Origin: a virus
IMG/VR virus record: IMGVR_UViG_3300010413_000018
Span: 1-64,000 of that record
DNA length: 64,000 bases
Direction: 5' to 3' (one strand)
Shown here: positions 1 to 64,000 of the stretch, piece after piece
How the letters are laid out: the number at the start of each line of letters is the position of its first letter
How positions within the stretch are numbered: position 1 is the stretch's first letter
Position numbers and translations under genes: made by a program
The notes under the pieces: model-generated
What the model was told of the DNA's origin: nothing
Database searches by the model: none
Seen by the model: only the letters and a program-made list of their open reading frames with translations

Positions 1-707
1 GTCAAATCTTCGTCGACCGGACTGCTCTCACACGGAATATCAATGATACCGCCCTTGCGCCGTACCCGAGCGATCGCCTTTTGAGCTTTAGCGACTTCGT
101 CGGCTGCTTCGGTCAGCGTGATGTCGTGCTGTACGCCAATGTACTTTTCGGGTTCACCGGCTAACGACCGTTCCATCGTTTGTGCTAACTTTGCTGCTTC
201 TACCGCCTGACGCGTAGTCGTCGCAATCTCCCGAAACAACCGCGTCGCCTCCCGTGGGTTCTTCGGTTCGTGAATAGCCAACTCTTCTTCGACCCGTCCG
301 GCTAGCTTTACCGCGCCCTTTAATATTTGTTGGACCGACGCCATCAACGCGATCGCGGTGTGCCGCGCGCCGCGTACCATTTTCACTTCTTCCATCCGTT
401 GTTGTATTGCGTCGTCCTCCGCCCGTACTCGCGTCATCTGATCTCGGCCGGCCTGTTGCTTTGCGAGGTTCTGTATTTCCGCTTCGCGGAGCGTAGCCAG
501 CCGTGCACGTGCGGCTTGCTGCTCCTCGAATATCACGTCTTTTAACGGCCGAAACCCACGGTCCGGCCACCCGCGCTCCCAAGCCTTCTTCGTCGTGACC
601 CGGTTGATCCCGGAGCGCGCGGCACACCTTGTGAAATTTCCAGGCGTGTCCCGGAAGCCTTCAAGCATCGCATTGTACTTTTTTTCATCGATCTGATATC
701 CGCCCAT
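1..707 (-). CDS. Partial HTH/coiled-coil protein, small-terminase-like
   Basis: An open frame of 235 codons runs off the left edge with no stop, so the C-terminus is missing. The ATG at 707 follows AAGGTC, a weak ribosome-binding site. Residues about 8-50 look like a DNA-binding helix-turn-helix (NFTRCAARSGINRVTTKKAW), followed by a long, highly charged, Ala/Glu/Arg-rich helical stretch. An N-terminal HTH plus a coiled-coil body is the usual plan of phage small terminase subunits, which recognise packaging sites. That identity is an inference from architecture, and another DNA-binding phage protein is possible. It is transcribed leftwards, away from the satellite zone that starts just upstream. 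Confidence 0.6.
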   Translation of the reverse strand, partial: MGGYQIDEKKYNAMLEGFRDTPGNFTRCAARSGINRVTTKKAWERGWPDRGFRPLKDVIFEEQQAARARLATLREAEIQNLAKQQAGRDQMTRVRAEDDAIQQRMEEVKMVRGARHTAIALMASVQQILKGAVKLAGRVEEELAIHEPKNPREATRLFREIATTTRQAVEAAKLAQTMERSLAGEPEKYIGVQHDITLTEAADEVAKAQKAIARVRRKGGIIDIPCESSPVDEDL

Positions 708-819
708 GACCTTAAAGTTAGCGCTATCGGTGCCACCACGTCAAATTAAAAGCTTAAGTAATCACTCAGCGATCTAATTGTTCATTATTGCTACCTCACG
801 CACCGTTTACGGTTTGATT
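708..819. other. Non-coding leader between terminase-like gene and satellite
   Basis: No supported gene is present. The stretch is AT-rich near 740-800 and presumably holds the promoter for the gene starting at 707, but no convincing -35/-10 pair stands out. The ordered repeat begins at 820. Confidence 0.5.
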
Positions 820-999
820 AGTGCGCAATGAACGTTATGAACGTTGGGTGAACGTAATGAAAGCGCAATGAACGTAATGAAAGCGCAATGAACGTAATGA
901 AAGCTCAATGAGCGCTACCAACGGCTGGTGAACGGTATGAACGTTGGGTGAGCGTTACCATTGGACAATGAACGTAATGAACGTTGGGTGAGCGCTATG
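820..999. repeat. 9/11-bp alternating satellite, array 1a
   Basis: Exactly 180 bp that parses without remainder into nine 20-bp units, each an 11-bp module plus a 9-bp module. Modules start AACG-like and end in TG or CC. The 11-mers include AACGTTGGGTG, AAAGCGCAATG (twice), AACGGCTGGTG and ATTGGACAATG; the 9-mers include AACGTAATG, AACGTTATG and AGCGCTACC. The internal letters vary, yet module length alternates strictly. No plausible reading frame uses it; the frame crossing 961-1233 is a by-product of the repeat. Confidence 0.9.
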
Positions 1000-1035
1000 A
1001 TAATGGGGAACGCTCATAACCATGGTTACTGTGGT

Positions 1036-1086
1036 AATTACTTAAGCAAGGGCGGTTTTTCGCGGTTTTTTCTTACCCGTCAGGAA
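1036..1086. repeat. 51-bp block, copy A
   Basis: Matches 1408-1458 at 49 of 51 positions. The core reads GGGCGGTTTTTCGCGGTTTT then TTCTTACCCGTCAGGAA. A GC-rich segment followed by two T-runs gives it a terminator-like look on the plus strand, though copy A lacks a perfect stem. A shorter, decayed relative lies at about 3853-3882. Both full copies sit between a 9/11 array and a hairpin element, so the block is one part of a larger composite unit. Confidence 0.85.
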
Positions 1087-1166
1087 CATCACCAACAGTA
1101 CCATCATCACCAACAGTGTAGGCGCGCCGCGTCTATTGCCGGGAATGGTTATTGGGGTTTTGAATC

Positions 1167-1190
1167 ACAGGATTACTGCTCACGCTGTAA
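1167..1190. repeat. Hairpin element (ACAG..TTACTGCT..CTGT), copy a
   Basis: Reads ACAG-GATTACTGCTCACG-CTGT-AA, so the ends can pair around a conserved loop core ATTACTGCT. It lies two bases before the next 9/11 array. The minus strand reads GTGAGCAGTAATCCTG, the same string that forms the start of the small gene at 4242. Confidence 0.75.
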
Positions 1191-1192
1191 TG

Positions 1193-1341
1193 AGCACTCC
1201 CAACGGTGCCCCAACGTTACCATTGGACAATGAACGTTATGAACGGTGCCCCAACGTTACCATTGGACAATGAACAATACCAACGTTGGGTGAACGGCAT
1301 GAACGGGGCATGAACGTTACCAACGGCTGATGAACGTCAGG
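1193..1341. repeat. 9/11-bp alternating satellite, array 1b
   Basis: A leading 9-mer (AGCACTCCC) is followed by seven exact 20-bp units (1202-1341). Modules shared with array 1a include ATTGGACAATG, AACGTTATG and AACGTTGGGTG. AACGGTGCCCC and AACGTTACC each occur more than once here. Length alternation is unbroken. It then decays into ATAATGGTGAGCG, much as array 1a ends in ATAATGGGG. Confidence 0.9.
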
Positions 1342-1407
1342 ATAATGGTGAGCGTTGGTAACTATGGTTATTGGTTCATATGGTTCACTACTGCATGCAC
1401 TATATTG

Positions 1408-1458
1408 AATTACTTAGGTAAGGGCGGTTTTTCGCGGTTTTTTCTTACCCGTCAGGAA
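1408..1458. repeat. 51-bp block, copy B
   Basis: Second copy of the block at 1036-1086, with two differences. Here GGTAAG (near 1417) and CTTACC (near 1444) form a 6-bp inverted repeat around the T-rich core, making a terminator-like hairpin plausible. It is followed by a GC-rich stretch containing GGGGCGCCGTG and GCCGGGGAAAGG, which resembles the stretch after copy A. Confidence 0.85.
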
Positions 1459-1546
1459 ATATTCCCTACGGTAGGTTAACCATACGGGGTGGGGCGCCGT
1501 GCTCACGTTTTATCATGCCGGGGAAAGGTTGGCGCGCTGGGGAATA

Positions 1547-1568
1547 ACAGATTTACTGCTAACTCTGT
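1547..1568. repeat. Hairpin element, copy b
   Basis: ACAG-ATTTACTGCTAACT-CTGT followed by AAAT. The loop matches the copy at 3391-3420 exactly. It marks the switch from the 9/11-type zone to the CTNNR satellite, which starts 10 bp later. Confidence 0.8.
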
Positions 1569-1578
1569 AAATAATAAG

Positions 1579-2183
1579 CTAAGCTAAGCTGAGCTGAGCT
1601 ACGCTCTACTTCACTACACTAGACTATGCCTGCTCCGCTCTGCTCTGCTCTGCTCAGCTAGGCTAAGCTCAGCTAGGCTAAGCTCAGCTCATCTTCACTC
1701 CGCCTGCTCGGCTCTACTGCGCTATACTACGCTACACTTTGCTGAACTCCGCCTGCTCGGCTCTACTGCGCTCAGCTTCGCTCCACTTAGCTATACTATG
1801 CCTGCTTCACTTTGCTTTACTGGGCTTTGCCTGCACTCTGCTCCACTTTGCCTGCTCTACTTAGCTAAACTATGCTAGGCTACGCTCAACTTTGCTAGAC
1901 TTCGCCTGCTCTACTTAGCTGCACTCGGCTCCACTTAGCTTAACTTAGCCTGCTCTGCTGCACTATGCTTTGCTTCACTAAACTTAGCTCCACTTCGCCT
2001 GCTCTGCTTTACTTGGCTCCGCTCAGCTCCACTGTGCTTTGCTCCACTATGCTTTACTTCACTATGCCTGCTCTGCTTTACTATGCTACACTCGGCTTTG
2101 CTGCACTCTACTACGCTACGCCTGCTCTACTTCGCTCGGCTGCACTATGCTCCACTTTGCTATACTGAGCCTGCTCTGCTTTG
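1579..2183. repeat. CTNNR pentamer satellite with CCTG punctuation
   Basis: All 605 bp parse into 112 pentamers of form CTNNR plus eleven CCTG tetramers and one extra C (560+44+1). Only one pentamer, CTCAT, breaks the R rule. Between CCTG marks there are 10, 14, 9, 9, 9, 10, 8, 9, 13, 10 and 9 pentamers, then a final 2. Positions 3-4 vary freely, so this is not a simple microsatellite. It ends at 2183, directly against the stop codon of the next gene (TTA at 2184-2186). Frames inside it have the biased composition of the repeat and are not called as genes. Confidence 0.95.
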
Positions 2184-2816
2184 TTAGTCGCCCAGTTTGA
2201 AATGCCCCATCCCAATACCGCAGGATGTCTTCGAATCCGCTCGTCCCGCGCCAATACCGACCTGCATGCCTACTCGGCTCAATAGGTTGGCAATATCCTG
2301 TTGAGAGAATTGATCGGCGTCAAAACGGACCGTTATGCTCGCTTCCCAACCTTCCGGTAGCAGTCCGCGCGCTAGCACATTGGGCGATCCATCGGCGTTA
2401 CGCGTCATTGACACGTTTTTTTGAAATTCGCCTTTAGTAATGCGGATCAACGGCGTGTGCTCCTCGTTGTCGTAGCCGTCAGCCTCGGTAAAAATAGACA
2501 GCTTGGCGAGGGTCATCTTGAAACCACAAAGTTTACAAGCGCTGACCATTGCGTTACGAAACATATTGGCCGGTAAACCAGCCCAACCATCTGTTGACCA
2601 ATGCACTGAACGCGGCCAGGTCGCGTCGAAGTCAGTGCCTTCCCTACTACGGCGTACATTACGCTTTGAACCCTCAGCGTACGCCGCAATAAATCCGTCG
2701 CGGTTCTGGAACTTATTGGATAAGTACGGGCTGGTGCCAATTAGGGTAAACTTGGCGTATTGAAAGTTGGGCGCAGTGATCTGCACCGTTGCAGTTTTTT
2801 TAGTTTTTGCTACCAT
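2184..2816 (-). CDS. Conserved phage-type protein with glycine-rich C-terminal loop
   Basis: 210 aa, function not recognised. It is a compact, probably soluble protein. Residues about 70-100 contain HWSTDGWAGLPANMFRNAMVS, and the last 30 residues contain VGIGAGRADSK then GIGMGHFKL. A Gly-rich loop after alternating strands recalls RAMP/Cas7-like ferredoxin folds, but no other Cas gene is present, so this is only a fold-level suggestion. Its start overlaps the end of the upstream gene by 17 nt, pointing to a two-gene operon with 2800-3336. Its stop codon touches the CTNNR satellite, so that repeat would form the transcript's 3' end. Confidence 0.8.
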   Translation of the reverse strand: MVAKTKKTATVQITAPNFQYAKFTLIGTSPYLSNKFQNRDGFIAAYAEGSKRNVRRSREGTDFDATWPRSVHWSTDGWAGLPANMFRNAMVSACKLCGFKMTLAKLSIFTEADGYDNEEHTPLIRITKGEFQKNVSMTRNADGSPNVLARGLLPEGWEASITVRFDADQFSQQDIANLLSRVGMQVGIGAGRADSKTSCGIGMGHFKLGD

Positions 2817-3336
2817 TGGTGGTTCCTTTGCTGGTGTTTACTAAACTCGGCGCTAAGTTCTTTATCGCCGACCAAACTTTATTGATGCTCGGATCGTTAA
2901 TGTATTGATATTTATCCGCGATCGCTTGCAGTTGTTGCTTGGCCTTTAAATAAATGCCGTGCTTTTCTTCTTCGGTTAGCATCGTCCAAGGTTTGTAATC
3001 TCCGCATTTGCTAAACGGCTTTTGAGCGTTACTCGGCACTCCGTGGAGCACGCCAACCGAAATGACTTTCTTTTTTGGAGTGATCACTGTCACTTTGACG
3101 GATTGAATCAAATAACTAGCGCGCTTAAGTCGATATTTATGCGCGGCTGCTTCATCATCCCATTCAAATTCGTCGTGTAGTGCGTGATTCGGGTCTTCCG
3201 CTTCCTGTAGCACTAACGCTGGGGTTAGCTTGCTGTGCTTTTTTCTGATCGCAGCAAAAGCACGTCCAACGTTGTTGGCGTCAGTGCGTAAAACGTATCC
3301 ATCGCGTTTTTCATAAACTATTTTGCTTGCAGCCAT
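2800..3336 (-). CDS. Conserved phage hypothetical protein
   Basis: 178 aa from the ATG at 3336, chosen because AAGGAAGGAAAATACC precedes it; an upstream in-frame ATG at 3366 has no such site. The central segment ALHDEFEWDDEAAAHKYRL followed by a hydrophobic strand matches a pattern I recall from many phage and prophage proteins of unknown role. No enzyme motif is visible. The C-terminal 50 residues are Ser/Thr/Asn-rich. It is first gene of a two-gene unit isolated between the two satellite zones, which suggests the unit and the repeats may be functionally linked. Confidence 0.8.
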   Translation of the reverse strand: MAASKIVYEKRDGYVLRTDANNVGRAFAAIRKKHSKLTPALVLQEAEDPNHALHDEFEWDDEAAAHKYRLKRASYLIQSVKVTVITPKKKVISVGVLHGVPSNAQKPFSKCGDYKPWTMLTEEEKHGIYLKAKQQLQAIADKYQYINDPSINKVWSAIKNLAPSLVNTSKGTTNGSKN

Positions 3337-3390
3337 GGTATTTTCCTTCCTTTTAAGTGAATGCACTAATTAATTATTTTTGACACATTT

Positions 3391-3420
3391 ATTTACAGAT
3401 TTACTGCTAACTCTGTAAAT
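3391..3420. repeat. Hairpin element, copy c (perfect 8-bp stem)
   Basis: ATTTACAG (3391-3398) pairs perfectly with CTGTAAAT (3413-3420) around the 14-nt loop ATTTACTGCTAACT. It is the best-formed copy and lies one base before a 9/11 array. Confidence 0.85.
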
Positions 3421-3421
3421 G

Positions 3422-3600
3422 AGCGTATTACCCACGTCACCAACGTAATGAACGCGTTATGAACGCTACCAACGCGTTATGAACGTTACCAACGGTGGGT
3501 GAACGTTACCAACGCGTGATGAACGTAATGAACGTTGGGTGAACGCTACCAACGGTGGGTGAACGCTACCAACGGTGGGTGAACGTAATGATAGCTGGTG
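3422..3600. repeat. 9/11-bp alternating satellite, array 2a
   Basis: From 3451 on, 11-mers and 9-mers alternate (AACGCGTTATG, AACGCTACC, AACGGTGGGTG, AACGTTACC and others). The most regular stretch repeats the 20-mer AACGCTACCAACGGTGGGTG. One irregularity, two consecutive 9-mers, occurs at 3433-3450. The array ends at ATAGCTGGTG, just before another hairpin element. Confidence 0.9.
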
Positions 3601-3604
3601 AACG

Positions 3605-3630
3605 ACAGATTTACTGCTAACTTCGTAAAT
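3605..3630. repeat. Hairpin element, copy d (decayed right arm)
   Basis: ACAGATTTACTGCTAACTT followed by CGTAAAT. The loop is identical to copies b and c, but the right arm has lost the CTGT match, so it should not fold as well. It sits in the same position at the edge of an array. Confidence 0.7.
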
Positions 3631-3728
3631 AAAAAGTATCAAAAATAGTAAAAGCGCGATGAATTAATGAACAATCGGATAAAAGCACCAGCATTTAAAA
3701 ATAAGTGACTCCGCTTTTAGCCGTTACC
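3631..3728. other. AT-rich non-coding gap
   Basis: No gene, stem or promoter could be supported here. It separates array 2a from array 2b and contains short A-rich runs. Confidence 0.5.
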
Positions 3729-3848
3729 AACGTGACCATTGGACAATGAGCACTACCAACGGCGCCCCAACGTTACCAAAGCGCAATGAACGTTACCAAA
3801 GCGCAATGAACGTTACCATCGTGGTACCAACGGTATGATAATGCGGCG
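3729..3848. repeat. 9/11-bp alternating satellite, array 2b
   Basis: Exactly 120 bp, six 20-bp units. Modules include ATTGGACAATG, AAAGCGCAATG (twice) and AACGTTACC (three times), the same words used in arrays 1a and 1b more than 2 kb away. It ends with ATAATGCGGCG, matching the ATAATGG ends of arrays 1a and 1b. Confidence 0.9.
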
Positions 3849-3889
3849 AATGGCTGTTACGCGGCTTTTTCTCTGCCGGGAAGATTACC

Positions 3890-3929
3890 AACACTCCCCC
3901 AACGTAATGAACGGCGCCCCAACGTTACC
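3890..3929. repeat. 9/11-bp alternating satellite, array 2c
   Basis: Two units (AACACTCCCCC, AACGTAATG, AACGGCGCCCC, AACGTTACC) after a short GC/T-rich block (3853-3882) that looks like a decayed form of the 51-bp block. Confidence 0.85.
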
Positions 3930-3932
3930 ATT

Positions 3933-3956
3933 TACAGGATTACTGCTCACGCTGTA
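3933..3956. repeat. Hairpin element, copy e
   Basis: TACAG-GATTACTGCTCACG-CTGTA gives a 5-bp stem with the same loop as copy a. It closes the second repeat zone about 35 bp before the stop codon of the first ZR gene. Confidence 0.75.
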
Positions 3957-3990
3957 GTGCTATCCTAACGGGTTGGTTACGGCGCGAGCG

Positions 3991-4242
3991 TTACCCTTCG
4001 CCTTCTTCTTCGTACATGTCATTGGCGTCAGCTAAACGTTGTTCGTCTGTTTTTACGCTTAGACCGAATTGTTTTCTTAATTTAGTCGGTATTGTAACCA
4101 GTTTAGCCGGATTGTTTGTGTGCACCAACCTGTATGCAATTCCAAGTTCCTCCGGTATCGGTTCGCCGTAGCAAAGGCGGCAGAACTTTTCTCTGCGACC
4201 GCTACAGCGCGGGCAAACTACTTTTTCAGTATTACTGCTCAC
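3991..4242 (-). CDS. ZR-family small two-CxxC protein (ZR1), GTG start
   Basis: 83 aa, and defines the family used below. A CPRC knuckle (10-13) and a CRLC knuckle (21-24) followed by YG are likely to hold one zinc ion, like half of a DnaJ cysteine-rich domain. Then come Pro, LxxAY and a hydrophobic helix, and a second amphipathic helix with LR (about 55). The tail is acidic (EEEGEG). Start is GTG at 4242 inside a GTGAGCAGTAATACTG string that is also the intergenic hairpin element. It overlaps ZR2 by 11 nt and is last of a long co-directional chain. Biochemical role unknown. Confidence 0.85.
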   Translation of the reverse strand: MSSNTEKVVCPRCSGRREKFCRLCYGEPIPEELGIAYRLVHTNNPAKLVTIPTKLRKQFGLSVKTDEQRLADANDMYEEEGEG

Positions 4243-4474
4243 GCTGTAAGATCTTTCTTAATTTCAATACGTGCTGAATACGCACGTACCCATCGGTCAT
4301 CATTAGTATGTAAGCCGCAGCGATCTCTTCAATGACTTGGCCGGTATTATCACACAACGCGCAAATGTCAGCGTTATAGGTCGTGTCAGCGCCAACACAA
4401 TGGAACCCTCTATTTTGCTCGCGCACCGGAGTGCAACGCGGGCAGGGAGTCAGTTTGGCGTCGTCTTGGCTCAT
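4232..4474 (-). CDS. ZR-family protein (ZR2)
   Basis: 80 aa. Knuckles are CPRC (11-14) and CALC (38-41) with a 23-residue linker that holds a spare Cys and His (25-26). AAAYILMM follows. The ATG at 4474 overlaps the upstream stop as ATGA, which decides the start over an in-frame ATG 15 nt further up. The C-terminal helix ends in KLRKILQREQ. The longer, polar linker is the part that differs most from its neighbours. Confidence 0.85.
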   Translation of the reverse strand: MSQDDAKLTPCPRCTPVREQNRGFHCVGADTTYNADICALCDNTGQVIEEIAAAYILMMTDGYVRIQHVLKLRKILQREQ

Positions 4475-4695
4475 TTCGCATGCCCCCAACGTTCCTCGTA
4501 AACATTTGGTAAGTCAAAAGCGCGCCGCAGCTCATCACACTGTTCTGAACTCGGCACTTTGCATTCTTCGAAGCCTTCACGCAACAATAAATAAGCAGTG
4601 CGCAGATCAGCAGGGATCTCGCGATCGTAGCACAAACGACACGCGTACATATATCCACCACAGCGCGGGCATTGTACTGCTTTCCTGGTCTTCAT
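4471..4695 (-). CDS. ZR-family protein (ZR3)
   Basis: 74 aa with a minimal linker: CPRC (9-12), CRLC (19-22). TAYLLL and the helix QCDELRRAFDLP follow, the latter very close to EQLRRNFDLP of ZR8. The start ATGAAG overlaps the stop of ZR4 by 4 nt. With ZR4 it forms a pair that looks duplicated at ZR9/ZR10. Confidence 0.85.
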   Translation of the reverse strand: MKTRKAVQCPRCGGYMYACRLCYDREIPADLRTAYLLLREGFEECKVPSSEQCDELRRAFDLPNVYEERWGHAK

Positions 4696-4904
4696 GGCGC
4701 TATCCCTGCTTTGTCTAGCTTTTCAATAATGCGATCGTACTCTGCCCACATAAAAGGCCCGTCATCGTCAGGTAGCAGAAGCTCGTACGCGGCCAAACGC
4801 TCTTTTGATACCCACCCTTTACCTTTACACATACCACAACCGCACCAACCGGCTCGCTCGCACTGAGGACAGCGCACTTTTCCTTTTCTTGGGTTACTGC
4901 TCAT
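4692..4904 (-). CDS. ZR-family protein (ZR4)
   Basis: 70 aa. CPQC (12-15) and CGMC (23-26) with an additional Cys at 21. AAYELLL follows. It begins MSSN, the same N-terminus as ZR1, and ends IIEKLDKAGIAP, nearly the same end as ZR10. It overlaps ZR5 by 11 nt and ZR3 by 4 nt. Confidence 0.85.
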   Translation of the reverse strand: MSSNPRKGKVRCPQCERAGWCGCGMCKGKGWVSKERLAAYELLLPDDDGPFMWAEYDRIIEKLDKAGIAP

Positions 4905-5187
4905 TTTGTAACTCCGCGAGTAACTGTAAAACCGTGCTCTCTAATGGACGCCAAACATACTTACCTAAATCAGGTATGATCAAACGGACCGCAACCGCAT
5001 AATGAGTCGGCACTACACCGCAGCCAGTGCAAAACACACATACAATATCGTGGTCATCATGAAGTATCTGTTTCTTTGTGTTCACCCAGAGACGAGGTTC
5101 CTTGCTTGACGGTAGGCTTTTACCGCGCGTTAGTTTTCCGTACCCGTAACAAATGGGGCACATTTCTCTTTTAGTGTTAATGCTCAT
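4894..5187 (-). CDS. ZR-family protein (ZR5), long linker
   Basis: 97 aa. CPIC followed by YGYG (10-17) is DnaJ-like; the second knuckle CVFC (50-53) lies 36 residues on, with an extra Cys at 56. The linker is basic and contains HDDHD. The AY motif has become YAVAV, so this is one of the more divergent members. Starts MSIN, and overlaps ZR6 by 4 nt. Confidence 0.8.
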   Translation of the reverse strand: MSINTKREMCPICYGYGKLTRGKSLPSSKEPRLWVNTKKQILHDDHDIVCVFCTGCGVVPTHYAVAVRLIIPDLGKYVWRPLESTVLQLLAELQNEQ

Positions 5188-5384
5188 TCTGTATCCATTT
5201 GTCGGGTTAGTTTAGCAATTTCATAAAACTGCAGAAATCCGTCTTCATCTGCCAGTAGCGCGTACGCGGTAGCCAACGATCTCGGCACGCGCCAATTAGC
5301 TAAACACAATGGGCATAACACGCTCCGGCCGGTATGCGCGCACCTAGGACAATCTACCAAATCATTGTTATCCTGACCGTTCAT
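5184..5384 (-). CDS. ZR-family protein (ZR6)
   Basis: 66 aa, among the shortest. CPRC (12-15), CPLC (24-27), then VPRSLATAYALL and a short C-terminal helix. The N-terminus is polar and acidic. Seven bases separate it from ZR7 downstream, one of few junctions in the chain without overlap. Confidence 0.85.
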   Translation of the reverse strand: MNGQDNNDLVDCPRCAHTGRSVLCPLCLANWRVPRSLATAYALLADEDGFLQFYEIAKLTRQMDTE

Positions 5385-5391
5385 AGCGCGT

Positions 5392-5613
5392 TCACTCGTT
5401 TTCCATTGCTATTAAATTCTCTCGCAACGCTTTGGCTTCCGAGGTAAGGCTCATCACTATTTCTTTTCCAGTGTCTGAGTCAATTGTTAACGGAAATCTC
5501 ATATAATATGCGGCAGTCCACGATTCAGGTACGCCGCGCTGACCTTGACAAAATGAGCAAAGCGCACGGCAGCCACAACGTGGGCATGCAACCCAACGTT
5601 CATACCTGCTCAT
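5392..5613 (-). CDS. ZR-family protein (ZR7)
   Basis: 73 aa from the ATG at 5613, chosen because it overlaps the stop of ZR8 as ATGA. CPRC (10-13) with Cys15, then CSFC (19-22) and QG. TAAYYM replaces the usual AYxLL. An unusually long polar stretch precedes a final helix rich in Glu and Leu. Confidence 0.85.
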   Translation of the reverse strand: MSRYERWVACPRCGCRALCSFCQGQRGVPESWTAAYYMRFPLTIDSDTGKEIVMSLTSEAKALRENLIAMENE

Positions 5614-5849
5614 TCCCAATCCTTATTTACTGGTAAGTCAAAGTTCCGCCGTAACTGCTCACATTTTGCTTCTGAAAGCCCAAAATACTTATTACCACTA
5701 GACATCAATATGTACGCTACTCTCAGCTCAATTGGAATCCTTTTTCCGTAGCACAATGGACACTTCGATAAAACACCATCGCACCAAGGACACACTTCTT
5801 CCTGCGGTATCATTGGGCTAAATAATTCTTCGTTTACTTCGTCTGCCAT
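5610..5849 (-). CDS. ZR-family protein (ZR8)
   Basis: 79 aa. A 19-residue acidic N-terminus precedes CPWC (20-23) and CPLC (30-33), with only six residues between the knuckles. VAYILM and EQLRRNFDLP follow; the latter is almost shared with ZR3. Overlaps ZR9 by 16 nt. Confidence 0.85.
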   Translation of the reverse strand: MADEVNEELFSPMIPQEEVCPWCDGVLSKCPLCYGKRIPIELRVAYILMSSGNKYFGLSEAKCEQLRRNFDLPVNKDWE

Positions 5850-6079
5850 CGTTCAATATCCATTAATAATGCTGCGGTTTCTGGTGGCGATGGGTGCACT
5901 GGGTAGCCGCGTTCAGTGCTTAGTAAAAAACTGTACGCGGTAGCTAAGTCTTCAGGCACTTTGTGCTTACCGCGACATAGCGTGCAACTCCCAGCGTAAA
6001 TACGATCTCCGTCGTACGGCCAATTCAACGCGCAACAACGCGGGCAGTTTACCATTGGTTGCGTCTTCCTTTTCTTCAT
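5834..6079 (-). CDS. ZR-family protein (ZR9)
   Basis: 81 aa from the ATG at 6079 (ATGA overlap with ZR10; an upstream in-frame ATG would extend far into ZR10). MKKRK start resembles MKTRK of ZR3. CPRCC (12-16), CTLC (32-35), then KVPEDLATAYSFLL. The C-terminal part has a Pro-rich insert (PVHPSPPE). Confidence 0.85.
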   Translation of the reverse strand: MKKRKTQPMVNCPRCCALNWPYDGDRIYAGSCTLCRGKHKVPEDLATAYSFLLSTERGYPVHPSPPETAALLMDIERWQTK

Positions 6080-6318
6080 GGTGCTATCCCGACGTTCTTG
6101 AGCTTGGTCAGTATTTCTATCCACTGGTCAACGCTTAAAATCGGTCCTCCTCCGGCCCAAAACTGTACGCCTTCCGGTAGTAGCATCGTAAATGCCACGT
6201 GCCGTTCAGGCGTCAAATAGCCTGTGCCACGACATAAACCGCAGTACTTGTACTTAAATGTCCCTCCTCTACCAGTAAGGCAGGCCGGACACTGTATTAA
6301 TTCTCCTTTAGATTTCAT
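6076..6318 (-). CDS. ZR-family protein (ZR10)
   Basis: 80 aa. CPAC (10-13) and CGLC (26-29) followed by RGTG. HVAFTMLL stands in for AYxLL. The insert FWAGGGP is Gly-rich. The C-terminus LTKLKNVGIAP echoes ZR4, and in both cases the stop is overlapped by an ATGAAG start. Confidence 0.85.
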   Translation of the reverse strand: MKSKGELIQCPACLTGRGGTFKYKYCGLCRGTGYLTPERHVAFTMLLPEGVQFWAGGGPILSVDQWIEILTKLKNVGIAP

Positions 6319-6530
6319 TCGCCGATCACTTCCTTACGTAGCTTCTCCAACCGTTCTGCCATCGCCCAAACGTCGTACTCCTGTAAAGCTCGTTCAACAT
6401 CATCCTTAACCAACCAAAAAGCCGCGTTTAATGCTGGAGATACGTAACCGCGCCCTAAACACAGTTGACACGTGCCGATTGAAACGTACTGACAAAACTG
6501 CGCTGGGCACACTATCCGGCTCTTCCTCAC
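6315..6530 (-). CDS. ZR-family protein (ZR11), altered first knuckle
   Basis: 71 aa. The first knuckle is CPAQFC (8-13), with four residues between the cysteines instead of two. The second is normal, CQLC (21-24). AAFWLV follows, and the C-terminus is a charged helix LEKLRKEV. Metal binding may be changed or lost. Overlaps both neighbours by 4 nt. Confidence 0.8.
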   Translation of the reverse strand: MRKSRIVCPAQFCQYVSIGTCQLCLGRGYVSPALNAAFWLVKDDVERALQEYDVWAMAERLEKLRKEVIGE

Positions 6531-6808
6531 GTCTTCCTACCCTTCCTCAGTGCTACCAAGTCTTCATAATGCGCGAAGTAATCGTCGTCTTCTTCTTTTT
6601 GTGTTAACAGCACGTACGCGATTTTATCTTCTGGAGTCACCTTTTTAGTACCACAACAAAGTGGACAAGTAACGAATTTAAAATCCCAGCGTGGATTGGC
6701 TTTCCTAATTACTGTTTCTTCAGGAACGATTCCATAATATTCGTACGGTGCACAATATACCATGCCTTCATTAGAACAAAGCGGACATTTAACTTTTTTA
6801 GTACCCAT
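6527..6808 (-). CDS. ZR-family protein (ZR12), long linker
   Basis: 93 aa from the ATG at 6808; a longer form from 6847 would overlap ZR13 by 50 nt and has no better start site. CPLC (8-11), lone Cys19, CPLCC (48-52). The 36-residue linker is aromatic-rich (YEYYG, RWDFKF). IAYVLL follows. The C-terminus is acidic then basic (RKGRKT). Confidence 0.8.
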   Translation of the reverse strand: MGTKKVKCPLCSNEGMVYCAPYEYYGIVPEETVIRKANPRWDFKFVTCPLCCGTKKVTPEDKIAYVLLTQKEEDDDYFAHYEDLVALRKGRKT

Positions 6809-7085
6809 ACTTATCCCATAAGTGATCAACTTCAACATTGAACTCAAGCGCTTGATAGGTATGCAGACAGTCTGTTTCCAAGTCAGGATGCTTTAGATAC
6901 AGAGCCGCGCTCACCGGTTCAGGCAGTTTGCCCGTACCTTTACAAATTGGGCAAGGCTTTTGATTATAATGAACGCCAGGAACATCAGGTGGCACTACAA
7001 AGCCTGACTGAATCCAACATAAGCGATCCACCCATTTTACTCCTTCACATACGGGGCAAAGAATCCGTTTTACGCGCTTACTCAA
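6798..7085 (-). CDS. ZR-family protein (ZR13), TTG start
   Basis: 95 aa if started at TTG 7085, which follows AAAGAGG at good spacing and overlaps the stop of ZR14. An ATG-only reading would begin at 7160, deep inside ZR14. CPVC (10-13), Cys23, CPICKGTG (45-52), the last being a textbook DnaJ-type CxxCxGxG. SAALYL replaces AYxLL. Confidence 0.75.
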   Translation of the reverse strand: MSKRVKRILCPVCEGVKWVDRLCWIQSGFVVPPDVPGVHYNQKPCPICKGTGKLPEPVSAALYLKHPDLETDCLHTYQALEFNVEVDHLWDKYGY

Positions 7086-7383
7086 AATACCTCTTTCTTT
7101 GTTTTTTAGACAAACTAATCCCGTCTGGACTTTGCATCTTAAAGTAGCACCCATGATCAAAAAACTGATGAAACGGCATCTTTAGCCCATCGACTTGCGT
7201 TCTTATAGTCCATATTTCAGATACACTAACGCGCTCTACACTCAAACTGTCGCTAACAAGTAATAAGTACGCGGAAGCTAGTGCAGCCGATACTTTACGC
7301 TGCTGGCTACAAAGGAAGCACGTTCCTTTATGCTGCACATCTTTACAGCGCGGGCACGGTACCTTTTCATGATTTTTTATCAT
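7078..7383 (-). CDS. ZR-family protein (ZR14), extended C-terminus
   Basis: 101 aa. CPRC (10-13), CFLC (22-25), SAYLLL. About 35 residues more than the family norm follow the last helix, basic and aromatic, ending KKQRKRYFE. The extension overlaps ZR13's start region by only 8 nt, so it is not an overlap artefact. Confidence 0.8.
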   Translation of the reverse strand: MIKNHEKVPCPRCKDVQHKGTCFLCSQQRKVSAALASAYLLLVSDSLSVERVSVSEIWTIRTQVDGLKMPFHQFFDHGCYFKMQSPDGISLSKKQRKRYFE

Positions 7384-7585
7384 ATAATAAATCTATTTTC
7401 ATTTGGCTAACATCATCGATAGCCGGTGGAACGTCGGGCGTGTTCGCACACAATAGCGCGTAACCGATCATTATTATTTCCGGTATTGGCTTTCCGTGGC
7501 ACAGCCCACAGCCTTTCCACGCTGGAGTTTCTGGGCTTAAAATATGACACCCACAACGCGGGCATGTTAACGACGGATCGCTCAT
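7367..7585 (-). CDS. ZR-family protein (ZR15)
   Basis: 72 aa. CPRCGC (8-13), CGLC (26-29) then HGKPIPE. IGYALL follows. The linker holds a Trp (PAWKG). The C-terminal helix is QMKIDLLYDKKS. Overlaps ZR14 by 17 nt and the upstream non-ZR gene by 4 nt. Confidence 0.85.
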   Translation of the reverse strand: MSDPSLTCPRCGCHILSPETPAWKGCGLCHGKPIPEIIMIGYALLCANTPDVPPAIDDVSQMKIDLLYDKKS

Positions 7586-7770
7586 GAAGCCATCAGCTGA
7601 CGGTTAAACTCCACCGTTATTGGACCGCTGAACACTTCCCCACCGTCAGCATCGGTGCACACCATGTAGTCTTCCTCCGACACTGGGGCGATCTTCAGCT
7701 TTTCACCGTCAAACTCAATACGTACAAGGCGTCCGTCTTTTAGTTCGAGCGTTATTTTCGTCTCTTTCAT
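7582..7770 (-). CDS. Small non-ZR protein in the ZR chain
   Basis: 62 aa, not recognised and without cysteine pairs. It looks like a small beta-rich protein (ITLELKDGRLVRIEFDGEKL). TAGGAGTACCAA gives a good ribosome-binding site for the ATG at 7770. First gene of a minus-strand transcript ending in the ZR1-15 chain, back to back with the divergent lipoprotein gene at 7830. Confidence 0.8.
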   Translation of the reverse strand: MKETKITLELKDGRLVRIEFDGEKLKIAPVSEEDYMVCTDADGGEVFSGPITVEFNRQLMAS

Positions 7771-7799
7771 TTGGTACTCCTATGTAAAATTGCTACTAT
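7771..7799 (+). promoter_or_regulatory. Promoter for lipoprotein gene
   Basis: TTGGTA (7771-7776), 17-bp spacer, TACTAT (7794-7799) on the plus strand, about 30 bp before the lipoprotein start. Confidence 0.6.
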
Positions 7800-7829
7800 T
7801 TAGTTAATGCTCGGACGTTGGAGATTTGA

Positions 7830-8003
7830 ATGAAAAAAGTGATTTTCCTTTTGTTGGTCGCGGTTTCTTTACTAGGTAGCTGCTTGCTAATTGACTCAGA
7901 TATTGACGTCGACAGCGACATCACCATCAATAACGATCTTCCACCCAATAAACTAAATGTTGCTTTTGACGACGACGCTGGAGTAGATCCCGATCTGTTT
8001 TAG
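7830..8003 (+). CDS. Small predicted lipoprotein
   Basis: 57 aa: a short basic N-terminus MKK, hydrophobic core, then lipobox LLGSC with Cys18 as the predicted lipidated residue. The mature part is very acidic (repeated Asp) with PP. GGAG lies 7 nt before the ATG and a -35/-10 pair lies upstream. Likely exported and anchored in a membrane. Candidate roles are an outer-membrane spanin or a superinfection-exclusion protein; neither is shown. Its last 77 bases overlap the 3' end of ZR16 on the other strand. It is the only plus-strand gene within 3991-9909. Confidence 0.75.
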   Translation: MKKVIFLLLVAVSLLGSCLLIDSDIDVDSDITINNDLPPNKLNVAFDDDAGVDPDLF

Positions 8004-8250
8004 TGTAACCAGGCAACGGAATTCCCATTTCTTCCATAAACGCTTGCAAGTCCGGGCCAGTAGGTGCGCTCGCCCCAAGCTTTAGTGCAAACGCGGTCAC
8101 TACTGTTTGATCCAACTTTTTAGATCCACGGCACAACGGACACATATCACCTTTAAAAATACTTTTAGGGAATATGCGATAGTGGCCATCCGCTGTTGCC
8201 ATCAGTACAACTTCCCCTTTCCCACCACATAATGGACATTTTTCCATCAT
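7927..8250 (-). CDS. ZR-family protein (ZR16)
   Basis: 107 aa. CPLCGGKG (5-12) and CPLCRG (37-42), with a 28-residue linker. TAFALKL follows. The last 25 residues (QRRRQKQH and on) are antisense to the Asp-rich end of the lipoprotein gene, so this tail may be shaped by the overlap. Start overlaps ZR17's stop as ATGA. Confidence 0.8.
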   Translation of the reverse strand: MMEKCPLCGGKGEVVLMATADGHYRIFPKSIFKGDMCPLCRGSKKLDQTVVTAFALKLGASAPTGPDLQAFMEEMGIPLPGYTKTDRDLLQRRRQKQHLVYWVEDRY

Positions 8251-8396
8251 TTCTTTTTAGCTCCAAAGCGCTTAGCGATTCGTGTGAATTCGGTGTAATT
8301 CGGCAGCTTATCAACCGTGTCTACCAATATCAGGTAAGCGGCATGCAGAGCAGGCGTTACTTTTGATTTACCATTACAAATTGGACATGGCACCAA
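8247..8396 (-). CDS. Half ZR protein (ZR17), single CxxC
   Basis: 49 aa from TTG 8396 (GTG 8393 also possible). It keeps only one knuckle, CPICNGKSKV, then AAYLIL and the C-terminal helix. The codon chain up to the ZR18 stop has no second CxxC, so this looks like a ZR gene that has lost its first knuckle. Its stop is overlapped 4 nt by the ATG of ZR16, as between intact neighbours, which argues it is still translated. No clear ribosome-binding site. Confidence 0.6.
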   Translation of the reverse strand: MVPCPICNGKSKVTPALHAAYLILVDTVDKLPNYTEFTRIAKRFGAKKK

Positions 8397-8400
8397 CTCA

Positions 8401-8586
8401 TTATTTAAACATACTGACAAGTTCTCTAACCTGAGTTCCCGGTATTAAAGTTTTACGCTCATCTTCTAATAAAATGTACGCTGTACGCAATTCTTCAGAA
8501 ATCGGCTTACCTTTACATAATGCACACAACGCGTCTCTTCTCGGTGCGTAGCAGCCACAGCGCGGGCACGGTTTTTCATTCGCCAT
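8401..8586 (-). CDS. ZR-family protein (ZR18), near-minimal
   Basis: 61 aa, the shortest complete member. CPRCGC (7-12), CALCKGKPIS (21-30), LRTAYILL, then VRELVSMF. Because it has little else, it is a good core template for the family. Overlaps ZR19 by 11 nt. Confidence 0.85.
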   Translation of the reverse strand: MANEKPCPRCGCYAPRRDALCALCKGKPISEELRTAYILLEDERKTLIPGTQVRELVSMFK

Positions 8587-8890
8587 TATACTCGTCTTCT
8601 CCTACGTCAATGCGTAGTTGCTGTAAGTTAAAAAACAAGTCTGAGTACCTACGCCACCTTAGATCTCTATCAATCTGATCGACGACCAACAAATAAGCCG
8701 CGTTGAGTTCTTTGGATATCGCTTTGCCGTGGCATAACAAGCAACCCACCTCAATCTTACCGCATGTAGGGCACCCGCCGTACTTTAATAATTGCAGTTG
8801 CGGCTTAATAGGCAAACCGTGACAAAACGGGCACTCATTGATCAATACTTTATAAATAGTTTTACAATATGGACATCGAATAACGCGCAT
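8576..8890 (-). CDS. Double ZR protein (ZR19), four CxxC
   Basis: 104 aa with four knuckles: CPYC (6-9), CPFCHG (20-25), CPTC (40-43), CLLCHGKAIS (50-59). The first pair is followed by PIKPQLQLLK, a worn copy of the region before the AY helix; the second pair by AAYLLV. Best explained as an in-frame fusion of one truncated and one complete ZR unit. Shares a single base with the upstream gene. Confidence 0.85.
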   Translation of the reverse strand: MRVIRCPYCKTIYKVLINECPFCHGLPIKPQLQLLKYGGCPTCGKIEVGCLLCHGKAISKELNAAYLLVVDQIDRDLRWRRYSDLFFNLQQLRIDVGEDEYNGE

Positions 8891-9207
8891 TATTGAGTTG
8901 ATAAGTTTCTATTTCCTAGTTGTGCCAGCTCAAAGCGCTCTTTCCACTCTTCAAGCGAAATGAACGTTTCGCCATGAGTATCGTCCCATACGATCCACCC
9001 ACCGGCCATGTCTGACAGCCACTTCAAGGCTTCTAAGTCGCGCTCAGAAATCTGTCCTTGTCCGTAGTGAAACGGTGCCTCACGCAACATGGCGTACCAC
9101 AACGTGTACTCTAATCCCATCATCCATCCGGCGCAGTAGCACCGTTCGGAGATCTCACTCATGTACTTTGCTAATACAAACGCTTGAATGCTAAGTATAG
9201 GATGCAT
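8890..9207 (-). CDS. Phage hypothetical protein, Trp-rich
   Basis: 105 aa, not a ZR protein and not recognised. The N-terminal half is helical (CAGWMMGLEYTLWYAMLRE) with a Cys pair CYC. The middle has WLSDMAGGWIVWDD. AAGAAAGGAAATACC precedes the ATG. Leads the transcript into ZR19-16 with a one-base overlap (TAATG type). Confidence 0.8.
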   Translation of the reverse strand: MHPILSIQAFVLAKYMSEISERCYCAGWMMGLEYTLWYAMLREAPFHYGQGQISERDLEALKWLSDMAGGWIVWDDTHGETFISLEEWKERFELAQLGNRNLSTQ

Positions 9208-9244
9208 GGTATTTCCTTTCTTATTAAGTTAATGCCGTTCCAAA

Positions 9245-9469
9245 TTATTTTTGTACCTTATCTTGCGCTTTCAGCATTAAAATTAGGTCACGCGTCTCAA
9301 TGCCAGTCGGATGCGTATTCCCGTGCATAATCAAAAGGTACGCAGTTACGTAATACTCAGGAACCGGCACTCCACCGCACAATTGACACCAGGACGTGCC
9401 ATCAGCGCGTCTAATACCGCGCCCACGGCAACGCGGGCAGTTATAAGGCTCTAGTGTCGGTGTGCCCAT
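9245..9469 (-). CDS. ZR-family protein (ZR20)
   Basis: 74 aa. CPRCRGRG (11-18) and CQLCGG (28-33), linker with Trp. TAYLLI follows. The last helix LILMLKAQDK lacks the usual LR pair. Overlaps ZR21 by 29 nt. Confidence 0.85.
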   Translation of the reverse strand: MGTPTLEPYNCPRCRGRGIRRADGTSWCQLCGGVPVPEYYVTAYLLIMHGNTHPTGIETRDLILMLKAQDKVQK

Positions 9470-9656
9470 AGCGCTTTCTTAACTCTTCAATATGCTTAAC
9501 TTCGTTACACTCTAAGGCGCGCCCCCAGTAATCCGGGAATCCGTATAAACGATAAGCAGCAGCCAATTCAGTTGGAACGTAGCGCACTCCTGCGCACAGA
9601 TAACACGATCCTAAATACGTTCGACCGCAGTTACATCTAGGGCACCTTACATCCAT
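9441..9656 (-). CDS. ZR-family protein (ZR21)
   Basis: 71 aa. CPRCNC (5-10), CYLCAG (18-23), AAAYRLY, then an aromatic loop (GFPDYWG) and IEELRKRYG. First ZR gene of this minus-strand cluster; no strong promoter was identified in the 46 bp upstream. Confidence 0.85.
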   Translation of the reverse strand: MDVRCPRCNCGRTYLGSCYLCAGVRYVPTELAAAYRLYGFPDYWGRALECNEVKHIEELRKRYGHTDTRAL

Positions 9657-9702
9657 ATTAGGTGAATGGGCGACTGTAAAAGTTTTTGTAAACTTACGGC
9701 GC

Positions 9703-9909
9703 CTACCCAGTCGCGACGAGCTTCAGCGGCTCTTCCTGCTCTTCCGGGATGGGTTCCTTCTCCGGATCCGGATCAAAGTCATCGTCAAAGTTATCATCAT
9801 CCGAATCAAATTCCGCACAAATAGAGGCGCCGTCCGGTAAATGCACGGTTAAAACAGTCGGATGCAACGTACGAAAAAGCTTTATCAGTTCACGTAGTTC
9901 TTTCCGCAT
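9703..9909 (-). CDS. Small acidic protein
   Basis: 68 aa. A basic N-terminal helix (MRKELRELIKLFRTL) leads to a strand-like stretch and then a very acidic run (SDDDNFDDDFDPDPEKEPIPEEQEE is its composition, about residues 36-60). Not recognised; the tail could mimic nucleic acid or act as a linker. Divergent from the operon at 10045. Confidence 0.65.
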   Translation of the reverse strand: MRKELRELIKLFRTLHPTVLTVHLPDGASICAEFDSDDDNFDDDFDPDPEKEPIPEEQEEPLKLVATG

Positions 9910-9991
9910 ACAAGTATTGTGCCAGCTCGTATATTAATGATCAAGTTACTGGTTATTTTGATGTAAGTTACTGTAAGCATAATTATTTTAT

Positions 9992-10038
9992 TTGCAACGT
10001 TACTTTTTATTTGCAAACGTAACAAAATGAAGTATGCT
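9992..10038 (+). promoter_or_regulatory. Tandem-box promoter P1
   Basis: TTGCAA at 9992 and again at 10011 (19 bp apart, separated by ACGTTACTTTTTAT), then a 16-bp spacer and TATGCT (10033-10038). Start is predicted about 7 nt on, at the A of ATGGAC (10045). The proximal TTGCAA serves as -35; the distal box is extra and conserved in nine other promoters, so it may be an activator or operator site. Confidence 0.8.
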
Positions 10039-10044
10039 TTAAAT

Positions 10045-10368
10045 ATGGACAGCAACAAAGGAAATAAGATGGGAAACAGCGAAAAAACAACAATCAACAC
10101 CGTTTACTACACCGCTTACGCGTTTGCATCAACCCTAATCGCCGCCGTCGACGACAGAGACGCTGACTGGGATCTGGTTGACCAGACCGCAAAAGACACC
10201 GTAGCCGCGTGTGAAGAAGTTGTTCCTAGCCCAGCCCTTAGCCGCGCGCTCGACTACGCGGAAGCGATCGTGAACCGCGAAGCCAAAGCCACCTACGAAG
10301 CCATCAAAAACGTAGCCGGCCTTGACGACGCGCTTATGAGCGAGCTGTCCACCCTACTCTGCAACTAA
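10045..10368 (+). CDS. Phage hypothetical protein, paralogue of 19959
   Basis: 99 aa if started at ATG 10069 (AAAGGAAATAAG precedes it), or 107 aa from a leaderless ATG at 10045; both are in frame. An apparent ATG at 10027 lies inside the promoter and is rejected. Mostly helical and acidic. The segment VPSPALSRALDYAEAIVNRE matches LPGNALSNVLQIAESMTG of the protein at 19959, so the two are distant paralogues, each behind the same promoter type. Function unknown. Confidence 0.75.
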   Translation: MDSNKGNKMGNSEKTTINTVYYTAYAFASTLIAAVDDRDADWDLVDQTAKDTVAACEEVVPSPALSRALDYAEAIVNREAKATYEAIKNVAGLDDALMSELSTLLCN

Positions 10369-10381
10369 TAAAGGCTCAAAC

Positions 10382-10750
10382 ATGGACGAAAACACCAGAA
10401 ACAAAGTCGCGAAACTGCCTGTGTGGGCGCGCAACCTAATAAACCAGCTTGAAGTGGAAGTCGCTTGCTACCAGCACGAGATCGAAACCTTGAAGCAAGT
10501 AAAAACGTCGCGGATCTACTACGGTTTTGAAGCATCACAGCGTGGCATGATGCCGATCCCCGACGACGGTCCAGTCACCTTCATGATGGGTCAGCTAAAG
10601 CCAGAAAACGAGTTTTCGCGAATACGTATCAGCTACGATCGCGACGCGCTTGAACCGGACAAATGGCTGACTGTAAGCAGTGACCTCGGCGCCCTTCTGG
10701 TAAAGCCGTGGGCCAGCAACATGATCAAGATCAAGATCGAAGATCGGTAA
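10382..10750 (+). CDS. Conserved phage hypothetical protein
   Basis: 122 aa. Begins with a helical stretch LPVWARNLINQLEVEVACY followed by a predicted coiled coil, then a beta-rich domain (FSRIRISYDRDA, WLTVSSDLGALLVKPWASN). I recall similar proteins (LPxWAxxLIxxLE) in many phages, without a function. AAAGGCTCAAAC precedes the ATG. Its stop is followed directly by the ATG of ZR22. Confidence 0.8.
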   Translation: MDENTRNKVAKLPVWARNLINQLEVEVACYQHEIETLKQVKTSRIYYGFEASQRGMMPIPDDGPVTFMMGQLKPENEFSRIRISYDRDALEPDKWLTVSSDLGALLVKPWASNMIKIKIEDR

Positions 10751-11014
10751 ATGCCAAAGCAAGAAATGGTGATGTGCCCGCGATGCTACTTTTTTTGCGT
10801 GGCACCACCACGCCAAGGGGAAGAGTGTCATACTCAATGCGCGCTATGCGGTAATAAAAAGCAAGTTCCAGAAGATCTTGCTACCGCATACGCGCTAGTT
10901 GAAGACCACCTTCACGGCCACCCTACCACCAACGAAACGATCCGGCTAAAAAACGATTACTGGGGATGTGAATGGCGCCTAGAAATTGAACAGTCTAAAA
11001 ATCATCCCAAATAG
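10751..11014 (+). CDS. ZR-family protein (ZR22), plus strand
   Basis: 87 aa. CPRC (9-12) and CALC (30-33) with two spare cysteines (16, 26). KQVPEDLATAYALV is close to ZR9. Third gene of the P1 operon, immediately after the preceding stop. Its last 20 nt overlap the end of ZR23 coming from the other strand, so the two share a convergent junction without a terminator. Confidence 0.85.
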   Translation: MPKQEMVMCPRCYFFCVAPPRQGEECHTQCALCGNKKQVPEDLATAYALVEDHLHGHPTTNETIRLKNDYWGCEWRLEIEQSKNHPK

Positions 11015-11297
11015 ACTTATTTTTAACTAATCGGTACCACTTCGGTAAATCACGCGATAACCGTGCGGTTTCTTTATTGTTTTTCTCTCCGCTGTAAGTT
11101 TGGCGAACTTTCCGAGCTACGTCTTCATTCTTAAAACCTGACTTATCGTCACTGTCGTATAATAACCGATACGCGGTACTCATTTCTTCCGTAACCGATC
11201 GCGCTCCTTCGCATAACCGGCAGCCGTTAGGTCGGCGCCATGGGCTACCATGACACATCGGGCACGCTACGTTTTCTTTCTTACGCTTGGGCATCAT
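10995..11297 (-). CDS. ZR-family protein (ZR23), basic tail
   Basis: 100 aa. CPMCHGSPW (12-20), CRLCEG (26-31), STAYRLL. After the last helix a 30-residue Lys/Arg/Asn-rich extension follows (SGEKNNKETARLSRD). Overlaps ZR24 by 17 nt. Confidence 0.85.
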   Translation of the reverse strand: MMPKRKKENVACPMCHGSPWRRPNGCRLCEGARSVTEEMSTAYRLLYDSDDKSGFKNEDVARKVRQTYSGEKNNKETARLSRDLPKWYRLVKNKSIWDDF

Positions 11298-11514
11298 AAT
11301 CCTTTCTCAAGCTTAGTGCAGTTTCTCGCGAAACTGATTCTCCAACGTTCGAAATAAGCGCGTAAGCGGTTGCTAGATCTGAATTGACACTATTTGTCCC
11401 GTAGCATAAAACGCAGTCAGTAAACCCAAAATATCCGCCGTCAACGTCTACGCCACCACAGCGCGGACATTCCACCTTACTTAGATCGCCGTCGATTTTT
11501 CTGTCGCTGGGCAC
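11281..11514 (-). CDS. ZR-family protein (ZR24)
   Basis: 77 aa. CPRCGG (16-21) and CVLCYG (34-39); the linker is Gly/Asp/Phe-rich (GVDVDGGYFGFTD). NSDLATAYALI and SLRKDY follow. Overlaps ZR25 by 38 nt. Confidence 0.85.
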   Translation of the reverse strand: MPSDRKIDGDLSKVECPRCGGVDVDGGYFGFTDCVLCYGTNSVNSDLATAYALISNVGESVSRETALSLRKDYDAQA

Positions 11515-11716
11515 TAAAGTCCTTTTTCAACTGATAAATCTCGTTTGAAGATGGCGCCGTACCGTCTTCATGCTTCAAAAGTAAATACGCGGTTTCCAAG
11601 TTTTTTGAAACGTAGCCGCGCGTCCCACACAAAAAACACACGCACGTCTCGTTCCACGCGTTTTTCATACCGGCCGTACCGCCACAATGCGGGCAGTCTT
11701 TATGCTTCTTAGTCAT
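11477..11716 (-). CDS. ZR-family protein (ZR25)
   Basis: 79 aa. CPHCGGTAG (8-16), Cys25, CFLCGTRGYV (27-36), ETAYLLL. A basic tail (RQKNRRRSK) lies within the overlap with ZR24 and could reflect that overlap or nucleic-acid binding. Confidence 0.85.
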   Translation of the reverse strand: MTKKHKDCPHCGGTAGMKNAWNETCVCFLCGTRGYVSKNLETAYLLLKHEDGTAPSSNEIYQLKKDFSAQRQKNRRRSK

Positions 11717-11903
11717 AGCCTAAGTCTACCCTTACTTTTATTGTTTCTTCGATCGTTAACCAGCCACCGGTTGAAGCGTCAACTGTAAGCTTGTAAGCGG
11801 CAGCCAAATCTTCGGACACACGCCGCGTATTGGCGCACAACGAACACGGAACGCCGATCCCGTCGCAGCGCGGACACACTTCACTGTGGTCGTTGTTTAT
11901 CAT
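11709..11903 (-). CDS. ZR-family protein (ZR26)
   Basis: 64 aa from the ATG at 11903; starting at 11957 would add 18 residues that only retrace ZR27 in another frame. CPRCDGIG (10-17), CSLC (20-23), AAAYKL. Very short linker of six residues. Confidence 0.8.
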   Translation of the reverse strand: MINNDHSEVCPRCDGIGVPCSLCANTRRVSEDLAAAYKLTVDASTGGWLTIEETIKVRVDLGYD

Positions 11904-12159
11904 ACCCAAACAACCTGCGTAGCTCGCGCACTTCCCGCGCTTCCGGATGGGCCTCATCCTCTCCGATCAATAAAATATACGCTGTCTTCAGCTTTTCAGA
12001 GATCGGCTTACCCTCACACAGTGAACATTTACGGTACTGCCAGCCTTTTGGCCGCCACCCTTTCTCCGGACAGCGCGGGCACCCGTTTCTAATCCTTCCT
12101 TTGTTAACGCGTGGGGGGCGCCGTACGCGCCCCAAACCCCAGCCTCTAAGTCTTCGCAT
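11881..12159 (-). CDS. ZR-family protein (ZR27), Arg-rich N-terminus
   Basis: 92 aa. A strongly basic 25-residue N-terminus (RRLRGWGLGRVRRPPRVNKG), unlike other members, precedes CPRC (27-30) and CSLCEGKPIS (45-54). TAYILL and VRELRRLFGY follow; the C-terminal half closely resembles ZR18. The basic arm suggests RNA or DNA contact. Confidence 0.8.
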   Translation of the reverse strand: MRRLRGWGLGRVRRPPRVNKGRIRNGCPRCPEKGWRPKGWQYRKCSLCEGKPISEKLKTAYILLIGEDEAHPEAREVRELRRLFGYDKQRPQ

Positions 12160-12162
12160 GAT

Positions 12163-12495
12163 TTACCCGATCATCAACTCCGCGTAGTCCTCCAGCTCGC
12201 TAAGAACCTCCAAATAACCGGAAGAATGTCCTTCTTCCCACGCACGGTCAGCGGCTTTACGGCCGTTCTTGTGGTTTTCCAACCCACACGCGCGAATCGC
12301 TTCACATATGAACAACTCTTCAAGTCGCCTACTTTCCGCGCGGTACGCTCTATTCTTCTCCAAATACGCGTCACGAATATCTTTACGTTTCGCAGATTGC
12401 CGATCTGGCGCTTCCGGAAATGAAAGCTTGTTTTCAAACTCGCCGGCTTGAATACGCTCTTCTAACGCCTCTATTTTAACTCTATCTAGTGCCAT
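12163..12495 (-). CDS. Charged helical protein
   Basis: 110 aa from the ATG at 12495, preceded by AAGGAGAAAACA. All-helical, high in Arg/Glu/Lys, with a central YLEKNRAYRAESRRLEELF and a C-terminal helix ending in LSELEDYAELMIG. Not recognised. Begins the transcript into ZR27-23, driven by promoter P2. Confidence 0.75.
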   Translation of the reverse strand: MALDRVKIEALEERIQAGEFENKLSFPEAPDRQSAKRKDIRDAYLEKNRAYRAESRRLEELFICEAIRACGLENHKNGRKAADRAWEEGHSSGYLEVLSELEDYAELMIG

Positions 12496-12557
12496 TGTTT
12501 TCTCCTTATTGTTTGCAGTTACCACAAAATAAATCGGCTTTTCGCCTCACAGGTTTT

Positions 12558-12604
12558 AGTATAACTCATTTTGTTATGGTTGCAAATAAAAAGTAACGTT
12601 GCAA
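12558..12604 (-). promoter_or_regulatory. Tandem-box promoter P2
   Basis: Minus strand: TTGCAA (12604-12599), TTGCAA (12585-12580), 16-bp spacer, TATACT (12563-12558). The boxes are 19 bp apart as in P1. Here the leader is about 60 nt long before the AAGGAG site. Confidence 0.8.
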
Positions 12605-12607
12605 ACT

Positions 12608-13132
12608 TTATTCTTCTGCGTACACCCTTTTCCAACTTTCAATAAACGCCACGATCGCCTTGGCGCCTTCCGGGTTCATTGATATTACAGTATACTCAAA
12701 CGTAGGTGTAAAGTTGGATAGGTGCAGCCACCGTAAAAACTCCATCACCGTGCTGTTCTCGCCTAAGTCGTGATCAAGGTACATATGATCCGGTAAGCCG
12801 TACCTCTGCACGTGAAACTTAGCTAATTCCACACAGTTAGCCCAAATCACTAGCGCGTCCCTCGGTATGTCATGGTCTCGATCCTTTCCGGGATTGCGCA
12901 CGTCATCCAACCACAAAATGTAGCGGATCGGTTGATCCAATAAAACACTTTTTAATTCACGTGCTGACTGCCCGTCTAACCCGTAACAATTATCTGCCTT
13001 CTCTAGAGCGTACGCTGCAGCTAAAAACTCCGGCACTTCACCGGTATCCTCGCAAAAAAAGCATCGCCGTTGACTAAAAAGTGCCTTCGCCATGTAACAG
13101 TGTGGACATTTAGCATACCCTGGTTTCATCAC
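12608..13132 (-). CDS. ZR-cREC fusion protein (ZR28)
   Basis: 174 aa. Residues 1-65 are a complete ZR unit: CPHC (9-12), CFFC (24-27), AAAYAL, ARELKSVL. Residues about 70-170 match the pattern of the cyclic-phosphate-processing receiver-like family (cREC): ILWLDDVRNPG (72-82) with an Asp pair, a central W/A helix, and YLDHDLG (118-124) with Asp-His-Asp. The family assignment is from memory of its signature. cREC is predicted to act on RNA or nucleotide cyclic phosphates, so the fusion hints that ZR domains work near nucleic acids. Overlaps ZR29 by 4 nt. Confidence 0.8.
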   Translation of the reverse strand: MMKPGYAKCPHCYMAKALFSQRRCFFCEDTGEVPEFLAAAYALEKADNCYGLDGQSARELKSVLLDQPIRYILWLDDVRNPGKDRDHDIPRDALVIWANCVELAKFHVQRYGLPDHMYLDHDLGENSTVMEFLRWLHLSNFTPTFEYTVISMNPEGAKAIVAFIESWKRVYAEE

Positions 13133-13332
13133 TTTTCTCCGTACTGAGTGCGTAAATTATCAATAAGCTCAATTATTTGTAAACTCGTGCGCGCTGTATC
13201 AATCATCAAAATGTAAGCCGCGCGCGTACAAGGTTGTACTTTATGCTTACCTTTACATAGCAAGCAATTTTTGAACTTAATCAGCTCACAACGCGGGCAG
13301 TCTACTAGCTGTGTTTTCTTCTTCCAGTGCAT
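13129..13332 (-). CDS. ZR-family protein (ZR29)
   Basis: 67 aa. CPRC (12-15), CLLCKGKHKV (23-32), RAAYILM, IDNLRTQYG. A -35/-10 pair lies just upstream (13339-13366), and the predicted transcript start falls at or next to the ATG, leaving almost no leader. Confidence 0.85.
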   Translation of the reverse strand: MHWKKKTQLVDCPRCELIKFKNCLLCKGKHKVQPCTRAAYILMIDTARTSLQIIELIDNLRTQYGEK

Positions 13333-13338
13333 TAATGG

Positions 13339-13366
13339 TTAATACCCGCGCCACAACTTTTTGTAA
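13339..13366 (-). promoter_or_regulatory. GGGTATTAA-type promoter for ZR29
   Basis: Minus strand TTACAA (13366-13361), 16-bp spacer, TATTAA (13344-13339) preceded by CGGG. The same GGGTATTAA string occurs before the genes at 27372 and 21303, suggesting a second promoter class in the window. Confidence 0.6.
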
Positions 13367-13376
13367 ATATTTTTGT

Positions 13377-13423
13377 TTGCAACGTTACTTTTTATTTGCA
13401 CTAACCCTAAAATGAAGTATGCT
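13377..13423 (+). promoter_or_regulatory. Tandem-box promoter P3
   Basis: TTGCAA (13377), TTGCAC (13396), 16-bp spacer, TATGCT (13418-13423). Predicted start at about 13430, the A of the ATG, so the message is probably leaderless. Confidence 0.8.
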
Positions 13424-13429
13424 TTAAGT

Positions 13430-13645
13430 ATGGACAAACGCTACAGAAAAATCAGTCAAAAAGAACGACAGGCAATGATTGACGACAGAAAAGTACAACT
13501 TCGCTCATTATGCAACGAAGTAGGATCTTGTGCTAACGAAGAACGCAGAATTTTACAAGCGGACATCAAGCGGTTAGAAAACCGCAGCCGTAAAGTTGTT
13601 TTTGACACATACGAAAGAACTGTCTGTTACGCCAGTTCAAAGTAA
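13430..13645 (+). CDS. Small basic helical protein, leaderless start
   Basis: 71 aa from ATG 13430, the predicted first base of the transcript; no ribosome-binding site is present. A start at an earlier ATG would place coding sequence over the -10 box. Helical and rich in Arg/Lys/Glu (QKERQAMIDDRKVQLRSL) with three cysteines. Function unknown. Confidence 0.7.
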   Translation: MDKRYRKISQKERQAMIDDRKVQLRSLCNEVGSCANEERRILQADIKRLENRSRKVVFDTYERTVCYASSK

Positions 13646-13670
13646 AACCCTAACCCTTTCGGAGGTTTTC

Positions 13671-13943
13671 ATGAAAGTTTCTCTTACCGCGATCGCTACC
13701 CTAACCGCTTCCCCTAACAACACCGAGCTACGCGGCCAACGCGCTAGCCGCACGGTTGTTTTCGGCGAATTTTCGCGCTATTGCTTGTTCGCCGTGCATG
13801 TGCGCGAAGGTAACCGCGTTATGTGGATGGTCGAAGACGCCGAGACCGTAGATCCGGAAACCGGCCTATCGGAAGTTATTCGCCAGGCTTGGACTCCGCT
13901 TGAGGCAGTAAAAGGCCTGGAAGCTGAATTCGCAACGACGTAG
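13671..13943 (+). CDS. Phage hypothetical protein
   Basis: 90 aa from ATG 13671, which follows CGGAGGTTTTC; an earlier in-frame ATG at 13596 has no site and overlaps the preceding gene. Small alpha/beta protein (YCLFAVHVREGNRVMWMVED) ending in an acidic helix. Second gene of the P3 transcript, followed by a terminator. Confidence 0.75.
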   Translation: MKVSLTAIATLTASPNNTELRGQRASRTVVFGEFSRYCLFAVHVREGNRVMWMVEDAETVDPETGLSEVIRQAWTPLEAVKGLEAEFATT

Positions 13944-13965
13944 TTTGCACGTTTCCCAAAAGTTT

Positions 13966-13993
13966 AGGCGGCTCCTGGCCGCCTTTATTTTTT
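13966..13993 (+). terminator. Rho-independent terminator
   Basis: AGGCGG (13966-13971) pairs with CCGCCT (13979-13984), then TTATTTTTT. Ends the P3 transcript just before P4. Confidence 0.8.
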
Positions 13994-14008
13994 AATAAAA
14001 AAAGTTGT

Positions 14009-14055
14009 TTGCAACGTTACTTTTTATTTGCATATCCCACAAAATGAAGTATGCT
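14009..14055 (+). promoter_or_regulatory. Tandem-box promoter P4
   Basis: TTGCAA (14009), TTGCAT (14028), 16-bp spacer, TATGCT (14050-14055). Predicted start at 14062, the A of ATG. Confidence 0.8.
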
Positions 14056-14061
14056 TTAAAT

Positions 14062-14343
14062 ATGGACAAAAACACAAATAAAACCTACACCGTAGAAGTT
14101 TTTCGAAGCACTAACCGCATCAGCATCGTAACCGGTACGGTAGCGGAGCTGACCCGTCATTTTATGTACACGCTGCAAGCTGGAGCTTCCTACCAGCACG
14201 AGCGCGGCAACAAAAAGATCAACCTAGCGCCGAAGAACATAACCGCGCTTTTGGCAAACCTGAATAAAGCCAGCGCTAACGTTTCTTGCAACGGTAGCCG
14301 AAACAAAACCTACGCACTTTCCCAGTTTGACGAGCAAAATTAG
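14062..14343 (+). CDS. Phage hypothetical protein, leaderless start
   Basis: 93 aa starting MDKNTNKTYTVEVFRS at the predicted transcript start. Appears alpha/beta with a Lys/Asn-rich C-terminal half (NGSRNKTYALSQFDEQN). No recognised family. First of a two-gene unit with 14353. Confidence 0.7.
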   Translation: MDKNTNKTYTVEVFRSTNRISIVTGTVAELTRHFMYTLQAGASYQHERGNKKINLAPKNITALLANLNKASANVSCNGSRNKTYALSQFDEQN

Positions 14344-14352
14344 AGGCAACCA

Positions 14353-14628
14353 ATGAACAGCACACAAAAACATACAGTTCAAACGATAAACGACCTCCTA
14401 GTTCAAAACGGTGTTGACGCGCTAATTAAAGTAACGACCGGTAAGTGGCGCGCTTCTTGCACCAACTCCGCTGCTAAAAAGCAAACATACCTTAGCGGCC
14501 AGTGGGTGGCGTCTCACCGACGATCGCGCGGTACCGTTGAAGCGCTCCGGAACGCAGTAGTAGCGTCCGGCTTTTCAGTAGTTGATACTTGGGCCGACGA
14601 TTACAATGTCGGTGTCGTTTTTAATTAG
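14353..14628 (+). CDS. Phage hypothetical protein
   Basis: 91 aa. AGAGGCAACCA precedes the ATG. Begins with a helix (TINDLLVQNGVDALIKV) then a basic middle (TGKWRASCTNSAAKKQTY) and a hydrophobic end. Could be a small nucleic-acid-binding protein, but nothing decisive is seen. Promoter P5 begins 10 bp past its stop. Confidence 0.7.
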   Translation: MNSTQKHTVQTINDLLVQNGVDALIKVTTGKWRASCTNSAAKKQTYLSGQWVASHRRSRGTVEALRNAVVASGFSVVDTWADDYNVGVVFN

Positions 14629-14637
14629 ATATTTTAT

Positions 14638-14685
14638 TTGCAACGTTACTTTTTATTTGCACGTACCACAAAAGCGTGGTATACT
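14638..14685 (+). promoter_or_regulatory. Tandem-box promoter P5
   Basis: TTGCAA (14638), TTGCAC (14657), 17-bp spacer, TATACT (14680-14685). Closest of the set to a consensus sigma-70 -10. The leader ATGGACAATAACA is shared in spirit with the other transcripts. Confidence 0.8.
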
Positions 14686-14724
14686 TAAAGCATGGACAAT
14701 AACACTGCAACAAGGGGTAAAATA

Positions 14725-15228
14725 ATGTTACGAAAAGAAAGAAATCAAGAGTGCGCGCGAAATTGGCTTCAAACCAGCAAAAATACACTAATGAATCTTC
14801 TGGAAGGTGAAATGCGATCCGCACTATCAGCCGAAGCGATCGACCATATTGGGCGCGCCGTTCTCGAAATAAGCGACGCTCAGCGCGCGGTACGTAAAGC
14901 CAGCCAACCCGTAAAAAAAGAAAAAGCGCCGGAAGCGATCAAGTTCACCGACGTGATGAGCGTGTACTCCGGTAAAGCCGGGCACTGTTGCTGTGGTTGT
15001 TCCGGAAAGCACACTTACCGCTCCGAAACGCGGGAGCAAGCCGGTAAAAATCGTGGCTACGCCATAGGTGACGACGAGGTCAACGACAGCTCTGTAAAGC
15101 GTATTTTGAGCACCATGAATCAACTAATCGCCAGTAACAAACCGTGCGAAATTGATATGCCGTCCGACTGGGGGCACATAGCTATAACGTTCGGCTCGCG
15201 GCTTTACGTCGCCTACCTAAGAAAGTAA
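14725..15228 (+). CDS. Phage hypothetical with CCCGC motif
   Basis: 167 aa from ATG 14725 (AAGGGGTAAAATA upstream); an in-frame leaderless ATG at 14692 would add 11 residues. The N-terminal half is a coiled coil (EAIDHIGRAVLEISDAQRAV). The middle holds VYSGKAGHCCCGCSGKHTY, a cysteine cluster I recall from uncharacterised phage proteins, likely metal-binding. The C-terminal part is alpha/beta. Leads an operon with the SspB homologue and two ZR genes. Confidence 0.75.
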   Translation: MLRKERNQECARNWLQTSKNTLMNLLEGEMRSALSAEAIDHIGRAVLEISDAQRAVRKASQPVKKEKAPEAIKFTDVMSVYSGKAGHCCCGCSGKHTYRSETREQAGKNRGYAIGDDEVNDSSVKRILSTMNQLIASNKPCEIDMPSDWGHIAITFGSRLYVAYLRK

Positions 15229-15237
15229 CCTAACCTG

Positions 15238-15603
15238 ATGAACTCAGCTAAGAAACGCCTTGTAGAATATTTAATCCAGGCCGGATCCGTTTACGTCCAT
15301 CTGCTCACCCGAGCGGATGGCGTTTACGTTCCAGAGCACCTTAAAGCGACTCCCACTACCGCGTTACAGATCGGCTACAACTTTCCCGTGCCGATCCCGG
15401 ATCTAAAAATCGACGATACCGGTATAACCGCCACATTGTCGTTCAGTCGTACGCCGTACCTGTGCTTTGTACCGTGGGACGCAGTCTTCGCGATCACTAA
15501 CGAGGCCGGCCAAGGCGCACAATGGCCTATCGACGGCGAGCTGCTGCTTGAGCCGGAAGATAAACCCGAGGAACGGCGCCCCAAGCTTAGGTTGGTAAAA
15601 TGA
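15238..15603 (+). CDS. sspB: SspB-like ClpXP adaptor
   Basis: 121 aa, near the usual SspB size. Characteristic features appear in order: VYVHLLTRADGVYVPEHL (18-35), LQIGYNFPVPIPDLKIDD, ITATLSFSRTPYLCFVPW (62-79) and GQGAQWP, then a charged tail ending KLRLVK that may serve as the ClpX-binding segment. In bacteria SspB tethers ssrA-tagged and some other substrates to ClpXP. A phage copy could redirect host proteolysis or steer tagged phage proteins. The next ZR gene starts inside its stop (ATGA), so the two are translationally coupled. Confidence 0.85.
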   Translation: MNSAKKRLVEYLIQAGSVYVHLLTRADGVYVPEHLKATPTTALQIGYNFPVPIPDLKIDDTGITATLSFSRTPYLCFVPWDAVFAITNEAGQGAQWPIDGELLLEPEDKPEERRPKLRLVK

Positions 15604-15809
15604 GTCAAGAAACAAAACAAACAATGGCGTGCCCGCGCTGTACTGGCGTGGGTGCGTTTATACCTTGGCATAGTTGTGCACTTTGTCACAACCGTAAAGC
15701 AGTTCCAGTAGAGGTAGGTACCGCGTACAATTTGTTGCGCGACGACGGCGAACCCCACCTATCACAAGTTCGAACTGATTGGCTTTTAAGGCAATTTAAA
15801 AATGAGTGA
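15600..15809 (+). CDS. ZR-family protein (ZR30), plus strand
   Basis: 69 aa. CPRCTGVG (11-18), CALC (26-29) then HNRKAVPVE, GTAYNLL. The 4-nt overlap with sspB and 8-nt overlap with ZR31 put it in the middle of the P5 operon. Confidence 0.85.
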   Translation: MSQETKQTMACPRCTGVGAFIPWHSCALCHNRKAVPVEVGTAYNLLRDDGEPHLSQVRTDWLLRQFKNE

Positions 15810-16038
15810 AAAACTTGTTACCTGCCCGCGCTGTCAGTCTGCTTGGTGGCCAATGGATAAAGATCTGTTATTTCCCGGTTATTGTGCGCTCTGTCAAGGC
15901 GCGCGTACCGTTAGTGCCGCGCTATCAAGCGCCTACCAACTATTTCTCGACGAACGGTTTAAATACGATCAACACCCCGATGCAATTCTTACTCGGACGA
16001 TCGTCAAGACAGTAGACAATGACAGCAACGCGCGCTAA
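15802..16038 (+). CDS. ZR-family protein (ZR31), plus strand
   Basis: 78 aa. CPRC (8-11), CALCQG (28-33), SSAYQLF. The linker (SAWWPMDKDLLFPGY) resembles that of ZR9 (ALNWPYDGDRIYAGS), so these two are probably closer relatives despite lying on opposite strands. Overlaps the next gene by 20 nt. Confidence 0.85.
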   Translation: MSEKLVTCPRCQSAWWPMDKDLLFPGYCALCQGARTVSAALSSAYQLFLDERFKYDQHPDAILTRTIVKTVDNDSNAR

Positions 16039-16393
16039 ACGCCAAGAGCGCGATCGTCAAGCAATGGCTGCGGCGCCGTTAACAAAAGAACTCCATGATT
16101 TAATGCGACGCATGTACCGCTACTCAAAGCACCAGCCGGTAATAAAAAGCCGTAGCTCTTCGCTAAGCTATCAGTGTAACTTCCTCTGGACAGGTATGTA
16201 CTGGGTCGGAACTGGCGTTTACAAGCAACGTATTACCGCCATCAGGGATTTACGTCGGTGCGCCACCAAGCTACTTGAAGCGCAAGTTTGGAGCACCAGC
16301 ACGTACACACGGCTTATTGATCGCTTAGAAGCGATTGAAGTTGGCCTTGCCTTAATCAGTAGCCCAGCTTTAAAGAATATCTGCGATCGTTAG
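16019..16393 (+). CDS. Phage hypothetical protein, helical
   Basis: 124 aa. Basic N-terminal helix (TRAKRQERDRQ), Trp/Tyr-rich middle (FLWTGMYWVGTGVYK), and C-terminal LIDRLEAIEVGLALI. The last motif has a counterpart in the proteins at 17820 and 27772, so these ZR-linked genes may be distant relatives. Last of the P5 operon; its 3' end overlaps ZR32 by 24 nt from the opposite strand. Confidence 0.7.
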   Translation: MTATRAKRQERDRQAMAAAPLTKELHDLMRRMYRYSKHQPVIKSRSSSLSYQCNFLWTGMYWVGTGVYKQRITAIRDLRRCATKLLEAQVWSTSTYTRLIDRLEAIEVGLALISSPALKNICDR

Positions 16394-16633
16394 ATCAACG
16401 GTCAAGCTTAATACCGACGTCTCATTCAACGGGTACGTCTGTGTATCAGCTCCAAACACTAACTGAAACGCTGCAACACGCTCTTCAGTAACTTCTTTTT
16501 TACCTTTACAAAAAGTACAAATGTCACCGCGCGCGTTTTCCGGCCTCTGGCTCGCAATGTAACGTATTGGCCAGCCAAACTTGTAAACTCGGCCGTCGCC
16601 GCGACAAACCGGACACCTAAGCCGCTTACTCAT
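16370..16633 (-). CDS. ZR-family protein (ZR32)
   Basis: 87 aa from the ATG at 16633 beside the ZR33 stop. CPVCRGDG (7-14), CTFCKGKKEV (39-48), 28-residue basic linker (FGWPIRYIASQRPENARG), AAFQLV. The C-terminus is hydrophobic and lacks LR. Confidence 0.8.
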   Translation of the reverse strand: MSKRLRCPVCRGDGRVYKFGWPIRYIASQRPENARGDICTFCKGKKEVTEERVAAFQLVFGADTQTYPLNETSVLSLTVDLTIADIL

Positions 16634-16838
16634 CCCGATCCTCAAGTTCATAGCGCACTTGTCTTGCGTCTAAAATAGACGGTAAATAGCCGTCTTCAGT
16701 GCCCATAAAAGCGTACGCTGTCGCTAGCGCTTTATAGATGCGCTTTGCATCGTCGCACAACGCGCACGGTTCCCCGCAGCTGGTTTCGATAAGAAACGGC
16801 TTATAGCTACCGCCTTTACAGCGCGGACAATCAACCAC
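16626..16838 (-). CDS. ZR-family protein (ZR33)
   Basis: 70 aa. The knuckle starts at residue 4 (CPRCKGGS), then Cys21 and CALC (25-28). TAYAFM follows. C-terminal helix is acidic (RYELEDRDE). Overlaps ZR34 by 8 nt. Confidence 0.85.
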   Translation of the reverse strand: MVDCPRCKGGSYKPFLIETSCGEPCALCDDAKRIYKALATAYAFMGTEDGYLPSILDARQVRYELEDRDE

Positions 16839-17097
16839 GATGACTACTCTCTAAATCAGCGATCAACTGACTAACGAACTTGATTGTGCGCACAACTGGA
16901 TTCAAAAGTGCTATCGCGGTGTAGGCCTCTTCAGTTACCCGTTGTGCTCCCTGACAAAGTGGACACGGGATGGGCTCAGCGCCTCCTAAGTTATAGCGCA
17001 CCAATTGATCATTCCACGCCCAATAAATTCCATCAACGCAAACCACCGTCCCCACTCCTTGGCAAACCGGGCATCTATACGTTTTAACGGCCGTCAC
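16831..17097 (-). CDS. ZR-family protein (ZR34), long linker
   Basis: 88 aa. CPVCQGVG (9-16), Cys20, CPLCQGAQRV (45-54). The 32-residue linker contains YWAWNDQLVRYN. YTAIALL replaces AYxLL. Overlaps ZR35 by 4 nt. Confidence 0.85.
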   Translation of the reverse strand: MTAVKTYRCPVCQGVGTVVCVDGIYWAWNDQLVRYNLGGAEPIPCPLCQGAQRVTEEAYTAIALLNPVVRTIKFVSQLIADLESSHRG

Positions 17098-17372
17098 TGC
17101 GCCCTCCGATACGTTTTTCGTAGCTCGTCAATGTCTTCGAAAAAGTCAACCTTATTATTTAATGTTAAAGAAAACGCAATGGACAGCTCTTCGTCCACGT
17201 CACACGCGCCGTAACAAAGTGGGCATCTGCGCACTGCTGTAAATCCGTAGCGCTTCCATTTTTTACGATCTTTAAAAGTCACATTATGATACGGCGCTAG
17301 TGTCAAACGACTCACTCTAATTTCGCCAGCTCCTCCACATACCGGACACGTGACTTTTTTACTGCGTGGCAT
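17094..17372 (-). CDS. ZR-family protein (ZR35), basic long linker
   Basis: 92 aa. CPVCGGAG (9-16) and CPLCYG (50-55) with 37 residues between, very basic (FKDRKKWKRYGF). SIAFSLTL then IDELRKTYRR. The conserved CxxCxGxG of the first knuckle is the clearest DnaJ-like feature here. Confidence 0.85.
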   Translation of the reverse strand: MPRSKKVTCPVCGGAGEIRVSRLTLAPYHNVTFKDRKKWKRYGFTAVRRCPLCYGACDVDEELSIAFSLTLNNKVDFFEDIDELRKTYRRAQ

Positions 17373-17601
17373 ATGACTTCCTAAATTCTCTTAGTTCTTC
17401 GATTGTGGGATACCTATTAGTTTCCTTAAAAAGAGCATACGCGGTAAGCATCTCACGATCCGGTATTGCGCCTTTACCTTCGCATAATGGACAAGGGTAG
17501 CTATCCCACACTAAACGTTCTTCACCTTCACGTATGTACGCCACTGTCTTAAGCCCATGACAATGTGGACAATTCAATGGGCGCCCTCTACGCTTCGCCA
17601 T
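17359..17601 (-). CDS. ZR-family protein (ZR36), RGRP start
   Basis: 80 aa. MAKRRGRP resembles an AT-hook core and precedes CPHCHG (11-16) and CPLCEGKG (37-44). TAYALF and LREFRKSY follow. The RGRP tripeptide-plus-arginines suggests minor-groove DNA contact; this is a suggestion from the motif alone. Confidence 0.85.
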   Translation of the reverse strand: MAKRRGRPLNCPHCHGLKTVAYIREGEERLVWDSYPCPLCEGKGAIPDREMLTAYALFKETNRYPTIEELREFRKSYATQ

Positions 17602-17827
17602 AACCCATCTCCACGCGTAGCTGTTTAATATCAGCAGAGTTTAAGTAGGTATTCTGGCGCTTTAAAATGAATGCAGTTGCCAATAGCCTAATGACCTTCT
17701 GCTTGCCTAAACAAAGCGCACAAGGATCTGGCGTATACTTCCATTCTCCCGATTTCTTGTCGTAGCCAGCGTACACTCCGTAATATCCAGTGCCTTTACA
17801 GGCTGGACACTTTACCTTTTTAGACAC
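17588..17827 (-). CDS. ZR-family protein (ZR37)
   Basis: 79 aa. CPACKGTG (7-14) and CALCLGKQKV (36-45), linker Tyr/Lys-rich (YYGVYAGYDKKSGEWKY). ATAFIL and KQLRVEMGY follow. Overlaps the upstream non-ZR gene by 8 nt. Confidence 0.85.
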   Translation of the reverse strand: MSKKVKCPACKGTGYYGVYAGYDKKSGEWKYTPDPCALCLGKQKVIRLLATAFILKRQNTYLNSADIKQLRVEMGYGEA

Positions 17828-18218
17828 TAATACGATCTCCTTCTGCTAGTAAGCGGAGTGCGCCTTCTACCGCGTCCAATTGATCCCAAAACTCTTCTAC
17901 TCCGTTATGCTCCCACTGACTACATTTGATAGGCTGTACTTTTTTAAATACAATATCTGCATACGCACGAAGTAAGCGTAAACGAGAAAGTGCTTGAGAG
18001 CGAGATATAATCGCTGCAGTCGTCTTGAAGTAAAACCGTTCAAACGTAGCGCCGTACTGCGCTTCAAAATCTGCATGCCCCCGACATAAAAACCCTAGTT
18101 CAATGATGATCGTTTCAAGGCTATACACTTGGTTAAAATAATATGTATCAGGTACGGTTTGAGCACGCACCTTTAAAAAGTTTTCAACCTGCTCTGTAGA
18201 TAACCGCATCATCGGCAT
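17820..18218 (-). CDS. Phage hypothetical protein, helical
   Basis: 132 aa, no cysteine knuckles. Helical throughout; C-terminal WDQLDAVEGALRLLAEGD aligns by eye with LIDRLEAIEVGLALI of 16019. Contains IIIELGFLCRGHADFE. Overlaps ZR38 by 10 nt. Function unknown. Confidence 0.75.
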   Translation of the reverse strand: MPMMRLSTEQVENFLKVRAQTVPDTYYFNQVYSLETIIIELGFLCRGHADFEAQYGATFERFYFKTTAAIISRSQALSRLRLLRAYADIVFKKVQPIKCSQWEHNGVEEFWDQLDAVEGALRLLAEGDRISV

Positions 18219-18490
18219 TGTACGTCACTCCGTAACTGACGCAGCTCTTCATCTTCTGGAACTTCATCGTCATCCCAATCAGCGGTCACTAGCGCGTACG
18301 CGGCGTACAACTCATTTGAAATTAAACCTGCTCCTTCGCACAATCGGCAATTATTCCATATTATGTTTCGTTGTGCAGGTTCATTGACTGGTGTTTGATC
18401 ATAAATAAGCGTATAATCGCCGCCTCTCCCATCGCAAGCCGGACATCTATTTCTTTCTTCTTTTGTTGGCCTGATTTTCCTGCTTTGCAT
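18209..18490 (-). CDS. ZR-family protein (ZR38)
   Basis: 93 aa from the ATG at 18490; earlier starts would retrace the gene at 18447-18632. CPACDGRGG (16-24), CRLCEGAG (48-55), 28-residue linker, AAYALV. An acidic insert DWDDDEVPEDEE precedes LRQLRSD. Confidence 0.75.
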   Translation of the reverse strand: MQSRKIRPTKEERNRCPACDGRGGDYTLIYDQTPVNEPAQRNIIWNNCRLCEGAGLISNELYAAYALVTADWDDDEVPEDEELRQLRSDVQCR

Positions 18491-18632
18491 AAGCGATCGC
18501 TGCATCTCCGTCAAAGGTACTGAATGCACCATCCGGGCTAGTCCACACGAACGCATAGCTGTATTGTCCTTTACGCCGTTGTCGTCGTGTCCAGCCTGCT
18601 CGAAATAAGTATCCGACGTCTTCACTTCTCAC
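18447..18632 (-). CDS. Small hypothetical protein
   Basis: 61 aa, GTG start at 18632 overlapping the upstream stop by 4 nt. Sequence such as GYLFRAGWTRRQRRKGQYSY and FVWTSPDGAFSTFDGD looks like a small beta-rich basic domain; C-terminus KRRKK. It overlaps ZR38 by 44 nt in another frame. Unknown. Confidence 0.65.
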   Translation of the reverse strand: MRSEDVGYLFRAGWTRRQRRKGQYSYAFVWTSPDGAFSTFDGDAAIAYAKQENQANKRRKK

Positions 18633-18886
18633 AACTGCTCTTTGTTAATACGTAAAAGGTATTTAACCGCACAACGCTTACACGTATTGTGCTTTAAATG
18701 AAAGTCAACTATAGGAACATCCAAGTCCCAACCCATCCTTTCTTTTACATGTCCGCACAAGCTTTCCGTAGTAATTCCTCCTCCGAGCTTGCGTCCTTCC
18801 TTAGTCAACTCACGAATATGCCAAAGCGCGTGCGGACCCGCGCAGTTCGATTCACAAAACGAATACTCCGTTTTCTTCTTACCCAT
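18629..18886 (-). CDS. Cys/His-rich phage hypothetical protein
   Basis: 85 aa. Cysteines and histidines arranged as CxxxC (11-15), H19, H23, CGH (44-46) and CKRC (68-71) with flanking His suggest a metal site, but spacing does not match the ZR family. RINKEQL end. Overlaps its neighbour upstream by 8 nt. Confidence 0.75.
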   Translation of the reverse strand: MGKKKTEYSFCESNCAGPHALWHIRELTKEGRKLGGGITTESLCGHVKERMGWDLDVPIVDFHLKHNTCKRCAVKYLLRINKEQL

Positions 18887-19193
18887 GGTGCCTCTTTTGT
18901 AAGCGTTTAGGCAACATCGCGTAGGCTTCGTCTATTAGCTCTTGAACGGTACCTGGAACCTCCGTTCCATTTACCACCAACTTATTAGCTAGCACGATCG
19001 CTTCGCCGTCAGAATCCTCTTTACACACTTCAAACGACACCGTCCGGTTATCGCTTAGTACCTCAGCCTCAAAGTTATAGCCGGCCGACTCTAACGCAGA
19101 AGCTTTCGCCAACGTGGTGTCATCCACTGTAAGCTTGATAGATCGGCGCTTTCCTCCCGGCCTAACAAATTGTGTAAACTCAACGCTTGCCAT
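18879..19193 (-). CDS. Conserved phage-type hypothetical protein
   Basis: 104 aa from the ATG at 19193 (AACTGGAGGTAAA upstream). Alternating strands (VEFTQFVRPGGKRRSIKLTV, FEAEVLSDNRTVSFEV) and a C-terminal helical tail. I recall similar proteins in phages, function unknown. A stable hairpin lies in its leader. Confidence 0.75.
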   Translation of the reverse strand: MASVEFTQFVRPGGKRRSIKLTVDDTTLAKASALESAGYNFEAEVLSDNRTVSFEVCKEDSDGEAIVLANKLVVNGTEVPGTVQELIDEAYAMLPKRLQKRHHG

Positions 19194-19214
19194 TTTACCT
19201 CCAGTTAAGATTGC

Positions 19215-19242
19215 CCTCCCCGCAGGAGTATAAACGGGGAGG
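19215..19242 (-). promoter_or_regulatory. Leader hairpin, 8-bp GC stem
   Basis: CCTCCCCG (19215-19222) pairs with CGGGGAGG (19235-19242). On the minus strand it lies 22 nt before the start of 18879-19193 and has no T-run, so it is more likely a processing, stability or translational element than a terminator. Confidence 0.55.
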
Positions 19243-19258
19243 ACGGTTGGACAACACA

Positions 19259-19765
19259 CTAAGGATTACGTTGTAAAAACCTTACAATATTTTGCAGTTC
19301 ATTTCGAACCGCATGCAGTTTAGATAAGCGATCGTGATACTCGTTGTTAACTCCACCGTTCGTACCATCAAGGTGCGCGCTACGCTTATACATTTCAACC
19401 ACTTCAACGGCGTTTTCAACGGCCGTTAGCTGGTCCTGGTACATGCTAAGAAGTTCAACTTTTGGTACGCCGTCGACACAATCCCACTCCGAACAGAACT
19501 CTATTAATTCCTTAATTTGATTAGCGATCAACTTGAGAGACGCTTCCTGATCTCCTTCAATCAAAAATCCGACCTCTTCATTGCCGTACAAGAACTCCGC
19601 CAGTATGGCGCCTTCGGAGTCTACTTGCACCTCAAAAAACAAGCTGATGTCGTATCCGTCTACCTTCGGCCAGGCCACTACGTTGTGCCCGCGATCACGT
19701 AGTACGTTAATAAGCGCTTGGGTAAGATCGTCGATGCGCGCTTGATCTTGCTTAGCCTCCGTCAT
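19259..19765 (-). CDS. Phage hypothetical protein
   Basis: 168 aa from the ATG at 19765, preceded by GGAGATGAGC. An acidic alpha/beta N-terminal half (WPKVDGYDISLFFEVQVD) is followed by two helical segments, the last predicted coiled coil (HDRLSKLHAVRNELQNIV). No motif recognised. Overlaps the membrane-protein gene upstream by 14 nt. Confidence 0.75.
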   Translation of the reverse strand: MTEAKQDQARIDDLTQALINVLRDRGHNVVAWPKVDGYDISLFFEVQVDSEGAILAEFLYGNEEVGFLIEGDQEASLKLIANQIKELIEFCSEWDCVDGVPKVELLSMYQDQLTAVENAVEVVEMYKRSAHLDGTNGGVNNEYHDRLSKLHAVRNELQNIVRFLQRNP

Positions 19766-19958
19766 GCTCATCTCCTGTCGGTCCAATTAGTTCAAGCATA
19801 AACCGTACTGCGTACAGTAGCACCAGTACAAAAATTCCGAATGCAATAGAAAACTGAAAGTTATCTTCACCAGTTTTAATGAGCTGTATTGTGTCCGCAA
19901 AAAAATTCAGCGCGTATGATACTAGCAATAAGCTCAGTATGCTAACCAATGCCAACAT
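19752..19958 (-). CDS. Small membrane protein, two TM segments
   Basis: 68 aa. TM1 about 2-22 (LALVSILSLLLVSYALNFFA), TM2 about 36-58 (FSIAFGIFVLVLLYAVRFML); short polar loop and a hydrophilic tail. Could be a holin-like or superinfection protein, but it lies away from the lysis-like cluster at the right end. Directly follows the stop of 19959 with no gap. Confidence 0.75.
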   Translation of the reverse strand: MLALVSILSLLLVSYALNFFADTIQLIKTGEDNFQFSIAFGIFVLVLLYAVRFMLELIGPTGDEHDGG

Positions 19959-20270
19959 CTAGCAGGCTCCCTTTAGCGCGTGGGCGCAGTATTCGTCGCG
20001 TAGCGTTTGTTCGAGGTTAAGGTCAGCGTCGCGAAGGTAAAGCTCAAAAGCTACGCCGTCTTTGGTCCCGGTCATCGACTCGGCGATCTGTAAAACGTTG
20101 CTGAGCGCGTTTCCGGGAAGGATCTCGCTCGCCGCCTCTAGCGCTTGTCGGCAAAGCTCGTAAATGTCTTCGCCAAAAGTGATTATAAAACCGGTCTGTT
20201 TCATCGTGTCAAGCGCTTTCGCTAGGTCGATTCCAACGCGGTAAATGTCGTTTATTGTAGCGGTTGTCAT
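19959..20270 (-). CDS. Phage hypothetical protein, paralogue of 10045
   Basis: 103 aa from the ATG at 20270 behind AAGGAGAAACAACA; an ATG at 20318 falls inside the promoter and is rejected. Helical; LPGNALSNVLQIAESM is the stretch shared with the protein at 10045-10368. Driven by P6. Confidence 0.75.
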   Translation of the reverse strand: MTTATINDIYRVGIDLAKALDTMKQTGFIITFGEDIYELCRQALEAASEILPGNALSNVLQIAESMTGTKDGVAFELYLRDADLNLEQTLRDEYCAHALKGAC

Positions 20271-20306
20271 TGTTGTTTCTCCTTGTTGTGTTGTCGTCAT
20301 ATTTAA

Positions 20307-20353
20307 AGCATACTTCATTTTGTTACGTTTGCAAATAAAAAGTAACGTTGCAA
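20307..20353 (-). promoter_or_regulatory. Tandem-box promoter P6
   Basis: Minus strand: TTGCAA (20353-20348), TTGCAA (20334-20329), 16-bp spacer, TATGCT (20312-20307). Confidence 0.8.
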
Positions 20354-20375
20354 ATTATTTATTTTTGGCTACCCC

Positions 20376-20960
20376 TTACCACGCTTCATTGTCGCCTTCC
20401 AGTAGCTGGAGAATTGAGATTAAATACGGAAAATCTTCTTCGCAACGACGTAAAAACGCGTGTATTGGCCCTTCTTCCGAAGCGCGCTCGCTCAACACTT
20501 TCACACACTTCAGTAACCTTTGAAGATCGCGCGCGCCGTTATTAATGACGTCATGATGAATGTACGCCAAGGTTTTATGCTTAAACAACCACTGATACAG
20601 CCTAAACCAATGAACAAAGTACGGCCGATCAGCAAGGTCAACCGGATAGGTATCAGCGGCTGGGTCTGGATAGCGTTCAAGATCAACCGTAAACATTCCA
20701 AGCTGTAATGAGCTAATTCCGTACGCTCTCGCTGAAAACTCAGGATGCTCGTACGGATTTACATGTGGTCGCAACCACTCAGAATACTTGGTTTTTTTCC
20801 ACGCATCCATGGCTTCTTCATGCCACCAAAATATACGCTTAACGACATCGTATCCTAGCGCTTTACTCACTGGGCACCAGCGCATTATTTGGTGTTCGCG
20901 CTTACGCATCTGGCGCCGTAGTTTGCGCCGTTTTCTTTTATACCGTTTGTTTCCCATCAT
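20376..20960 (-). CDS. Phage hypothetical protein, basic N-terminus
   Basis: 194 aa. The first 25 residues are extremely basic (KRYKRKRRKLRRQMRKRE). The middle is Trp/Tyr/His-rich (FWWHEEAMDAW, YFVHWFRLYQWLFKH). The end is helical. The basic arm suggests nucleic-acid binding. Unknown family. Confidence 0.75.
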   Translation of the reverse strand: MMGNKRYKRKRRKLRRQMRKREHQIMRWCPVSKALGYDVVKRIFWWHEEAMDAWKKTKYSEWLRPHVNPYEHPEFSARAYGISSLQLGMFTVDLERYPDPAADTYPVDLADRPYFVHWFRLYQWLFKHKTLAYIHHDVINNGARDLQRLLKCVKVLSERASEEGPIHAFLRRCEEDFPYLISILQLLEGDNEAW

Positions 20961-20965
20961 TAAAT

Positions 20966-20990
20966 ATTACCGGCCATTAAGACCGGTAAT
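20966..20990 (-). terminator. Hairpin, possible weak terminator
   Basis: ATTACCGG (20966-20973) pairs perfectly with CCGGTAAT (20983-20990). On the minus strand it is followed by ATTTAA rather than a strong T-run. It lies between the stop of 21049 and the start of 20960. Confidence 0.5.
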
Positions 20991-21048
20991 ACCCTTTCAG
21001 CATGTTTTCTACTATGTCCAATTGATCTCGCCGGTTACCTCCAGTCTG

Positions 21049-21303
21049 TTAGTTGTCTATACCTTGCAGCGACGTGCTGCGAAAAATTAGCGTTTTTTGA
21101 CAGTGTTTGCGTTTCGGTTGTCCAACCCAACGACTCCACGCGTAGCGATCGCTCATCTTTACAAAGCACAAGCCGGATACGGCCGGTAAATCGACAACCC
21201 AAACAGCTTGATTGTCACGCATCACCGCGCGTAGTATTCTTACCTCACCGTTAGCGATCCGCTTGTCCAATGAACTGAGTAACTTTTGGTCAGTGATAAG
21301 CAT
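21049..21303 (-). CDS. Small hypothetical protein
   Basis: 84 aa from the ATG at 21303, which follows TGGAGGTTGTA. Helical N-terminus (LITDQKLLSSLDKRIANG), then beta strands (VRILRAVMRDNQAVWVVDLP). Basic C-terminus. Unknown. Confidence 0.7.
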   Translation of the reverse strand: MLITDQKLLSSLDKRIANGEVRILRAVMRDNQAVWVVDLPAVSGLCFVKMSDRYAWSRWVGQPKRKHCQKTLIFRSTSLQGIDN

Positions 21304-21347
21304 TACAACCTCCATTAATTACTAAATACGGCTCGCTGCGGTTATGA

Positions 21348-21376
21348 TTAATACCCTTACACTTGGTAATTGCACG
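21348..21376 (-). promoter_or_regulatory. GGGTATTAA-type promoter (candidate)
   Basis: Minus strand TATTAA (21353-21348) preceded by AGGG; a -35 of TGCAAT (21376-21371) lies 17 bp upstream. Divergent from the promoter at 21392. Confidence 0.45.
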
Positions 21377-21391
21377 ATTGTCAAAAATTTT

Positions 21392-21419
21392 GTAAAACCA
21401 ATAGCGCTGGGCATAATAG
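21392..21419 (+). promoter_or_regulatory. Promoter for the radical-SAM-like operon
   Basis: TTGTAA (21392-21397), 16-bp spacer, CATAAT (21414-21419), followed 34 nt later by the start codon. Confidence 0.55.
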
Positions 21420-21452
21420 CAAATTGAACACTATCAACTTTTACAGGTGACA

Positions 21453-22292
21453 ATGTCTGAATACATTTTTAATCCAAAAACAAATGGTTCGCAAGTTCTC
21501 GGTTGCGTACCGCTGCACGGTCCTTGTCCGTTCGCGTGCGCGGACTGCTTTGCCCAATACAAGGACAAACGAGGGCGCTCTTACCTCGGGGAAAACTGGG
21601 AGCACACACCTAACATGCCTAGCTTGGAACAGGCTGAGAAGAAGATTATACGCGTTAACGACATTGGTGACTCGTCGGATCGTGTCAACCAAGTAGTCGC
21701 CGCCGTCCAATGCTACAAGCACCGCTTTTATAACACCTCGTTCACCGGCCGACTACAGCACTTCGACGCGCCGTTTATGCTGTCGGTAAATCCCGGTGAC
21801 CTTACCGACCAATCGTATCAGCAGATTCTTAGCCGGTTTCACAGCAATGCACTCGCGGTACGCGTTCGCGTCAATATGTGGAACGTCCACGTCGTGCAAG
21901 AAGTGATCAATCACTACACTGCGGTAGGAATACCGGTCATCATGACGTTCATGGCCTATCATGAAACGCCGATCCCACGCGAATACGAGCAATACTACAA
22001 AGATCGCCAACGGACCATCAATAACTACTACTGCATCACGCAAGAAGGTTGGGACAAGGTACTGGCTCAACTGCAGTTAAATGAACTCACTTTGACGTGC
22101 GGACGCGACGCTACCACCCACGCCTGCACCGCGTGCCGTAACTGCGAAAAGCTTTACGTCCTACACATGCTTCGACGTGACCATAATATTAAACCGGACG
22201 ACGCCGCTGAACTCTTCGACCTACTGAAGTCCGAACAGCAAGACGAGGTTTACGCCAAATGGTTAAATCCATCGAAGAACCTGTATACATAA
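21453..22292 (+). CDS. Radical-SAM-like protein
   Basis: 279 aa from ATG 21453 (AGGTGAC upstream; an in-frame GTG two codons earlier is also possible). Near the N-terminus GPCPFACADCF gives CxxxCxxC, the signature that binds the 4Fe-4S cluster in radical SAM enzymes. Further on, LSVNPGDLTD and GIPVIMTFMAYHE fit strands of a partial TIM barrel. A second cysteine group CTACRNC near 229-235 may bind an auxiliary cluster. Substrate unknown. It begins a five-gene plus-strand operon. I am fairly sure of the fold class, not of the reaction. Confidence 0.7.
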   Translation: MSEYIFNPKTNGSQVLGCVPLHGPCPFACADCFAQYKDKRGRSYLGENWEHTPNMPSLEQAEKKIIRVNDIGDSSDRVNQVVAAVQCYKHRFYNTSFTGRLQHFDAPFMLSVNPGDLTDQSYQQILSRFHSNALAVRVRVNMWNVHVVQEVINHYTAVGIPVIMTFMAYHETPIPREYEQYYKDRQRTINNYYCITQEGWDKVLAQLQLNELTLTCGRDATTHACTACRNCEKLYVLHMLRRDHNIKPDDAAELFDLLKSEQQDEVYAKWLNPSKNLYT

Positions 22293-22840
22293 TCCCGCGA
22301 ATCAAAAATAAAAAAGATTCGTATCGTATCTGGGAGCAAGGCGGTTTCGGTAATCGCCTGCAAGCTTGGTTCTCTCTAGAAGAACTGCGCGAAGCTTCAT
22401 ACTCGGGCCAAGTAGGGATCCGCTACAGCGATGTGCGTGGAGGCGGTTCCTTATTTGTGCCGTTTCTAGATCAAGACACTCTTACCGCGAAAGTTGAAGA
22501 GCTGGAAGAAAAGGGATATCGGCGCGCCGACATGGTGTTCAGCGAGATGGCTCCTGATTACGCGCTGACCATTAACGGTGAGGTTAATGACTTCTGGGAT
22601 TTATGGTATTCACACGTAAAAAAACCTATGCGGATCGCCTTGAAAGAGTGGAGTCGCCACGAATCCGGTGTCCGCGCACGAATGATTATTCGGCAGTTCA
22701 TGAACGATGCTAGCTATGCTGATTTGTGCGCACTAATGGATCTCTATCCTGCCCACACAATTGAGTTTAGCTGCTATCCTTTCCACTTGGGTAATATCCC
22801 TGGTCGAAATTCAGTTATCTGGGAAGTGCGTAAATACTAA
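22259..22840 (+). CDS. Phage hypothetical protein, partner of radical-SAM-like gene
   Basis: 193 aa, overlapping the preceding gene by 34 nt. Contains YRIWEQGGFGNRLQAWFSLE and several conserved-looking Trp/Tyr positions (FWDLWYSHVKK). No cofactor motif found. Tight coupling suggests it acts with the radical-SAM-like protein. Confidence 0.7.
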   Translation: MVKSIEEPVYIIPRIKNKKDSYRIWEQGGFGNRLQAWFSLEELREASYSGQVGIRYSDVRGGGSLFVPFLDQDTLTAKVEELEEKGYRRADMVFSEMAPDYALTINGEVNDFWDLWYSHVKKPMRIALKEWSRHESGVRARMIIRQFMNDASYADLCALMDLYPAHTIEFSCYPFHLGNIPGRNSVIWEVRKY

Positions 22841-23172
22841 TGCCGGATCAAGAAAAAACCCCTAAAATGATCCTGCTAGACACCAGCAATCTGGAAGAGA
22901 TTGAAGGTGCCCTAGCACTACTCAATACCGAAGACGGCATCACCGCGTATCGGTACGCGCTCCTAACCTTTCCTCTACCAGAAAATCAATACGACTTTGA
23001 GCTAGCGTATAGAGGCGCTGACTTCGCGTTTGCTTGGGATGAAATACGTAATCAAATTCGTGATGAGCTAAAATACAACCCCAACATCAGCGAAGAATAC
23101 TCTAAAGCGCTACGTTGGGTGCAAAAAATTATGTACGATCTCGTAACTGAAAAGAACCTTCCAACATTTTGA
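22840..23172 (+). CDS. Small helical phage protein
   Basis: 110 aa, start sharing one base with the previous stop (TAATG). LTFPLPENQYDFELAYRGAD followed by WDEIRNQIRDELKYNP and two more helices. I recall this plan (an N-terminal strand, then an acidic helical bundle) in small phage proteins of unknown function. Confidence 0.7.
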   Translation: MPDQEKTPKMILLDTSNLEEIEGALALLNTEDGITAYRYALLTFPLPENQYDFELAYRGADFAFAWDEIRNQIRDELKYNPNISEEYSKALRWVQKIMYDLVTEKNLPTF

Positions 23173-23180
23173 CAGGTAAC

Positions 23181-23534
23181 ATGAAGTTCACCATCGACAC
23201 CACCAAACTAGCCAACCAAGTGAAGCTATGCCGGCGAAACTTACGCTCTGATCGCGTCAAGGTTTGCGCCCAATGCCCATTTGAAGACATCATTGTTCAC
23301 CGGTATCCTGAGCTTCAAAAACTGTTCGTAGCAAAACGGCGTAGTGTTGCCAGAAAAACGCATGTGTCTGCTGCAGGCACTTTAGTTGTGGAGACAACAC
23401 AAGTGCATAATTGCTGGAACTGCGGGCACACTAAAAACGCTTGCTTTAACAAGCAGTTTCCTCCAAAAAAAAGCTCAGAAGGGCGCGACTGTCACCTTTG
23501 GATACCAGTAGGCGCGGATGACGGCCAGCTTTAA
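23181..23534 (+). CDS. Cysteine-rich hypothetical protein
   Basis: 117 aa from ATG 23181 (CAGGTAAC upstream). CAQC (31-34) and CWNCGH (77-82), with further Cys at 87 and 102, suggest one or two metal sites. Lys/Arg-rich overall. Spacing is unlike the ZR family. Unknown function in the same operon. Confidence 0.7.
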   Translation: MKFTIDTTKLANQVKLCRRNLRSDRVKVCAQCPFEDIIVHRYPELQKLFVAKRRSVARKTHVSAAGTLVVETTQVHNCWNCGHTKNACFNKQFPPKKSSEGRDCHLWIPVGADDGQL

Positions 23535-23772
23535 TCAGCGATCGCAGTGCGAGCAGTGCTTCAACGAAAACTGTGGCGATCGCGGTAAGCGCAACATTCA
23601 CTGGGACGGTAAGCGCAACTACTGCAGTCGGTTCAAGACGGACCCTAATAAGGCCGACACGCTGCCTCCGCCACCTCAAGGTAAAAGCTTAGAGGAGTGG
23701 CAGCGCGACCTTGCGAAGGCTATGAAGGGCATGCGTGTCTTTTTAAAACAAAACGCGCGCTCGACAGACTAA
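23518..23772 (+). CDS. Small cysteine-rich protein
   Basis: 84 aa. CEQCFNENC (11-19) and a later Cys (36), with H28, resemble a zinc-binding module; a Pro-rich joint (LPPPPQGKS) leads to a charged helix. Overlaps the preceding gene by 17 nt and is the last coding gene of this operon. Confidence 0.7.
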   Translation: MTASFNQRSQCEQCFNENCGDRGKRNIHWDGKRNYCSRFKTDPNKADTLPPPPQGKSLEEWQRDLAKAMKGMRVFLKQNARSTD

Positions 23773-24021
23773 GCGGTATTGGGCTATCAATAAAAGCGTG
23801 TGGGGGCAACTGCCACTCTTATTGACTACCGCGCCGTATCAGAGCGCGCTGGCCACCGTTCCACTGTAAGTGCGCCTGCTACACCGGAAACCAGCAACCG
23901 GTATCGTAACAGGGGAAGGACGCGCACGAACAGCTGGCTTGTGGTTATGTTAAGCGTAGCCGAGAAGCGCGCTCGCGGTCAACTGATTTCCATTAAAGAA
24001 AAAAGCCGGCCGTAGCCGGCT
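23773..24021 (+). ncRNA. Candidate structured RNA
   Basis: About 250 bp without a convincing gene but with nested pairings. Helix 1: GCGGTA (23773) with TACCGC (23827), enclosing TCAATAA/TTATTGA. Helix 2: GTGCGC (23870) with GCGCAC (23922), enclosing CTG/CAG and ACCGG (23883)/CCGGT (23898). Two AGCGCGCT palindromes follow. It ends in the AGCCGGC hairpin. It lies directly after the stop of 23518-23772, so it may be a 3' UTR-derived RNA. No known RNA family was recognised. A 71-codon frame inside (23800-24015) is probably spurious. Confidence 0.5.
23998..24021 (-). terminator. Terminator for minus-strand genes 24508-24041
   Basis: AGCCGGC (24004-24010) pairs with GCCGGCT (24015-24021) around a 4-nt loop. 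On the minus strand it is followed by TTTTTT, a strong rho-independent form; on the plus strand the tail is weaker (CTATTCTC). Confidence 0.8.
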
Positions 24022-24040
24022 CTATTCTCTGAAGTTTATT

Positions 24041-24319
24041 TTAAAGTTCGGTTGCGCACCCCATCGGAATTCCATGAACAAGCGGATTGTACCGCCTATC
24101 TATTTTACCTTCAGCTTCAAGGTAACGGTATTCAGTTGCCGCGTCTTCAACCGACAGCGCGTGCGTCGCGTAATGCCATACTGCGGCGCCAGTCGGTATA
24201 CGGCCGGCCGGCAGTACGCATACAAGCGGATCTTTCCAACCACAACGTTCCAGGTCAAATACCAACCAAACTGAAAAGCGCTTCATTCCGGACCAAGTTC
24301 TTCGCTTTCTGATCTTCAT
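24041..24319 (-). CDS. Phage hypothetical protein
   Basis: 92 aa. A basic start (MKIRKRRTWSGMKR) precedes a small alpha/beta domain (FSVWLVFDLERCGWKDPLVCVL, WHYATHALSVEDAATEYRYL). GGGAGTAAGCT precedes the ATG. Second gene after P7. Confidence 0.7.
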   Translation of the reverse strand: MKIRKRRTWSGMKRFSVWLVFDLERCGWKDPLVCVLPAGRIPTGAAVWHYATHALSVEDAATEYRYLEAEGKIDRRYNPLVHGIPMGCATEL

Positions 24320-24322
24320 AGC

Positions 24323-24508
24323 TTACTCCCAGCCTTTAATGTTCGCGTTGTAATGTAAACCGGATCTTATAGCCGCGCGGAACGCTTCAGCCGGATTCGT
24401 AAACGTAGTTGCGCCGTTTACAGTTTCGCGGTTACTGCTACCTGGCTTTACAAAGATCCAGTTAGCCGTGCCAAAACAATCGGCTGTTTCTCGTACCAGT
24501 GTGATCAT
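24323..24508 (-). CDS. Small phage protein
   Basis: 61 aa from the ATG at 24508 (AAGGAGAATTCA upstream); a leaderless in-frame start at 24532 would add MDNNKENS. Contains WIFVKPGSSNRETVNGATTF and NPAEAFRAAIRSG, an alpha/beta mini-domain. Unknown. Confidence 0.7.
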   Translation of the reverse strand: MITLVRETADCFGTANWIFVKPGSSNRETVNGATTFTNPAEAFRAAIRSGLHYNANIKGWE

Positions 24509-24538
24509 TGAATTCTCCTTGTTGTTGTCCATACTTAA

Positions 24539-24585
24539 AGGATAACAAAAAATTGAATGAATGCAAATAAAAAGTAACGTTGCAA
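24539..24585 (-). promoter_or_regulatory. Tandem-box promoter P7
   Basis: Minus strand: TTGCAA (24585-24580), TTGCAT (24566-24561), 16-bp spacer, TATCCT (24544-24539). Confidence 0.75.
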
Positions 24586-24587
24586 AT

Positions 24588-24619
24588 AAAAATGTAAGTT
24601 TTTACCTACAAACTAGGTA
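24588..24619 (-). terminator. Probable terminator for 24623-24970
   Basis: TACCTA (24603-24608) pairs with TAGGTA (24614-24619); on the minus strand AAAACTTACATTTTTATTT follows. Weak stem, correct position. Confidence 0.5.
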
Positions 24620-24622
24620 TTC

Positions 24623-24970
24623 TTACCCGTCTATCATCGTCTCAGCTATTGCGTGTTCTTTAATCCACGCAACCACCGCATCATGCGTTTCGTCGCCGGC
24701 ACCGCGCTCTCGCTCAACCCATTTTAAGGTCTGTACCTCTTTCACAATACTTTGATCCTCGGCTTTCACCAAGCACCCGCGCACCGTAATAAGACACGCG
24801 TCGTACGCGAACAGCCACTCCATCCCGTATTCTCGATGCTGTTGTGGATCGTAACCTAACCGGCTACCCATTTCTTCGACAATGTCGGCCTTTACACGTG
24901 TGACCCACACTGGCTCGCGGCGACTCTGGCTGTAACTCTGGCTCTGACTCTTGCTGCTGTTCCCACTCAT
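24623..24970 (-). CDS. Hypothetical protein with overlapping N-terminus
   Basis: 115 aa if started at MSGNSS (24970). The first 20 residues are a Ser/Gln run (SSKSQSQSYSQSRR) encoded by a simple repeat that the upstream gene reads in another frame as Glu/Pro/Gln. The remainder is a plausible helical domain (VKADIVEEMGSRLGYDPQQH, EWLFAYDACLITVRG). A GTG further in, near VWVTRV, is an alternative start that would remove most of the overlap. Confidence 0.65.
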   Translation of the reverse strand: MSGNSSKSQSQSYSQSRREPVWVTRVKADIVEEMGSRLGYDPQQHREYGMEWLFAYDACLITVRGCLVKAEDQSIVKEVQTLKWVERERGAGDETHDAVVAWIKEHAIAETMIDG

Positions 24971-25181
24971 TGTAAACCCGCATTCCGTTTTCATCGTGGC
25001 TGACCATGAATTTAATTAGTTTTTTGATTACATTTTCATATCGCGCTAACCGACGCTGCTGGCGCGCTACTTTGGATCGCAACTCAACCAGCTCAATGGC
25101 GTCAGCATTACGAGTCCTGATACCGGCCTGGTCTAAATCAAACCGTAGTGCTTTTTCTTCCAATGACAGCTCGTTAGCCAT
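24864..25181 (-). CDS. Coiled-coil hypothetical protein
   Basis: 105 aa. Residues about 5-60 form a coiled coil (SLEEKALRFDLDQAGI, LRSKVARQQRRLARYENV). The C-terminal part (QQQESEPELQPESPR) is low complexity and lies in the 107-131 bp shared with the next gene. Either both are read or the end is eroded. Confidence 0.65.
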   Translation of the reverse strand: MANELSLEEKALRFDLDQAGIRTRNADAIELVELRSKVARQQRRLARYENVIKKLIKFMVSHDENGMRVYNEWEQQQESEPELQPESPRASVGHTCKGRHCRRNG

Positions 25182-25578
25182 TAATCCTTCTCACTTCCTG
25201 TTTGATACCGGTTTCAACCTCATCAGCGATCTTGTCGCATTTCTCTCCACCTTCTTCACGAAGTAGCTTTACGGCGTGCGCTAACACTGAAAGTAGTCGA
25301 TCTTTGGATAAACCGGTAAGGTCAAGACGCTTAGCAGACGCCACTAAACGTGCCTTCCACCATTGATCGACAAGCTCTGGAGTTTCTTCATGGATCCGTT
25401 GTTGCGCCCAGCGCTCACGCGGATATTTCCAACCGTCCAGAGTCCACTTCGAACCATCGTCCAGCTCTATGAACCGTTTTAAAACGCGCTTAACGATACG
25501 GCGCCGTAAAATCGGCGAACTGAAATGCCCAACAATAGTCATGACCCGTTGCCCTTCATACCAAACTTGATCGCTCAT
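25174..25578 (-). CDS. Phage hypothetical protein
   Basis: 134 aa. N-terminal small beta domain (VWYEGQRVMTIVGHFSSPIL, IELDDGSKWTLDGWKYPRER), then a helical region rich in Lys/Leu. AAGGAGCAATAA precedes the ATG. First gene after P8; the start overlaps nothing. Confidence 0.75.
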   Translation of the reverse strand: MSDQVWYEGQRVMTIVGHFSSPILRRRIVKRVLKRFIELDDGSKWTLDGWKYPRERWAQQRIHEETPELVDQWWKARLVASAKRLDLTGLSKDRLLSVLAHAVKLLREEGGEKCDKIADEVETGIKQEVRRING

Positions 25579-25610
25579 TTATTGCTCCTTAGGTAGTTGT
25601 CCTTACCCTA

Positions 25611-25657
25611 AGGATACAATAAAAAAGTATGAATGCAAATAAAAAGTACAGTTGCAA
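25611..25657 (-). promoter_or_regulatory. Tandem-box promoter P8
   Basis: Minus strand: TTGCAA (25657-25652), TTGCAT (25638-25633), 16-bp spacer, TATCCT (25616-25611). Confidence 0.75.
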
Positions 25658-25658
25658 A

Positions 25659-26087
25659 CTAATATTTCCACCTGTACAGCGATACCGCTGTACGAAAAGC
25701 ATCCGTAGCGGCTTTTAAATCAATGGCCTGCCCGAGTAAATCGTGCGTGAACCGCATCCTGTATGCAATATCTCCCATGAGTACAGTATCTAGGTTAGCG
25801 CGCTGCTCCATCAGTTGTGCGTCTTCATACCCGATTACGGCTAACTGCTGAAATTTGCTTGCTACATAGATAAATAGCCCATGGTCAAAACCGCTAATCG
25901 CCGCTTTGTAAAGCGCGACTGTCGCATCCGCTGTATCAAAAAACAAAGTTGTGCAATAGCTTTGCTCGATCGCTGACCAATCTACGTTTTTATACGCTAA
26001 GCAAATACCCCAAGCGCGCTCTCTTGCCAGGTCATACGGCCCAACAAGAGCACTCTTCGCAGCTCCAAGTTCTTCAAACTTCATCAT
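25659..26087 (-). CDS. Phage hypothetical protein, helical
   Basis: 142 aa, helical with many Ala and aromatic residues (SYCTTLFFDTADATVALYKAA). Ends LYRWKY. Overlaps the upstream gene by one base (TAATG). The 3' end runs into the P8 boxes. Unknown. Confidence 0.7.
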   Translation of the reverse strand: MMKFEELGAAKSALVGPYDLARERAWGICLAYKNVDWSAIEQSYCTTLFFDTADATVALYKAAISGFDHGLFIYVASKFQQLAVIGYEDAQLMEQRANLDTVLMGDIAYRMRFTHDLLGQAIDLKAATDAFRTAVSLYRWKY

Positions 26088-26947
26088 TAATTTGCGTTGC
26101 GCCCCTTTATTTCACTGTGGGTCATAACGCGTGCATTCGGCAAATTCTTCATCAAGTCTTCAGTGACACCGAACTGTGCGATCGGCCGGCTTAGATCCGC
26201 TCGCTTTACGTACGAACCTGCTAACCGGCTTACATACTTGTGCTCGTCTGTTTCTAAGATCCCAGACATCGAACTTAAAAAACAAAACAAGTTCATTTTC
26301 TGTTTGTCGCCTACTGTTTCATGATAAACAAATCCCTTCGGACTATCGTAAAGCTTAAAAAGCTTACTGTGAAACAAAATATGGCTTAATTGCACTGACG
26401 AAACTGTCCCAAAAGCGTTAAGCGCCGTCGCCATTATGCGAGCGATCGCGTTTACATCTTTCGGCGGAAAGCTTTTTTTAGCCGGATCCCATCCAGGGTA
26501 AAAACGACTTTTAGTTATGTCGGTAGTTCCGAATCCCAAGCACTGCCCGGTATTGGCCAACTTTTCGTCTCCATACACCATATCCTTCCAGGTTAGGTCG
26601 GCCGTCGCCATAAAACCAGTTGCTTTTTGTTTTCCATCTGGCAACTGCTCGGTTCCAACGGTAATAGGCACCCCACTAGTTAAGTACTTATCGTAAGGCT
26701 CACACAGCATGTTAAGCATGTTGAACGGCGAACACATGCGAACCCCATTCGCGTAAATCCCGTAGTTACCCACCAACTCCCCAAAATCCCCGTCTACTTT
26801 AAACGGTTTAAAAGCCCAGTCAGTAAGATTTACCGGATCTAACTGAATTAATTCGTTCATCAGCGATGACGCTAATCGAGCGACGTACACTGGATCCACG
26901 TCTTGCCACAGCTTACGTATGAATTCTTCTAAGTTATTAATCTGCAT
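26087..26947 (-). CDS. Phage hypothetical protein
   Basis: 286 aa, not recognised. Begins with a helical stretch (NNLEEFIRKLWQDVDPVYVA), then mixed alpha/beta with PFNMLNMLCEPYDKYLTSG and GQCLGFGTTDITKSRFYPG. AGAAAGGAAAACC precedes the ATG. No catalytic signature or membrane segment. It is middle gene of a three-gene unit 27372-25659. Confidence 0.75.
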   Translation of the reverse strand: MQINNLEEFIRKLWQDVDPVYVARLASSLMNELIQLDPVNLTDWAFKPFKVDGDFGELVGNYGIYANGVRMCSPFNMLNMLCEPYDKYLTSGVPITVGTEQLPDGKQKATGFMATADLTWKDMVYGDEKLANTGQCLGFGTTDITKSRFYPGWDPAKKSFPPKDVNAIARIMATALNAFGTVSSVQLSHILFHSKLFKLYDSPKGFVYHETVGDKQKMNLFCFLSSMSGILETDEHKYVSRLAGSYVKRADLSRPIAQFGVTEDLMKNLPNARVMTHSEIKGRNAN

Positions 26948-26958
26948 GGTTTTCCTTT

Positions 26959-27372
26959 CTAATTTGGTAAAGCTTCCTTCAAATATACCGTTAACGCTAT
27001 TAAGTCAGCTTCTTTTTTAATTTTTTGTGCGCACTGTGCCAATTCATCAAGAATAGTGAAACCTTTTTCCTTCAGCATTTTAAAACTTATTTCTGCCATA
27101 ATTGCCAGCATTAAGCTGTGCCCAGCAACGTCTTGGCACACCGTTACAACTTCTTCTGGCGAACCAACTCCTTGGTGAATTCCTGTTATTGTCACTGACT
27201 GCAAGCTAGCGTATACGCTTTCAACACGCCAAAACGCCACTAACGGATCTTTACTACCGCGCGCCGCTTCCGCTACTTTCGATAGCTTCTGATAAAATAC
27301 TGACAGCTCTTGAGTTAATGGTGCTATGCGCTCTAGCGCACCTTGAATAGCTTCATTCGATGGATTTGTCAT
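26959..27372 (-). CDS. Phage hypothetical protein, helical
   Basis: 137 aa, all-helical, with a central hydrophobic helix (HSLMLAIMAEISFKMLKEKG). Starts right at the predicted transcript start of the upstream promoter, with little or no leader. Unknown. Confidence 0.7.
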   Translation of the reverse strand: MTNPSNEAIQGALERIAPLTQELSVFYQKLSKVAEAARGSKDPLVAFWRVESVYASLQSVTITGIHQGVGSPEEVVTVCQDVAGHSLMLAIMAEISFKMLKEKGFTILDELAQCAQKIKKEADLIALTVYLKEALPN

Positions 27373-27379
27373 TACTTAT

Positions 27380-27407
27380 TTAATACCCACCTTCAAAAAA
27401 TTTGTAA
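27380..27407 (-). promoter_or_regulatory. GGGTATTAA-type promoter
   Basis: Minus strand TTACAA (27407-27402), 16-bp spacer, TATTAA (27385-27380) preceded by GTGGG. Same layout as at 13339-13366. Confidence 0.6.
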
Positions 27408-27457
27408 TATTTTTACGCAATTATGTTAAAATTTTCCTAATCGCCCAATTACTCAAT

Positions 27458-27757
27458 ATGCCTACTTCTCATCCACAAGTACCTTGCCCGGCCTGCGATG
27501 GCACAGGAACAGTCCTTACAGACCAGAAAAACCCACTACGGCCATACGATCGCCCACGCGTCGCCTGTAAACTTTGTGGTGGTTGCAAAGTAGTGCTCGT
27601 CGAAGTAGACAGCGCTTGGAAACTCTTACACGAATCACTCGACTACAGTGCTTGCCTATGGCGTATTTGGCAAACAATGCCATTATACCTACATCCTAAA
27701 GCACGCCTCCTAATAGAAGCCGACCAGTTTTGTGCTTGGGGATCCAAAAACCACTAA
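27458..27757 (+). CDS. ZR-family protein (ZR39), isolated
   Basis: 99 aa. CPACDGTGTV (10-19), CKLCGGCKVV (37-46) with Cys43, then DSAWKLL in place of TAYxLL. The C-terminal 40 residues (CLWRIWQTMPLYLHPKARLL) are longer and more aromatic than usual. It lies 9 kb from the other ZR genes, so it is an outlier. No clear ribosome-binding site. Confidence 0.8.
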   Translation: MPTSHPQVPCPACDGTGTVLTDQKNPLRPYDRPRVACKLCGGCKVVLVEVDSAWKLLHESLDYSACLWRIWQTMPLYLHPKARLLIEADQFCAWGSKNH

Positions 27758-27771
27758 GCGCTACCACTACT

Positions 27772-28200
27772 ATGAACGACAATATCTACTACGGACTCAA
27801 CTTTAACGACCCTGGAATAGGCCTTGAATCCTGCATATATCGCGACTCTACCATCTTTGAACATTTACGAAAAACCGTCAGCCTAACGGATGTCACATAC
27901 CGCTTATACACCGATCCGCCTACTTTACACCCAACTCACTTTAAAAAGCAGTACGGCAGTCTAATTGAAAAACTCAATCTACAGATCATGCACCTTACTC
28001 AACTACGAAAAAAGATTGGGACTCAAGAAATTATCCCAGTCAAAACGATTAAAAAAATACTATATCGTTTAAAATGCGTCGTGGCGGTCTTTAAAGAAGA
28101 CCTCAACCCGCTACGAAGCATTGCGGAAAACGTCCAAACAATCAAAGACGATATTCAATTTATTGAAGACGCACTCGCACTGCTTACCACCGAGGTTTAG
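27772..28200 (+). CDS. Phage hypothetical protein, helical
   Basis: 142 aa from ATG 27772 (an upstream in-frame ATG at 27730 lies inside ZR39). The C-terminal half is helical, ending DDIQFIEDALALLTTEV, similar in pattern to the ends of 16019 and 17820, which also follow or precede ZR genes. The 3' end overlaps the next gene (opposite strand) by 4 nt. Confidence 0.7.
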   Translation: MNDNIYYGLNFNDPGIGLESCIYRDSTIFEHLRKTVSLTDVTYRLYTDPPTLHPTHFKKQYGSLIEKLNLQIMHLTQLRKKIGTQEIIPVKTIKKILYRLKCVVAVFKEDLNPLRSIAENVQTIKDDIQFIEDALALLTTEV

Positions 28201-28520
28201 CCGCGCGATCCTACGCGTCGCGATCCACGCTCTGTTTTTAGCAGTTTCTTCATCATGAATACGGAACCTTCAGATGTCGCAATCGCGTACACCGCAATCA
28301 TTGGAATCAACTTCGTAATATCGTTCGCTTGAAACGCGCCCCAGATGTGTTTCCACACCAATAAGTGACATATAAGCCACACTGTATTTGAGCAATAAGC
28401 TGCCCAACGATGGTACGCAGGATCTCCAGAGTTACGGGATCGTGAAACCCACGTAAACGCCATGTTCTGTAAAAACGCTACTACGGCCAGCACCGCTAGC
28501 CATCCAATCTGTTCCAACAT
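28197..28520 (-). CDS. Small membrane protein
   Basis: 107 aa with about three hydrophobic segments (LAVLAVVAFLQNMAFTWV; WAAYCSNTVWLICHLLVW; LIPMIAVYAIATSEGSVFMM) and a strongly basic C-terminus (KTERGSRRVGSRG). Topology and size would suit a holin, but position away from other lysis candidates makes that uncertain. Confidence 0.7.
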   Translation of the reverse strand: MLEQIGWLAVLAVVAFLQNMAFTWVSRSRNSGDPAYHRWAAYCSNTVWLICHLLVWKHIWGAFQANDITKLIPMIAVYAIATSEGSVFMMKKLLKTERGSRRVGSRG

Positions 28521-28542
28521 ATCATGCCCTTTTATTAGCTGT

Positions 28543-28881
28543 TCAAATTGCCTCTATAAACCGCACGCGTTGCCGTGGAGATCGAAAGGTCTGATAGTAA
28601 AACTGACTAACTGCAGCACTAGTTTTACGTGAGCATTGCCCACATTTTCCTGTTGGTGAAGGGCGCGCGCACTGCGGACACCTAACAGCATGATAAGCCG
28701 GTAAAGAAAATACTTCGTACGGACGGTTTAACGCTTTACGGTATTCCGTAATCATGCCAGCTACAGTGAAGTACCGTGTCTCGCACGTGTACCCGTCCGA
28801 TCGCGCTACGCGCACACAATACCGTCCACCGGCCGGTTCCGCACTTTCAGGATAAATATGAAGAAACACTGCAAACTGCAC
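28543..28881 (-). CDS. Zinc-ribbon-containing hypothetical protein
   Basis: 112 aa. N-terminal beta domain (YCVRVARSDGYTCETRYF), then CPQC (68-71) and CGQC (79-82), a compact zinc ribbon, then a basic helix (SPRQRVRFIEAI). Not of ZR type: no AY helix follows the second knuckle. Confidence 0.75.
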   Translation of the reverse strand: MQFAVFLHIYPESAEPAGGRYCVRVARSDGYTCETRYFTVAGMITEYRKALNRPYEVFSLPAYHAVRCPQCARPSPTGKCGQCSRKTSAAVSQFYYQTFRSPRQRVRFIEAI

Positions 28882-28889
28882 GCCTATTC

Positions 28890-29414
28890 CTACTTTCCGG
28901 TGGAACCGAATCCACCTGTACCGCGATCTGAGCTTGTAAAGTCTTTAACTTTAATCACTGCACCATGTGAAACTGGAACAATCAACAACTGCGCGATCCG
29001 ATCATTCTTTTTGATTAGTCGATATGTGTCACTCTGCACCGGTTCGCTATCCGGATCCATCGGCACCGACATCAAGCATACGATGATTTCTCCGCGATAC
29101 CCGCTATCCACGACTCCTGGTTGGTTCGCCACGATTAAACCTTGCTTACACGCTAATCCCGAACGTGAGCACACCAAACCGACGTACCCAAACGGAATCT
29201 CAATGGCGATGCCAGTGCCGAACGCTATTCTCCGGAAGTCTTCCTTGAAACTCACTTTACCGGTCGCCGCGAACATGCGCTTCATTAAATTTAGGTCATC
29301 TCCTATGACGCGATTAGCGTGAAGGTCAAATCCCGCATCGCCGGTAAACTGCGGCTCTGGCACAACGGCATCATCTACCAAACACTTATACTTTAATGGC
29401 GGATACACTGTCAT
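28890..29414 (-). CDS. dut: dUTPase
   Basis: 174 aa from the ATG at 29414; the longer frame from 29495 only retraces the upstream gene. Trimeric dUTPase motifs are present in order: DAGFDLHAN (1), SRSGLA (2), GVVDSGYRGE (3), DRIAQLLI (4), and a Gly-rich RGTGGFGSTG at the C-terminus (5). It hydrolyses dUTP to dUMP, lowering uracil incorporation and feeding thymidylate synthesis, consistent with thyX and the dCMP deaminase in this window. The insert between motifs 1 and 2 is longer than usual. Confidence 0.95.
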   Translation of the reverse strand: MTVYPPLKYKCLVDDAVVPEPQFTGDAGFDLHANRVIGDDLNLMKRMFAATGKVSFKEDFRRIAFGTGIAIEIPFGYVGLVCSRSGLACKQGLIVANQPGVVDSGYRGEIIVCLMSVPMDPDSEPVQSDTYRLIKKNDRIAQLLIVPVSHGAVIKVKDFTSSDRGTGGFGSTGK

Positions 29415-29415
29415 A

Positions 29416-29610
29416 TTAAATCTCCAGCACCGCGTCAGCGTCCAGATCAAACTCAGCCGGTAAAGTTTTTGTGATGCACAGCACTTTATAACCATTCTTA
29501 CGCTGAATCGCTATAAACTCTTCCGAGTATGGACGCGGTTGAACAAAAAAGCGCGGCTCACCTGGTTTAACCAGTACCCACATTTCAAGTTTCATCGGTA
29601 CTTTCGCCAT
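29416..29610 (-). CDS. Small hypothetical protein
   Basis: 64 aa. Beta-rich (LEMWVLVKPGEPRFFVQPRP, GYKVLCITKTLPAEF), acidic C-terminus. Followed one base later by the dUTPase start. Unknown. Confidence 0.65.
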   Translation of the reverse strand: MAKVPMKLEMWVLVKPGEPRFFVQPRPYSEEFIAIQRKNGYKVLCITKTLPAEFDLDADAVLEI

Positions 29611-29617
29611 ATTCCTC

Positions 29618-30232
29618 CTAACCTATTAGTTTTGAGAACTCTCCAAATTGCTCGAACGCTTCCATAAATAGTTTAATACGCGTACCGTAATAAATTAGTG
29701 CGAGCGGCGTCGGATACATCTGTTCGTAGCCTGCAAACGCGATCGGATTCAATAAGTTCAAGCACGTCGCGCGCTTGGCGTGATAGCGATACCACTTCCG
29801 ATTCGTCCTTACAGGAACCAAAAACAAGTGCTCGCGGTTGTTTATACCTTTACTGAGCCACATGTTCAAGTTATTGAACGGCGGATTACAGAACGTACGA
29901 TCTGGCCAATCAATAGACAAACCAGCCCCAACTCCTATCGAATACTTCGGGGAAGAAATAAATACCCAGTTTTCAATAAAGGTGTTGTATTTACCAATCA
30001 CATGATGCTCGGCCGGTATCAGTGAATTTGCATTGCTACAAGGGTCAAGCTCAACACCTTCAGGCCATAAAACCAAAAGCGCGTCAGCCATAGCTTGTGG
30101 CGTATTAATATCCTGAGGCCGATCCTGGCCGCCTACCCGTGCGCCAAAAAACGATCTCATTGCACGTAACGAATAGTCACGCCCGACCGGTAAATGAATT
30201 TTACTTTCTTTAGTACGCTTTGTTCGCGCCAT
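29618..30232 (-). CDS. Phage Dam-type DNA N6-adenine methyltransferase
   Basis: 204 aa. VELDPCSNANS resembles the AdoMet-binding motif and DRTFCNPPFNN contains NPPF, the catalytic (D/N)PP(Y/F) of N6-adenine methylases. This matches the phage Dam family that lacks a separate recognition domain. It is likely to modify phage DNA against restriction or mark strands. No cognate endonuclease adjoins it. Confidence 0.88.
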   Translation of the reverse strand: MARTKRTKESKIHLPVGRDYSLRAMRSFFGARVGGQDRPQDINTPQAMADALLVLWPEGVELDPCSNANSLIPAEHHVIGKYNTFIENWVFISSPKYSIGVGAGLSIDWPDRTFCNPPFNNLNMWLSKGINNREHLFLVPVRTNRKWYRYHAKRATCLNLLNPIAFAGYEQMYPTPLALIYYGTRIKLFMEAFEQFGEFSKLIG

Positions 30233-30307
30233 TTAGTATTCCTTCCAGTTAGTAGCCCAATACTCGAAAGGATATATCAAATAGACTACGCCGACAATTT
30301 TTTAGGC

Positions 30308-30589
30308 TCAGTTTTTGTCAAACTTACCATCAAGGCAGTCGGAGTTCATGCACGAATATCCTAGGATATCCTCACCGTCTTCACGTCCAGGAGCTTCAGC
30401 TGTTAGTCGAAGCCAACCCGCGTGCTTTACACGTATAGCTTCAAGCCTAGCGCCGCACTTTTCACAGTAAAGCTCTTCGGGTTCCGGAGGCGTGCGTGGA
30501 ATAAACGGCTTAGGTCGCTCAGTAATCGGCTCGTGACAACGTACTACTTCAAGTTGAACGGTTTTGGCTTCTGATCGTGCGGTTCTCAT
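30308..30589 (-). CDS. Zinc-ribbon protein, leaderless start
   Basis: 93 aa. CEKCGARL (42-49) and a distal Cys pair (CMNSDC, 80-85) form a likely zinc ribbon; the N-terminus has PRTPPEPEE. The ATG at 30589 coincides with the transcript start predicted from P9, so translation is probably leaderless. Confidence 0.75.
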   Translation of the reverse strand: MRTARSEAKTVQLEVVRCHEPITERPKPFIPRTPPEPEELYCEKCGARLEAIRVKHAGWLRLTAEAPGREDGEDILGYSCMNSDCLDGKFDKN

Positions 30590-30595
30590 GCTTTA

Positions 30596-30642
30596 ATTTT
30601 AGTTTATTACAGAACGAATGCAAATAAAAAGTAAGATTGCAA
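30596..30642 (-). promoter_or_regulatory. Tandem-box promoter P9
   Basis: Minus strand: TTGCAA (30642-30637), TTGCAT (30623-30618), 16-bp spacer, TAAAAT (30601-30596). Box spacing 19 bp as elsewhere. Confidence 0.75.
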
Positions 30643-30643
30643 A

Positions 30644-30678
30644 AAATTATAGTAAGTGCTTGAAGTTACAGCACTTAC
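30644..30678 (-). terminator. Strong terminator after the YkgJ-like gene
   Basis: GTAAGTGCT (30652-30660) pairs with AGCACTTAC (30670-30678), a 9-bp stem; on the minus strand ATAATTTTTT follows. Directly upstream of P9. Confidence 0.85.
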
Positions 30679-30681
30679 CAA

Positions 30682-31410
30682 CTATTCTGCAATACTACTT
30701 TGTAAATCATCTAGCGTTTTGGTAAGCGAATCTCCGCTAGGCGCGCGCTCTTTTACAGTCACGATGTCTCGGGTTTTCTCACGCAATGTTGCTAACCCGA
30801 ACTCAAAGCCAACGTTCGCAAAAGTTATAGCGACAGGGAGCGGTAGCAAAACTGCCGGAATGCGCAAGTCCTTTCCGACTAGTTTATTTACGCGGGTAAG
30901 CGCTTCAAAGTAATGCTCCGGATTGATAAAGCGACCACTTTCAGCGTTGTTCTCACAAAGTTTGGCATCATCCAACGCCAAGCGTACACGACACGCGATC
31001 GGCCGACACTGATACACTGTGCAATGACCGTCCACGTTTAATAACCCGCAGTTTACCTGCTTCGCAAACCACGCGTCCGGACCGTCTTCCCCGTACAAAT
31101 CCGGCTCTTTGCTGATCATCGCGACATGGCCGGCTATTGTATTTTTTGATTTCTGATAAATACCCCATCGCATGCCGTCGCGAGTAAGGTACGCCATAAT
31201 AAACAACGCTTCCGGAATGCTCACCATAACCAACTGCTTACAGCAAGCTGAGCACCCTTTCTTGCATGAAAAGCTTAACTTTTGACTGTCCGCCAATTTC
31301 ACGATCGCTTCATCAACCACAGTCATCAGCTTACTGTATGGCGCTACCGCGTCCATTATACGCCCAACGCCAGGCGCCATTATTCTTTTTTGTGTTGGTC
31401 TAAATCTCAT
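30682..31410 (-). CDS. YkgJ-family cysteine-cluster protein
   Basis: 242 aa. CKKGCSACCKQL near residues 49-60 and CTVYQCRPIACR near 131-142 give the paired clusters (CxxCC and CxxY..RPxxCR) typical of the YkgJ/UPF0153 family, thought to bind zinc or iron. Role in phages unknown. Its start overlaps the stop of the upstream gene by 4 nt. Confidence 0.8.
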   Translation of the reverse strand: MRFRPTQKRIMAPGVGRIMDAVAPYSKLMTVVDEAIVKLADSQKLSFSCKKGCSACCKQLVMVSIPEALFIMAYLTRDGMRWGIYQKSKNTIAGHVAMISKEPDLYGEDGPDAWFAKQVNCGLLNVDGHCTVYQCRPIACRVRLALDDAKLCENNAESGRFINPEHYFEALTRVNKLVGKDLRIPAVLLPLPVAITFANVGFEFGLATLREKTRDIVTVKERAPSGDSLTKTLDDLQSSIAE

Positions 31411-31955
31411 TTTAACCCCGCTAAAACTTCTACATCGTGTGATTTAAATACAGAATACTTCGGTGATGTTTGAATCATTGTGTTGATCGCTTTACAAACT
31501 AGTATGCGCGCTTGAAGCAACTCTTCCTGGTCTTTTATTTTCCACTTTTGGGATATGCGCTCCACCAAGTACCCATGTAGGTGCAACAGATTATTATACG
31601 GTCCTATGTATCCAGTGTCGTCTTCGTTCTTAATGAACAAGTCGCCATTGTTACGCCAGTCTGCATCGCGCAGTAACTCTACACAAAACTCTAGCTTTAA
31701 TTGTGCTATTGTCTCCGTGCTCAACTCAGCATCCCCGGTTTTGCTGTGACACTTACAATCTCCACCACACGAATGCTGTGCCTTATTGGTGTCAAGCCAA
31801 TGAAACGTCACACTCATTCCGCCAATATTGTCGCCGGTTACAGTGACGTTGATATCCTTGGCTTCTGGCAATCCTGAAATTTTTTCTTTTAGCCCTGGAT
31901 AAATTAAATTTAGCACTTCCATCAGCCCAAGATGGACTGCGCGTTCCTGTCGCAT
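31407..31955 (-). CDS. Phage hypothetical protein
   Basis: 182 aa. HSCGGDCKCHSK near residue 61 is a Cys/His cluster. Acidic C-terminal half with repeated Leu. The start lies 12 bp from the preceding stop. No family recognised. Confidence 0.7.
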   Translation of the reverse strand: MRQERAVHLGLMEVLNLIYPGLKEKISGLPEAKDINVTVTGDNIGGMSVTFHWLDTNKAQHSCGGDCKCHSKTGDAELSTETIAQLKLEFCVELLRDADWRNNGDLFIKNEDDTGYIGPYNNLLHLHGYLVERISQKWKIKDQEELLQARILVCKAINTMIQTSPKYSVFKSHDVEVLAGLK

Positions 31956-31967
31956 ATTTGCCCTCCA

Positions 31968-32498
31968 CTAGTTTGCAAACGAAATACCCGAAAGCGGATC
32001 TCCTTTTGGTGCTGCTATTCCTGATTGCTGTAAGCTGGTGTTTGCCCGTTGTGCTAACCGCTTAAGCGCTAATGCTTTAACTTCTGGTTTTATTTGACTA
32101 CTGCCGGCCGACTCAGCCGGTATTGACGCGGGTGCCCGGCTGGCTAATGGCACTGGCGTAATGTGATCTTTGTTAAAGCGAATGTCCATCTCCGTGCGAA
32201 TCGCAACGACTGCTTCGCGTAAGTATCTCACGTTTTCTTCGTTCTGCGAAAAACGCGTCTTAGTGGCTTGCAGGGATTCTTTAACGATCCCTTTAAGTTC
32301 GTTAATCTCTTGCGCTTGCGCTTCAACTGCTGCTGTTAACTTAAGGATTTCTTTGTCCCTTTTTGACATCAAAACGTCACACCCTAACGGTGCCAGCGCG
32401 CCACAAATAGTAAGAAGCGCGGCTATAGCTGCTAAGATTGCCGCGCGTTTCTGCCACTTCTTTGTTGTTTCTGGAGATACCGACGAAGATCGGGCCAT
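31968..32498 (-). CDS. Membrane-anchored coiled-coil protein
   Basis: 176 aa. Short polar N-terminus, one TM segment about 18-45 (RAAILAAIAALLTICGALAPLG), then a long coiled coil (EILKLTAAVEAQAQEINELK). The C-terminal third is Pro/Ala/Ser-rich. Plan resembles inner-membrane spanin or tail-related membrane proteins; not decisive. Confidence 0.7.
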   Translation of the reverse strand: MARSSSVSPETTKKWQKRAAILAAIAALLTICGALAPLGCDVLMSKRDKEILKLTAAVEAQAQEINELKGIVKESLQATKTRFSQNEENVRYLREAVVAIRTEMDIRFNKDHITPVPLASRAPASIPAESAGSSQIKPEVKALALKRLAQRANTSLQQSGIAAPKGDPLSGISFAN

Positions 32499-32505
32499 TG
32501 CACCC

Positions 32506-32898
32506 TCACAGTAAAGTTGGTTGGTGAAAAGGCGTTGAACTCATTTTCTCTAAGAATTCTCGACACTTTTTACCGTAGTGATTCACAATTGTTCCTGGAA
32601 GATTATAACGCGTTTTAGTTATTTCTTTAGCTTCAACGCATCCAATATACAATAGCACATCTTGAGTTTTATTGGGATCATCCGCGAAGTGCGGATATAA
32701 ATACGACGGCTCGTTCCCTAACGTATGCACCGGATGTGGGTCTAAGTATTTCACATGATGTGTGACCACTGTAACCGTTTGCGGCATGTTTTCCAACCTT
32801 ACTTGCCACGCACGCTTCATCTCCATCAACTCTGTCATCTGCCACATTACAAATAAAAACGTACATATAGCAGCCAAAGTTATTGTCGTGAATCGCAT
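32506..32898 (-). CDS. Single-TM or secreted hypothetical protein
   Basis: 130 aa from the ATG at 32898. N-terminal hydrophobic segment (FTTITLAAICTFLFVMWQM), then a soluble domain containing TVVTHHVKYLDPHPVH and a Cys pair (about 88, 113). Likely periplasmic or membrane-anchored. Paired with the coiled-coil gene 8 bp downstream, so the two could be partners. Confidence 0.7.
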   Translation of the reverse strand: MRFTTITLAAICTFLFVMWQMTELMEMKRAWQVRLENMPQTVTVVTHHVKYLDPHPVHTLGNEPSYLYPHFADDPNKTQDVLLYIGCVEAKEITKTRYNLPGTIVNHYGKKCREFLEKMSSTPFHQPTLL

Positions 32899-32927
32899 GT
32901 TAACCTCCATATTCTAATTATGCGTAA

Positions 32928-32957
32928 TTGGCAATTTTTTTGTAATCCTGCTACTTT
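32928..32957 (+). promoter_or_regulatory. Promoter for 32978
   Basis: TTGGCA (32928-32933), 18-bp spacer, TACTTT (32952-32957); AAGGAG precedes the start codon. Divergent from 32506-32898. Confidence 0.5.
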
Positions 32958-32977
32958 AATCTCAAGAAGGAGCCCTT

Positions 32978-33850
32978 ATGGCATACCCAACTGGCATCGG
33001 CCTTTATCTACGCGGATTAACTCAAAAGAAACACGGCAGTCCGGCCGTCGCCGCTAAAATGGCGAAAGACCACGGTGTCTCGTTTGTTTGCCTAATGTCC
33101 GCCTGGCAAGACGTTAAAAAAGATACCGGTAAACCCTACATGCTGCACTCCAATGGTCGTGACGCCACCGTTATTGCGCAATACGCAGAAGCCTTCTCCA
33201 ATACTGATATAGAGGTATTAATTTGGGGATTTCCACGAGCTGGTGGGGAAGACGAATACATTGATCGACTTGGACACGTTACCGAAGTGTGTGATGGCAC
33301 CATCGGCGGATGGCTACACGATCCAGAAGTTTACTACAAGTGGAAACTAAAAAGCCAAAAGCCAGATATTACAATGCGCGGCCAGGAAGAATTCTCAAAA
33401 GACGCTAAACCTATTTCGACCAAAGCCTTATGGATCAAAGAGTGCGCACAAAAGCTAGTGCGACTTAGTTACCAAAATGATTGCTGCGGCGAAAAATTAG
33501 GATTCACCAGCTACGGTATGGCGCCGTACCACAAAATGTACCCTTGGGAAGTATTTGGTGGACACGGATTCGGTAGCCCTCAGCTTTACTCCGTAAGCCC
33601 AAAAGAAGTCGACTTAGGCATACGCGCTTGGCGTCAATACGGCTGGCAGCACATCATTCCTTCCGTCCCTTTGTTCGGAAAAAACAGCGAAGCCAAACTC
33701 CACGCGCACCTAAGCAACTTTGTCGACGGAGAAGAAAACATCACCGGTTTTCTCTTTTGGTCGTGGCAGCAAGCGTCTCCGCTTGAATGGAAAGTGATCA
33801 AGCGGTGGTCCGAATGGTTGCGGCGAGGTGCGTGTTCGCTACCTCTTTGA
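32978..33850 (+). CDS. TIM-barrel-like protein, candidate glycoside hydrolase
   Basis: 290 aa, single plus-strand gene among minus-strand neighbours, with AAGAAGGAGCCCTT before the ATG. GIGLYLRGL near the start, VSFVCLMSAWQD, VLIWGFPRAGG and a C-terminal GFLFWSWQQASPLEW suggest an (alpha/beta)8 barrel of the glycosidase type, perhaps a muralytic enzyme or an enzyme acting on surface glycan. Catalytic acids could not be assigned from sequence alone. No signal peptide. Confidence 0.55.
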   Translation: MAYPTGIGLYLRGLTQKKHGSPAVAAKMAKDHGVSFVCLMSAWQDVKKDTGKPYMLHSNGRDATVIAQYAEAFSNTDIEVLIWGFPRAGGEDEYIDRLGHVTEVCDGTIGGWLHDPEVYYKWKLKSQKPDITMRGQEEFSKDAKPISTKALWIKECAQKLVRLSYQNDCCGEKLGFTSYGMAPYHKMYPWEVFGGHGFGSPQLYSVSPKEVDLGIRAWRQYGWQHIIPSVPLFGKNSEAKLHAHLSNFVDGEENITGFLFWSWQQASPLEWKVIKRWSEWLRRGACSLPL

Positions 33851-34270
33851 TCCAGTTGGACTCGGTAAGCCGTATGGAAAGTCTAACGAGTGGCTCAAAT
33901 CGTTAATATGAATGTTTAAATCGCTCGCAGTAAAGTACTTGCAGATCAAGTTGCGCACTGTACGTGTTTCAAACGTACGACAAGAATACACGTCAAGTAC
34001 GCAGTAATGGTGCTCCGGCCACGAATGTAAGGCAGCGTGGGACGTTGACAGCACAACTACACCAGTAACCCCACCTTCATCCTCTTCGCACTCCATCCCC
34101 AGTTTTTCAACCTGAATGGGCACCGAATAACAAATCGGAGAAGCAAGCGCGCGCATTCCGATCTTCTCAACCAGATCGGCTAAAAATAAATGCACTTTTT
34201 TTGGAGAGCCTAGTGCTTCGCGCGAGCCAATAAACTTGACTTTAATGTGTTTACCTTTACGCGGGTCCAT
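33839..34270 (-). CDS. speH: AdoMet decarboxylase-like protein
   Basis: 143 aa from the ATG at 34270 (AGGAGGTAGTTTTG upstream). STSHAALHSWPEHHYCVLD near residues 75-93 aligns with the conserved SHxxxHxWPExxxxxxD region of prokaryotic S-adenosylmethionine decarboxylase. That enzyme self-cleaves before the Ser to form pyruvoyl. In bacterial enzymes the residue before that Ser is usually Glu; here it is Thr, so self-processing needs testing. It could alter host polyamine or AdoMet pools. Its 3' end overlaps the plus-strand gene by 12 nt. Confidence 0.75.
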   Translation of the reverse strand: MDPRKGKHIKVKFIGSREALGSPKKVHLFLADLVEKIGMRALASPICYSVPIQVEKLGMECEEDEGGVTGVVVLSTSHAALHSWPEHHYCVLDVYSCRTFETRTVRNLICKYFTASDLNIHINDLSHSLDFPYGLPSPTGSKR

Positions 34271-34292
34271 CAAAACTACCTCCTAAGTAGTG

Positions 34293-34727
34293 TCAATTGT
34301 ACTCTTCGTCGTTAAATCCATCTCTATCGATGAATTCTTTTCCTAAAAGCCTAAATATACAAGACACAATTGATTTGGCTTTGCGAATCGGTGGATAACC
34401 ATACACTGGACCGCTAGGTTCAAAGCTAACTTGTGAAAAAAAGTTAATAAACGTTTTCAACGGTACGCCGTACTGAATCCCTAACGAAACCGCAATTGCC
34501 AAGCAATTAAAAAGACCACGAATAATAGATCCTTCTTTTTGAATATCAATAAAAATCTCACACAAAGATCCATCGTCGTATCGTCCGACTCCCAAATAAA
34601 ACTCATGCCCGGTCATTATTAATTTGAAAGTCTCGGATCTCCTCTTGTTCGGTGGCTTACGTGGATGGTGGTGTGATCCACAACTACACTCGTCGCATTG
34701 TTGATAATCGGTATCGTTTTCCAGCAT
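34293..34727 (-). CDS. Stand-alone TSCPD domain protein (RNR-associated)
   Basis: 144 aa from the ATG at 34727, directly after the upstream stop. Begins with a Cys/His-rich tail-like piece (CDECSCGSHHHPRK), then the TSCPD pattern: EIFIDIQKEGSIIRG, SLGIQYGVPLKTFINF, FEPSGPVYGYPPI, SIVSCIFRLLG. This domain is normally the C-terminal part of class II (adenosylcobalamin) ribonucleotide reductase. Here it stands alone, with no NrdJ catalytic chain in the window. It could act on the host enzyme or be split off from a gene elsewhere. Confidence 0.8.
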   Translation of the reverse strand: MLENDTDYQQCDECSCGSHHHPRKPPNKRRSETFKLIMTGHEFYLGVGRYDDGSLCEIFIDIQKEGSIIRGLFNCLAIAVSLGIQYGVPLKTFINFFSQVSFEPSGPVYGYPPIRKAKSIVSCIFRLLGKEFIDRDGFNDEEYN

Positions 34728-34728
34728 C

Positions 34729-34968
34729 CTACACCGCCGAGTCCTTAAACCATACGTACCACACACGCAGTACATATCCAGCCAATACTACTGATTGTAA
34801 TACTAAAAATAAATTATGCGTTAAAACCGCTGACCAAATCCAAAATAACTGGGCCACAAGCATCACTGCTTGCCCTGAAGCTTGTTTGCGTTCAATCCCA
34901 TACATCGCGCGTAAAACCAGTACGAATGCTATAAAGCTTACTATTTCTTTCCCGTATTGTTCAAGCAT
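34729..34968 (-). CDS. Small membrane protein
   Basis: 79 aa from the ATG at 34968. Hydrophobic stretches IVSFIAFVLVLRAMYG, VMLVAQLFWIWSAVL and FLVLQSVVLAGYVLRVWY suggest two or three membrane passes. GTGAGAGGTGCC precedes the ATG. Function unknown; lies between sbcC-like and TSCPD genes. Confidence 0.7.
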   Translation of the reverse strand: MLEQYGKEIVSFIAFVLVLRAMYGIERKQASGQAVMLVAQLFWIWSAVLTHNLFLVLQSVVLAGYVLRVWYVWFKDSAV

Positions 34969-34976
34969 GGCACCTC

Positions 34977-36710
34977 TCACAAAACCTTGATAGTACCGTT
35001 ATTAACTTCTAAGTGCAACGCCACGTCAAGATAATCTTGAACATAGCGCGAATGCGAAATTACAACTATTGGACGTTCTTTCGCCATTTCCGACAATGCT
35101 TCAGATACTGCGGCGACGCCCGACGCGTCAAGGCTGTCAAACACCTCGTCAAAAAACAGCGTTCCTTGATCAATGCCTTGCGCAGCATTCGCAACCGTCG
35201 CCATCGCCATCGTTAAAGATACATCCACACGACGCCGCTCACCACCGCTAGCTGCCTTATAGCCGTATCCCCCACCAAAGCCATGCACGATCAACGACAG
35301 CTTATCGGACACTGCTCCCGATCCCTTTTCAGAATACGGCTTTAGCTCAAGAGACGCGTTAGGTGGATCATCGGTAATCTTAGCTAGCCAATAACTAGCC
35401 AACGACTCAATACCGCTCAACGCGTGGCCTAACACCTGAGTGCGCACTCCGCGCAAACCTAGTACACCCTCCACTGCTTTTAGAAACTTAACGCGATCCG
35501 CACAATCGCGTACAGCCTTTATTTTCCCTTTTATAGTAGCGTGTAACGTGACGCGCGCGCTTTCAAGGCTGGCAACTTTAGCTTCTTCATCACGCACTCT
35601 TTGCTCCGCACGCGCAACCCGATCGTCGTGCTGCTTTTGCTTAGCCGCGCGCACGCGCTCATTAGCAACGCGGAGCTTTCCGTCAGCGTTGTTTACTTGT
35701 TGGCGTAGTTCCCTAATTTGGGTAGTCTTAGCGGCTCGACTTTTTTCTAACGCAGAGTTTTCGGTAGTGGCTAGCGCTTTTACTTGCTTCACACGATCCA
35801 CCAATGCTTGCAAACTAACAATAATGGATTCGCGCATTTCTTTCGGAATGTCTTGATGGCACGTTGGACACTTCCCTTTTGTCAGCCCAACAGTCTCATT
35901 TTGCTTGATCTCCAACTTGGTCTCCGCTTTTGTTACTGATGCTTCCAACTCACGCATTCGCGATGCCATGGTTTGCAAGCTATCTTCTTCCGCACTTAGT
36001 GCTTCACGTAAGTGTGCTACCGCGTTTTCCAAGTCTGTAATCTCTTCCGGTGTAGGCGGTTTATCCTCTTCTTCGTCGTCTAATCCTTGCTCCAGCGTTT
36101 CTCTGGCTAAACGGAGGGTTTCTTCCGCACGCGCCTTTTGATCCTTCAACCCAGAGTAGCGTATCTTCTCTTGAGTAAGCTCGCGCTCTTCCCGCTCCAA
36201 ATCACGCTCTGCAAGGCGAAGATCTTCCCGACATAGCTTTAGCCCTCCGTCGAAGCATTCAAGCCCTAAGAAGGCCTCTATGAGCCGTTTACGCTCGCCG
36301 TCGGTCGCAAGCGTAAAGTGAGACGCGTCGTGTGAAGAAAACACATGTGTGCGTTTCCATAAGTCCCACGACATTATGGCGCTTTCCAACGCTTCTTTTG
36401 CCTTGGTTTGGGTGTTAAACCTCTTTCCCCGTACCGAGTTTAAATCCAACGATACTTTTCCGCCTTTTGTGGACTTTCGTGTTACTTCTACGTCACCGGC
36501 TGAAACCGTTACAAAACCGGCTACGTCTTTTTGCCAAGGCGTGGCTCCACGCAGTGTCTTCCCCCAGATACCAGTAGACACTGCCTCAATAATTGTTGAC
36601 TTTCCAGCACCGTTTTTTCCAGTGATCAACACTATTCCCGATGCTGGAAGTTCAACATTCACCTGTGCATACTTAGCGAAATTCTTTGCTTCAATGGTTT
36701 TTACCAGCAT
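34977..36710 (-). CDS. SbcC/gp46-like recombination nuclease ATPase subunit
   Basis: 577 aa. Walker A GKNGAGKST near residue 31, long coiled coil with a CPTC zinc hook in the middle, ABC signature SGGERRRVDVS, Walker B LFFDEVFDSLD and a switch His (ISHSR). This is the SbcC/Rad50/T4 gp46 plan; with the SbcD-like gene at 38395 it should form a nuclease complex that resects DNA ends for recombination. It is shorter than cellular SbcC, as phage versions are. Overlaps nothing but follows the next gene by 4 bp. Confidence 0.92.
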   Translation of the reverse strand: MLVKTIEAKNFAKYAQVNVELPASGIVLITGKNGAGKSTIIEAVSTGIWGKTLRGATPWQKDVAGFVTVSAGDVEVTRKSTKGGKVSLDLNSVRGKRFNTQTKAKEALESAIMSWDLWKRTHVFSSHDASHFTLATDGERKRLIEAFLGLECFDGGLKLCREDLRLAERDLEREERELTQEKIRYSGLKDQKARAEETLRLARETLEQGLDDEEEDKPPTPEEITDLENAVAHLREALSAEEDSLQTMASRMRELEASVTKAETKLEIKQNETVGLTKGKCPTCHQDIPKEMRESIIVSLQALVDRVKQVKALATTENSALEKSRAAKTTQIRELRQQVNNADGKLRVANERVRAAKQKQHDDRVARAEQRVRDEEAKVASLESARVTLHATIKGKIKAVRDCADRVKFLKAVEGVLGLRGVRTQVLGHALSGIESLASYWLAKITDDPPNASLELKPYSEKGSGAVSDKLSLIVHGFGGGYGYKAASGGERRRVDVSLTMAMATVANAAQGIDQGTLFFDEVFDSLDASGVAAVSEALSEMAKERPIVVISHSRYVQDYLDVALHLEVNNGTIKVL

Positions 36711-36714
36711 CCGC

Positions 36715-37527
36715 CTACTCTTTCGTTAATACTTGATGCAATTCCTCAATCGTCATGAACGGAACAAAAAAGCGAAAGTCCTTCCGCTGAATGCCTGGCG
36801 TCGGCATCGTATACGGCGGTACACGATTTAAGTACTGCGGATACGCTTCCATACCACGCGCGAACTTACCTTTGGAATTCAGCGCATCCTGCCACGGTTT
36901 CCATAACGGAGATGCCCGCCCTGCTTTCGCCGGCCGTACCAACCAGTCACCGTCTACCGCTCCGATCGTTGATCCTTTTCCCTCAAACGTACGCACCCAA
37001 GGGTTTCTAGTTGTATGACCAGCGGTAGTGTGAGCATACACCTTCACCCACGGCCGACCGGCTTTACAAAACTCATCACGTACCTGATCGGCGAATCCTC
37101 CTTCACCTCCGGGACCGAGTTTTGTTTGATTTGCTTTTGGGGAGCCGGGAACGTCGCCGGTTAGGCAACAGTAAAGGATTATGTGAAGGGGATGTTCGGC
37201 GTCTTTTCCGTTGGCAGTGATAGAAAGAAGGAGATGTGCGAGATTGCCAGCATCTTCGCAACGGACCCCGCATTGTATGCCCTTTGACCATCCATGCATA
37301 AAGAATGCGACGTCATTAAACATCATGGCGTCGTCGTTTAATTCTTTGAAAGCTGTGTATAAATCGGCTCGTCGACCCGGCATACTTTTCGATACATCAA
37401 TGCGAATTGTTTCGTGGTTGCCGGGGATCACTTTTGCGAAGCGGTCGGCTTCTGGACTAAACGCACCGGTATAGTCCTTCTTCCCGTTAGTGTTACGGTC
37501 GCCTGTAATAATCAAAGTATCGCCCAT
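36715..37527 (-). CDS. Putative clan-CD (caspase-like) protein, unconfirmed
   Basis: 270 aa. FFMHGWSKGIQCG (about 77-89, HG) and LHIILYCCLTGD (about 114-125, hydrophobic strand then Cys) are spaced as the catalytic His and Cys of caspase-like peptidases. GGFADQVRDEF and YAHTTAGHTTRNPWVRTF follow. I recall similar sequences in Pseudomonas and Ralstonia phages without function. Alternatively an unrelated alpha/beta hydrolase-type fold. First residues (GDTLIITGDRNTNGK) suggest the start is right. Confidence 0.6.
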   Translation of the reverse strand: MGDTLIITGDRNTNGKKDYTGAFSPEADRFAKVIPGNHETIRIDVSKSMPGRRADLYTAFKELNDDAMMFNDVAFFMHGWSKGIQCGVRCEDAGNLAHLLLSITANGKDAEHPLHIILYCCLTGDVPGSPKANQTKLGPGGEGGFADQVRDEFCKAGRPWVKVYAHTTAGHTTRNPWVRTFEGKGSTIGAVDGDWLVRPAKAGRASPLWKPWQDALNSKGKFARGMEAYPQYLNRVPPYTMPTPGIQRKDFRFFVPFMTIEELHQVLTKE

Positions 37528-37528
37528 T

Positions 37529-37753
37529 TTATAACCCTTTCTGCTCGAACTTTAGTAGTGTGTTTAAAACCGTTTCGTAGTCCTCTTGCACAACGATATC
37601 ATCGTTGATCTCTTTGACGTACAGACGCGTTGCGCTTTCATCTTCTTCGTATGAACTCAACGCGGCTATTTCCCTCGGCCGTACAAAAAGCACTTTATTA
37701 CCGCGCCGTAGAGTAAACTTAATAAACTCGCCTTGCTGTTTTTCTTTTGCCAT
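37529..37753 (-). CDS. Small hypothetical protein
   Basis: 74 aa. Predicted small beta domain (FIKFTLRRGNKVLFVRPREI) with an acidic second half. The upstream gene region (37754-37762) is a 9-bp gap. AGGAGCGACG precedes the ATG. Confidence 0.7.
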   Translation of the reverse strand: MAKEKQQGEFIKFTLRRGNKVLFVRPREIAALSSYEEDESATRLYVKEINDDIVVQEDYETVLNTLLKFEQKGL

Positions 37754-37762
37754 CGTCGCTCC

Positions 37763-38398
37763 TTACGAATAGATTGAAATATCGTCGAATAATACCGGCA
37801 CCCGCGCCTGCACCTCATCACAAAGAGGTACCATGAGTTGACGCATTTGCGGATGCGCGCGTGGACTAGTACGTTGAAAGAAAATGTGCCCCCATTGGCG
37901 AAGATTCGCAGTCGCGACGATCTCAGTCTTAAGACCGGTCGGTAGAACAGAACGCGCTTCTTCCGGTTTAGCTCCGTCGTCTAGCAGTTTAAAGTACTGT
38001 TCTTCGGCTTGCTCGCAGCTCTTTTTCCATTCCTGATAAACCCGTTCGCCCTTCGCAAAAAACAACGGCTCAATGACGGTTATCTCTCCACCAAACTTCC
38101 CCTTGGCGTAGTTACAATAGCGTGTGCTTTCTTGAGAATACGATACCAACCTATGGCGAACCAACTCATGCGTGAATCCCCTTTCACACACGAACTTAAC
38201 CGTCATAGTGGAATGCTCAATAACGCTCAGATGTGCCGGCCGATGCGACAGTAAGCGCTTAATAAATTCCAATGCAGACGTGTCGGTGATTTTGTCTTCC
38301 GACTTATAACACGTACGTCCGGCCAGTTCGATAAGCTTCAACACTTCAAGCCCATCGTCCAGTTTTAAGATCTCGTAGCTTGGCTCAAGTATTCTCAT
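37763..38398 (-). CDS. thyX: Flavin-dependent thymidylate synthase
   Basis: 211 aa. ThyX motif RHRLVSYSQESTRY (RHRxxSxxxxSxR) at about 79-92 and EHSTMTVKFVCERG before it. Converts dUMP to dTMP using FAD, NADPH and methylene-tetrahydrofolate. Together with dut and the dCMP deaminase it supplies dTTP for phage DNA. The 4-nt overlap with the SbcD-like gene links it to the replication operon. Confidence 0.95.
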   Translation of the reverse strand: MRILEPSYEILKLDDGLEVLKLIELAGRTCYKSEDKITDTSALEFIKRLLSHRPAHLSVIEHSTMTVKFVCERGFTHELVRHRLVSYSQESTRYCNYAKGKFGGEITVIEPLFFAKGERVYQEWKKSCEQAEEQYFKLLDDGAKPEEARSVLPTGLKTEIVATANLRQWGHIFFQRTSPRAHPQMRQLMVPLCDEVQARVPVLFDDISIYS

Positions 38399-39510
38399 TT
38401 TCCTACCTTTCCTTTGGTTAGATATTCCTTTGCTTTGTGGTAAATCTGTTTACGATCCAGCCCCTCTTCCACTTCCATCTTATCGATGAACGCGGCGAGC
38501 GCTGCTTCCAAAGTGTTTTGTTCGCGCGCTGCGGTCGCGGCGTTGCACGCCGATTTCTCCGCTGTTTTCTTGTCCGGCACCACTTCAACTTCGGACACGT
38601 GCTTATCATCCAAAAGTTCTTTTCGGTACCCTTGCGCTTCAGTCATACGATCGGATTCCGCAGTAATCTGCAGATATACCGGACCGAGGTATTCCTTCGC
38701 TTTTTCAATAAGTTCATCATCGTCGATGCTCGCCTGTACAAAACGCGGTCCACTGATTTGATGGAGCTTTACCGATCGCTCATCAGGGTCAAACACGGCC
38801 AGTTTTCCGTACCCAGTTAAACCTGGATTGTCATAACCGGTCGGTACCAACGCACCAATCTGAATGATCTCACAGTTGTTATGCTGCCAGCGCTCGTGAA
38901 AGTGAAAGTTTCCGGCAACCACAAAGTCAAGCTTCAGCTTCTCAACCAAGCGCTTTAGCGTGTCCAACTTTATGGAATCCGGCGCGTCCCGTAAAAACTT
39001 CGGTGTACCACTGTGAGTTATTCCAGCATGAAACGCCAAAGCTCGCGCTCGCGACGAATCAACCGATGATGAAAACAGATCGCTAGCGGCTTTCGCTACT
39101 AACTTCTCCGATGACCCTGGCTGGAACGGAACACACGCTAACTCAACGTTAGAAAGCCGCATCAGCTTCGGCTCGTCAATGACATGCGCAACAGGTGCCA
39201 ACGGTCCAAGCGCATGGTCGCCTTTTTCGTTCGTAACAATCTCATGGTCGCCCAACACAAGCACAATGTCCAATCCAGCCTGCTTAATGGTAGTTTGCAG
39301 TAACGCTATAATCTGTGGTTCCATCCGCACGTAGTCTAAAAAGTCGCCGGCTACTAGCAGTACTCCACACTTCTCACGTTTTGCTACCGCGATCGCTTCA
39401 TCAAACGCGGCTAGGATCAAACAGCACCGCGTGTTCATTCCAGCGTCTACTTTACCGCCATGCCGCTTATGATTCCCCACATGAATGTCACTTACACACG
39501 CTATACGCAT
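38395..39510 (-). CDS. SbcD/gp47-like nuclease subunit
   Basis: 371 aa from the ATG at 39510 (GGAGG nine bases upstream). Metallophosphoesterase motifs: SDIHVGN (DxH) near the N-terminus, GDFLD (GDxxD), LGDHE (GDHE variant of GNH[DE]), FHAGIT and VAGNFHFHERW (xGHxH-like). Two-metal nuclease partner of the SbcC-like protein. The C-terminal 100 residues are charged and probably bind the coiled-coil base. Confidence 0.92.
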   Translation of the reverse strand: MRIACVSDIHVGNHKRHGGKVDAGMNTRCCLILAAFDEAIAVAKREKCGVLLVAGDFLDYVRMEPQIIALLQTTIKQAGLDIVLVLGDHEIVTNEKGDHALGPLAPVAHVIDEPKLMRLSNVELACVPFQPGSSEKLVAKAASDLFSSSVDSSRARALAFHAGITHSGTPKFLRDAPDSIKLDTLKRLVEKLKLDFVVAGNFHFHERWQHNNCEIIQIGALVPTGYDNPGLTGYGKLAVFDPDERSVKLHQISGPRFVQASIDDDELIEKAKEYLGPVYLQITAESDRMTEAQGYRKELLDDKHVSEVEVVPDKKTAEKSACNAATAAREQNTLEAALAAFIDKMEVEEGLDRKQIYHKAKEYLTKGKVGK

Positions 39511-39530
39511 TGGCTTTAACCTCCATTTAA

Positions 39531-39815
39531 TCACCAAAATCCGCCCTGGTTTTCGTTCTCATCCGACGGTATGGCGTCAGACCGTAAAATCGCAGACTGT
39601 TGATCATACCCAACGCGCTTTGCGCACGTGTCCATATCAGTAGCAAACGCAAGGCGCCCTTCCGTGTAACCCGTCTTGTACTCCTCCGCTAAATCCGGAC
39701 GAGTCTTATGCTCAATAAACGACGTGTTCATCACTTTGTCGCCAGCTCCGTCACGCCACCCGCGCCGATACGCGTGGAATAACTCACTCGGAAGCTTCTG
39801 TTGTTTCTGTTTCAT
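39531..39815 (-). CDS. Conserved phage hypothetical protein
   Basis: 94 aa from the ATG at 39815. FHAYRRGWRDGAGDK and EYKTGYTEGRLA form two similar GxxxG-containing helices, a pattern I recall from many phages. It overlaps the end of recA by 32 nt. Function unknown. Confidence 0.75.
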   Translation of the reverse strand: MKQKQQKLPSELFHAYRRGWRDGAGDKVMNTSFIEHKTRPDLAEEYKTGYTEGRLAFATDMDTCAKRVGYDQQSAILRSDAIPSDENENQGGFW

Positions 39816-40818
39816 CGAGTAAGGCATTTGCTACCTCCACATTTTCAGGTACATCCCAACCAAGCGCCGCAACACTTTCTTTGTACGCTTTGGTGCTCAT
39901 TTTTGTATCCTTCGCAATAACTCCACGATCTTTCGCATGGGAAAGTGTCGTCCACGCGTTATTCCAACCGGAAGCGTAGTCCAAACGCACCAACGCTTTA
40001 CGATACGGCGGACTAAATCGACTCTTCACTACCAAGAAAGTGATTACCTTCGCTATGTGATCGTTGGTTTTGTTATCCTTTACGGCTTTACCGCCGAGTA
40101 GCTGCAAGCGTAACGATGCGTGAAACTTCACCGCTTTACCGCCAGGTGTGGTGTCTTTGTTTCCAAATACTACACCCACCTTTTCACGTAGTTGATTAAT
40201 ACACACCATGCAAACTTTTGATCGCTTAATGCGCGGACCAATAATGCGCATGGCTCGTGATAGCGCTGCAGCCTTTTTGGCCGCGTGTTCCTTGGTGTCA
40301 AATCCTTCCTCAAACTCCGCTTTCGTAGACGCTGCCGCTATTGAATCCCAAACTATTACGGACGGCCCAACGTCTTTTTCAGCTTCTAGCGTACGTAAAA
40401 ATACGTCAACACCTTCCAACAGTTCTTCAATATGATCTGGTTGAGCGAGAAGTAAATCGTTAGTGTTCACACCAAACAACTGCGCGCGCTCTGGATCAAA
40501 CGACTGCTCCGAATCCCACAACGCGGCTAATCCTCCAGCGCGCTGAGCTGCGGCTAGAAAAGAATAACCCAGAGAGGTCTTCCCCCCACCTTCTTCTGAA
40601 AACAACTCTACTATGCGACCGGCCGGTAAACCACCAATACTGAACAGAAAGTTATCGATCACTTCTACACCAGTCGGAATAACGTGCTCAACAGACTGTA
40701 TTTGTAGGCCTTCCCGTAGTAGTGTCACCGAGCCTTTTCCCAACGCTTTATTAATCGCGTCGAAAACCGCTTTTACGTGGTCCGCTTTTTTTGTGCTAGC
40801 TGCTGCTTTCTTCGCCAT
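39784..40818 (-). CDS. recA: RecA-family recombinase
   Basis: 344 aa. Walker A region SEEGGGKTSLG (canonical GPESSGKTT altered), catalytic Glu-containing WDSEQSFDPER, Walker B VIVWDSIAAASTKAE, loop-2-like TPGGKAVKFHASLRLQL. Smaller than cellular RecA, as in UvsX-like phage proteins. Forms filaments on ssDNA for recombination-dependent replication, working with the SSB-like protein and SbcCD-like nuclease in the same operon. Confidence 0.93.
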   Translation of the reverse strand: MAKKAAASTKKADHVKAVFDAINKALGKGSVTLLREGLQIQSVEHVIPTGVEVIDNFLFSIGGLPAGRIVELFSEEGGGKTSLGYSFLAAAQRAGGLAALWDSEQSFDPERAQLFGVNTNDLLLAQPDHIEELLEGVDVFLRTLEAEKDVGPSVIVWDSIAAASTKAEFEEGFDTKEHAAKKAAALSRAMRIIGPRIKRSKVCMVCINQLREKVGVVFGNKDTTPGGKAVKFHASLRLQLLGGKAVKDNKTNDHIAKVITFLVVKSRFSPPYRKALVRLDYASGWNNAWTTLSHAKDRGVIAKDTKMSTKAYKESVAALGWDVPENVEVANALLDETETTEASE

Positions 40819-41101
40819 CTTCTTCCTCAGCTTCAGTAATATCGCACTCAGCGGCTAAAAGCCTAATGTTATGTTTTAGGTACGCGGACACTTTTTTAAA
40901 ACCTTCATCTTCCATGTCACTAGTAAATCCGCGAAACTTAGTACGCGCTGGATACGCACGTGTGATAACACCGTTTTCGTCTTCTTCATATTCTATTACC
41001 CAACCAAACAAATGAAGAATTCTATTTGCAAACCAGATTAACCCAGTTTCTTGAAATTCTTTCCACGACTTTTCTTTGATCCACTCAATCTTATTGGCCA
41101 T
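40796..41101 (-). CDS. Conserved phage hypothetical protein
   Basis: 101 aa from the ATG at 41101. LIWFANRILHLFGWVIEYEED near the N-terminus is a pattern I associate with a widespread small phage protein family of unknown role. Acidic, Ser-rich C-terminus overlaps recA by 23 nt. Confidence 0.75.
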   Translation of the reverse strand: MANKIEWIKEKSWKEFQETGLIWFANRILHLFGWVIEYEEDENGVITRAYPARTKFRGFTSDMEDEGFKKVSAYLKHNIRLLAAECDITEAEEEDGEESSS

Positions 41102-41423
41102 CTTCATTCCCTTCAATTAACCGCGCCGTATACTCACGCACCGTCTCAGCCTGCACGTTATAAAGATTCCAACGCGCCCCTTCCTCGTCGCGCAAGCGAA
41201 CCATAATCTCGTACTCTTCGTTCTGGTGGTCGCCTTCTTGCTCGATAAGTTCAGCGTAGTTTTCCGCAGCGTCTTCTTCGTCAATACCGCGCACTACGCG
41301 TGCGTCTTCTTCAGTTTCATCGTTGCGTTCGTAACAATCCCACTGTGGCTTACACTTATGGTTGCTTGTGCTACCATCCGCGATCTCAAAACAGTACTCT
41401 CCGCATACAGGACACTGCTTCAT
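41091..41423 (-). CDS. Zinc-knuckle acidic protein
   Basis: 110 aa from the ATG at 41423 (TGGAGGGTACG upstream). CPVCGEYC (4-11) plus a later C (24) and C (30) near the N-terminus likely bind zinc; the rest is strongly acidic (ETEEDARVVRGIDEEDAAEN). Not ZR: only one clear CxxC knuckle and no AY helix. Confidence 0.75.
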   Translation of the reverse strand: MKQCPVCGEYCFEIADGSTSNHKCKPQWDCYERNDETEEDARVVRGIDEEDAAENYAELIEQEGDHQNEEYEIMVRLRDEEGARWNLYNVQAETVREYTARLIEGNEDGQ

Positions 41424-41447
41424 CGTACCCTCCATTAGTAAAGCGCA

Positions 41448-41465
41448 AGGGTGGCCTCCCACCCT
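41448..41465 (-). promoter_or_regulatory. Intergenic hairpin
   Basis: AGGGTGG (41448-41454) pairs with CCACCCT (41459-41465). It lies between the stop of the SSB-like gene and the next start, with no T-run, so a processing or stability role is likelier than termination. Confidence 0.5.
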
Positions 41466-41484
41466 CACACTTTTAACCTGCTAT

Positions 41485-42339
41485 CTAAACGTCGTCTTCG
41501 TCTTCAAACTCATCGTCATCGACAATTTCGTAATCCGCGTCAAACGCTTCATCCTGTGCCATGCGTTGAGGGCGCGCTCGGGACGCGCTCTTTCCGCTTT
41601 GTTGCCCGGAAGTACGCCGTTGTTGGGTTCCGGACGTCAGTTGCTTGCGAGCTGGAGGATCTTCGCCGCGTAAGCGTGCCATGATCTCTTCTTCAGTCGG
41701 AACCAACGCAAACCGGTTAAGGTCGTGCATTCCGACGCGCCAAGCTTCCATCTCATCCGGATCCTCCGTAAGAGGTCGCGACTTACGCGCCATGTTCACC
41801 GAGTACTTGGTGTCGAACTGACCGGTGCCTTCTCGATCAATAACGACGTCGAAGCCATCAGTCGGATGTGTGTAGTCTCCACCCACGTCTTCATCACGCC
41901 GTAGCTTAACCAATGCTTCGTGGATCGTCTTTCCGAAAGCCAGCACTTTAGGACCAGCGTCTTCGTCTTTTCGATCAATAGCATTCGCGAACACGCGCCT
42001 CTTGGCTTGCAATGATCGTGCTTGTTCGGCGTCAGCCGGATTACCGGTTTTGCGAAGTTGATCTGACATTTGACAAGCCGGACAACGCTTTTTTGCCATA
42101 AGGCGCGGACAAGTAAATGACCACTTTTTACCATCCGGCAGTTCGATGTAATGCTGATAAACGATCTGAAACGGAGAGGTCCGGCCGGCAGCTGGCGGCA
42201 TAATTCGAACGACGTTCTTACCGGGTTCCAGCTTTAAATAATCAGTGCCGGATCCTTCTTTTGCTAGAGCTTCTTGCTCTTCGGTTGCAGCGTCTTCAGT
42301 GTATGTACCCCATTTTTGTAGATTAGTTCCTTTTCCCAT
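41485..42339 (-). CDS. gp32-like single-stranded DNA-binding protein
   Basis: 284 aa. N-terminal region DYLKLEPGKNVVRIMPP, then FTCPRLMAKKRCPAC forming the zinc site seen in T4 gp32-type SSBs, an OB-like core and a long acidic C-terminal tail (DADYEIVDDDEFEDEDDV). Coats ssDNA and recruits replication and recombination partners through the tail. Transcription may restart here because an AT-rich leader with a hairpin lies upstream. Confidence 0.9.
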   Translation of the reverse strand: MGKGTNLQKWGTYTEDAATEEQEALAKEGSGTDYLKLEPGKNVVRIMPPAAGRTSPFQIVYQHYIELPDGKKWSFTCPRLMAKKRCPACQMSDQLRKTGNPADAEQARSLQAKRRVFANAIDRKDEDAGPKVLAFGKTIHEALVKLRRDEDVGGDYTHPTDGFDVVIDREGTGQFDTKYSVNMARKSRPLTEDPDEMEAWRVGMHDLNRFALVPTEEEIMARLRGEDPPARKQLTSGTQQRRTSGQQSGKSASRARPQRMAQDEAFDADYEIVDDDEFEDEDDV

Positions 42340-42445
42340 TTGATATGCTCCTATTTTTTATTTTTGCTATAATGCCTAAACGGCTATTCGCATATGTTGA
42401 TATTTGGTCTAACTAACCGTACGCAAACGTACGGGTTGGTTTTAT
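42340..42445 (-). promoter_or_regulatory. Leader with 7-bp hairpin upstream of SSB
   Basis: CCGTACG (42417-42423) pairs with CGTACGG (42428-42434). On the minus strand the leader after it contains ATTATAG near 42370 and ends with AGGAGCATATCAA at the start codon. On the plus strand the stem is followed by GGTTTTATTTAA. It may separate the dCMP deaminase transcript from a second start for the SSB gene. Confidence 0.45.
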
Positions 42446-42982
42446 TTAACTTCTGCGAAGGTACGCGCATCCATCACAAATCACGCACTCACAATTTTTT
42501 GGTCCTGCGCAGCTATAGCCTTCGTACTCTCCGCCAAGCGCGCGACAATCTTCACCGTACCACTGCACAGTCACTCCGCATTCGTTAAACATTTGCAGCG
42601 CGATACGAAAATGTTGCCCCCAATCCGGATCTTTAAAGTCAGGCCTACGCGCTACCACTTTTTTGATTCCAGCTTGAATAATGGCTTTAGCACAATCAGA
42701 ACACGGAAACCACGGCACGTATATTGTGCATCCTACCAACGACTTAGCCGCATTCCAAATTGCGTTTTGTTCTGCATGACACGTAAAAAAATACTTGTTT
42801 TCCGGTGTGTACTTTTCCGGATCCTCATCGTCACAACCACGTGGACATCCATTATATCCGTGCCCCAGTACAGTGTGGCGATCATCCACGATTACTGCTC
42901 CGACTTTCCTTCCCGGATACTTACTCCAGTTTGCAAAGTATTCGGCCAGCTCCATGAATCTCTTTTCCCAGTTAGTCTTCAT
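42446..42982 (-). CDS. dcd: dCMP deaminase
   Basis: 178 aa. Zinc-binding deaminase signature CHAEQNAIWNAA (HAE) and PWFPCSDCAKAI (PCxxC). Extra cysteine-rich C-terminus (CECVICDGCAYLRR) is unusual. Deaminates dCMP to dUMP, substrate for ThyX. The symbol is given loosely; phage dCMP deaminases are often named cd. Confidence 0.9.
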   Translation of the reverse strand: MKTNWEKRFMELAEYFANWSKYPGRKVGAVIVDDRHTVLGHGYNGCPRGCDDEDPEKYTPENKYFFTCHAEQNAIWNAAKSLVGCTIYVPWFPCSDCAKAIIQAGIKKVVARRPDFKDPDWGQHFRIALQMFNECGVTVQWYGEDCRALGGEYEGYSCAGPKNCECVICDGCAYLRRS

Positions 42983-43022
42983 AACCGCTATCCTATTCTA
43001 CTGGTGGTAAAAGTAAAAAAAG

Positions 43023-43712
43023 TTACCGAGTTAATTTGTTGGCTATCATTTGATCCCTAACCACCGGATCTGACATCATCTCAACGCGGAGCTTCGCCCC
43101 CAACGACTGCAGCATATCGCGCTTCGCCATTAAAGCATCACAGCGATTCCGTAGTGCCTGGCGCGCTGCTTCTGCCTCTACCAATGCAAGGTTTGCATCC
43201 TGTACGCGATCGTCAAGTTGAACCTTCGCTTCCAAGTCGCCAACCGTCATCTTGACGCCAGAAGCGTTCGCAAACTCACGTGTTTCCATTGTCACCAACG
43301 CTTTAGTTTCGTCGGCGCGCAACTTCGCCAGCAAGTATTCGCGAAGCGCAATGGAATACTTCTCGTTCCAGTACGCTATATCGGCCGGCAGACGTATGAA
43401 CTCTTCTTCCAGCGCTTCCGGTTCAATCTGTACGCACTCGTACAAATAGGTGTCGATCTCAATGTCGCGCACCACCGTCGTGTCGTTTACTTTATTGTTT
43501 GGTTGCGGAACTTCTTTTGCTTCCAGTTTTTCTTTTTTAGTCATGTCGGCATCCTTATATGGTGATAGTATTTTTCTGTTTTTACCAAAGATATAATAAG
43601 CTCTGTTTGGATCGCGCCCACCTAAATTCAACGAATCTAAATGCTGCGGAGATAAGTACGTAGCACACCAACCAATCGCAAAATCATCAGCAGCTTGTTC
43701 CTCTTCTGTCAC
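43023..43712 (-). CDS. Conserved phage helical protein beside DNA polymerase
   Basis: 229 aa from GTG 43712, which overlaps the polymerase stop as GTGA; an internal ATG at 43544 (AAGGATGCCGAC upstream) gives 173 aa and may be the real start. The part from about residue 70 (LRADETKALVTMETREFANA, DDRVQDANLALVEAEAARQAL) is a long amphipathic helix pair. Proteins of this type in phages lie near recombination genes and may act as recombination mediators similar to UvsY; that is inference. Confidence 0.7.
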   Translation of the reverse strand: MTEEEQAADDFAIGWCATYLSPQHLDSLNLGGRDPNRAYYIFGKNRKILSPYKDADMTKKEKLEAKEVPQPNNKVNDTTVVRDIEIDTYLYECVQIEPEALEEEFIRLPADIAYWNEKYSIALREYLLAKLRADETKALVTMETREFANASGVKMTVGDLEAKVQLDDRVQDANLALVEAEAARQALRNRCDALMAKRDMLQSLGAKLRVEMMSDPVVRDQMIANKLTR

Positions 43713-46267
43713 GCTAGTTTGTAATCTTCCAATGAACCCCACGCCGTACCCACCTTCAAATCGGCTACCAAAGGAACACCAGCACTCGGCCAGGACTCCA
43801 TTATCCTAACCGCGTTATAACATACTTCGTCTTTCGCGCTTTCTTCAACGTGAAACATCACGCTGTCGTGCACGGTTAATACCAACTCGGCCGGAACCGC
43901 GTCTTCTTTGAGCCACTTCACCAGTTGCACTATCGACGCTAAACAGAAATCGCTGGCAGTACCTTGCACGGGAGTATTCAACGAAGCGTTCTCCGCGCCG
44001 TTCCTACGTCGGTCATCCGGGTCCGCTATGTTTACTAACGGACGGCGCCGCGCTTCTTGGCCGTCCCACCAAGTGTGGGTGTAACCGGTCTTACGCGCAT
44101 TAATGATCTGTTGCTTGCACCAACGGTTAAACACCGTAAACTGCCCCTTAATGGCGTTAACGATGTTCTCAGCTTCCTGCACGGTGCAGCCAATTTTACC
44201 GGCCAAACCTTTCGGCGTCATCCCATAAATCACACCAAAGTTCGGAACCTTGGCCTTACTACGGTGCTCTTTTGTTACTTCGCTCGGCGGTATACCCCAA
44301 GCCACTTGCGAAATAAGTTCGGCCGTCTTTTGATGATAATCCACGCCCGATTGCCAAATTTTTAGCATCTTAGGATCTTGGCACAACATAGATGCGACGC
44401 GCAGTTCAAGCTGGGAGAAATCTGCTTCCACAAAAATGTAACCTTCACGCGCTACGAACAAATCCCGCGCCATCTTTGACTCTACATCTTTTGGCCGCGC
44501 TATGTTTTGTAAATTTGGGTTTACAGCTGATAAACGACCCGTGCGAGTACCGTCAATCTTAAATGACGGATGAATGCGCTCGTCATCGCAGATATGGCGT
44601 TGGATGCCTTTCGCGAATCCGTGTAACTTTGTCAAACGACGCCATTCTAATAAGTCATCCACTACAGGATGCTGACCTTTTAGGGCTTTCAACGATTCGC
44701 TATCAGTCGACGGACCACCGCTGTTGGTAAGCTTAGGAGGATGCAACCCAATCTTTTTAAACAGTAAAGCGCTCACACTGGCCGGACTGTTGGGTTTTAA
44801 ATCCTTGTACTGAGCAAAGCGATTTTGCACGTCATCCATCTTGGTTTCAAGATGCTTTTGGTAAAGCTTCGCATTCTCCATACTAGTAGGAATACCCCAG
44901 CACTCAATCTGCTTTATTGACTGATTTGCGTCCTTTACTATTACGTCCCAAACGCGCTTTACCGGTGCGTTCTTCTCAAGACGCTTCTCTAAAAGCTCAC
45001 AAACTCTGGCAGTAGATAACGCGTCGCGCGCACAGTAACGAACTAATATCTCCCACGGTAGTAAACCGTACGCGTACGTTTTAGAGCTTTCATCAGGGTT
45101 CTCACACGCAGCTAGAATAAGCGGATCTACTCCGTTGGGATCTAGTAAAAACGAATCTTTATCTTTAATGTACTCACGTCTAGCTTTCGCAATAACTCTG
45201 CACGCTTTAACAAGCGCTTCTTCGGCCTCGCCTTTAATTCCACCCAAACCCACCAGCTCAGCCATCACATCCAAGCTGGCATCAACATCGGCATACAATA
45301 AACGGCGCCACAACCGGCTATCCCCATGGTAGTTGGCTAACTCAGCGCCTAACCCAGAGTCCACCGCATGAGCATCATACTTCAAGTTCTGCCCAACTTT
45401 TTTTACCTGACGATCGTTCAACAGTTTAATCAACGGACCACGCGTAGGCTTACGGATCAAACCGTCACGATCCCAAACAAAAACTTCGTTGGAATACCGC
45501 GCTACTGCCGCGAGAGTAACCACCTGGAACTCTTTCTTGTACATCATCCCAGCGGTTTCTGTGTCAAACGAAAACCACAACTCTTGGCGTAATGCTTCAC
45601 ACGCGTATTCCGCGTCTTGCGCGTTCTCGACCACGTAGCAGTATTCTTCCCAAGGCGGTAGTGCTGGCATCGCGCAGTTTAACGCATAGCGTAGATCACT
45701 TTCAAACCAATTTCGAAGAAACCTATTTCGCATCGCACTGACCGGATTCATCAACTCAAATACCGGTATCGGCGTGCACGTACCATCTATGTCTTCGTTG
45801 TATAGCCAGCCGTACCCGCGCCGTACCGATTGAGCTTGAACCGATCTACCCAAAACGCTATTTATTGCTTTGTTTCCCATAGCAATAACACGCTTTGGTT
45901 GAACTTCGCGAATGGTAGCCGCTAAATGCCCACGGCACGCGGCTAGTTGCTTGTCACCTATAGCAGTGCTTCCTGGCGCGCAACGTATTCCATTATCATA
46001 AGCAACTGGCCCATCAAAGTACGAGTTTACTAATTTTCGTACGTAACGGCCGGCTGGTCCGCTAAACGGTATGCCAGCCCGATCTTCCATTACGCCAGGG
46101 TACTCACCGACGATAAGGATCCCTCCCGGATCTCCTTCTGCCATCATGCAAATGTTTCGCGCTGATTCCCCAAATTTGCATAACTGGCAAGAAGGATCCG
46201 AGTCAATAGGCGTAGCAACTTCAACAGCTGCTAACGGAGTATCTTTATATAACGGAATTTGACGCAT
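43709..46267 (-). CDS. UDG-like / DNA polymerase I (family A) fusion
   Basis: 852 aa. Residues about 1-200 resemble a family 4 uracil-DNA glycosylase: CQLC and a Cys pair, GEYPGVMEDRAGIPFSG, then a helix-rich tail with MNPVSAMRNR. Then a 3'-5' exonuclease-like domain (FSFDTETAGMMYKKE). The polymerase has motif A VEADFSQLELRVASM, motif B SKAKVPNFGVIYGM and motif C LTVHDSVMFHVE. The fused glycosylase may survey template uracil. It is the longest gene in the window and central to the replication operon. Confidence 0.9.
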   Translation of the reverse strand: MRQIPLYKDTPLAAVEVATPIDSDPSCQLCKFGESARNICMMAEGDPGGILIVGEYPGVMEDRAGIPFSGPAGRYVRKLVNSYFDGPVAYDNGIRCAPGSTAIGDKQLAACRGHLAATIREVQPKRVIAMGNKAINSVLGRSVQAQSVRRGYGWLYNEDIDGTCTPIPVFELMNPVSAMRNRFLRNWFESDLRYALNCAMPALPPWEEYCYVVENAQDAEYACEALRQELWFSFDTETAGMMYKKEFQVVTLAAVARYSNEVFVWDRDGLIRKPTRGPLIKLLNDRQVKKVGQNLKYDAHAVDSGLGAELANYHGDSRLWRRLLYADVDASLDVMAELVGLGGIKGEAEEALVKACRVIAKARREYIKDKDSFLLDPNGVDPLILAACENPDESSKTYAYGLLPWEILVRYCARDALSTARVCELLEKRLEKNAPVKRVWDVIVKDANQSIKQIECWGIPTSMENAKLYQKHLETKMDDVQNRFAQYKDLKPNSPASVSALLFKKIGLHPPKLTNSGGPSTDSESLKALKGQHPVVDDLLEWRRLTKLHGFAKGIQRHICDDERIHPSFKIDGTRTGRLSAVNPNLQNIARPKDVESKMARDLFVAREGYIFVEADFSQLELRVASMLCQDPKMLKIWQSGVDYHQKTAELISQVAWGIPPSEVTKEHRSKAKVPNFGVIYGMTPKGLAGKIGCTVQEAENIVNAIKGQFTVFNRWCKQQIINARKTGYTHTWWDGQEARRRPLVNIADPDDRRRNGAENASLNTPVQGTASDFCLASIVQLVKWLKEDAVPAELVLTVHDSVMFHVEESAKDEVCYNAVRIMESWPSAGVPLVADLKVGTAWGSLEDYKLA

Positions 46268-46271
46268 GCAA

Positions 46272-47066
46272 CTAGTTAGCGATCTGCAATCCTACGGCCG
46301 TCCGACGTACACGACTTTCAAGCTGGCTTTCGTTTATGCGTGACAAAACTGGGCACACTGCTTTATACTGCACCGCTGCCGCTACCACCGCATCGATGGT
46401 TTTGTTGCCGTTGTCTTCAAGAGTAGCTACGACATCCCGCAACGACGTGCACTTCAATAGCTCAGCGATAAGTTTCTCGTCGCCTTCCAACGGCTCCCCT
46501 TCATCCTCTTCCGGAGTTTCTTCCACAGTTTTTACCGGTTCGTCGTCTTCATCTTCTACAATCGACGTATCTTCCGCCAACGGATCGGCCTCTTCTTCTT
46601 CAACTGGGGTTTCCGGCTCTTCAGGACTCCCAACGGACGCTGCTTCTTCTACCGGCTCAGCTGCTTTCTGTTCTTCTTTCTTCGGTCTACCGCGACGAGT
46701 ACGACGCTTTTTCTCTTCAGGTTTTTTATCCGGCTCAGGTTCGTCTTCCTTGGCCTCTTTTTCTGGTTCAACGTAAGTCATCGGAACGTCATCCGGCACG
46801 TCGGTTGTGGTTTCTCCAACTGGAGCATCGGTAGCCACCGGATGCGTAACAGTAGCTTTTACTGCGCCCATTCGTTGGAGCGAATCACGTATTATTCTTG
46901 ACGCTTCTTCCGTGTCATATTTAGATTCGAGCTTGGCTAGAATTTGTGTTACCTCAGCCAACGAATTAACTTGGATCACAATACAACCGTCTTCGTACGC
47001 GATCTTCCGCTCGGTACCAAGAATTTTTGCCGTCCCTGTGAACTCTGTAATTGATTCAATAGCCAT
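46272..47066 (-). CDS. Acidic-linker protein with AT-hook-like motif
   Basis: 264 aa from the ATG at 47066. N-terminal globular part (about 1-80), then a long disordered acidic linker containing RRTRRGRPKKEE, an AT-hook-like core (RGRP), then a C-terminal helical domain (LLKCTSLRDVVATLEDNGNK). Could bind AT-rich DNA. Located between polymerase and primase genes. Function unknown. Confidence 0.7.
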   Translation of the reverse strand: MAIESITEFTGTAKILGTERKIAYEDGCIVIQVNSLAEVTQILAKLESKYDTEEASRIIRDSLQRMGAVKATVTHPVATDAPVGETTTDVPDDVPMTYVEPEKEAKEDEPEPDKKPEEKKRRTRRGRPKKEEQKAAEPVEEAASVGSPEEPETPVEEEEADPLAEDTSIVEDEDDEPVKTVEETPEEDEGEPLEGDEKLIAELLKCTSLRDVVATLEDNGNKTIDAVVAAAVQYKAVCPVLSRINESQLESRVRRTAVGLQIAN

Positions 47067-47068
47067 TG

Positions 47069-47389
47069 TTAGTCCTCTTCCTTTTCCCAAAGACCGCGCT
47101 CACACGCGATCCATTTTGTGATTATTAAGTTACCGTCTCCGCCTTCCTCGAAAACCTCACTGTCGTCGTGGATTTGGCTCTTCGGAATCCAGTGTTCAGC
47201 GCGATCCTCGTCTTCGCCCAATACGACGAGAATTGCCTTTTCCGTTTCGCGTAAACACTGAGCTTCATCTATTATGACGTTATCGCCATCATATTCATCT
47301 ATCATATCAAGTTGCCCTTTCGTAAAAGTAAATGTAGCAGGCAAGGTCAGGTTTAGCTTAACTTTTTTTCCCTGACAATTTATTGTCAA
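47069..47389 (-). CDS. Phage hypothetical protein
   Basis: 106 aa. Small alpha/beta domain AILVVLGEDEDRAEHWIPKS then IITKWIACERGLWEKEED. I recall the W(I/V)PxSQI region from many phage proteins of unknown role. Precedes the gene above by 2 bp and overlaps the primase by 32 nt. Confidence 0.75.
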   Translation of the reverse strand: MTINCQGKKVKLNLTLPATFTFTKGQLDMIDEYDGDNVIIDEAQCLRETEKAILVVLGEDEDRAEHWIPKSQIHDDSEVFEEGGDGNLIITKWIACERGLWEKEED

Positions 47390-48257
47390 TTTTTAATCCT
47401 GCTGCTTTCAAAACCATCGCAAAAAAAGTGCTCTCGTCGTAGTTTCCAGGGTCGGTGTCTGGTCCTAAGCGCAAAAAATTCGTGCGCTTACCAAATAGTT
47501 TTAAATGATGCGCTAAAGCGTGGCTTTCTTCCCACGCATCTCCGTCTAGCACAATCACGATCGGCCGTTCTGTTTTTCTTAAAATTTGTACATGGCTGTT
47601 AGTTGGCTTTCCTAAGCAAGCCACCGCGTTAGGCCAATGTGGTAGTGCGTCAAAAATACCCTCGACTACAATCAATGGGACGCTAGTCTTTTTGTATACT
47701 GCTTCCATGTTAAACAGGATTTCACCACGTGGCATGTGCTTCGGGTATAAGTATTTTAATTCCGGATCTTTAGCCCACGATCTACCAACCCACCCGTACG
47801 GCTGCCCATCAAACACCACCGGAACCACAATTCTATACGCCGCATACCCGCGCACAGATGCTCCAATATTAGCTGCTTCCCACACGGGCTTATCTACGCG
47901 GCGCCGCACTAATTCATCTCGCGCAGGAGCGAATATTGTGGCGGTTGAACCCGGCTCTTTCCACAACGGATAATAACCTTCCGGAAGTTCTAGATTTGGC
48001 GCTTCGGTATCTTCTGGCTCTTCTTCAACTTCAAAGTCTTCATAACCTGTGGGTGGAGTTTTTAGACGTCCGGATGCGTGGCATCTAAAACAATGATAAG
48101 CCCACTCCGTCGCCAAAATACCTAATGCACGCTTTGTATCAGGCGTGCCGACGCGCGCTTCACACAATGGGCAATCGACGCGGTGCCATCCTTTTGTAGA
48201 CGGCTTTGCATACGCAAATGCTGCGGCTACTAATTCTCTATCAGACTGTTTCGTCAT
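47358..48257 (-). CDS. DNA primase (Zn finger plus TOPRIM)
   Basis: 299 aa from the ATG at 48257. CPLC and CFRC (residues about 30-75) make the zinc-binding domain; VVEGIFDALP (E motif) and VIVLDGDAWE (DxD) form the TOPRIM core that makes RNA primers for the DnaB-like helicase encoded just upstream. Missing the helicase-binding C-terminal part of DnaG, as usual for phage primases. Overlaps the helicase by 17 nt. Confidence 0.88.
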   Translation of the reverse strand: MTKQSDRELVAAAFAYAKPSTKGWHRVDCPLCEARVGTPDTKRALGILATEWAYHCFRCHASGRLKTPPTGYEDFEVEEEPEDTEAPNLELPEGYYPLWKEPGSTATIFAPARDELVRRRVDKPVWEAANIGASVRGYAAYRIVVPVVFDGQPYGWVGRSWAKDPELKYLYPKHMPRGEILFNMEAVYKKTSVPLIVVEGIFDALPHWPNAVACLGKPTNSHVQILRKTERPIVIVLDGDAWEESHALAHHLKLFGKRTNFLRLGPDTDPGNYDESTFFAMVLKAAGLKIDNKLSGKKS

Positions 48258-50604
48258 CAGCTGCTGCAACTGGAACAATAATAGGAGCTATGCGCCCCAT
48301 ATCAAACTCGTGTGGCAATGGTCCGGCCGTCGTGTCGGCTATGCCTATCCTGTTCTTTAACATGCAAAATTCAAGCTGCGTGCCGTCTTCTTTTTTGTTT
48401 ATTGCTAACACCATATCAGCTACACGCACTTTTTCCTGACTGTCAGCCAAACTATCAATAGTGAGTTTCTTGCGCCCTTTTTCTTTGGCGCGCTGGGGTT
48501 GGCTAGCAGTCCAAACCCACATGTTTTTCTCGACTGCAAAGTGACGTAAGCCTTCGTACACCTTGCTCATTTCACGATAGCTTGAATCATCGGTTTTTCG
48601 CGCCCCCAACTTATCCGCGTAGTCCACCACCAGTAAGTCTACTGGTCGCTTTAAATCTGCTTCGATTTTTTCTACAAAATCCCGGACATCTTCCAGTGTG
48701 GTTACCTTGGGAGTGAATTCCTCAATAACGCAAGTTCCCATTTTCATTGTCGCGGCTTTGGCTTTAGCTTTATCAAGTGAATCCGTCAGTATGTTGTTGG
48801 TCGGAATATCAAAAAGGTTAGCAAACAACCGCGCTAGAATTAACGGTTTAGGGAGTTCCAACGTAATAAACACCGTCAGTAAGTCTGGATTGCGAATTGC
48901 ACACGCCGCAATGTGAGACAAGAAGATACTGTTGTGTGTAACTGTAAAATCATCCAACAAATAGCGTCCATCTCCGTCAAGAGTAAACCCAAAATAATCT
49001 TCTTTTCCACACGGCTTGATCTCGAACCGTGTGTTTTTATAATTTACCCTTTTCGTGTACTTAACGGCTTGCTTCCGCTTAATACGACACGGAATTTTCC
49101 ACACATCACCACCAATATAAACACGATAGTAAGTTCCTACTGCGCCTGTGTTACCGCAAACTTTTTGTACTGCTTTTCCGTATGCTGCTAATCCTACACT
49201 ACGCGCTAAAAACAGCACGTCATTAAATAGTTTTTCTGAAGCTGTTGAATATTCATAACTACGTTTAAACCCACGATATGATCCATCTGTGTCCAACAAT
49301 CCCGCCAATAAGCACAACCTGTCTGCAACACTCGCTACTTTGTATACATGCGGAATGAATTTTTCATGACAATTCTTACGGCGCAATTCGAAACGATCTA
49401 GAGCTTCTAAAATTGGGTTCTTCACCCCTTGAATACCAACAACACCGTATGTTTTTGCTGCACCATTATAGTTGTTTGAACGTAGTGAAACACGCAACCC
49501 ATACACTGTAACAATATCTTTCAAGTAATCTAAAATCTCTTGGTCTGCTGTTGTAATATTCAACGACCCGCTAGTAGTGCTCCCATCTCCTAAAACAACT
49601 CCAAACAGATACGGATCAATAGGAAGCTCCACCCTTCCTTGAAAAGTAGCCGCGCAACGAACCAACAATGACCGTTTCTGCTTCTTCGCCGACCACGTTA
49701 AAAACTCTTTTACACTTACGTCCACCAAAGGCTCTTTACCATTGACCGCTACCGTGAGAATATGATCCAAATTTACTCGCCACGGATCTCCTCTCTTCGG
49801 AACAATTTCTACCATTTCATCGTGGCCGGTATTGGTCTGCAATACTGTCCTAAAACCACTCTCAGGAGCTGCTAATAAATCACCTCTACAAATATCCTCA
49901 ACCTTCTTTATGGAACCATCTGCCATTAATATACCTTGCCCCTTGGCATGGCACTTACCGCCTCCCGGTCCCGCTACCACAACTCCTAACCCAGAACGCC
50001 ATAATCCACCTTCCATCAAAGTTTCAATTTCAGGCACATCAAATCCCAACCGTACTACACTTTGCAGTTGCGAGATTAAATCAAAAGCTCCGGCGCTAGA
50101 GATATCTAAGCCTTTAGTTTCTTCAGTGGCTCCTAAGCGGTCAACGCGTTGTAAAGTCTCGACTGATTGACTGATATCCTTGCGCTTACCAAAAGAATCA
50201 ATTGCTACTTCCAATGCTTCGCGCTGTTTACGGCGCTTTAGAATCGGAATGATCTCGTTGGCGATCTGTTCGAGGTTAGGCTGTTCTTCGTTGTCGTCAA
50301 ATTCATCAAAGAAATCCAGACAAGCGTTTATTTCTTCTTGAGAGACAGAACCCTCTTCCCGCATGCGATTCAACCGTTGAATCACGATAACGTCGCTGGA
50401 AGGTCCGGAACCGGTCTCGTTCGCTATTACCTGAGCGGTCTGCATCAGGCGTAAAGCAACGTCATCCTTGAGAGCGCTCGGCTCGATGTAATTTCCTATG
50501 CGATTGTAAAGTTTGGGTTTACGACAAAGCGACACCACCATGTCGCGCTCGAAGTCTGGGTCTAATCCGTAAAGTTCAACGTCTTTCTTACGCTTTACTC
50601 CCAT
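48241..50604 (-). CDS. dnaB: DnaB-like replicative helicase with intein
   Basis: 787 aa precursor from the ATG at 50604 (AGGAACGTGCCC upstream). Residues 1-217 are the N-terminal domain and the start of the RecA-like fold. The Walker A GPGGGK is interrupted after Lys by an intein and resumes with Ser, giving GPGGGKS after splicing. DKAKAKAATM and VDLLVVDYADKLGAR (Walker B) and SLADSQEKVRVADMVLAI (helicase motif) follow. Hexameric replicative helicase partnered with the primase. The mature protein would be 446 aa. Confidence 0.9.
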   Translation of the reverse strand: MGVKRKKDVELYGLDPDFERDMVVSLCRKPKLYNRIGNYIEPSALKDDVALRLMQTAQVIANETGSGPSSDVIVIQRLNRMREEGSVSQEEINACLDFFDEFDDNEEQPNLEQIANEIIPILKRRKQREALEVAIDSFGKRKDISQSVETLQRVDRLGATEETKGLDISSAGAFDLISQLQSVVRLGFDVPEIETLMEGGLWRSGLGVVVAGPGGGKCHAKGQGILMADGSIKKVEDICRGDLLAAPESGFRTVLQTNTGHDEMVEIVPKRGDPWRVNLDHILTVAVNGKEPLVDVSVKEFLTWSAKKQKRSLLVRCAATFQGRVELPIDPYLFGVVLGDGSTTSGSLNITTADQEILDYLKDIVTVYGLRVSLRSNNYNGAAKTYGVVGIQGVKNPILEALDRFELRRKNCHEKFIPHVYKVASVADRLCLLAGLLDTDGSYRGFKRSYEYSTASEKLFNDVLFLARSVGLAAYGKAVQKVCGNTGAVGTYYRVYIGGDVWKIPCRIKRKQAVKYTKRVNYKNTRFEIKPCGKEDYFGFTLDGDGRYLLDDFTVTHNSIFLSHIAACAIRNPDLLTVFITLELPKPLILARLFANLFDIPTNNILTDSLDKAKAKAATMKMGTCVIEEFTPKVTTLEDVRDFVEKIEADLKRPVDLLVVDYADKLGARKTDDSSYREMSKVYEGLRHFAVEKNMWVWTASQPQRAKEKGRKKLTIDSLADSQEKVRVADMVLAINKKEDGTQLEFCMLKNRIGIADTTAGPLPHEFDMGRIAPIIVPVAAADDETV
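48931..49953 (-). mobile_element. LAGLIDADG intein in DnaB Walker A
   Basis: 341 residues. It starts with Cys (CHAKGQGILMADGSIKK, block A-like) at codon 49953-49951 and ends VTHN at 48931; the flanking residue is Ser. LFGVVLGDGST (about 115-125 in the intein) and LAGLLDTDGSY are the two LAGLIDADG motifs of the homing nuclease. The final Asn and preceding His, and the Ser +1, support splicing. The coordinates follow directly from the frame. Confidence 0.9.
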
Positions 50605-50725
50605 GGGCACGTTCCTATCCGCGTGTTAGTCATCCAAATCGTCTCTAGCAACTCCGCAAACGATGAAGAGTCCCGATACCCTCGGATTGGCGAACGAACG
50701 CCGTCAGGTCGGTGTTTTGTCCAGG
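50605..50725 (-). other. Short intergenic region upstream of dnaB
   Basis: 121 bp. Contains AGGAACGTGCCC at the dnaB start; no terminator or promoter was confidently identified, so cotranscription from 51571 is possible. Confidence 0.4.
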
Positions 50726-51571
50726 TTAGGTCCATATCCATTCCCCTTTGAGCGCACGCTTTTTGAGTTGTGCGTGATACGCATCAATTTCTTGTTGCAC
50801 AGTCTTAAGTAAAAGTTTGTAGTTTGTTGGGAAAAACCGATCTACTACCGCGTCCACGGTCGCTTGGGTAGGATCCTCAAGCTGAGCGAGCGCATGGCGC
50901 ATGCTGTAGTGATCGTAAATTAATTTCTTGTGAAGCGGAGTGAAAATTGTTCTACCTTCTAAACCGTAGCTTTCGCGTACTGCGTTGTACCATCCACCGC
51001 GTTTTTCCAAGCGACTGTGAGAAAATACCCAGTTGAGTGGTGGTACTGCGCTTTTGGCTTTCTTCCGGCGCTTATTGCACTTCTCACCGTCGGATTGTTT
51101 TGTCAGCATAGCTTCCATTCGGCGATAACTGAAAATAATCCACGAAGCAGGTTGAACTGAAAACTCTATCATCAAATCCGCAGCGCGTAAAAGTATTTTT
51201 CTATTTTGCTTAATCGGATCGAAGTATGTCTCAGTTTTTCCCTTCTTTAGCTTTCGCGATCGGAACGGCCAATAAATTTTTCCAGTCAGGTACTCAATGG
51301 TGTTACGCCATGTCATTGCCATAAATGCAACTTTGGCGTCGTCGCTCCATGTTGGATCAACAAACGGCGGCGACGGAACGCGGCACCATCGCACCAACGG
51401 CCAAGGCGGAATGTCCTGGTACTGATTCCAAGCTTTACGCTTTGAGGCGGGTCGTGGGCCTGGACGGCCAATCATGGTGGTAGCGGTGGCACTCGTGGTG
51501 ATTAGGCCAGCACGGGTCAAGGTGGAGGTGAGTTTTTTAGAGTCTACGTTGTGTAAGTCGTTGGATGACAT
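50726..51571 (-). CDS. Phage hypothetical protein
   Basis: 281 aa, not recognised. Polar Thr/Ser-rich start (TLTRAGLITTSATATT), then Trp/Arg-rich segments (YQDIPPWPLVRWCRVPSPPF) and a helical C-terminus (VDRFFPTNYKLLLKTVQQEI). Possibly nucleic-acid binding given basic patches. It follows the terminator region at 51605. Confidence 0.7.
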   Translation of the reverse strand: MSSNDLHNVDSKKLTSTLTRAGLITTSATATTMIGRPGPRPASKRKAWNQYQDIPPWPLVRWCRVPSPPFVDPTWSDDAKVAFMAMTWRNTIEYLTGKIYWPFRSRKLKKGKTETYFDPIKQNRKILLRAADLMIEFSVQPASWIIFSYRRMEAMLTKQSDGEKCNKRRKKAKSAVPPLNWVFSHSRLEKRGGWYNAVRESYGLEGRTIFTPLHKKLIYDHYSMRHALAQLEDPTQATVDAVVDRFFPTNYKLLLKTVQQEIDAYHAQLKKRALKGEWIWT

Positions 51572-51604
51572 TGAAGTCAGCTTAAATCATTTCTCTCGTC
51601 GTAC

Positions 51605-51655
51605 AAAAAAAGACGGGCTAGCACCTACATGTAGGTGCGCAGCCGTTCTTTTTTA
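51605..51655. terminator. Bidirectional terminator with perfect palindrome
   Basis: GCACCTACATGTAGGTGC at 51621-51638 is an 18-bp perfect palindrome; outer arms GACGG and CCGTTC extend the stem and both sides end in runs of A or T (AAAAAAAG and CTTTTTT). This should stop transcription from either direction and isolates the operon 60972-51792 from the genes below. Confidence 0.85.
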
Positions 51656-51791
51656 TTTGTAAAAAAGACTGACTCGACTTAAGAATTTAAATTATATTAA
51701 TACTTAATAATTAATTCTTAAATTTCGCGTAACGCGCACGCGACATTATAGTATTAGTGAGCGCCGTATTTAAGTTTAAAACTTAACAGGA
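51656..51791. other. AT-rich intergenic region with dyad, candidate origin
   Basis: TTAAGAATT (51679-51687) and AATTCTTAA (51713-51721) form a 9-bp dyad around a 25-bp AT-only core, followed by CGCGTAACGCGCACGCG. An AT-rich unwinding-like element next to a GC-rich cluster and near the helicase genes would fit an origin or a promoter hub. Neither is demonstrated. A TTACTGC fragment like the hairpin element touches the next stop codon. Confidence 0.45.
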
Positions 51792-52004
51792 TTACTGCGT
51801 GGCTAGTTTGTTGATACGCTTTACCTGAATTCGCTGAATTTCTAGCTTTTGAATATCTTTAAGCCTAAACAAGATATGTGTTTTGAATTTGTACGATCTT
51901 ATTGCTCCTTGGCTTACAAGTTCACTTAAATTTTTTCTTCGTATGTGCAGTATTTTTGCTGCTTCTGCGGAATTAATAAGGGTGTACTGTGTATTTATTA
52001 TCAT
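51792..52004 (-). CDS. HTH protein, excisionase/MerR-like
   Basis: 70 aa. TLINSAEAAKILHIRRKNLS and LVSQGAIRSYKFKTHILFRL give the winged-helix pattern of excisionase-type (HTH_17) regulators. Basic C-terminus. DNA-binding regulator candidate, partner unknown. Confidence 0.75.
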   Translation of the reverse strand: MIINTQYTLINSAEAAKILHIRRKNLSELVSQGAIRSYKFKTHILFRLKDIQKLEIQRIQVKRINKLATQ

Positions 52005-52027
52005 AGCATTACTGCTCTTTCTGTTTA

Positions 52028-53458
52028 TTAAGAGGGCTCCGGCGCATCAGTTTTAGTGACACTCAACGCTGAAATCACAGTGACGTCGTGGCCTTCGCGC
52101 TCATATGCATTCTTCCTAGCGTGTGAATGCTTAATCAACATGCGATTGCCTTCGTCAATAAAATCCCAAACTTGAAACGTGTTGCCTTTACCTTCTGCAG
52201 TTCGCATTCCCCGGCCAATACGCTGTAAGGTGGCGATCACACTTTTACCTGCTGCCGCGACGATCACAGATTTGAGTTCTGGTATGTCGGCGCCTTCTTG
52301 TAGTACCACTGAACAAATCAACACATCTATGTCTGCGCGCACTAAACGTTCAATCGCGGCTATTCGACTGGGAGTCATGGTAGTGCCCCATACAAATTCC
52401 GCGTTTAAACCGGCCTGTTGAAACCGTTGCAGTAGGGCTTTACCGTGCTTTATTTCTTTTACAAAAACGAGCGCTGGCTTGGCAGCTACTTGCGCAACTT
52501 GGGTAATGATTTGATTGCGCTTAGTGTTGCGCACGATGCCTTCACCGTACGCTCCTTGAAATGTAGGCGCGCGGCTTACGGCTGGAGCTTTTACCATTTT
52601 GATATCAGGCTTGGCTAGCAACCCACGCTCAATCAGTACTTCAGGTCTAAGCCTATAGATAACTGGTCCGAGTGTTCCAATTGCGAGTAAACTTCTACGG
52701 TCATCGCGCGCTAACGGTGTTCCTGAGATTCCAATGCGATAGTACGCGTTTGGTATTTGGCGAGTAACTTCGTAAAACGTGTCAGCAGCGACAGTGTGGC
52801 TCTCATCAATAATTACACCTTGAATGCCTTGAAGAAACTTTCTTGCGCGTATTGTTTTTGGATTGGTAGAGTTTTTTGGTTCGTCTTTAAGCGCTCCATG
52901 TAGTGTTTGAAAAGTGGCTGCTGTAAACCGTTCTTCTTCCCAACGGCCGTCTCCGATTCGGCCCACTACCGCTCCAGTACGCTTTACGTAACGATCGGCT
53001 GCTTGGTGCATTAGGTTTTCACGATGCACAAGAAAAAGCCAGCGACATGGAAAAGCAACCGCTAGGCCTACTGCTATTTCTGTTTTTCCCGCTCCAGTCG
53101 GAAGCCACAGAATACCGCGAGTACGTTTAGCTGCTGCGCGGACAGCAATAAACTGATAGTCACGAAGCCAATTTAAATCAGCGCTAGTGTCGCGAGTAAT
53201 AGGTTTGATACGTAGGTCTATAACATTTACGTCGAAGCCTTGGTCTTTCGCGGCTTTATAAACCATTTGAGTGAATCCGCCAGGAAATGTCTTAGAAAAT
53301 AAACTGTAAAGATGGCGCCGCGTATCACCGCTTTTGGTGAATTTTTTGTTCCAAAAGCGCGCTTTAGCGTCGTCAAAAGACAGGTATTCGTAGAGCCAAG
53401 CAGTTTCATCTTCGTTGGCAACTACTTTTGTTAAAAGATTAGAAAGTGTTAGTTGCAT
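52028..53458 (-). CDS. SF2 helicase, UvsW-like
   Basis: 476 aa. Motif I LPTGAGKTE, motif II IIDESHTV (DESH), motif III ISGTPL, later LICSVVLQEGADIPE and motif VI LQRIGRGMR. N-terminal 90 residues are helical. This is the DEAD/DEAH-type repair or branch-migration helicase plan of phage UvsW-like proteins. Likely unwinds or anneals branched DNA in recombination. Confidence 0.92.
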   Translation of the reverse strand: MQLTLSNLLTKVVANEDETAWLYEYLSFDDAKARFWNKKFTKSGDTRRHLYSLFSKTFPGGFTQMVYKAAKDQGFDVNVIDLRIKPITRDTSADLNWLRDYQFIAVRAAAKRTRGILWLPTGAGKTEIAVGLAVAFPCRWLFLVHRENLMHQAADRYVKRTGAVVGRIGDGRWEEERFTAATFQTLHGALKDEPKNSTNPKTIRARKFLQGIQGVIIDESHTVAADTFYEVTRQIPNAYYRIGISGTPLARDDRRSLLAIGTLGPVIYRLRPEVLIERGLLAKPDIKMVKAPAVSRAPTFQGAYGEGIVRNTKRNQIITQVAQVAAKPALVFVKEIKHGKALLQRFQQAGLNAEFVWGTTMTPSRIAAIERLVRADIDVLICSVVLQEGADIPELKSVIVAAAGKSVIATLQRIGRGMRTAEGKGNTFQVWDFIDEGNRMLIKHSHARKNAYEREGHDVTVISALSVTKTDAPEPS

Positions 53459-53460
53459 TT

Positions 53461-53868
53461 TTAGCGGTTGCTGCCGTACATTATGCGCTGATATAGCTTC
53501 GGTATTGCTTGATATTGTTGTGCAAGTGATTGGGTGTCAATGTAGCGTTTAAGCTGCATCTTTTCTTTCACTAAAATGGACTTGACTACCTTTTCTCCGA
53601 TTAAACGGTGGATGAATTTTTCGTCACGTTTAGTTCTTTTTGCTGCTTCGCTAACCGAAATGTAGCCGATTGGAATTTTGGTTGGTGCGTTGAGTTTGTC
53701 TACTAGTGATTTTTTTATAAGCCGTTGGTTGGCGACTTCGATAGAGGTTATTTTTCCATTTTTAACCCAACGCCAAACGGTTGAAAAAGCAACATCAAGG
53801 ACGATGGCTGCTTCGGAGATGGTGTAGTAGTTCGCGGTAGCGGGTAGCTCTAGTTTCTTTTTTGGCAT
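53461..53868 (-). CDS. Double HTH protein
   Basis: 135 aa. Two excisionase-like HTH units: YYTISEAAIVLDVAFSTVWR (about 15-34) and YISVSEAAKRTKRDEKFIHR (about 68-87), each followed by a short basic wing. Likely binds paired DNA sites. Lies 2 bp from the SF2 helicase start. Confidence 0.8.
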   Translation of the reverse strand: MPKKKLELPATANYYTISEAAIVLDVAFSTVWRWVKNGKITSIEVANQRLIKKSLVDKLNAPTKIPIGYISVSEAAKRTKRDEKFIHRLIGEKVVKSILVKEKMQLKRYIDTQSLAQQYQAIPKLYQRIMYGSNR

Positions 53869-53887
53869 GTTTTCACCTTTACCTGTA

Positions 53888-54355
53888 TTATGCAGGATTC
53901 TTTTTTTGTGTCAACTTTTCACTTACCATAGAAAGTAAAAGTTGGCGCGCGCCTGGCCACCCCGTCAGTCTATGCGCACCTATAAATGCGGTTTGATCCG
54001 TTTCATTTGCGGCTAAATGCTGGAGAAACATTAGGCGCAGTTCGCGTGTAGTGCGAGGATATGATTTCGCTCGCGTTTTTGTAAGAACAATATCTGCCCA
54101 ATTTGGAATCCACAATCCATAGATCGCGGTTTGCTCGTAAATGCGCCCTCCGGATAGGCTTACCATTTCGCGTTTAGTAGGTACGTTTCCTTCTCTAATA
54201 AGCCGTTTCCAGCTACCATCAAGTATGCACCAGCCCTCTTGGATCATGCGATCATAAATCACTTGAAACTTACAGAAGTCTGAGTTTTGGTGTGCTTCTA
54301 TGTTCTTGGAAAAACAGCGTTTTCCGCATTTCGGACATCGCCAATACCTGCTCAT
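53888..54355 (-). CDS. Zinc-finger phage protein, paralogue of 58022
   Basis: 155 aa. CPKCGKRCFSKNIEAHQNS near the N-terminus is a C2H2-like finger (CxxC...H...C). GWCILDGSWKRLIREGNVPTKRE and WIPNWADIVLTK follow, both matched in order in the protein at 58022-58543. Distant paralogues, possible DNA- or RNA-binding adaptors. Overlaps the next gene by 4 nt. Confidence 0.8.
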   Translation of the reverse strand: MSRYWRCPKCGKRCFSKNIEAHQNSDFCKFQVIYDRMIQEGWCILDGSWKRLIREGNVPTKREMVSLSGGRIYEQTAIYGLWIPNWADIVLTKTRAKSYPRTTRELRLMFLQHLAANETDQTAFIGAHRLTGWPGARQLLLSMVSEKLTQKKNPA

Positions 54356-54897
54356 CTACGCTCCCACAGTTTTTGTATACGCGCGTCGTTCTTGATTGCT
54401 CGCCGCGCTAAACGAGTGGCGTGATAAACCTTGTTTATGTGACAGTGGTTTCGTTTAGCCACTTCTTCAGCCGATAGCTCGTCCAGAATGAACTGGCGTG
54501 CTAGGTGGCTGTTTGGTTGTTGTTTGAGAATGAAATTAATACGCCGCTTTATTTTTCTTTGCCAGCGTGCTTCGGCCAATTCTTTTTCTATTTCAACGTC
54601 TTCTACACCGGTTTCCGGGAGTAACTCTTCGTTTTGAAGTTTGACAATTTCGTGGAGTCCATGCCAGCTTGACGATACCGGAGCTTTGGCGCGTACAATG
54701 TGTTGGTACACAACGCGGCGCGCTACGATCCGCGCGTACGCTTTTAGGTCATTGCCGGTTAAAGCTTTCCGTCGTGTTGATGCCCAAAGAGCTAAGTACG
54801 CGGCATTGAAACAGTCTTTTTCATGGTCCGGCATTTTGAACTTCGTTGCTGCTTTGTGTGCTTCGGTTTTTAGTATTGATACAATGCTTTGTTCCAT
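54352..54897 (-). CDS. Sigma-factor-like protein
   Basis: 181 aa. Residues about 20-70 (KDCFNAAYLALWASTRRKA, AYARIVARRVVYQHIVRAK) resemble sigma-70 region 2, and the C-terminal LARQFILDELSAEEVAKRNH then INKVYHATRLARRAIKND looks like a region 4 helix-turn-helix. It might direct polymerase to the tandem-box or GGGTATTAA promoters here; no evidence shows which. Alternatively a plain transcription regulator. Confidence 0.7.
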   Translation of the reverse strand: MEQSIVSILKTEAHKAATKFKMPDHEKDCFNAAYLALWASTRRKALTGNDLKAYARIVARRVVYQHIVRAKAPVSSSWHGLHEIVKLQNEELLPETGVEDVEIEKELAEARWQRKIKRRINFILKQQPNSHLARQFILDELSAEEVAKRNHCHINKVYHATRLARRAIKNDARIQKLWERR

Positions 54898-54906
54898 CCC
54901 TGTCTC

Positions 54907-55500
54907 CTATATAAAGTTTTGCTTAAATGCTCGCTTCACTTTTTGCCCATGATCCTTTACTTGCAGAATAATAGGCAATCTACTACGCTTTATTGATTCT
55001 GTATAACTTCCTACTTGAATTCCCAGTACTTCACTGAGTTTAAATGGATCTTTGTACTTATGCGCTTCTTTAATTATTTTCCATGGTCGCCGCGATCGTT
55101 TCTTTTTTGTTGCGATGAAAATGGGTACTAATGATTTTTGAAAGCGCCATGCGTTGTAATGAAACAACACACGAAACATGATGTTGTTGGCTACGCGCCA
55201 TTCCGCTAGTTCCATTTCAGTGAAGAAGTCTTCTAAGCGCGCGGCTATTCCATCGTGCACAGCAGTAGGTACAAAAGGAAATTCACAGCGTTCTCCCTCC
55301 TGGCTAGCTTGACGTTGGCGAACTGCAGGGTACGGGCTGTCAACATACAGTTTTGACAAGTTGCCGCGTTTTTTCCAAAAAAAGTAATGCTCTTCACGAT
55401 TAACGCGTTCATACAGTACGGCTATTGAACCCCATTTACCGGTGATAGATCGCCCGTTTACAATATTCCAGCATAGATTGGAGTTTGAATTATTTTCCAT
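54907..55500 (-). CDS. Phage hypothetical protein
   Basis: 197 aa. Alternating strands at the start (SITGKWGSIAVLYERVNREE), then a basic middle (FIATKKKRSRRPWKIIKEAH). The C-terminus is also basic. The DNA-binding impression is weak. Overlaps the next gene by 11 nt. Confidence 0.7.
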   Translation of the reverse strand: MENNSNSNLCWNIVNGRSITGKWGSIAVLYERVNREEHYFFWKKRGNLSKLYVDSPYPAVRQRQASQEGERCEFPFVPTAVHDGIAARLEDFFTEMELAEWRVANNIMFRVLFHYNAWRFQKSLVPIFIATKKKRSRRPWKIIKEAHKYKDPFKLSEVLGIQVGSYTESIKRSRLPIILQVKDHGQKVKRAFKQNFI

Positions 55501-56335
55501 TTTTCAACATTTTTCTTACGCCAGCATGGTTGTTCAAAGCATTCATAGCCGTTCGCACTGCTTGTAAAACGTTTTGTTGATGGATTTTTGCTTTGATGTG
55601 GCGCTTTACATTAACTATTTCTTTTTGGCACACACGGCAGTAGTTTTTCGTGATAAAAGCACCTGTATCGCGCGCTTCTTTAAACCAACCATCGCACAAA
55701 ATGAAGCGATCGGTTAGTGGCTCTGCTAGGGCTACGTAGTGAAATTTTGTCTTTTCACGGTCCATTACACCTATTGTATACGGACCTATGTTGGTGGTTT
55801 CTTGTTTGCCAGTAACAAAACACTGCGTTACGATTTGACGTTTTCTAACTAAAAACTCGTTTGCAATCCACGGCGAAACATGCCGGTTTAGGTATTCGTT
55901 GAACACAAGTGCTTTCCGTTTATCGCGCATATCTTCGTTTATTTTGGTAATTGGCCAGCTTAAAATTTCTTCAGGTTTGTTGACTTTTTTTGCATAAAAT
56001 CGTTCTTGGCGAATATCTGTGCTTCTAACAAATACAGTTTCAAACAGAGCTTTATTGAAACGATTAAAGTACTCGTGTGTGAGTATGCGTCTAATCGGGA
56101 CCGTGGGTTGCTGGGCGCCTTCTAACTGCGCGCGTATAAAGCTCACTACCGATAGGCAAGTTACAGCGCTGAGTTTATTGGCGCTATCAGCTAGCGTCTC
56201 ATTATGCTTAGTACAGTCTGATGATAAATGTCGCACTTGAAAGTTTTCATCTAACGCTATGTGTACCATGTGCTTACCGGTTTTTGATAATGCACACGGC
56301 ACTTGAAAACTGTATCTTTGGTCTATTGTACGCAT
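55490..56335 (-). CDS. Phage protein with C-terminal C2H2-like finger
   Basis: 281 aa. Residues 1-220 form a mixed alpha/beta body with no familiar motif; about residue 230 onward CRVCQKEIVNVKRHIKAKIH has C-x2-C and H-x5-H as in C2H2 fingers (unusual spacing). Similar fingers of phage-encoded type bind nucleic acid. The start falls 64 bp before the AAA gene. Confidence 0.7.
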   Translation of the reverse strand: MRTIDQRYSFQVPCALSKTGKHMVHIALDENFQVRHLSSDCTKHNETLADSANKLSAVTCLSVVSFIRAQLEGAQQPTVPIRRILTHEYFNRFNKALFETVFVRSTDIRQERFYAKKVNKPEEILSWPITKINEDMRDKRKALVFNEYLNRHVSPWIANEFLVRKRQIVTQCFVTGKQETTNIGPYTIGVMDREKTKFHYVALAEPLTDRFILCDGWFKEARDTGAFITKNYCRVCQKEIVNVKRHIKAKIHQQNVLQAVRTAMNALNNHAGVRKMLKNGK

Positions 56336-56398
56336 GGCTATACTTTCAGTTTGAAGTGCCCCTCTACGAGCGACACTCCATACTCAACGCACAGACAG

Positions 56399-57553
56399 TT
56401 AGCTCCCTTTGATTCCGGCTGCAGTCATGACTTTGTTCATCTTCGTTAAGACTGGCCGTGCTTCTTTGTGTTTTAAGTGCCCGGCTTGAGCCATGCGCCT
56501 GGCAGGTCCAAAGACGATGTCTTGGGCGCCTTTTCCGGCTATTCCAGCTAGGATCGTCCAAAGCTTTTTGGCGCGCGCGTCACGGTTTTTTGCTCCTTCA
56601 GGAATTACTAGCGCGGTACAAGCTGAAAGAACCGCGTAAGTACGATCTAGACGTTTTGCGTTGTGCTCGAATTCTTCTTTGCCTTCGAGAATAGCGACCG
56701 GATCGGGAAGGTCATGCTCGTTCAAGAACGTGAATAGTTCTCCTATTACCGGTTCGCCTACATACGACGATAGCAGTGCGATTTCTTCGTTTTCGTCTAG
56801 TAGGTGAATGGTGCTGGTGGCCATGGCTCGGGTAACCATTTCCCATGTACGACGACTCGGCCAAGCGCCACTGGCTTTTGGATCATGTGCTGCCGGCATC
56901 TTGTGAAGCAGCTCTGGACGTCGCTTTACAAAAGCCGCGATTTTACCTTTTGCTTTTGCGAACTCTTCCGGCCATGCCGCTAAAACGCGTTTTTCTTCGT
57001 CTTCCGGTTTTAAGGTTTCGGAAACTTCGTCACCGACTTCGTTTTCGATAAGCCAGTCGATCCAGTTTTCAACGGTTCCCGCGTTGAATGGAAGATGCCC
57101 CATGCGGTTGGCCAATGGAGGCGGTAAGTCGTAACCGGCTGCCGCTTCTTCCACCGCGTTGTACGCCGCGATAGTGCGTACTCCTGGCGGAAGTGCGTGT
57201 CCACCGATCCGGCCTTCGAGGAACAGTCCCAACAATGGCGGTTGAAGGGCTGGCGGAGCAGTAGTCAGCTCATCGACGAATACAATACCGCGTTTCTGTT
57301 CCATGAAGTATTGCGCCCATTCTGGAGGCGGATACGTCAGCACGTTGTTTTCCGGAACCGGAACAACGCCAAACGCGCCTTCTCCGCGCTCACCTGGCGA
57401 CAGAATTTCACAGTGCATTCCGCACGATTTTGCGATTTGTTTTATTTGAGAGGTTTTGCTTGTTCCGGGAGACGCGACGAGTGCGAGCTGTAAACCCCAC
57501 CCACGAATGGTCGGCGTGAACAAGACTGCTTTGATGATTTTTTTCATATCCAT
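56399..57553 (-). CDS. MoxR-like AAA ATPase
   Basis: 384 aa from the ATG at 57553, behind GGAGG; a GTG 18 nt earlier is possible. Walker A ASPGTSKTSQ, Walker B GIVFVDELTTAPP, sensor-like RTIAAYN. With the VWA gene at 58543 it fits the MoxR-VWA pairing, where the ATPase acts as a chaperone-like remodeller of a VWA partner. Promoter P10 sits directly upstream. Confidence 0.85.
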   Translation of the reverse strand: MDMKKIIKAVLFTPTIRGWGLQLALVASPGTSKTSQIKQIAKSCGMHCEILSPGERGEGAFGVVPVPENNVLTYPPPEWAQYFMEQKRGIVFVDELTTAPPALQPPLLGLFLEGRIGGHALPPGVRTIAAYNAVEEAAAGYDLPPPLANRMGHLPFNAGTVENWIDWLIENEVGDEVSETLKPEDEEKRVLAAWPEEFAKAKGKIAAFVKRRPELLHKMPAAHDPKASGAWPSRRTWEMVTRAMATSTIHLLDENEEIALLSSYVGEPVIGELFTFLNEHDLPDPVAILEGKEEFEHNAKRLDRTYAVLSACTALVIPEGAKNRDARAKKLWTILAGIAGKGAQDIVFGPARRMAQAGHLKHKEARPVLTKMNKVMTAAGIKGS

Positions 57554-57618
57554 GTTGCTATTATCCTCCACCCCAAACTAAGGTGTTGGGAAACCGTTGG
57601 TTGTTAGTTATTCTTTAG

Positions 57619-57666
57619 ATTATTGCATAAAAAAAGTAAGCTTGCAAATAAAAAAGGTAGTTGCAA
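57619..57666 (-). promoter_or_regulatory. Tandem-box promoter P10
   Basis: Minus strand: TTGCAA (57666-57661), TTGCAA (57647-57642), 17-bp spacer, AATAAT (57624-57619). Drives the MoxR-like gene. Confidence 0.7.
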
Positions 57667-57671
57667 ACAAA

Positions 57672-58025
57672 TTAACTCAATAACTTCTCTGCCGCTACAA
57701 GAATTTCAAACTCCATAATCACTGGATCTACGTCAATAATGCGGTCTTTTTCTGGAATAGACTTCGCAATAAATTTTAATAAGTTGAGTATGCGCTCTAA
57801 CAGTGTTCCCGGAAACATGCCGTCTTCGGAGAAAAAGTTTGGATTCCTCCAAAAAGGGCGCTCGCGGTCAGTATGAAGCCCGGCTTGAAAAACTGCTGCA
57901 TCAAAAATGACACGCACTTCTCCAATTGCTTGAAATGGTAATACTTGAAAATATTTGTTGACTACATATACCGCGTAGCGAAGATTCATAACTACTAATT
58001 CTTGCTGGCTGTTAAAGCGATTCAT
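57672..58025 (-). CDS. Phage hypothetical protein, helical
   Basis: 117 aa. Mostly helical (NNLRYAVYVVNKYF region and LLERILNLLKFIAKSI). Its end lies just upstream of P10. Overlaps the finger protein at 58022 by 4 nt. Unknown. Confidence 0.65.
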   Translation of the reverse strand: MNRFNSQQELVVMNLRYAVYVVNKYFQVLPFQAIGEVRVIFDAAVFQAGLHTDRERPFWRNPNFFSEDGMFPGTLLERILNLLKFIAKSIPEKDRIIDVDPVIMEFEILVAAEKLLS

Positions 58026-58543
58026 TTTTTCTTGAAATATGATAGTTTTAGCATCTCTTGGATGTCAGATAAACGCAGTGCCCCTAGTATGTGTTCGCGT
58101 GCAGTTGGGTTTTTCCAGACAAAAATTAATAATTCATCGCAGAACTTAGTGGATAGTTTAGGCGGTTCACCATCAATTAATGCAAATGCAGGGTCTCTGT
58201 TAGTCACTTCGTTTAATGCTTGAATTAATGTGGCTGCCCATTCTGGAACAAAAAAGCTTGTGCAATACGGCTTTCTTGGTTGTGCATGATATAGGCCATC
58301 CCAGCCATTAACTACACATGACCATGATTGTATCAAACCGCTACGCGGTATTTTAAGCTTACGGATCGGAAACCCTTCTTCTTCGAGTAACAACGCTCCC
58401 CACCTACTACCTATTGGCGCCCATCCTAAGCGTTCCATTTCTTGTTGATTTTGACGAGCTGTACATGAGACGCTTCTTTGATGCTCGTCCAACGGGAAAG
58501 CATTAGATAATACCTTCCCGCATTTTGGACAAACGTGAGACAT
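58022..58543 (-). CDS. Zinc-finger phage protein, paralogue of 53888
   Basis: 173 aa from ATG 58543 (overlaps the VWA stop as TAATG). CPKCGKVLSNAFPLDEHQRS is the finger; GWAPIGSRWGALLLEEEGF matches GWCILDGSWKRLIREGNV of 53888. Downstream regions share WxxxWAATL. The pair probably arose by duplication within the phage lineage. Confidence 0.8.
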   Translation of the reverse strand: MSHVCPKCGKVLSNAFPLDEHQRSVSCTARQNQQEMERLGWAPIGSRWGALLLEEEGFPIRKLKIPRSGLIQSWSCVVNGWDGLYHAQPRKPYCTSFFVPEWAATLIQALNEVTNRDPAFALIDGEPPKLSTKFCDELLIFVWKNPTAREHILGALRLSDIQEMLKLSYFKKK

Positions 58544-60054
58544 TATGCGGCTTTCGGCTGGATTTTTACTTCGCCGTCCTCGTCGATCTCGATCATGGTG
58601 CCCCAATCTATTTGGCCGTTCCAGTCACCATTTTTGGCCGGCCAAGGGATACGGCGCCCACTACCCACCAATACCCAAATCACATGAATGTCTGGAGGTG
58701 GGTTTTCGGGAGCTGGTCCACAACCGTCGGTGATAAAAACCAGAACTTGTGGCTTTTCGTGTTTGGGTAAGCGCTCGATCGCCTCAAAGCCAGGGCAGAA
58801 ATCAGTTCCGCCACCACCTTTGAGTAGCTCGGTAAGTTCACGCACATGCTGTACTTTTTTGAAACTTTGGACCTCGGCGTCTAACGCCGCGAAAGTAACT
58901 TCGGCGCTCGCAGCCTGCAGCACTCCGTTGCTCTCTTCAACTGCCAGTTTCAGCTCTTCTTTTCCCATTGACCCACTTGTGTCAACTAGGATGGCTACGC
59001 GCGGCACGGGAGTAAAATAGCTCGGCATTATGGCGCATCCGCGTCCATATCCTAATCCACCTTGGCGGCGACTTGGCTTATGGTAGGCCAGGTCAACGGC
59101 TCCGGCTTTACGGGCAATGTACATGCGGCACGCGCGGCGTAGCTTAGTGCGCCAGTCAACCTTGGGCGGTGATAGTTCGGTTTCAGCCCAACGCATCCAA
59201 TCTCCAGGTACGTTTCCTCGCCCTTTTTGCGCTTCTTGGTTGATCGCTTCAGCGGTTTGCTTCCGGATCATTGTGGTTTCAACCGGTGAACGACCGCCAC
59301 CAGCTTCTTTACGCGCTTTGTCTTCCTGAGCCGCTGGAAGGCCTCCGGATGCGGATCCACACCAGCCGGCTCCTACTTGCGGCGCGCTTGGAGTTTTACC
59401 GTTACCTTGGCCTTTTCCTTTTCCTTTTCCTTTATTTTTTCCTTGGCCTTTGCCTTGACCCTGTCCTTGGCTTTCTTGTTCTCCTTCGCTGTCTCCATCG
59501 CCTTGGCCTTGGCCTTGGCCTTGGCCTTGGCCTTGGCCTTGCTCTGCCATTTTTTGAAGCGCTTCGCGTATTTGCTGTTCCATCGCGTCGCGTTGAGGAT
59601 CCCATTCTTTCCGCAGTAGTTGATAGTATTCTTCAGCGGTTAAACCGTCGTCAAACTTGAAGTTTTTCGGAAGCGCTATGCCTTCCGGTAACGACCAACA
59701 CGCTTCGACTAAATCGTCATTGATCTCGCAATCAGCGGCTACATTCCACACTGCTTTTTCGTAAACGTCTTCATTGGGATGTGGTTTGATGCCCATCGCT
59801 TGAGATCGTTCAAAGTGCGCGCGTAAAATGTGCGATACTTCGTGCACTAAGCATCCCGCTATTTCTGCTACTGAATGCTCAACAACAAAGTCCGGATCCA
59901 CTACCATGATTCCGTCATGTGATACACCCATGGTACCGTAGCCTTTTGCTTCTATCGGGATTAACGAAAAAAGAGCGACGCGAAACCACGCCCACTTTTT
60001 GATCGCCATCAACCGCGCTGCCGCTAGTTTTTCATTCCAAGTTAGGTCTTCCAC
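58543..60054 (-). CDS. HExxH peptidase-like / VWA fusion
   Basis: 503 aa. N-terminal half contains CLVHEVSHILRAHFERSQ, an HExxH zinc-peptidase signature (DUF2201 type). A long Gln/Gly repeat (residues about 160-205, GQGQGQ...) then Lys/Gly-rich linker follows. The C-terminal half has LVDTSGSMG (VWA metal-ion site DxSxS) and GGGGTDFCPGF. This is the VWA partner of the MoxR-like ATPase. Its job in phages is unknown; protein remodelling or host-enzyme inactivation are options. Confidence 0.85.
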   Translation of the reverse strand: MEDLTWNEKLAAARLMAIKKWAWFRVALFSLIPIEAKGYGTMGVSHDGIMVVDPDFVVEHSVAEIAGCLVHEVSHILRAHFERSQAMGIKPHPNEDVYEKAVWNVAADCEINDDLVEACWSLPEGIALPKNFKFDDGLTAEEYYQLLRKEWDPQRDAMEQQIREALQKMAEQGQGQGQGQGQGQGDGDSEGEQESQGQGQGKGQGKNKGKGKGKGQGNGKTPSAPQVGAGWCGSASGGLPAAQEDKARKEAGGGRSPVETTMIRKQTAEAINQEAQKGRGNVPGDWMRWAETELSPPKVDWRTKLRRACRMYIARKAGAVDLAYHKPSRRQGGLGYGRGCAIMPSYFTPVPRVAILVDTSGSMGKEELKLAVEESNGVLQAASAEVTFAALDAEVQSFKKVQHVRELTELLKGGGGTDFCPGFEAIERLPKHEKPQVLVFITDGCGPAPENPPPDIHVIWVLVGSGRRIPWPAKNGDWNGQIDWGTMIEIDEDGEVKIQPKAA

Positions 60055-60072
60055 TTATTGCTCTCCTTATTG

Positions 60073-60972
60073 CTAGTTATTGTCGTCCGGTTCGCACATT
60101 AGTATGGCACCGGTAATTTCTGTGTCTAAGTCGTCAATGTGCCGTTGAAGTTCAGGCAATTGACGTGAAAATAGTGATTCGTAGTGTGCTACTTTTGATC
60201 GCACTTCTTGCGCGCGCCGTTGTCGTGTTTGCAGTGCCCGCAATCCTAGCGCATTGTCGCCTTCGCGGTTAATTTCTTCTTCAATGGCCGCGACTGCAAC
60301 TTCTGCTTCTGCTTTGATCGCGGCTAATACGGCGTCAACGGCGTCTTCTTCTTCAACGGCCGGTATACGGAATATTTTAATTCCAGCGCACGCTTCGTGA
60401 ATAGCTTCGCAGTAACGATGCCAGGTATCAACTTGATCGCGCGGTATAAAGTAAATTCCACCGGATTCGCGTAGACTGACTGCTTTGCATGTGCCAGCGA
60501 GGCGTCCCCAAAGCCAGCGACCTCCAAATACGCGGGAAGCCATGGTATTACGATATTTTTCAAACTGTTCACGTATTTGTTCTGCTTGTGGATGATCTTT
60601 CGGCGCTACTTGAACCACCGGTTGAATCGTTTTATTGCCTTGCTGGTCGGTTATTTCTTGGCGGCGAATGCGTGCTTTTAGCATGTTGCTGGTGTTATAC
60701 GTTAATTCTTCGTCAGTGGCTTCTTCATGCACGAGCGCGAAACCGCTTTTACCGGCGAGCTTGCGTAACAACACGCGATAGCCGCTTTTCATTTCTTCTA
60801 AAACGCGTTGAAGGGCGAATTCTTCCGTTGGTGGAGACGGTAATAGGTCTTCAGGTAACCCGTGGTTTAGCCAGGTTTCGTGAAGTTTTTGTAAGTCGAC
60901 GTCACCGCTTAGCCGACAATAAGTTATTTCTCCGGCAGTTTCTAAACCGCTGATGGCAATTATATCTGTCAT
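60073..60972 (-). CDS. DUF6744-like phage protein
   Basis: 299 aa. SLRESGGIYFIPRDQVDTWH and the charged helical C-terminus (EVRSKVAHYESLFSRQLPEL) match the pattern I recall for the DUF6744 family found beside MoxR/VWA genes in phages. Likely the third component of that module. AAGGATTGCAAAC precedes the ATG. Confidence 0.7.
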   Translation of the reverse strand: MTDIIAISGLETAGEITYCRLSGDVDLQKLHETWLNHGLPEDLLPSPPTEEFALQRVLEEMKSGYRVLLRKLAGKSGFALVHEEATDEELTYNTSNMLKARIRRQEITDQQGNKTIQPVVQVAPKDHPQAEQIREQFEKYRNTMASRVFGGRWLWGRLAGTCKAVSLRESGGIYFIPRDQVDTWHRYCEAIHEACAGIKIFRIPAVEEEDAVDAVLAAIKAEAEVAVAAIEEEINREGDNALGLRALQTRQRRAQEVRSKVAHYESLFSRQLPELQRHIDDLDTEITGAILMCEPDDNN

Positions 60973-61007
60973 GTTTGCAATCCTTCTGTTTTTTTGCGTC
61001 TTACCCT

Positions 61008-61037
61008 ATATTATGCAACTTTACTTATTTTTTGCAA
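61008..61037 (-). promoter_or_regulatory. Promoter of the 60972 gene
   Basis: Minus strand TTGCAA (61037-61032), 18-bp spacer, TAATAT (61013-61008). Lacks the distal second box. Confidence 0.6.
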
Positions 61038-61052
61038 TCCTTTTTACTGCTC

Positions 61053-61082
61053 TTGGCGCTTTTTGGTAAGATTGCGTATAAT
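61053..61082 (+). promoter_or_regulatory. Promoter for the plus-strand operon at 61118
   Basis: TTGGCG (61053-61058), 18-bp spacer, TATAAT (61077-61082), a perfect -10. Back to back with the promoter of the minus operon. Confidence 0.75.
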
Positions 61083-61117
61083 TTGCCAATTTGATTAATT
61101 AATAGTAAAAGGCACTT

Positions 61118-61324
61118 ATGAGCCAAAATAATAAATTCACGCACGAAGAAATGCGTAAAGCCGCTGAATTACAAGATCGTCTGATGGATATGGCTATGCG
61201 CGGTACTGATGATCCGGCTGGAGCAATATTGGCGTTGTCGCAGGCAGCGTCTACCCTTTGCCTGCGTCATAAAATATCGCACACAGATATACTACAGCGC
61301 GTACAAAATACTACCCGAAATTAA
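61118..61324 (+). CDS. Small helical protein
   Basis: 68 aa, helical (THEEMRKAAELQDRLMDMAM) with a hydrophobic end. First gene after the promoter at 61053. Unknown. Weak site AAAGGCACTT before the ATG. Confidence 0.65.
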   Translation: MSQNNKFTHEEMRKAAELQDRLMDMAMRGTDDPAGAILALSQAASTLCLRHKISHTDILQRVQNTTRN

Positions 61325-61328
61325 ATTA

Positions 61329-61760
61329 ATGGCTAAACGCGAGAAAGACCCAAAAAACGTCCGTAAAGGCCGGCTAAGCCGTCGGAAGGGCAAAGTGTGG
61401 GAACGGGAAGTTGCGCGCTCTCTGCGCCCGATTTTCGGCGATAGCGTTCATCGTGGTCATCAAGACGCCAGAGGCGGATCCGGCGCCGGGGAAGGGTCTG
61501 ATATTGAGGGTACACCTTTTTACATGGAATGTCGGCATGAAGCTACGTACGATTGGCGTCGACACTTTCGCGAAACTCAAGCAAAACGCGCAGAACGCGG
61601 CGACGATCGACCGATGGTTTTGGTAGCGAAGGACGGTAAGAAACCTCCAGGTTGGAAACCTGGCACTCCCGGAACTCCTCCGATCGCCATTATGCTGTGG
61701 GAAGATCTTTTAAAACTTTTGGAGATTGTGCATGATCGAAAAGATAGTAATAGCGGTTGA
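61329..61760 (+). CDS. PD-(D/E)XK-like endonuclease
   Basis: 143 aa from ATG 61329. GKVWEREVARSLRPIF (conserved Glu), RGGSGAGEGSDIEG (D of the core) and YMECRHEA (E-x-R, Lys changed to Arg) fit the nuclease core of phage Holliday-junction resolvase or VSR-like enzymes; RGGS suggests resolvase type. The Lys to Arg change should be noted in any activity test. Overlaps the next gene by 29 nt. Confidence 0.75.
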   Translation: MAKREKDPKNVRKGRLSRRKGKVWEREVARSLRPIFGDSVHRGHQDARGGSGAGEGSDIEGTPFYMECRHEATYDWRRHFRETQAKRAERGDDRPMVLVAKDGKKPPGWKPGTPGTPPIAIMLWEDLLKLLEIVHDRKDSNSG

Positions 61761-62322
61761 TTTTGACGGAGTGTTAAATACGTATACGTCGGGGTGGGAA
61801 GGTTCTTCAGCTATCATTTCTGACAGCCCTAATGAAGGTGCTATAGAGTGGCTGCAAGCTGTCTTGTCTCACGGTGGCTTTGAAGTGTTCATCCATTCGT
61901 GTCGTTGTCGACAAGAAGAAGGGATCGCGGCGATGTATGCATGGCTACTTCGATATGGGTTGTCGCGTAAACTTGCGGATGAAATTGTGTTTACCAAGCT
62001 AAAGCCTAACGCTGAAATCTTTCTCGATGATCATGCTATGCAGTTTGTCGGGCGTTGGCCTACGTTTGAAGAGATCACGTCGTTTAAACCTTGGTATAAG
62101 CGCGGCGTTAAAGACATTCCACTCCAAAAAGCGGTGTATGAAGACGCAGCCAGTGAAGAAGAAGCGGAGCTTATTCAAAAGAGTGAGCATAAGTGCTTCT
62201 TATGCATGCACGGAGCAGTTTGTGAAGTGGCTAACGCGGCACTGCGCACTGAAATGTACGTAACCGTTTCCCGATGTTTGAGCTTTACCGAGATTCCGGT
62301 TCAGTTGGTTGGAGAACTTTAG
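61732..62322 (+). CDS. HAD-like hydrolase with C-terminal Cys cluster
   Basis: 196 aa. VIAVDFDGVLNTYTSG carries the DxDG motif, FIHSCRCRQ the Ser/Thr motif II analogue, and FLDDHAM the DD of motif IV. A C-terminal extension CFLCMHGAVCEV is unusual and may bind metal. Could be a nucleotidase or phosphatase. 3' end overlaps the minus-strand gene by 38 nt. Confidence 0.75.
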   Translation: MIEKIVIAVDFDGVLNTYTSGWEGSSAIISDSPNEGAIEWLQAVLSHGGFEVFIHSCRCRQEEGIAAMYAWLLRYGLSRKLADEIVFTKLKPNAEIFLDDHAMQFVGRWPTFEEITSFKPWYKRGVKDIPLQKAVYEDAASEEEAELIQKSEHKCFLCMHGAVCEVANAALRTEMYVTVSRCLSFTEIPVQLVGEL

Positions 62323-62602
62323 CGCGCTCGCGGTCAATAATACTTTTGGCCATAACCAATCGCGTTATTGCGTTGTGCAAGTGATCTTCCCCGTCTGGTT
62401 TTTTATATCCGTGGTATTGCCCCATACCGTACGCGATGTGCCCAATCGCTTTTAGTATGTGGTCATTGACGTCGTCTTTGGCCCATGTGTAGGGTGCGTG
62501 TTTGCTGATGCGATCGTCACTTAACAGGATGGCTACGAGTGCTCTTTTTGCTGTAGCGGTTAGTTCATCGAGTTCTTTTTCAAATTCTTCGTAGGCTGGC
62601 AT
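62285..62602 (-). CDS. Phage hypothetical protein, helical
   Basis: 105 aa. Helical with DDVNDHILKAIGHIAYGMGQ and HLHNAITRLVMAKSIIDRER; the latter resembles the dNTP-handling DUF5664-like proteins I recall, but identification is weak. Sits convergent with the HAD gene. Confidence 0.6.
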   Translation of the reverse strand: MPAYEEFEKELDELTATAKRALVAILLSDDRISKHAPYTWAKDDVNDHILKAIGHIAYGMGQYHGYKKPDGEDHLHNAITRLVMAKSIIDRERAKVLQPTEPESR

Positions 62603-63105
62603 TATCCTTTAATCCGTTCCCGCCGTTCAAGCCACGACTCGCCTAAGTTACGCAATACTATTACATCGGTTTGAGCGTAAGCAGCACGTTCGTGTTCGGC
62701 GTCTCTGTACATGTGTTTAACGCCGTATCTTAACATAGCGGTTACGTAATGTAAAAGAATCCACAGCATGCCTGAGCACCAGATTAGAATCCAGAGCCAC
62801 ACGTTCCACGTTAGCAGTCCTGTTATACTTCCAACGACAAAAGCTTTGGTATTTTCGTCAACCATTTGTCGCACATGAACGTGCTCGTGAGCTTTGGGAT
62901 GGTGGTTAGGTGCATAAATTACTGCGCGGCCAAACGTGGTGGAATAACCCCAATGACGAAAAAACCATTGGCGCCAAGTAGCTGCTAAAACGTAGTTCTC
63001 TTCCCAGCGTAAGTTAGTGGAAAATTGAAAGATCCAAGCCAAGCATGCTAATAGCCACGAGGCCAATGTCATCGGTAGTGAGGTTATAAATAGAATCCAA
63101 CGCAT
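62602..63105 (-). CDS. Membrane protein with HExVH-like motif
   Basis: 167 aa. Hydrophobic segments at about 1-28 and two near 95-125. PKAHEHVHVRQMV contains HEHVH, an HExxH-type zinc motif in a soluble loop. Membrane-bound metallopeptidase or envelope factor is possible. Overlaps the next gene by 1 nt. Confidence 0.7.
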   Translation of the reverse strand: MRWILFITSLPMTLASWLLACLAWIFQFSTNLRWEENYVLAATWRQWFFRHWGYSTTFGRAVIYAPNHHPKAHEHVHVRQMVDENTKAFVVGSITGLLTWNVWLWILIWCSGMLWILLHYVTAMLRYGVKHMYRDAEHERAAYAQTDVIVLRNLGESWLERRERIKG

Positions 63106-63542
63106 TACTTACTCCCTCCAATTAGTGCTGCTGTTACTCCGCCTGCTACCACTCCAATAAGTAACCATAAGATCGGCTTACCGGCAAACCAGCCATCAAG
63201 CGCCTCTTCTGATTCTCGCTGTACGCGCACCGCTTCTTCTAACGTGGACTTTGCTACTTTGGTTTCTTTTTCACTGATTTCAAGCGCTTCTTTAGTCAAC
63301 GTTAAGCGTTCCATGCGGATTGTCAGCTGTTCGTTCAGAAGAGTTATTTGCTTTTTTACAACAATTAATTCTTCTGAATCTTGCTGGGCTTTTTTTGCAA
63401 TATCAAGCGGTAGCCATACTCCTTCTTTACCGTCATGTGTTAGGGCTACCGCTTGAGCACACACTGGTGCCGCAATATTGCTGAGCCAAATGACTAGTAA
63501 AAAACTAGCGATATAACTGATTAAACCTGGCTGCGATTTCAT
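63105..63542 (-). CDS. Signal-peptide coiled-coil protein
   Basis: 145 aa. N-terminal signal-like segment (ISYIASFLLVIWLSNIAAP) with possible cleavage after VCAQA, then coiled coil (about 50-110) and a C-terminal TM (PILWLLIGVVAGGVTAALIG). Reminiscent of spanin or tail-related envelope proteins. Overlaps the next gene by 38 nt. Confidence 0.75.
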   Translation of the reverse strand: MKSQPGLISYIASFLLVIWLSNIAAPVCAQAVALTHDGKEGVWLPLDIAKKAQQDSEELIVVKKQITLLNEQLTIRMERLTLTKEALEISEKETKVAKSTLEEAVRVQRESEEALDGWFAGKPILWLLIGVVAGGVTAALIGGSK

Positions 63543-63840
63543 CGGCCGACCTCGTTTCGACTTCTTCCCGTACTTTAATCGCTTCTTTTTGCGTTTTAGT
63601 GATTTCTTTAGCGATCTGTTTGTCTTTTTCTTCGGCGTGCTTTTCTTTTTCTTGAATTACTTTTCGCTTGGTTTCAAGTTTCGCAATCTTACCGATGGCG
63701 TGCTCGACTTTTACCGCATCTTTTAGCTTACCGACTTTGCGTTCGTAAGCGCCCCACGCTAGCCAACCGACAACCATTGCGCTTAGTGCTCCCAGCAATA
63801 CTTGCCAGTGCTCAGTGATCCATTTCCACGCTTTTTTCAT
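63505..63840 (-). CDS. Inner-membrane coiled-coil protein, spanin-like
   Basis: 111 aa. One N-terminal TM (VLLGALSAMVVGWLAWGAY) then a highly charged coiled coil (EKEKHAEEKDKQIAKEITKT). The layout of an i-spanin; the lipoprotein at 7830 would be a candidate o-spanin far away, so no pairing is claimed. Confidence 0.65.
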   Translation of the reverse strand: MKKAWKWITEHWQVLLGALSAMVVGWLAWGAYERKVGKLKDAVKVEHAIGKIAKLETKRKVIQEKEKHAEEKDKQIAKEITKTQKEAIKVREEVETRSADEIAARFNQLYR

Positions 63841-63845
63841 GGCGG

Positions 63846-64000
63846 TTACTTCTTCGCTGGAGGTTCAGATTGATTAAACTCCAGCTCTATACCGCGCCGT
63901 TTGGCTATGCCTTTGATAATGGCAAATGCCCACGTTGAAATGATACCGGCTAACAGAAAATACAAGCACTTCGCGCTAGACGTATCGACGCCAGGCGAGG
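63846..64000 (-). CDS. Partial membrane protein at right edge
   Basis: At least 50 codons, continuing beyond the window. A hydrophobic segment (LYFLLAGIISTWAFAII) then a basic stretch (KGIAKRRGIELEF) and a short acidic/Pro tail ending PPAKK. Fits a holin or small envelope protein. No start is visible. Confidence 0.6.
   Translation of the reverse strand, partial: SPGVDTSSAKCLYFLLAGIISTWAFAIIKGIAKRRGIELEFNQSEPPAKK

Follow-up and report, generated by a model that had tools for sequence, protein, structure and literature searches.

A phage fusion protein of a DnaJ/anti-TRAP-type zinc ribbon and a cREC domain with altered pocket residues: a possible ligand-binding module

Main finding

The stretch of DNA analysed here (the window, 64,000 nucleotides) makes up the opening 64 kb of a virus record of 140,728 bp (140.7 kb; IMGVR_UViG_3300010413_000018) and carries, on the minus strand, a gene in which a complete zinc ribbon (ZR) unit drawn from the phage's own ZR family is fused to a cREC domain (cyclic-phosphate processing receiver, PF20274). 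The cREC half keeps the acidic residues of its predicted pocket and has lost a near-invariant histidine and a basic residue that mark its relatives. Our tentative preference, held at somewhat less than an even chance, is for a ZR-tethered cREC whose role would be to bind a ligand, either phosphate or nucleotide, and not to act as a standard phosphoesterase; whatever is said below of the function of the fusion is what we infer. The fusion offers a direct handle on what cREC domains do, and ties a very large, unexplained ZR gene family to phosphate or nucleotide recognition.

The fusion gene and its immediate surroundings

An uninterrupted open reading frame (ORF) at 12608-13132 (minus strand) encodes 174 amino acids from a GTG at 13132. 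The ATG at 13129 is the likelier start, since a ribosome-binding-site-like GGAG (13137..13140, minus strand) lies 7 nt upstream of it and it overlaps, as TGATG, the stop of the upstream stand-alone ZR gene (13129..13332, minus strand); the predicted protein is then 173 amino acids long (12608..13129), and its residue numbers are used here unless the 174-amino-acid numbering is stated. The protein consists of a ZR unit (CPHC...CFFC...AAYAL, residues about 7-42, 13004..13111) assigned with a ZR profile, a C-terminal tail of that unit with a predicted helix at residues 53-65 (12932..13003), found by alignment (A9) and structure models and present likewise in stand-alone paralogues, and the cREC domain (residues 68-173, 12611..12928), delimited by PF20274, the fold and the codons; all three lie on the minus strand. 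At the junction the codons CCG ATC CGC TAC ATT TTG TGG encode P67-I68-R69-Y70-I71-L72-W73, and Ile68 (ATC) occupies the position of the start methionine of stand-alone cRECs (e.g. MTWVLWLDD in contig L101). The simplest origin of the fusion is the merging of a ZR-cREC operon of the kind seen in contig L020 (see below).

A 25-bp repeated element (12581..12605, minus strand) lies in the gap that follows the fusion gene and is probably the promoter of the next gene. A repeat search placed the element, TTTGCAACGTTACTTTTTATTTGCA, at 9991, 12581, 13376, 14008, 14637, 20330, 24562, 25634 and 30619 (seven perfect copies and two with 2 mismatches; zero in shuffles), and it probably represents a family of phage promoters ahead of early genes. 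A scan of 12450-13500 for sigma-70-like promoters gave 3 sites against 1.7 expected, which was not significant.

The zinc-ribbon half

In alignment A9 the fusion shows both cysteine pairs (C8-x2-C11 and C23-x2-C26) followed by the AAYAL helix, and a PF20274 match comes after them; a full ZR domain preceding a cREC-like segment, as the original prediction had it, is thus what the gene encodes. A ZR profile built from 17 clear units of the record matched 58 of its 884 ORFs at E<1e-3, compared with 0/884 shuffled and 0/884 reversed ORFs. The 58 ORFs total 16,218 bp (53 on the minus strand, 5 on the plus strand) and occupy two end regions and one place at 27 kb (3991-18625 and 27458-27757 of the window; 122407-140601 of the record). 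Searching the record with A9 itself gave 60 places, although the 33 rows of A9 come from the record and match by construction. Among the 58, only the fusion has more than 60 amino acids after its ZR unit (131) and only the fusion has a recognisable fused domain. The nearest paralogues of the fused ZR were found at 122407-122592, 4232-4489 and 129503-129718 (best phmmer E 3.4e-9, in a small set), and this closeness to the phage's own paralogues indicates that the fusion drew on its own ZR family.

When compared with solved chains, the ZR profile matched the cysteine-rich domain of DnaJ (8.3e-5), UvrA (1.2e-4), an RNA polymerase construct (2.3e-4) and anti-TRAP (7.9e-4), and a Foldseek search with the ZR model returned anti-TRAP as its top two rows, weakly, at E 4.0 and 4.6. 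The best ZR paralogue scanned reached 22.5 bits with PF00684 (cut-off 32.7) and 21.4 bits with PF15777 (cut-off 32), while the fusion had no PF15777 (anti-TRAP) match listed at E up to 10. By these profile comparisons the ZR half is a DnaJ/anti-TRAP-type zinc ribbon. Other ZR arrays were sought over viral contigs with two DNA patterns, each fitting only a few of the phage's units: the first gave 3 loci, all lacking a ZR unit of the fusion's family, and the second gave 41 loci, all lacking an array. A tblastn search of a phage collection with two ZR proteins returned a single match (E 0.5).

The cREC half: family and fold

The C-terminal half matched PF20274 (cREC_REC) with 47.4 bits against a curated cut-off of 27 (E 3.1e-12, residues 72-165 in the 174-amino-acid numbering) and phrog_1479 with E 1.5e-12. 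PF20274 matched nowhere else in the record, and the score of the fusion is low beside those of the eight other cREC proteins scored (54 to 89.6 bits). Two separate structure predictions were made; a mixed ZR and cREC alignment (A7) had misaligned ribbons. The AlphaFold model of the fusion has a pLDDT of about 93-98 over most of residues 71-173, and its ZR part is unreliable (below 50 over residues 1-27). VIA-align superposed the model on the LuxO receiver (5ep0) with a Z of 10.1 and an rmsd of 2.5 over 93 residues, and every one of the 50 structural matches listed was a receiver domain. The family had originally been called from two motifs, ILWLDDVRNPG and YLDHDLG, both of which are present letter for letter, and the call is borne out by the profile match above cut-off and the receiver fold (Z about 10).

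Beyond residue 68 the model shows four strands, and its alignment to 5ep0 covers only residues 3-99 of that chain, which implies that it lacks the fifth strand found in true receivers; the cREC half is predicted to be a receiver fold that ends with strand four. In two-component receivers (REC) the fifth strand bears a conserved lysine, and that strand has no counterpart in the model of the fusion.

Changes in the predicted pocket

An alignment (A1) of ten rows, the window protein and nine phage cRECs found with it by tblastn, showed D75, D76, R78, D119, H120, D121, G123, S150, N152, P153 and G155 to be invariant. The acidic residues that form the predicted catalytic set of the family are kept in the fusion, both in LDDxR (D75-D76, 12902..12907, minus strand, invariant in A1) and in DHDLG (residues 119-123, 12761..12775, minus strand, invariant or nearly so in the alignments). 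The HSxNPxG motif, which we read as a cREC feature from the present alignments, is incomplete, the histidine kept by the nine other rows being replaced by Ile149 (12683..12685, minus strand). A second change is Asn98 (12836..12838, minus strand), where the family has Arg or Lys.

The retained acidic residues bear on whether the cREC fold could be only a protein-protein scaffold or dimerisation part, holding no ligand, in one special subunit of mixed ZR oligomers. The 58 ZR ORFs encoded together and the full unit and tail kept by the fused ZR would fit such a role, as would the trimers and dodecamers described for anti-TRAP, which belongs to the kind of small zinc protein matched by the ZR profile; a pure scaffold, however, need not keep D75, D76, D119, D121 and S150, and we regard this explanation as improbable.

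Both substitutions were then counted in larger sets. A scan whose pattern required the histidine gave 80 loci, which were excluded from the histidine count, and a second cREC scan, keyed on other motifs, gave at least 74 loci (77 aligned rows with the window, 68 of them distinct). Among the matches listed, His149 was kept in 74/76 other phage rows (the exceptions, L101 and L108, both have Leu) and Arg/Lys98 in 75/76 (the exception, the second L133 ORF, has Asn). In a bacterial-genome set (80 loci, 83 ORF rows), His149 was kept in all 80 scorable rows, while of the 78 rows that could be scored at position 98, 65 had Arg or Lys and 13 had Tyr or Thr; position 98 is therefore less strict than the phage set suggests, and its basic residue is dispensable in some lineages. 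The fusion has 12/14 motif positions intact. Only 4 of the 68 distinct rows, among the matches listed, miss two or more of the 14, and these include both ZR-fused rows (chance 0.0026, calculated post hoc). The protein closest to the window protein among the matches listed, that of L101 (45% identity), has also lost the histidine; as neither L101 nor L108 has any ZR, loss of the histidine is not specific to fusions. The branch of the window cREC is long (1.81) in a tree of 67 rows, which took 67 of 69 distinct domains and left out 2 shorter than 70 amino acids. A catalytic role of the family's histidine is putative.

Genome context and the case for an active enzyme

The cREC domain, termed 'experimentally uncharacterized' (PMC9503650), has been predicted to process 2',3'-cyclic RNA ends or ADP-ribose (ADPr) cyclic phosphates, a prediction based on its association with RNA ligases, sirtuins and Nudix proteins (PMC7824862, PMC9503650). 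The window record, which may be incomplete, gave no match to RNA_ligase (PF09414), RtcB (PF01139), Nudix (PF00293), SIR2 (PF02146) or 2H (PF13563) in searches whose positive controls matched; a search for T4 RNA ligase 1 (PF09511), which had no responding positive control, also gave no match, and the record yielded no tRNA. Pfam scans of 108 other record proteins (39 structural-region proteins excluded) returned none of these repair or NAD families, one set being represented by 25 of its 35 families listed.

Elsewhere such neighbours do occur. The Hallingskeid cREC has RNA ligase, Sir2 and Nudix genes upstream, the OC cREC is flanked by polynucleotide kinase and RNA ligase 1, and the cREC gene of L171 is directly followed by an ORF with a ligase motif, KLHGTNA, recognised by eye. 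Scans of 72 proteins encoded around eleven near-relative cREC loci gave Metallophos twice, RNase_T twice and one poly(A)-polymerase/CCA-type protein, and no RNA ligase among 25 of 30 families listed. RNA ligase scored over its cut-off in 4/9 other records, namely the four of 142 kb or more and none of the five of 17-64 kb; a tie between loss of the histidine and a missing RNA ligase is thus suggestive only, because the other ligase-free records are just 17-64 kb and length confounds the comparison.

Scans for phage relatives gave none with RecA and, with PolA, two short IMG/VR contigs (L095, 65% identical, and L096, 56%) without ZR-profile matches. The PolA ORF of L096 is longer (1167 amino acids), perhaps through an intein. 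In the window itself, a DnaB-like helicase at 48241-50610 is apparently interrupted by a Hint/LAGLIDADG intein (Pfam, assigned by eye); the far half of the record gave another Hint/LAGLIDADG signal.

These data allow the function originally proposed for the fusion, a catalytic nucleotide or RNA-end step with the ZR as binding or targeting part, to be weighed. It would require an active cREC phosphoesterase, targeted by the ZR and opening cyclic phosphates on RNA ends or ADP-ribose products, that tolerates Ile149 and Asn98. The fusion still has the acidic residues together with R78, H120, S150, N152, P153 and G155, bacterial cRECs vary at position 98, and RNA ligases are found in large phages that have near-relative cRECs (all four of those records being at least 142 kb), the L171 and OC arrangements pointing the same way. 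Yet the near-invariant histidine is lost, the cREC branch is long and the record matched none of the five repair and NAD profiles. The catalytic part of the proposal is weakened by Ile149, Asn98 and the failure to find RNA-repair or NAD-processing genes in the record, and we consider an active enzyme possible but doubtful; the part given to the ZR, binding or targeting, is plausible.

Other combinations of zinc ribbons and cREC domains

In a survey of 113 distinct cREC ORFs (from 165), the zinc motif used was found, among the matches listed, in a single ORF, that at 2070-3020 of L133 (IMG/VR 3300034039_000011), where a DnaJ-type motif (CHTCYGDG...CLDCNGKG) precedes the cREC. Like the window fusion, this ORF has its zinc motif N-terminal to the cREC and Asn at position 98; unlike it, it is 316 amino acids long with an extra C-terminal stretch, has 8/14 motif positions changed and adjoins an intact cREC gene at 2992-3339, and its 64-kb record has no ZR-profile match. 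Its cREC is 40% identical to that of the following intact gene and 22% identical to that of the window over the aligning stretch, which points to an independent fusion event, one that probably followed a tandem duplication. The arrangement at 2070-3336, a degenerate ZR-cREC fusion directly before an intact cREC, looks like duplication with new function, and the two copies form a natural matched pair for judging the importance of His149 and Arg98.

Unfused neighbours were also found. In L020 (5780-5989) and L105 (2789-2995) a DnaJ-type ZR gene lies directly upstream of a cREC gene and overlaps its start by 4 nt, an arrangement that indicates translational coupling. General zinc ribbons are not enriched beside cREC genes (2/127 adjacent small ORFs vs 25/1337 others); DnaJ-type ribbons are found in 2/127 vs 1/1337 (p 0.02), a weak result as the two are near relatives. 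In L016 (5728-6339; IMG/VR 3300049049_000146) a small zinc-finger-like segment is N-terminal to a near-relative cREC, as in the window fusion, but it is RanBP-type (E 0.028, below the Pfam cut-off) and the His and Arg are intact; a CheY-like receiver gene, recognised by eye, follows at 6388-6924. None of the 83 bacterial cREC rows contained a ZR fusion, and a viral scan with the single fusion protein gave no relatives of the whole fusion. In a tblastn search of the phage collection three records were covered over 80% (E 0.1-0.2), and these resolved into two genes, one for a cREC and one beside it, rather than fusions (two were examined, the third being the RefSeq twin of the second).

Two further arrangements were noted by eye. 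In L017 (2362-9433) a cREC gene lies within an array of about eight small paralogues with a KVLTTNGEIGW motif, a second case of a cREC in a small-protein array, with paralogues of another kind than ZR. In a Bacteroidetes MAG (L206, 2353-3282) a calcineurin-type phosphoesterase-like N-terminal part is fused to a cREC.

The gene could also be a recent, neutral fusion of ZR and cREC genes by read-through, with the cREC half eroding: the branch is long, two motif positions are lost, and the whole-fusion, RecA and PolA scans found no close relatives showing that the fusion was kept. Decay of this kind nevertheless has a poor chance of being correct, given a frame open over 173 codons, 12 intact motif positions, apparently normal translational coupling to the upstream gene and the independent fusion in L133.

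Proposed role of the fusion

Ligand binding is preferred because the protein keeps the acidic residues without the histidine and the basic residue, and because the one further DnaJ-type ZR-cREC fusion, among the matches listed, has changed in the same direction. It is also in keeping with the PF20274 score above cut-off, the receiver fold, the searches that found no RNA_ligase, RtcB, Nudix, SIR2, 2H or tRNA, and the ZR-profile matches to DnaJ and anti-TRAP. Against it, the intact state of the Asp residues, of Ser150 and of the greater part of the motif would equally follow from purifying selection for catalysis; position 98 varies in bacteria, L101 and L108 lose the histidine with no ZR attached, and the record may be incomplete.

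We picture an accessory phage protein that would have arisen by the merging of adjacent genes, a ZR gene of the phage's own family and a cREC gene. The DnaJ/anti-TRAP-type ZR half may serve as an oligomerisation or target-binding adaptor, and the cREC half, having lost the His and Arg/Lys that mark its relatives, would retain an acidic, probably metal-binding pocket able to hold a phosphate-bearing ligand, candidates being RNA ends that bear a 2',3'-cyclic phosphate and the phosphates of ADP-ribose or cyclic nucleotides. Its most likely mode of action would be to sense, sequester or shield this ligand, with the ZR placing it on a partner; standard hydrolysis is less likely. A broader proposal, which we rate as rather unlikely as a whole, is that phages have more than once made cREC into a binding module (a sponge, sensor or cap) carried by a DnaJ/anti-TRAP-type ribbon, with RNA ends or ligands of the cyclic-phosphate or ADP-ribose type as targets, giving up its catalytic signature, and that the present protein is one specialised subunit of a 58-member ZR system.

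Comparison with known systems

The ZR resembles anti-TRAP (PF15777) and DnaJ (PF00684) in its CxxC...CxxC pattern, the glycines after the second pair and the helix that follows, and differs from them in its extra helical tail and in that the ZR proteins scanned fall below both Pfam cut-offs. The central domain of DnaJ has four repeats (CxxCxGxG), whereas the ZR has two CxxC pairs.

The cREC half resembles the described cREC family in its profile score, LDDxR, DHDLG and receiver fold (PF20274; PMC7824862, PMC9503650). It differs from its relatives in the attached ZR, in Ile for the His of HSxNPxG and in Asn for Arg/Lys98, and the family's predicted genomic link to RNA-repair or NAD/ADPr genes was not seen in the window record, which may be incomplete. 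The excerpts available of the two cREC papers (PMC7824862, PMC9503650) mention no ZR fusion, and a literature search on cREC, PF20274 and cyclic-phosphate processing found no cREC biochemistry; the ZR-cREC architecture appears new, both kinds of domain being already known.

The array itself has a precedent in Bacillus phage G, described as having about 35 zinc-ribbon copies (PMC7824862). Its ribbons are of another type (best ZR-profile E in phage G 0.63; gp32 has a CPxC/CPHGC pattern), but phage G and the window phage are alike in the lineage-specific expansion of small zinc ribbons.
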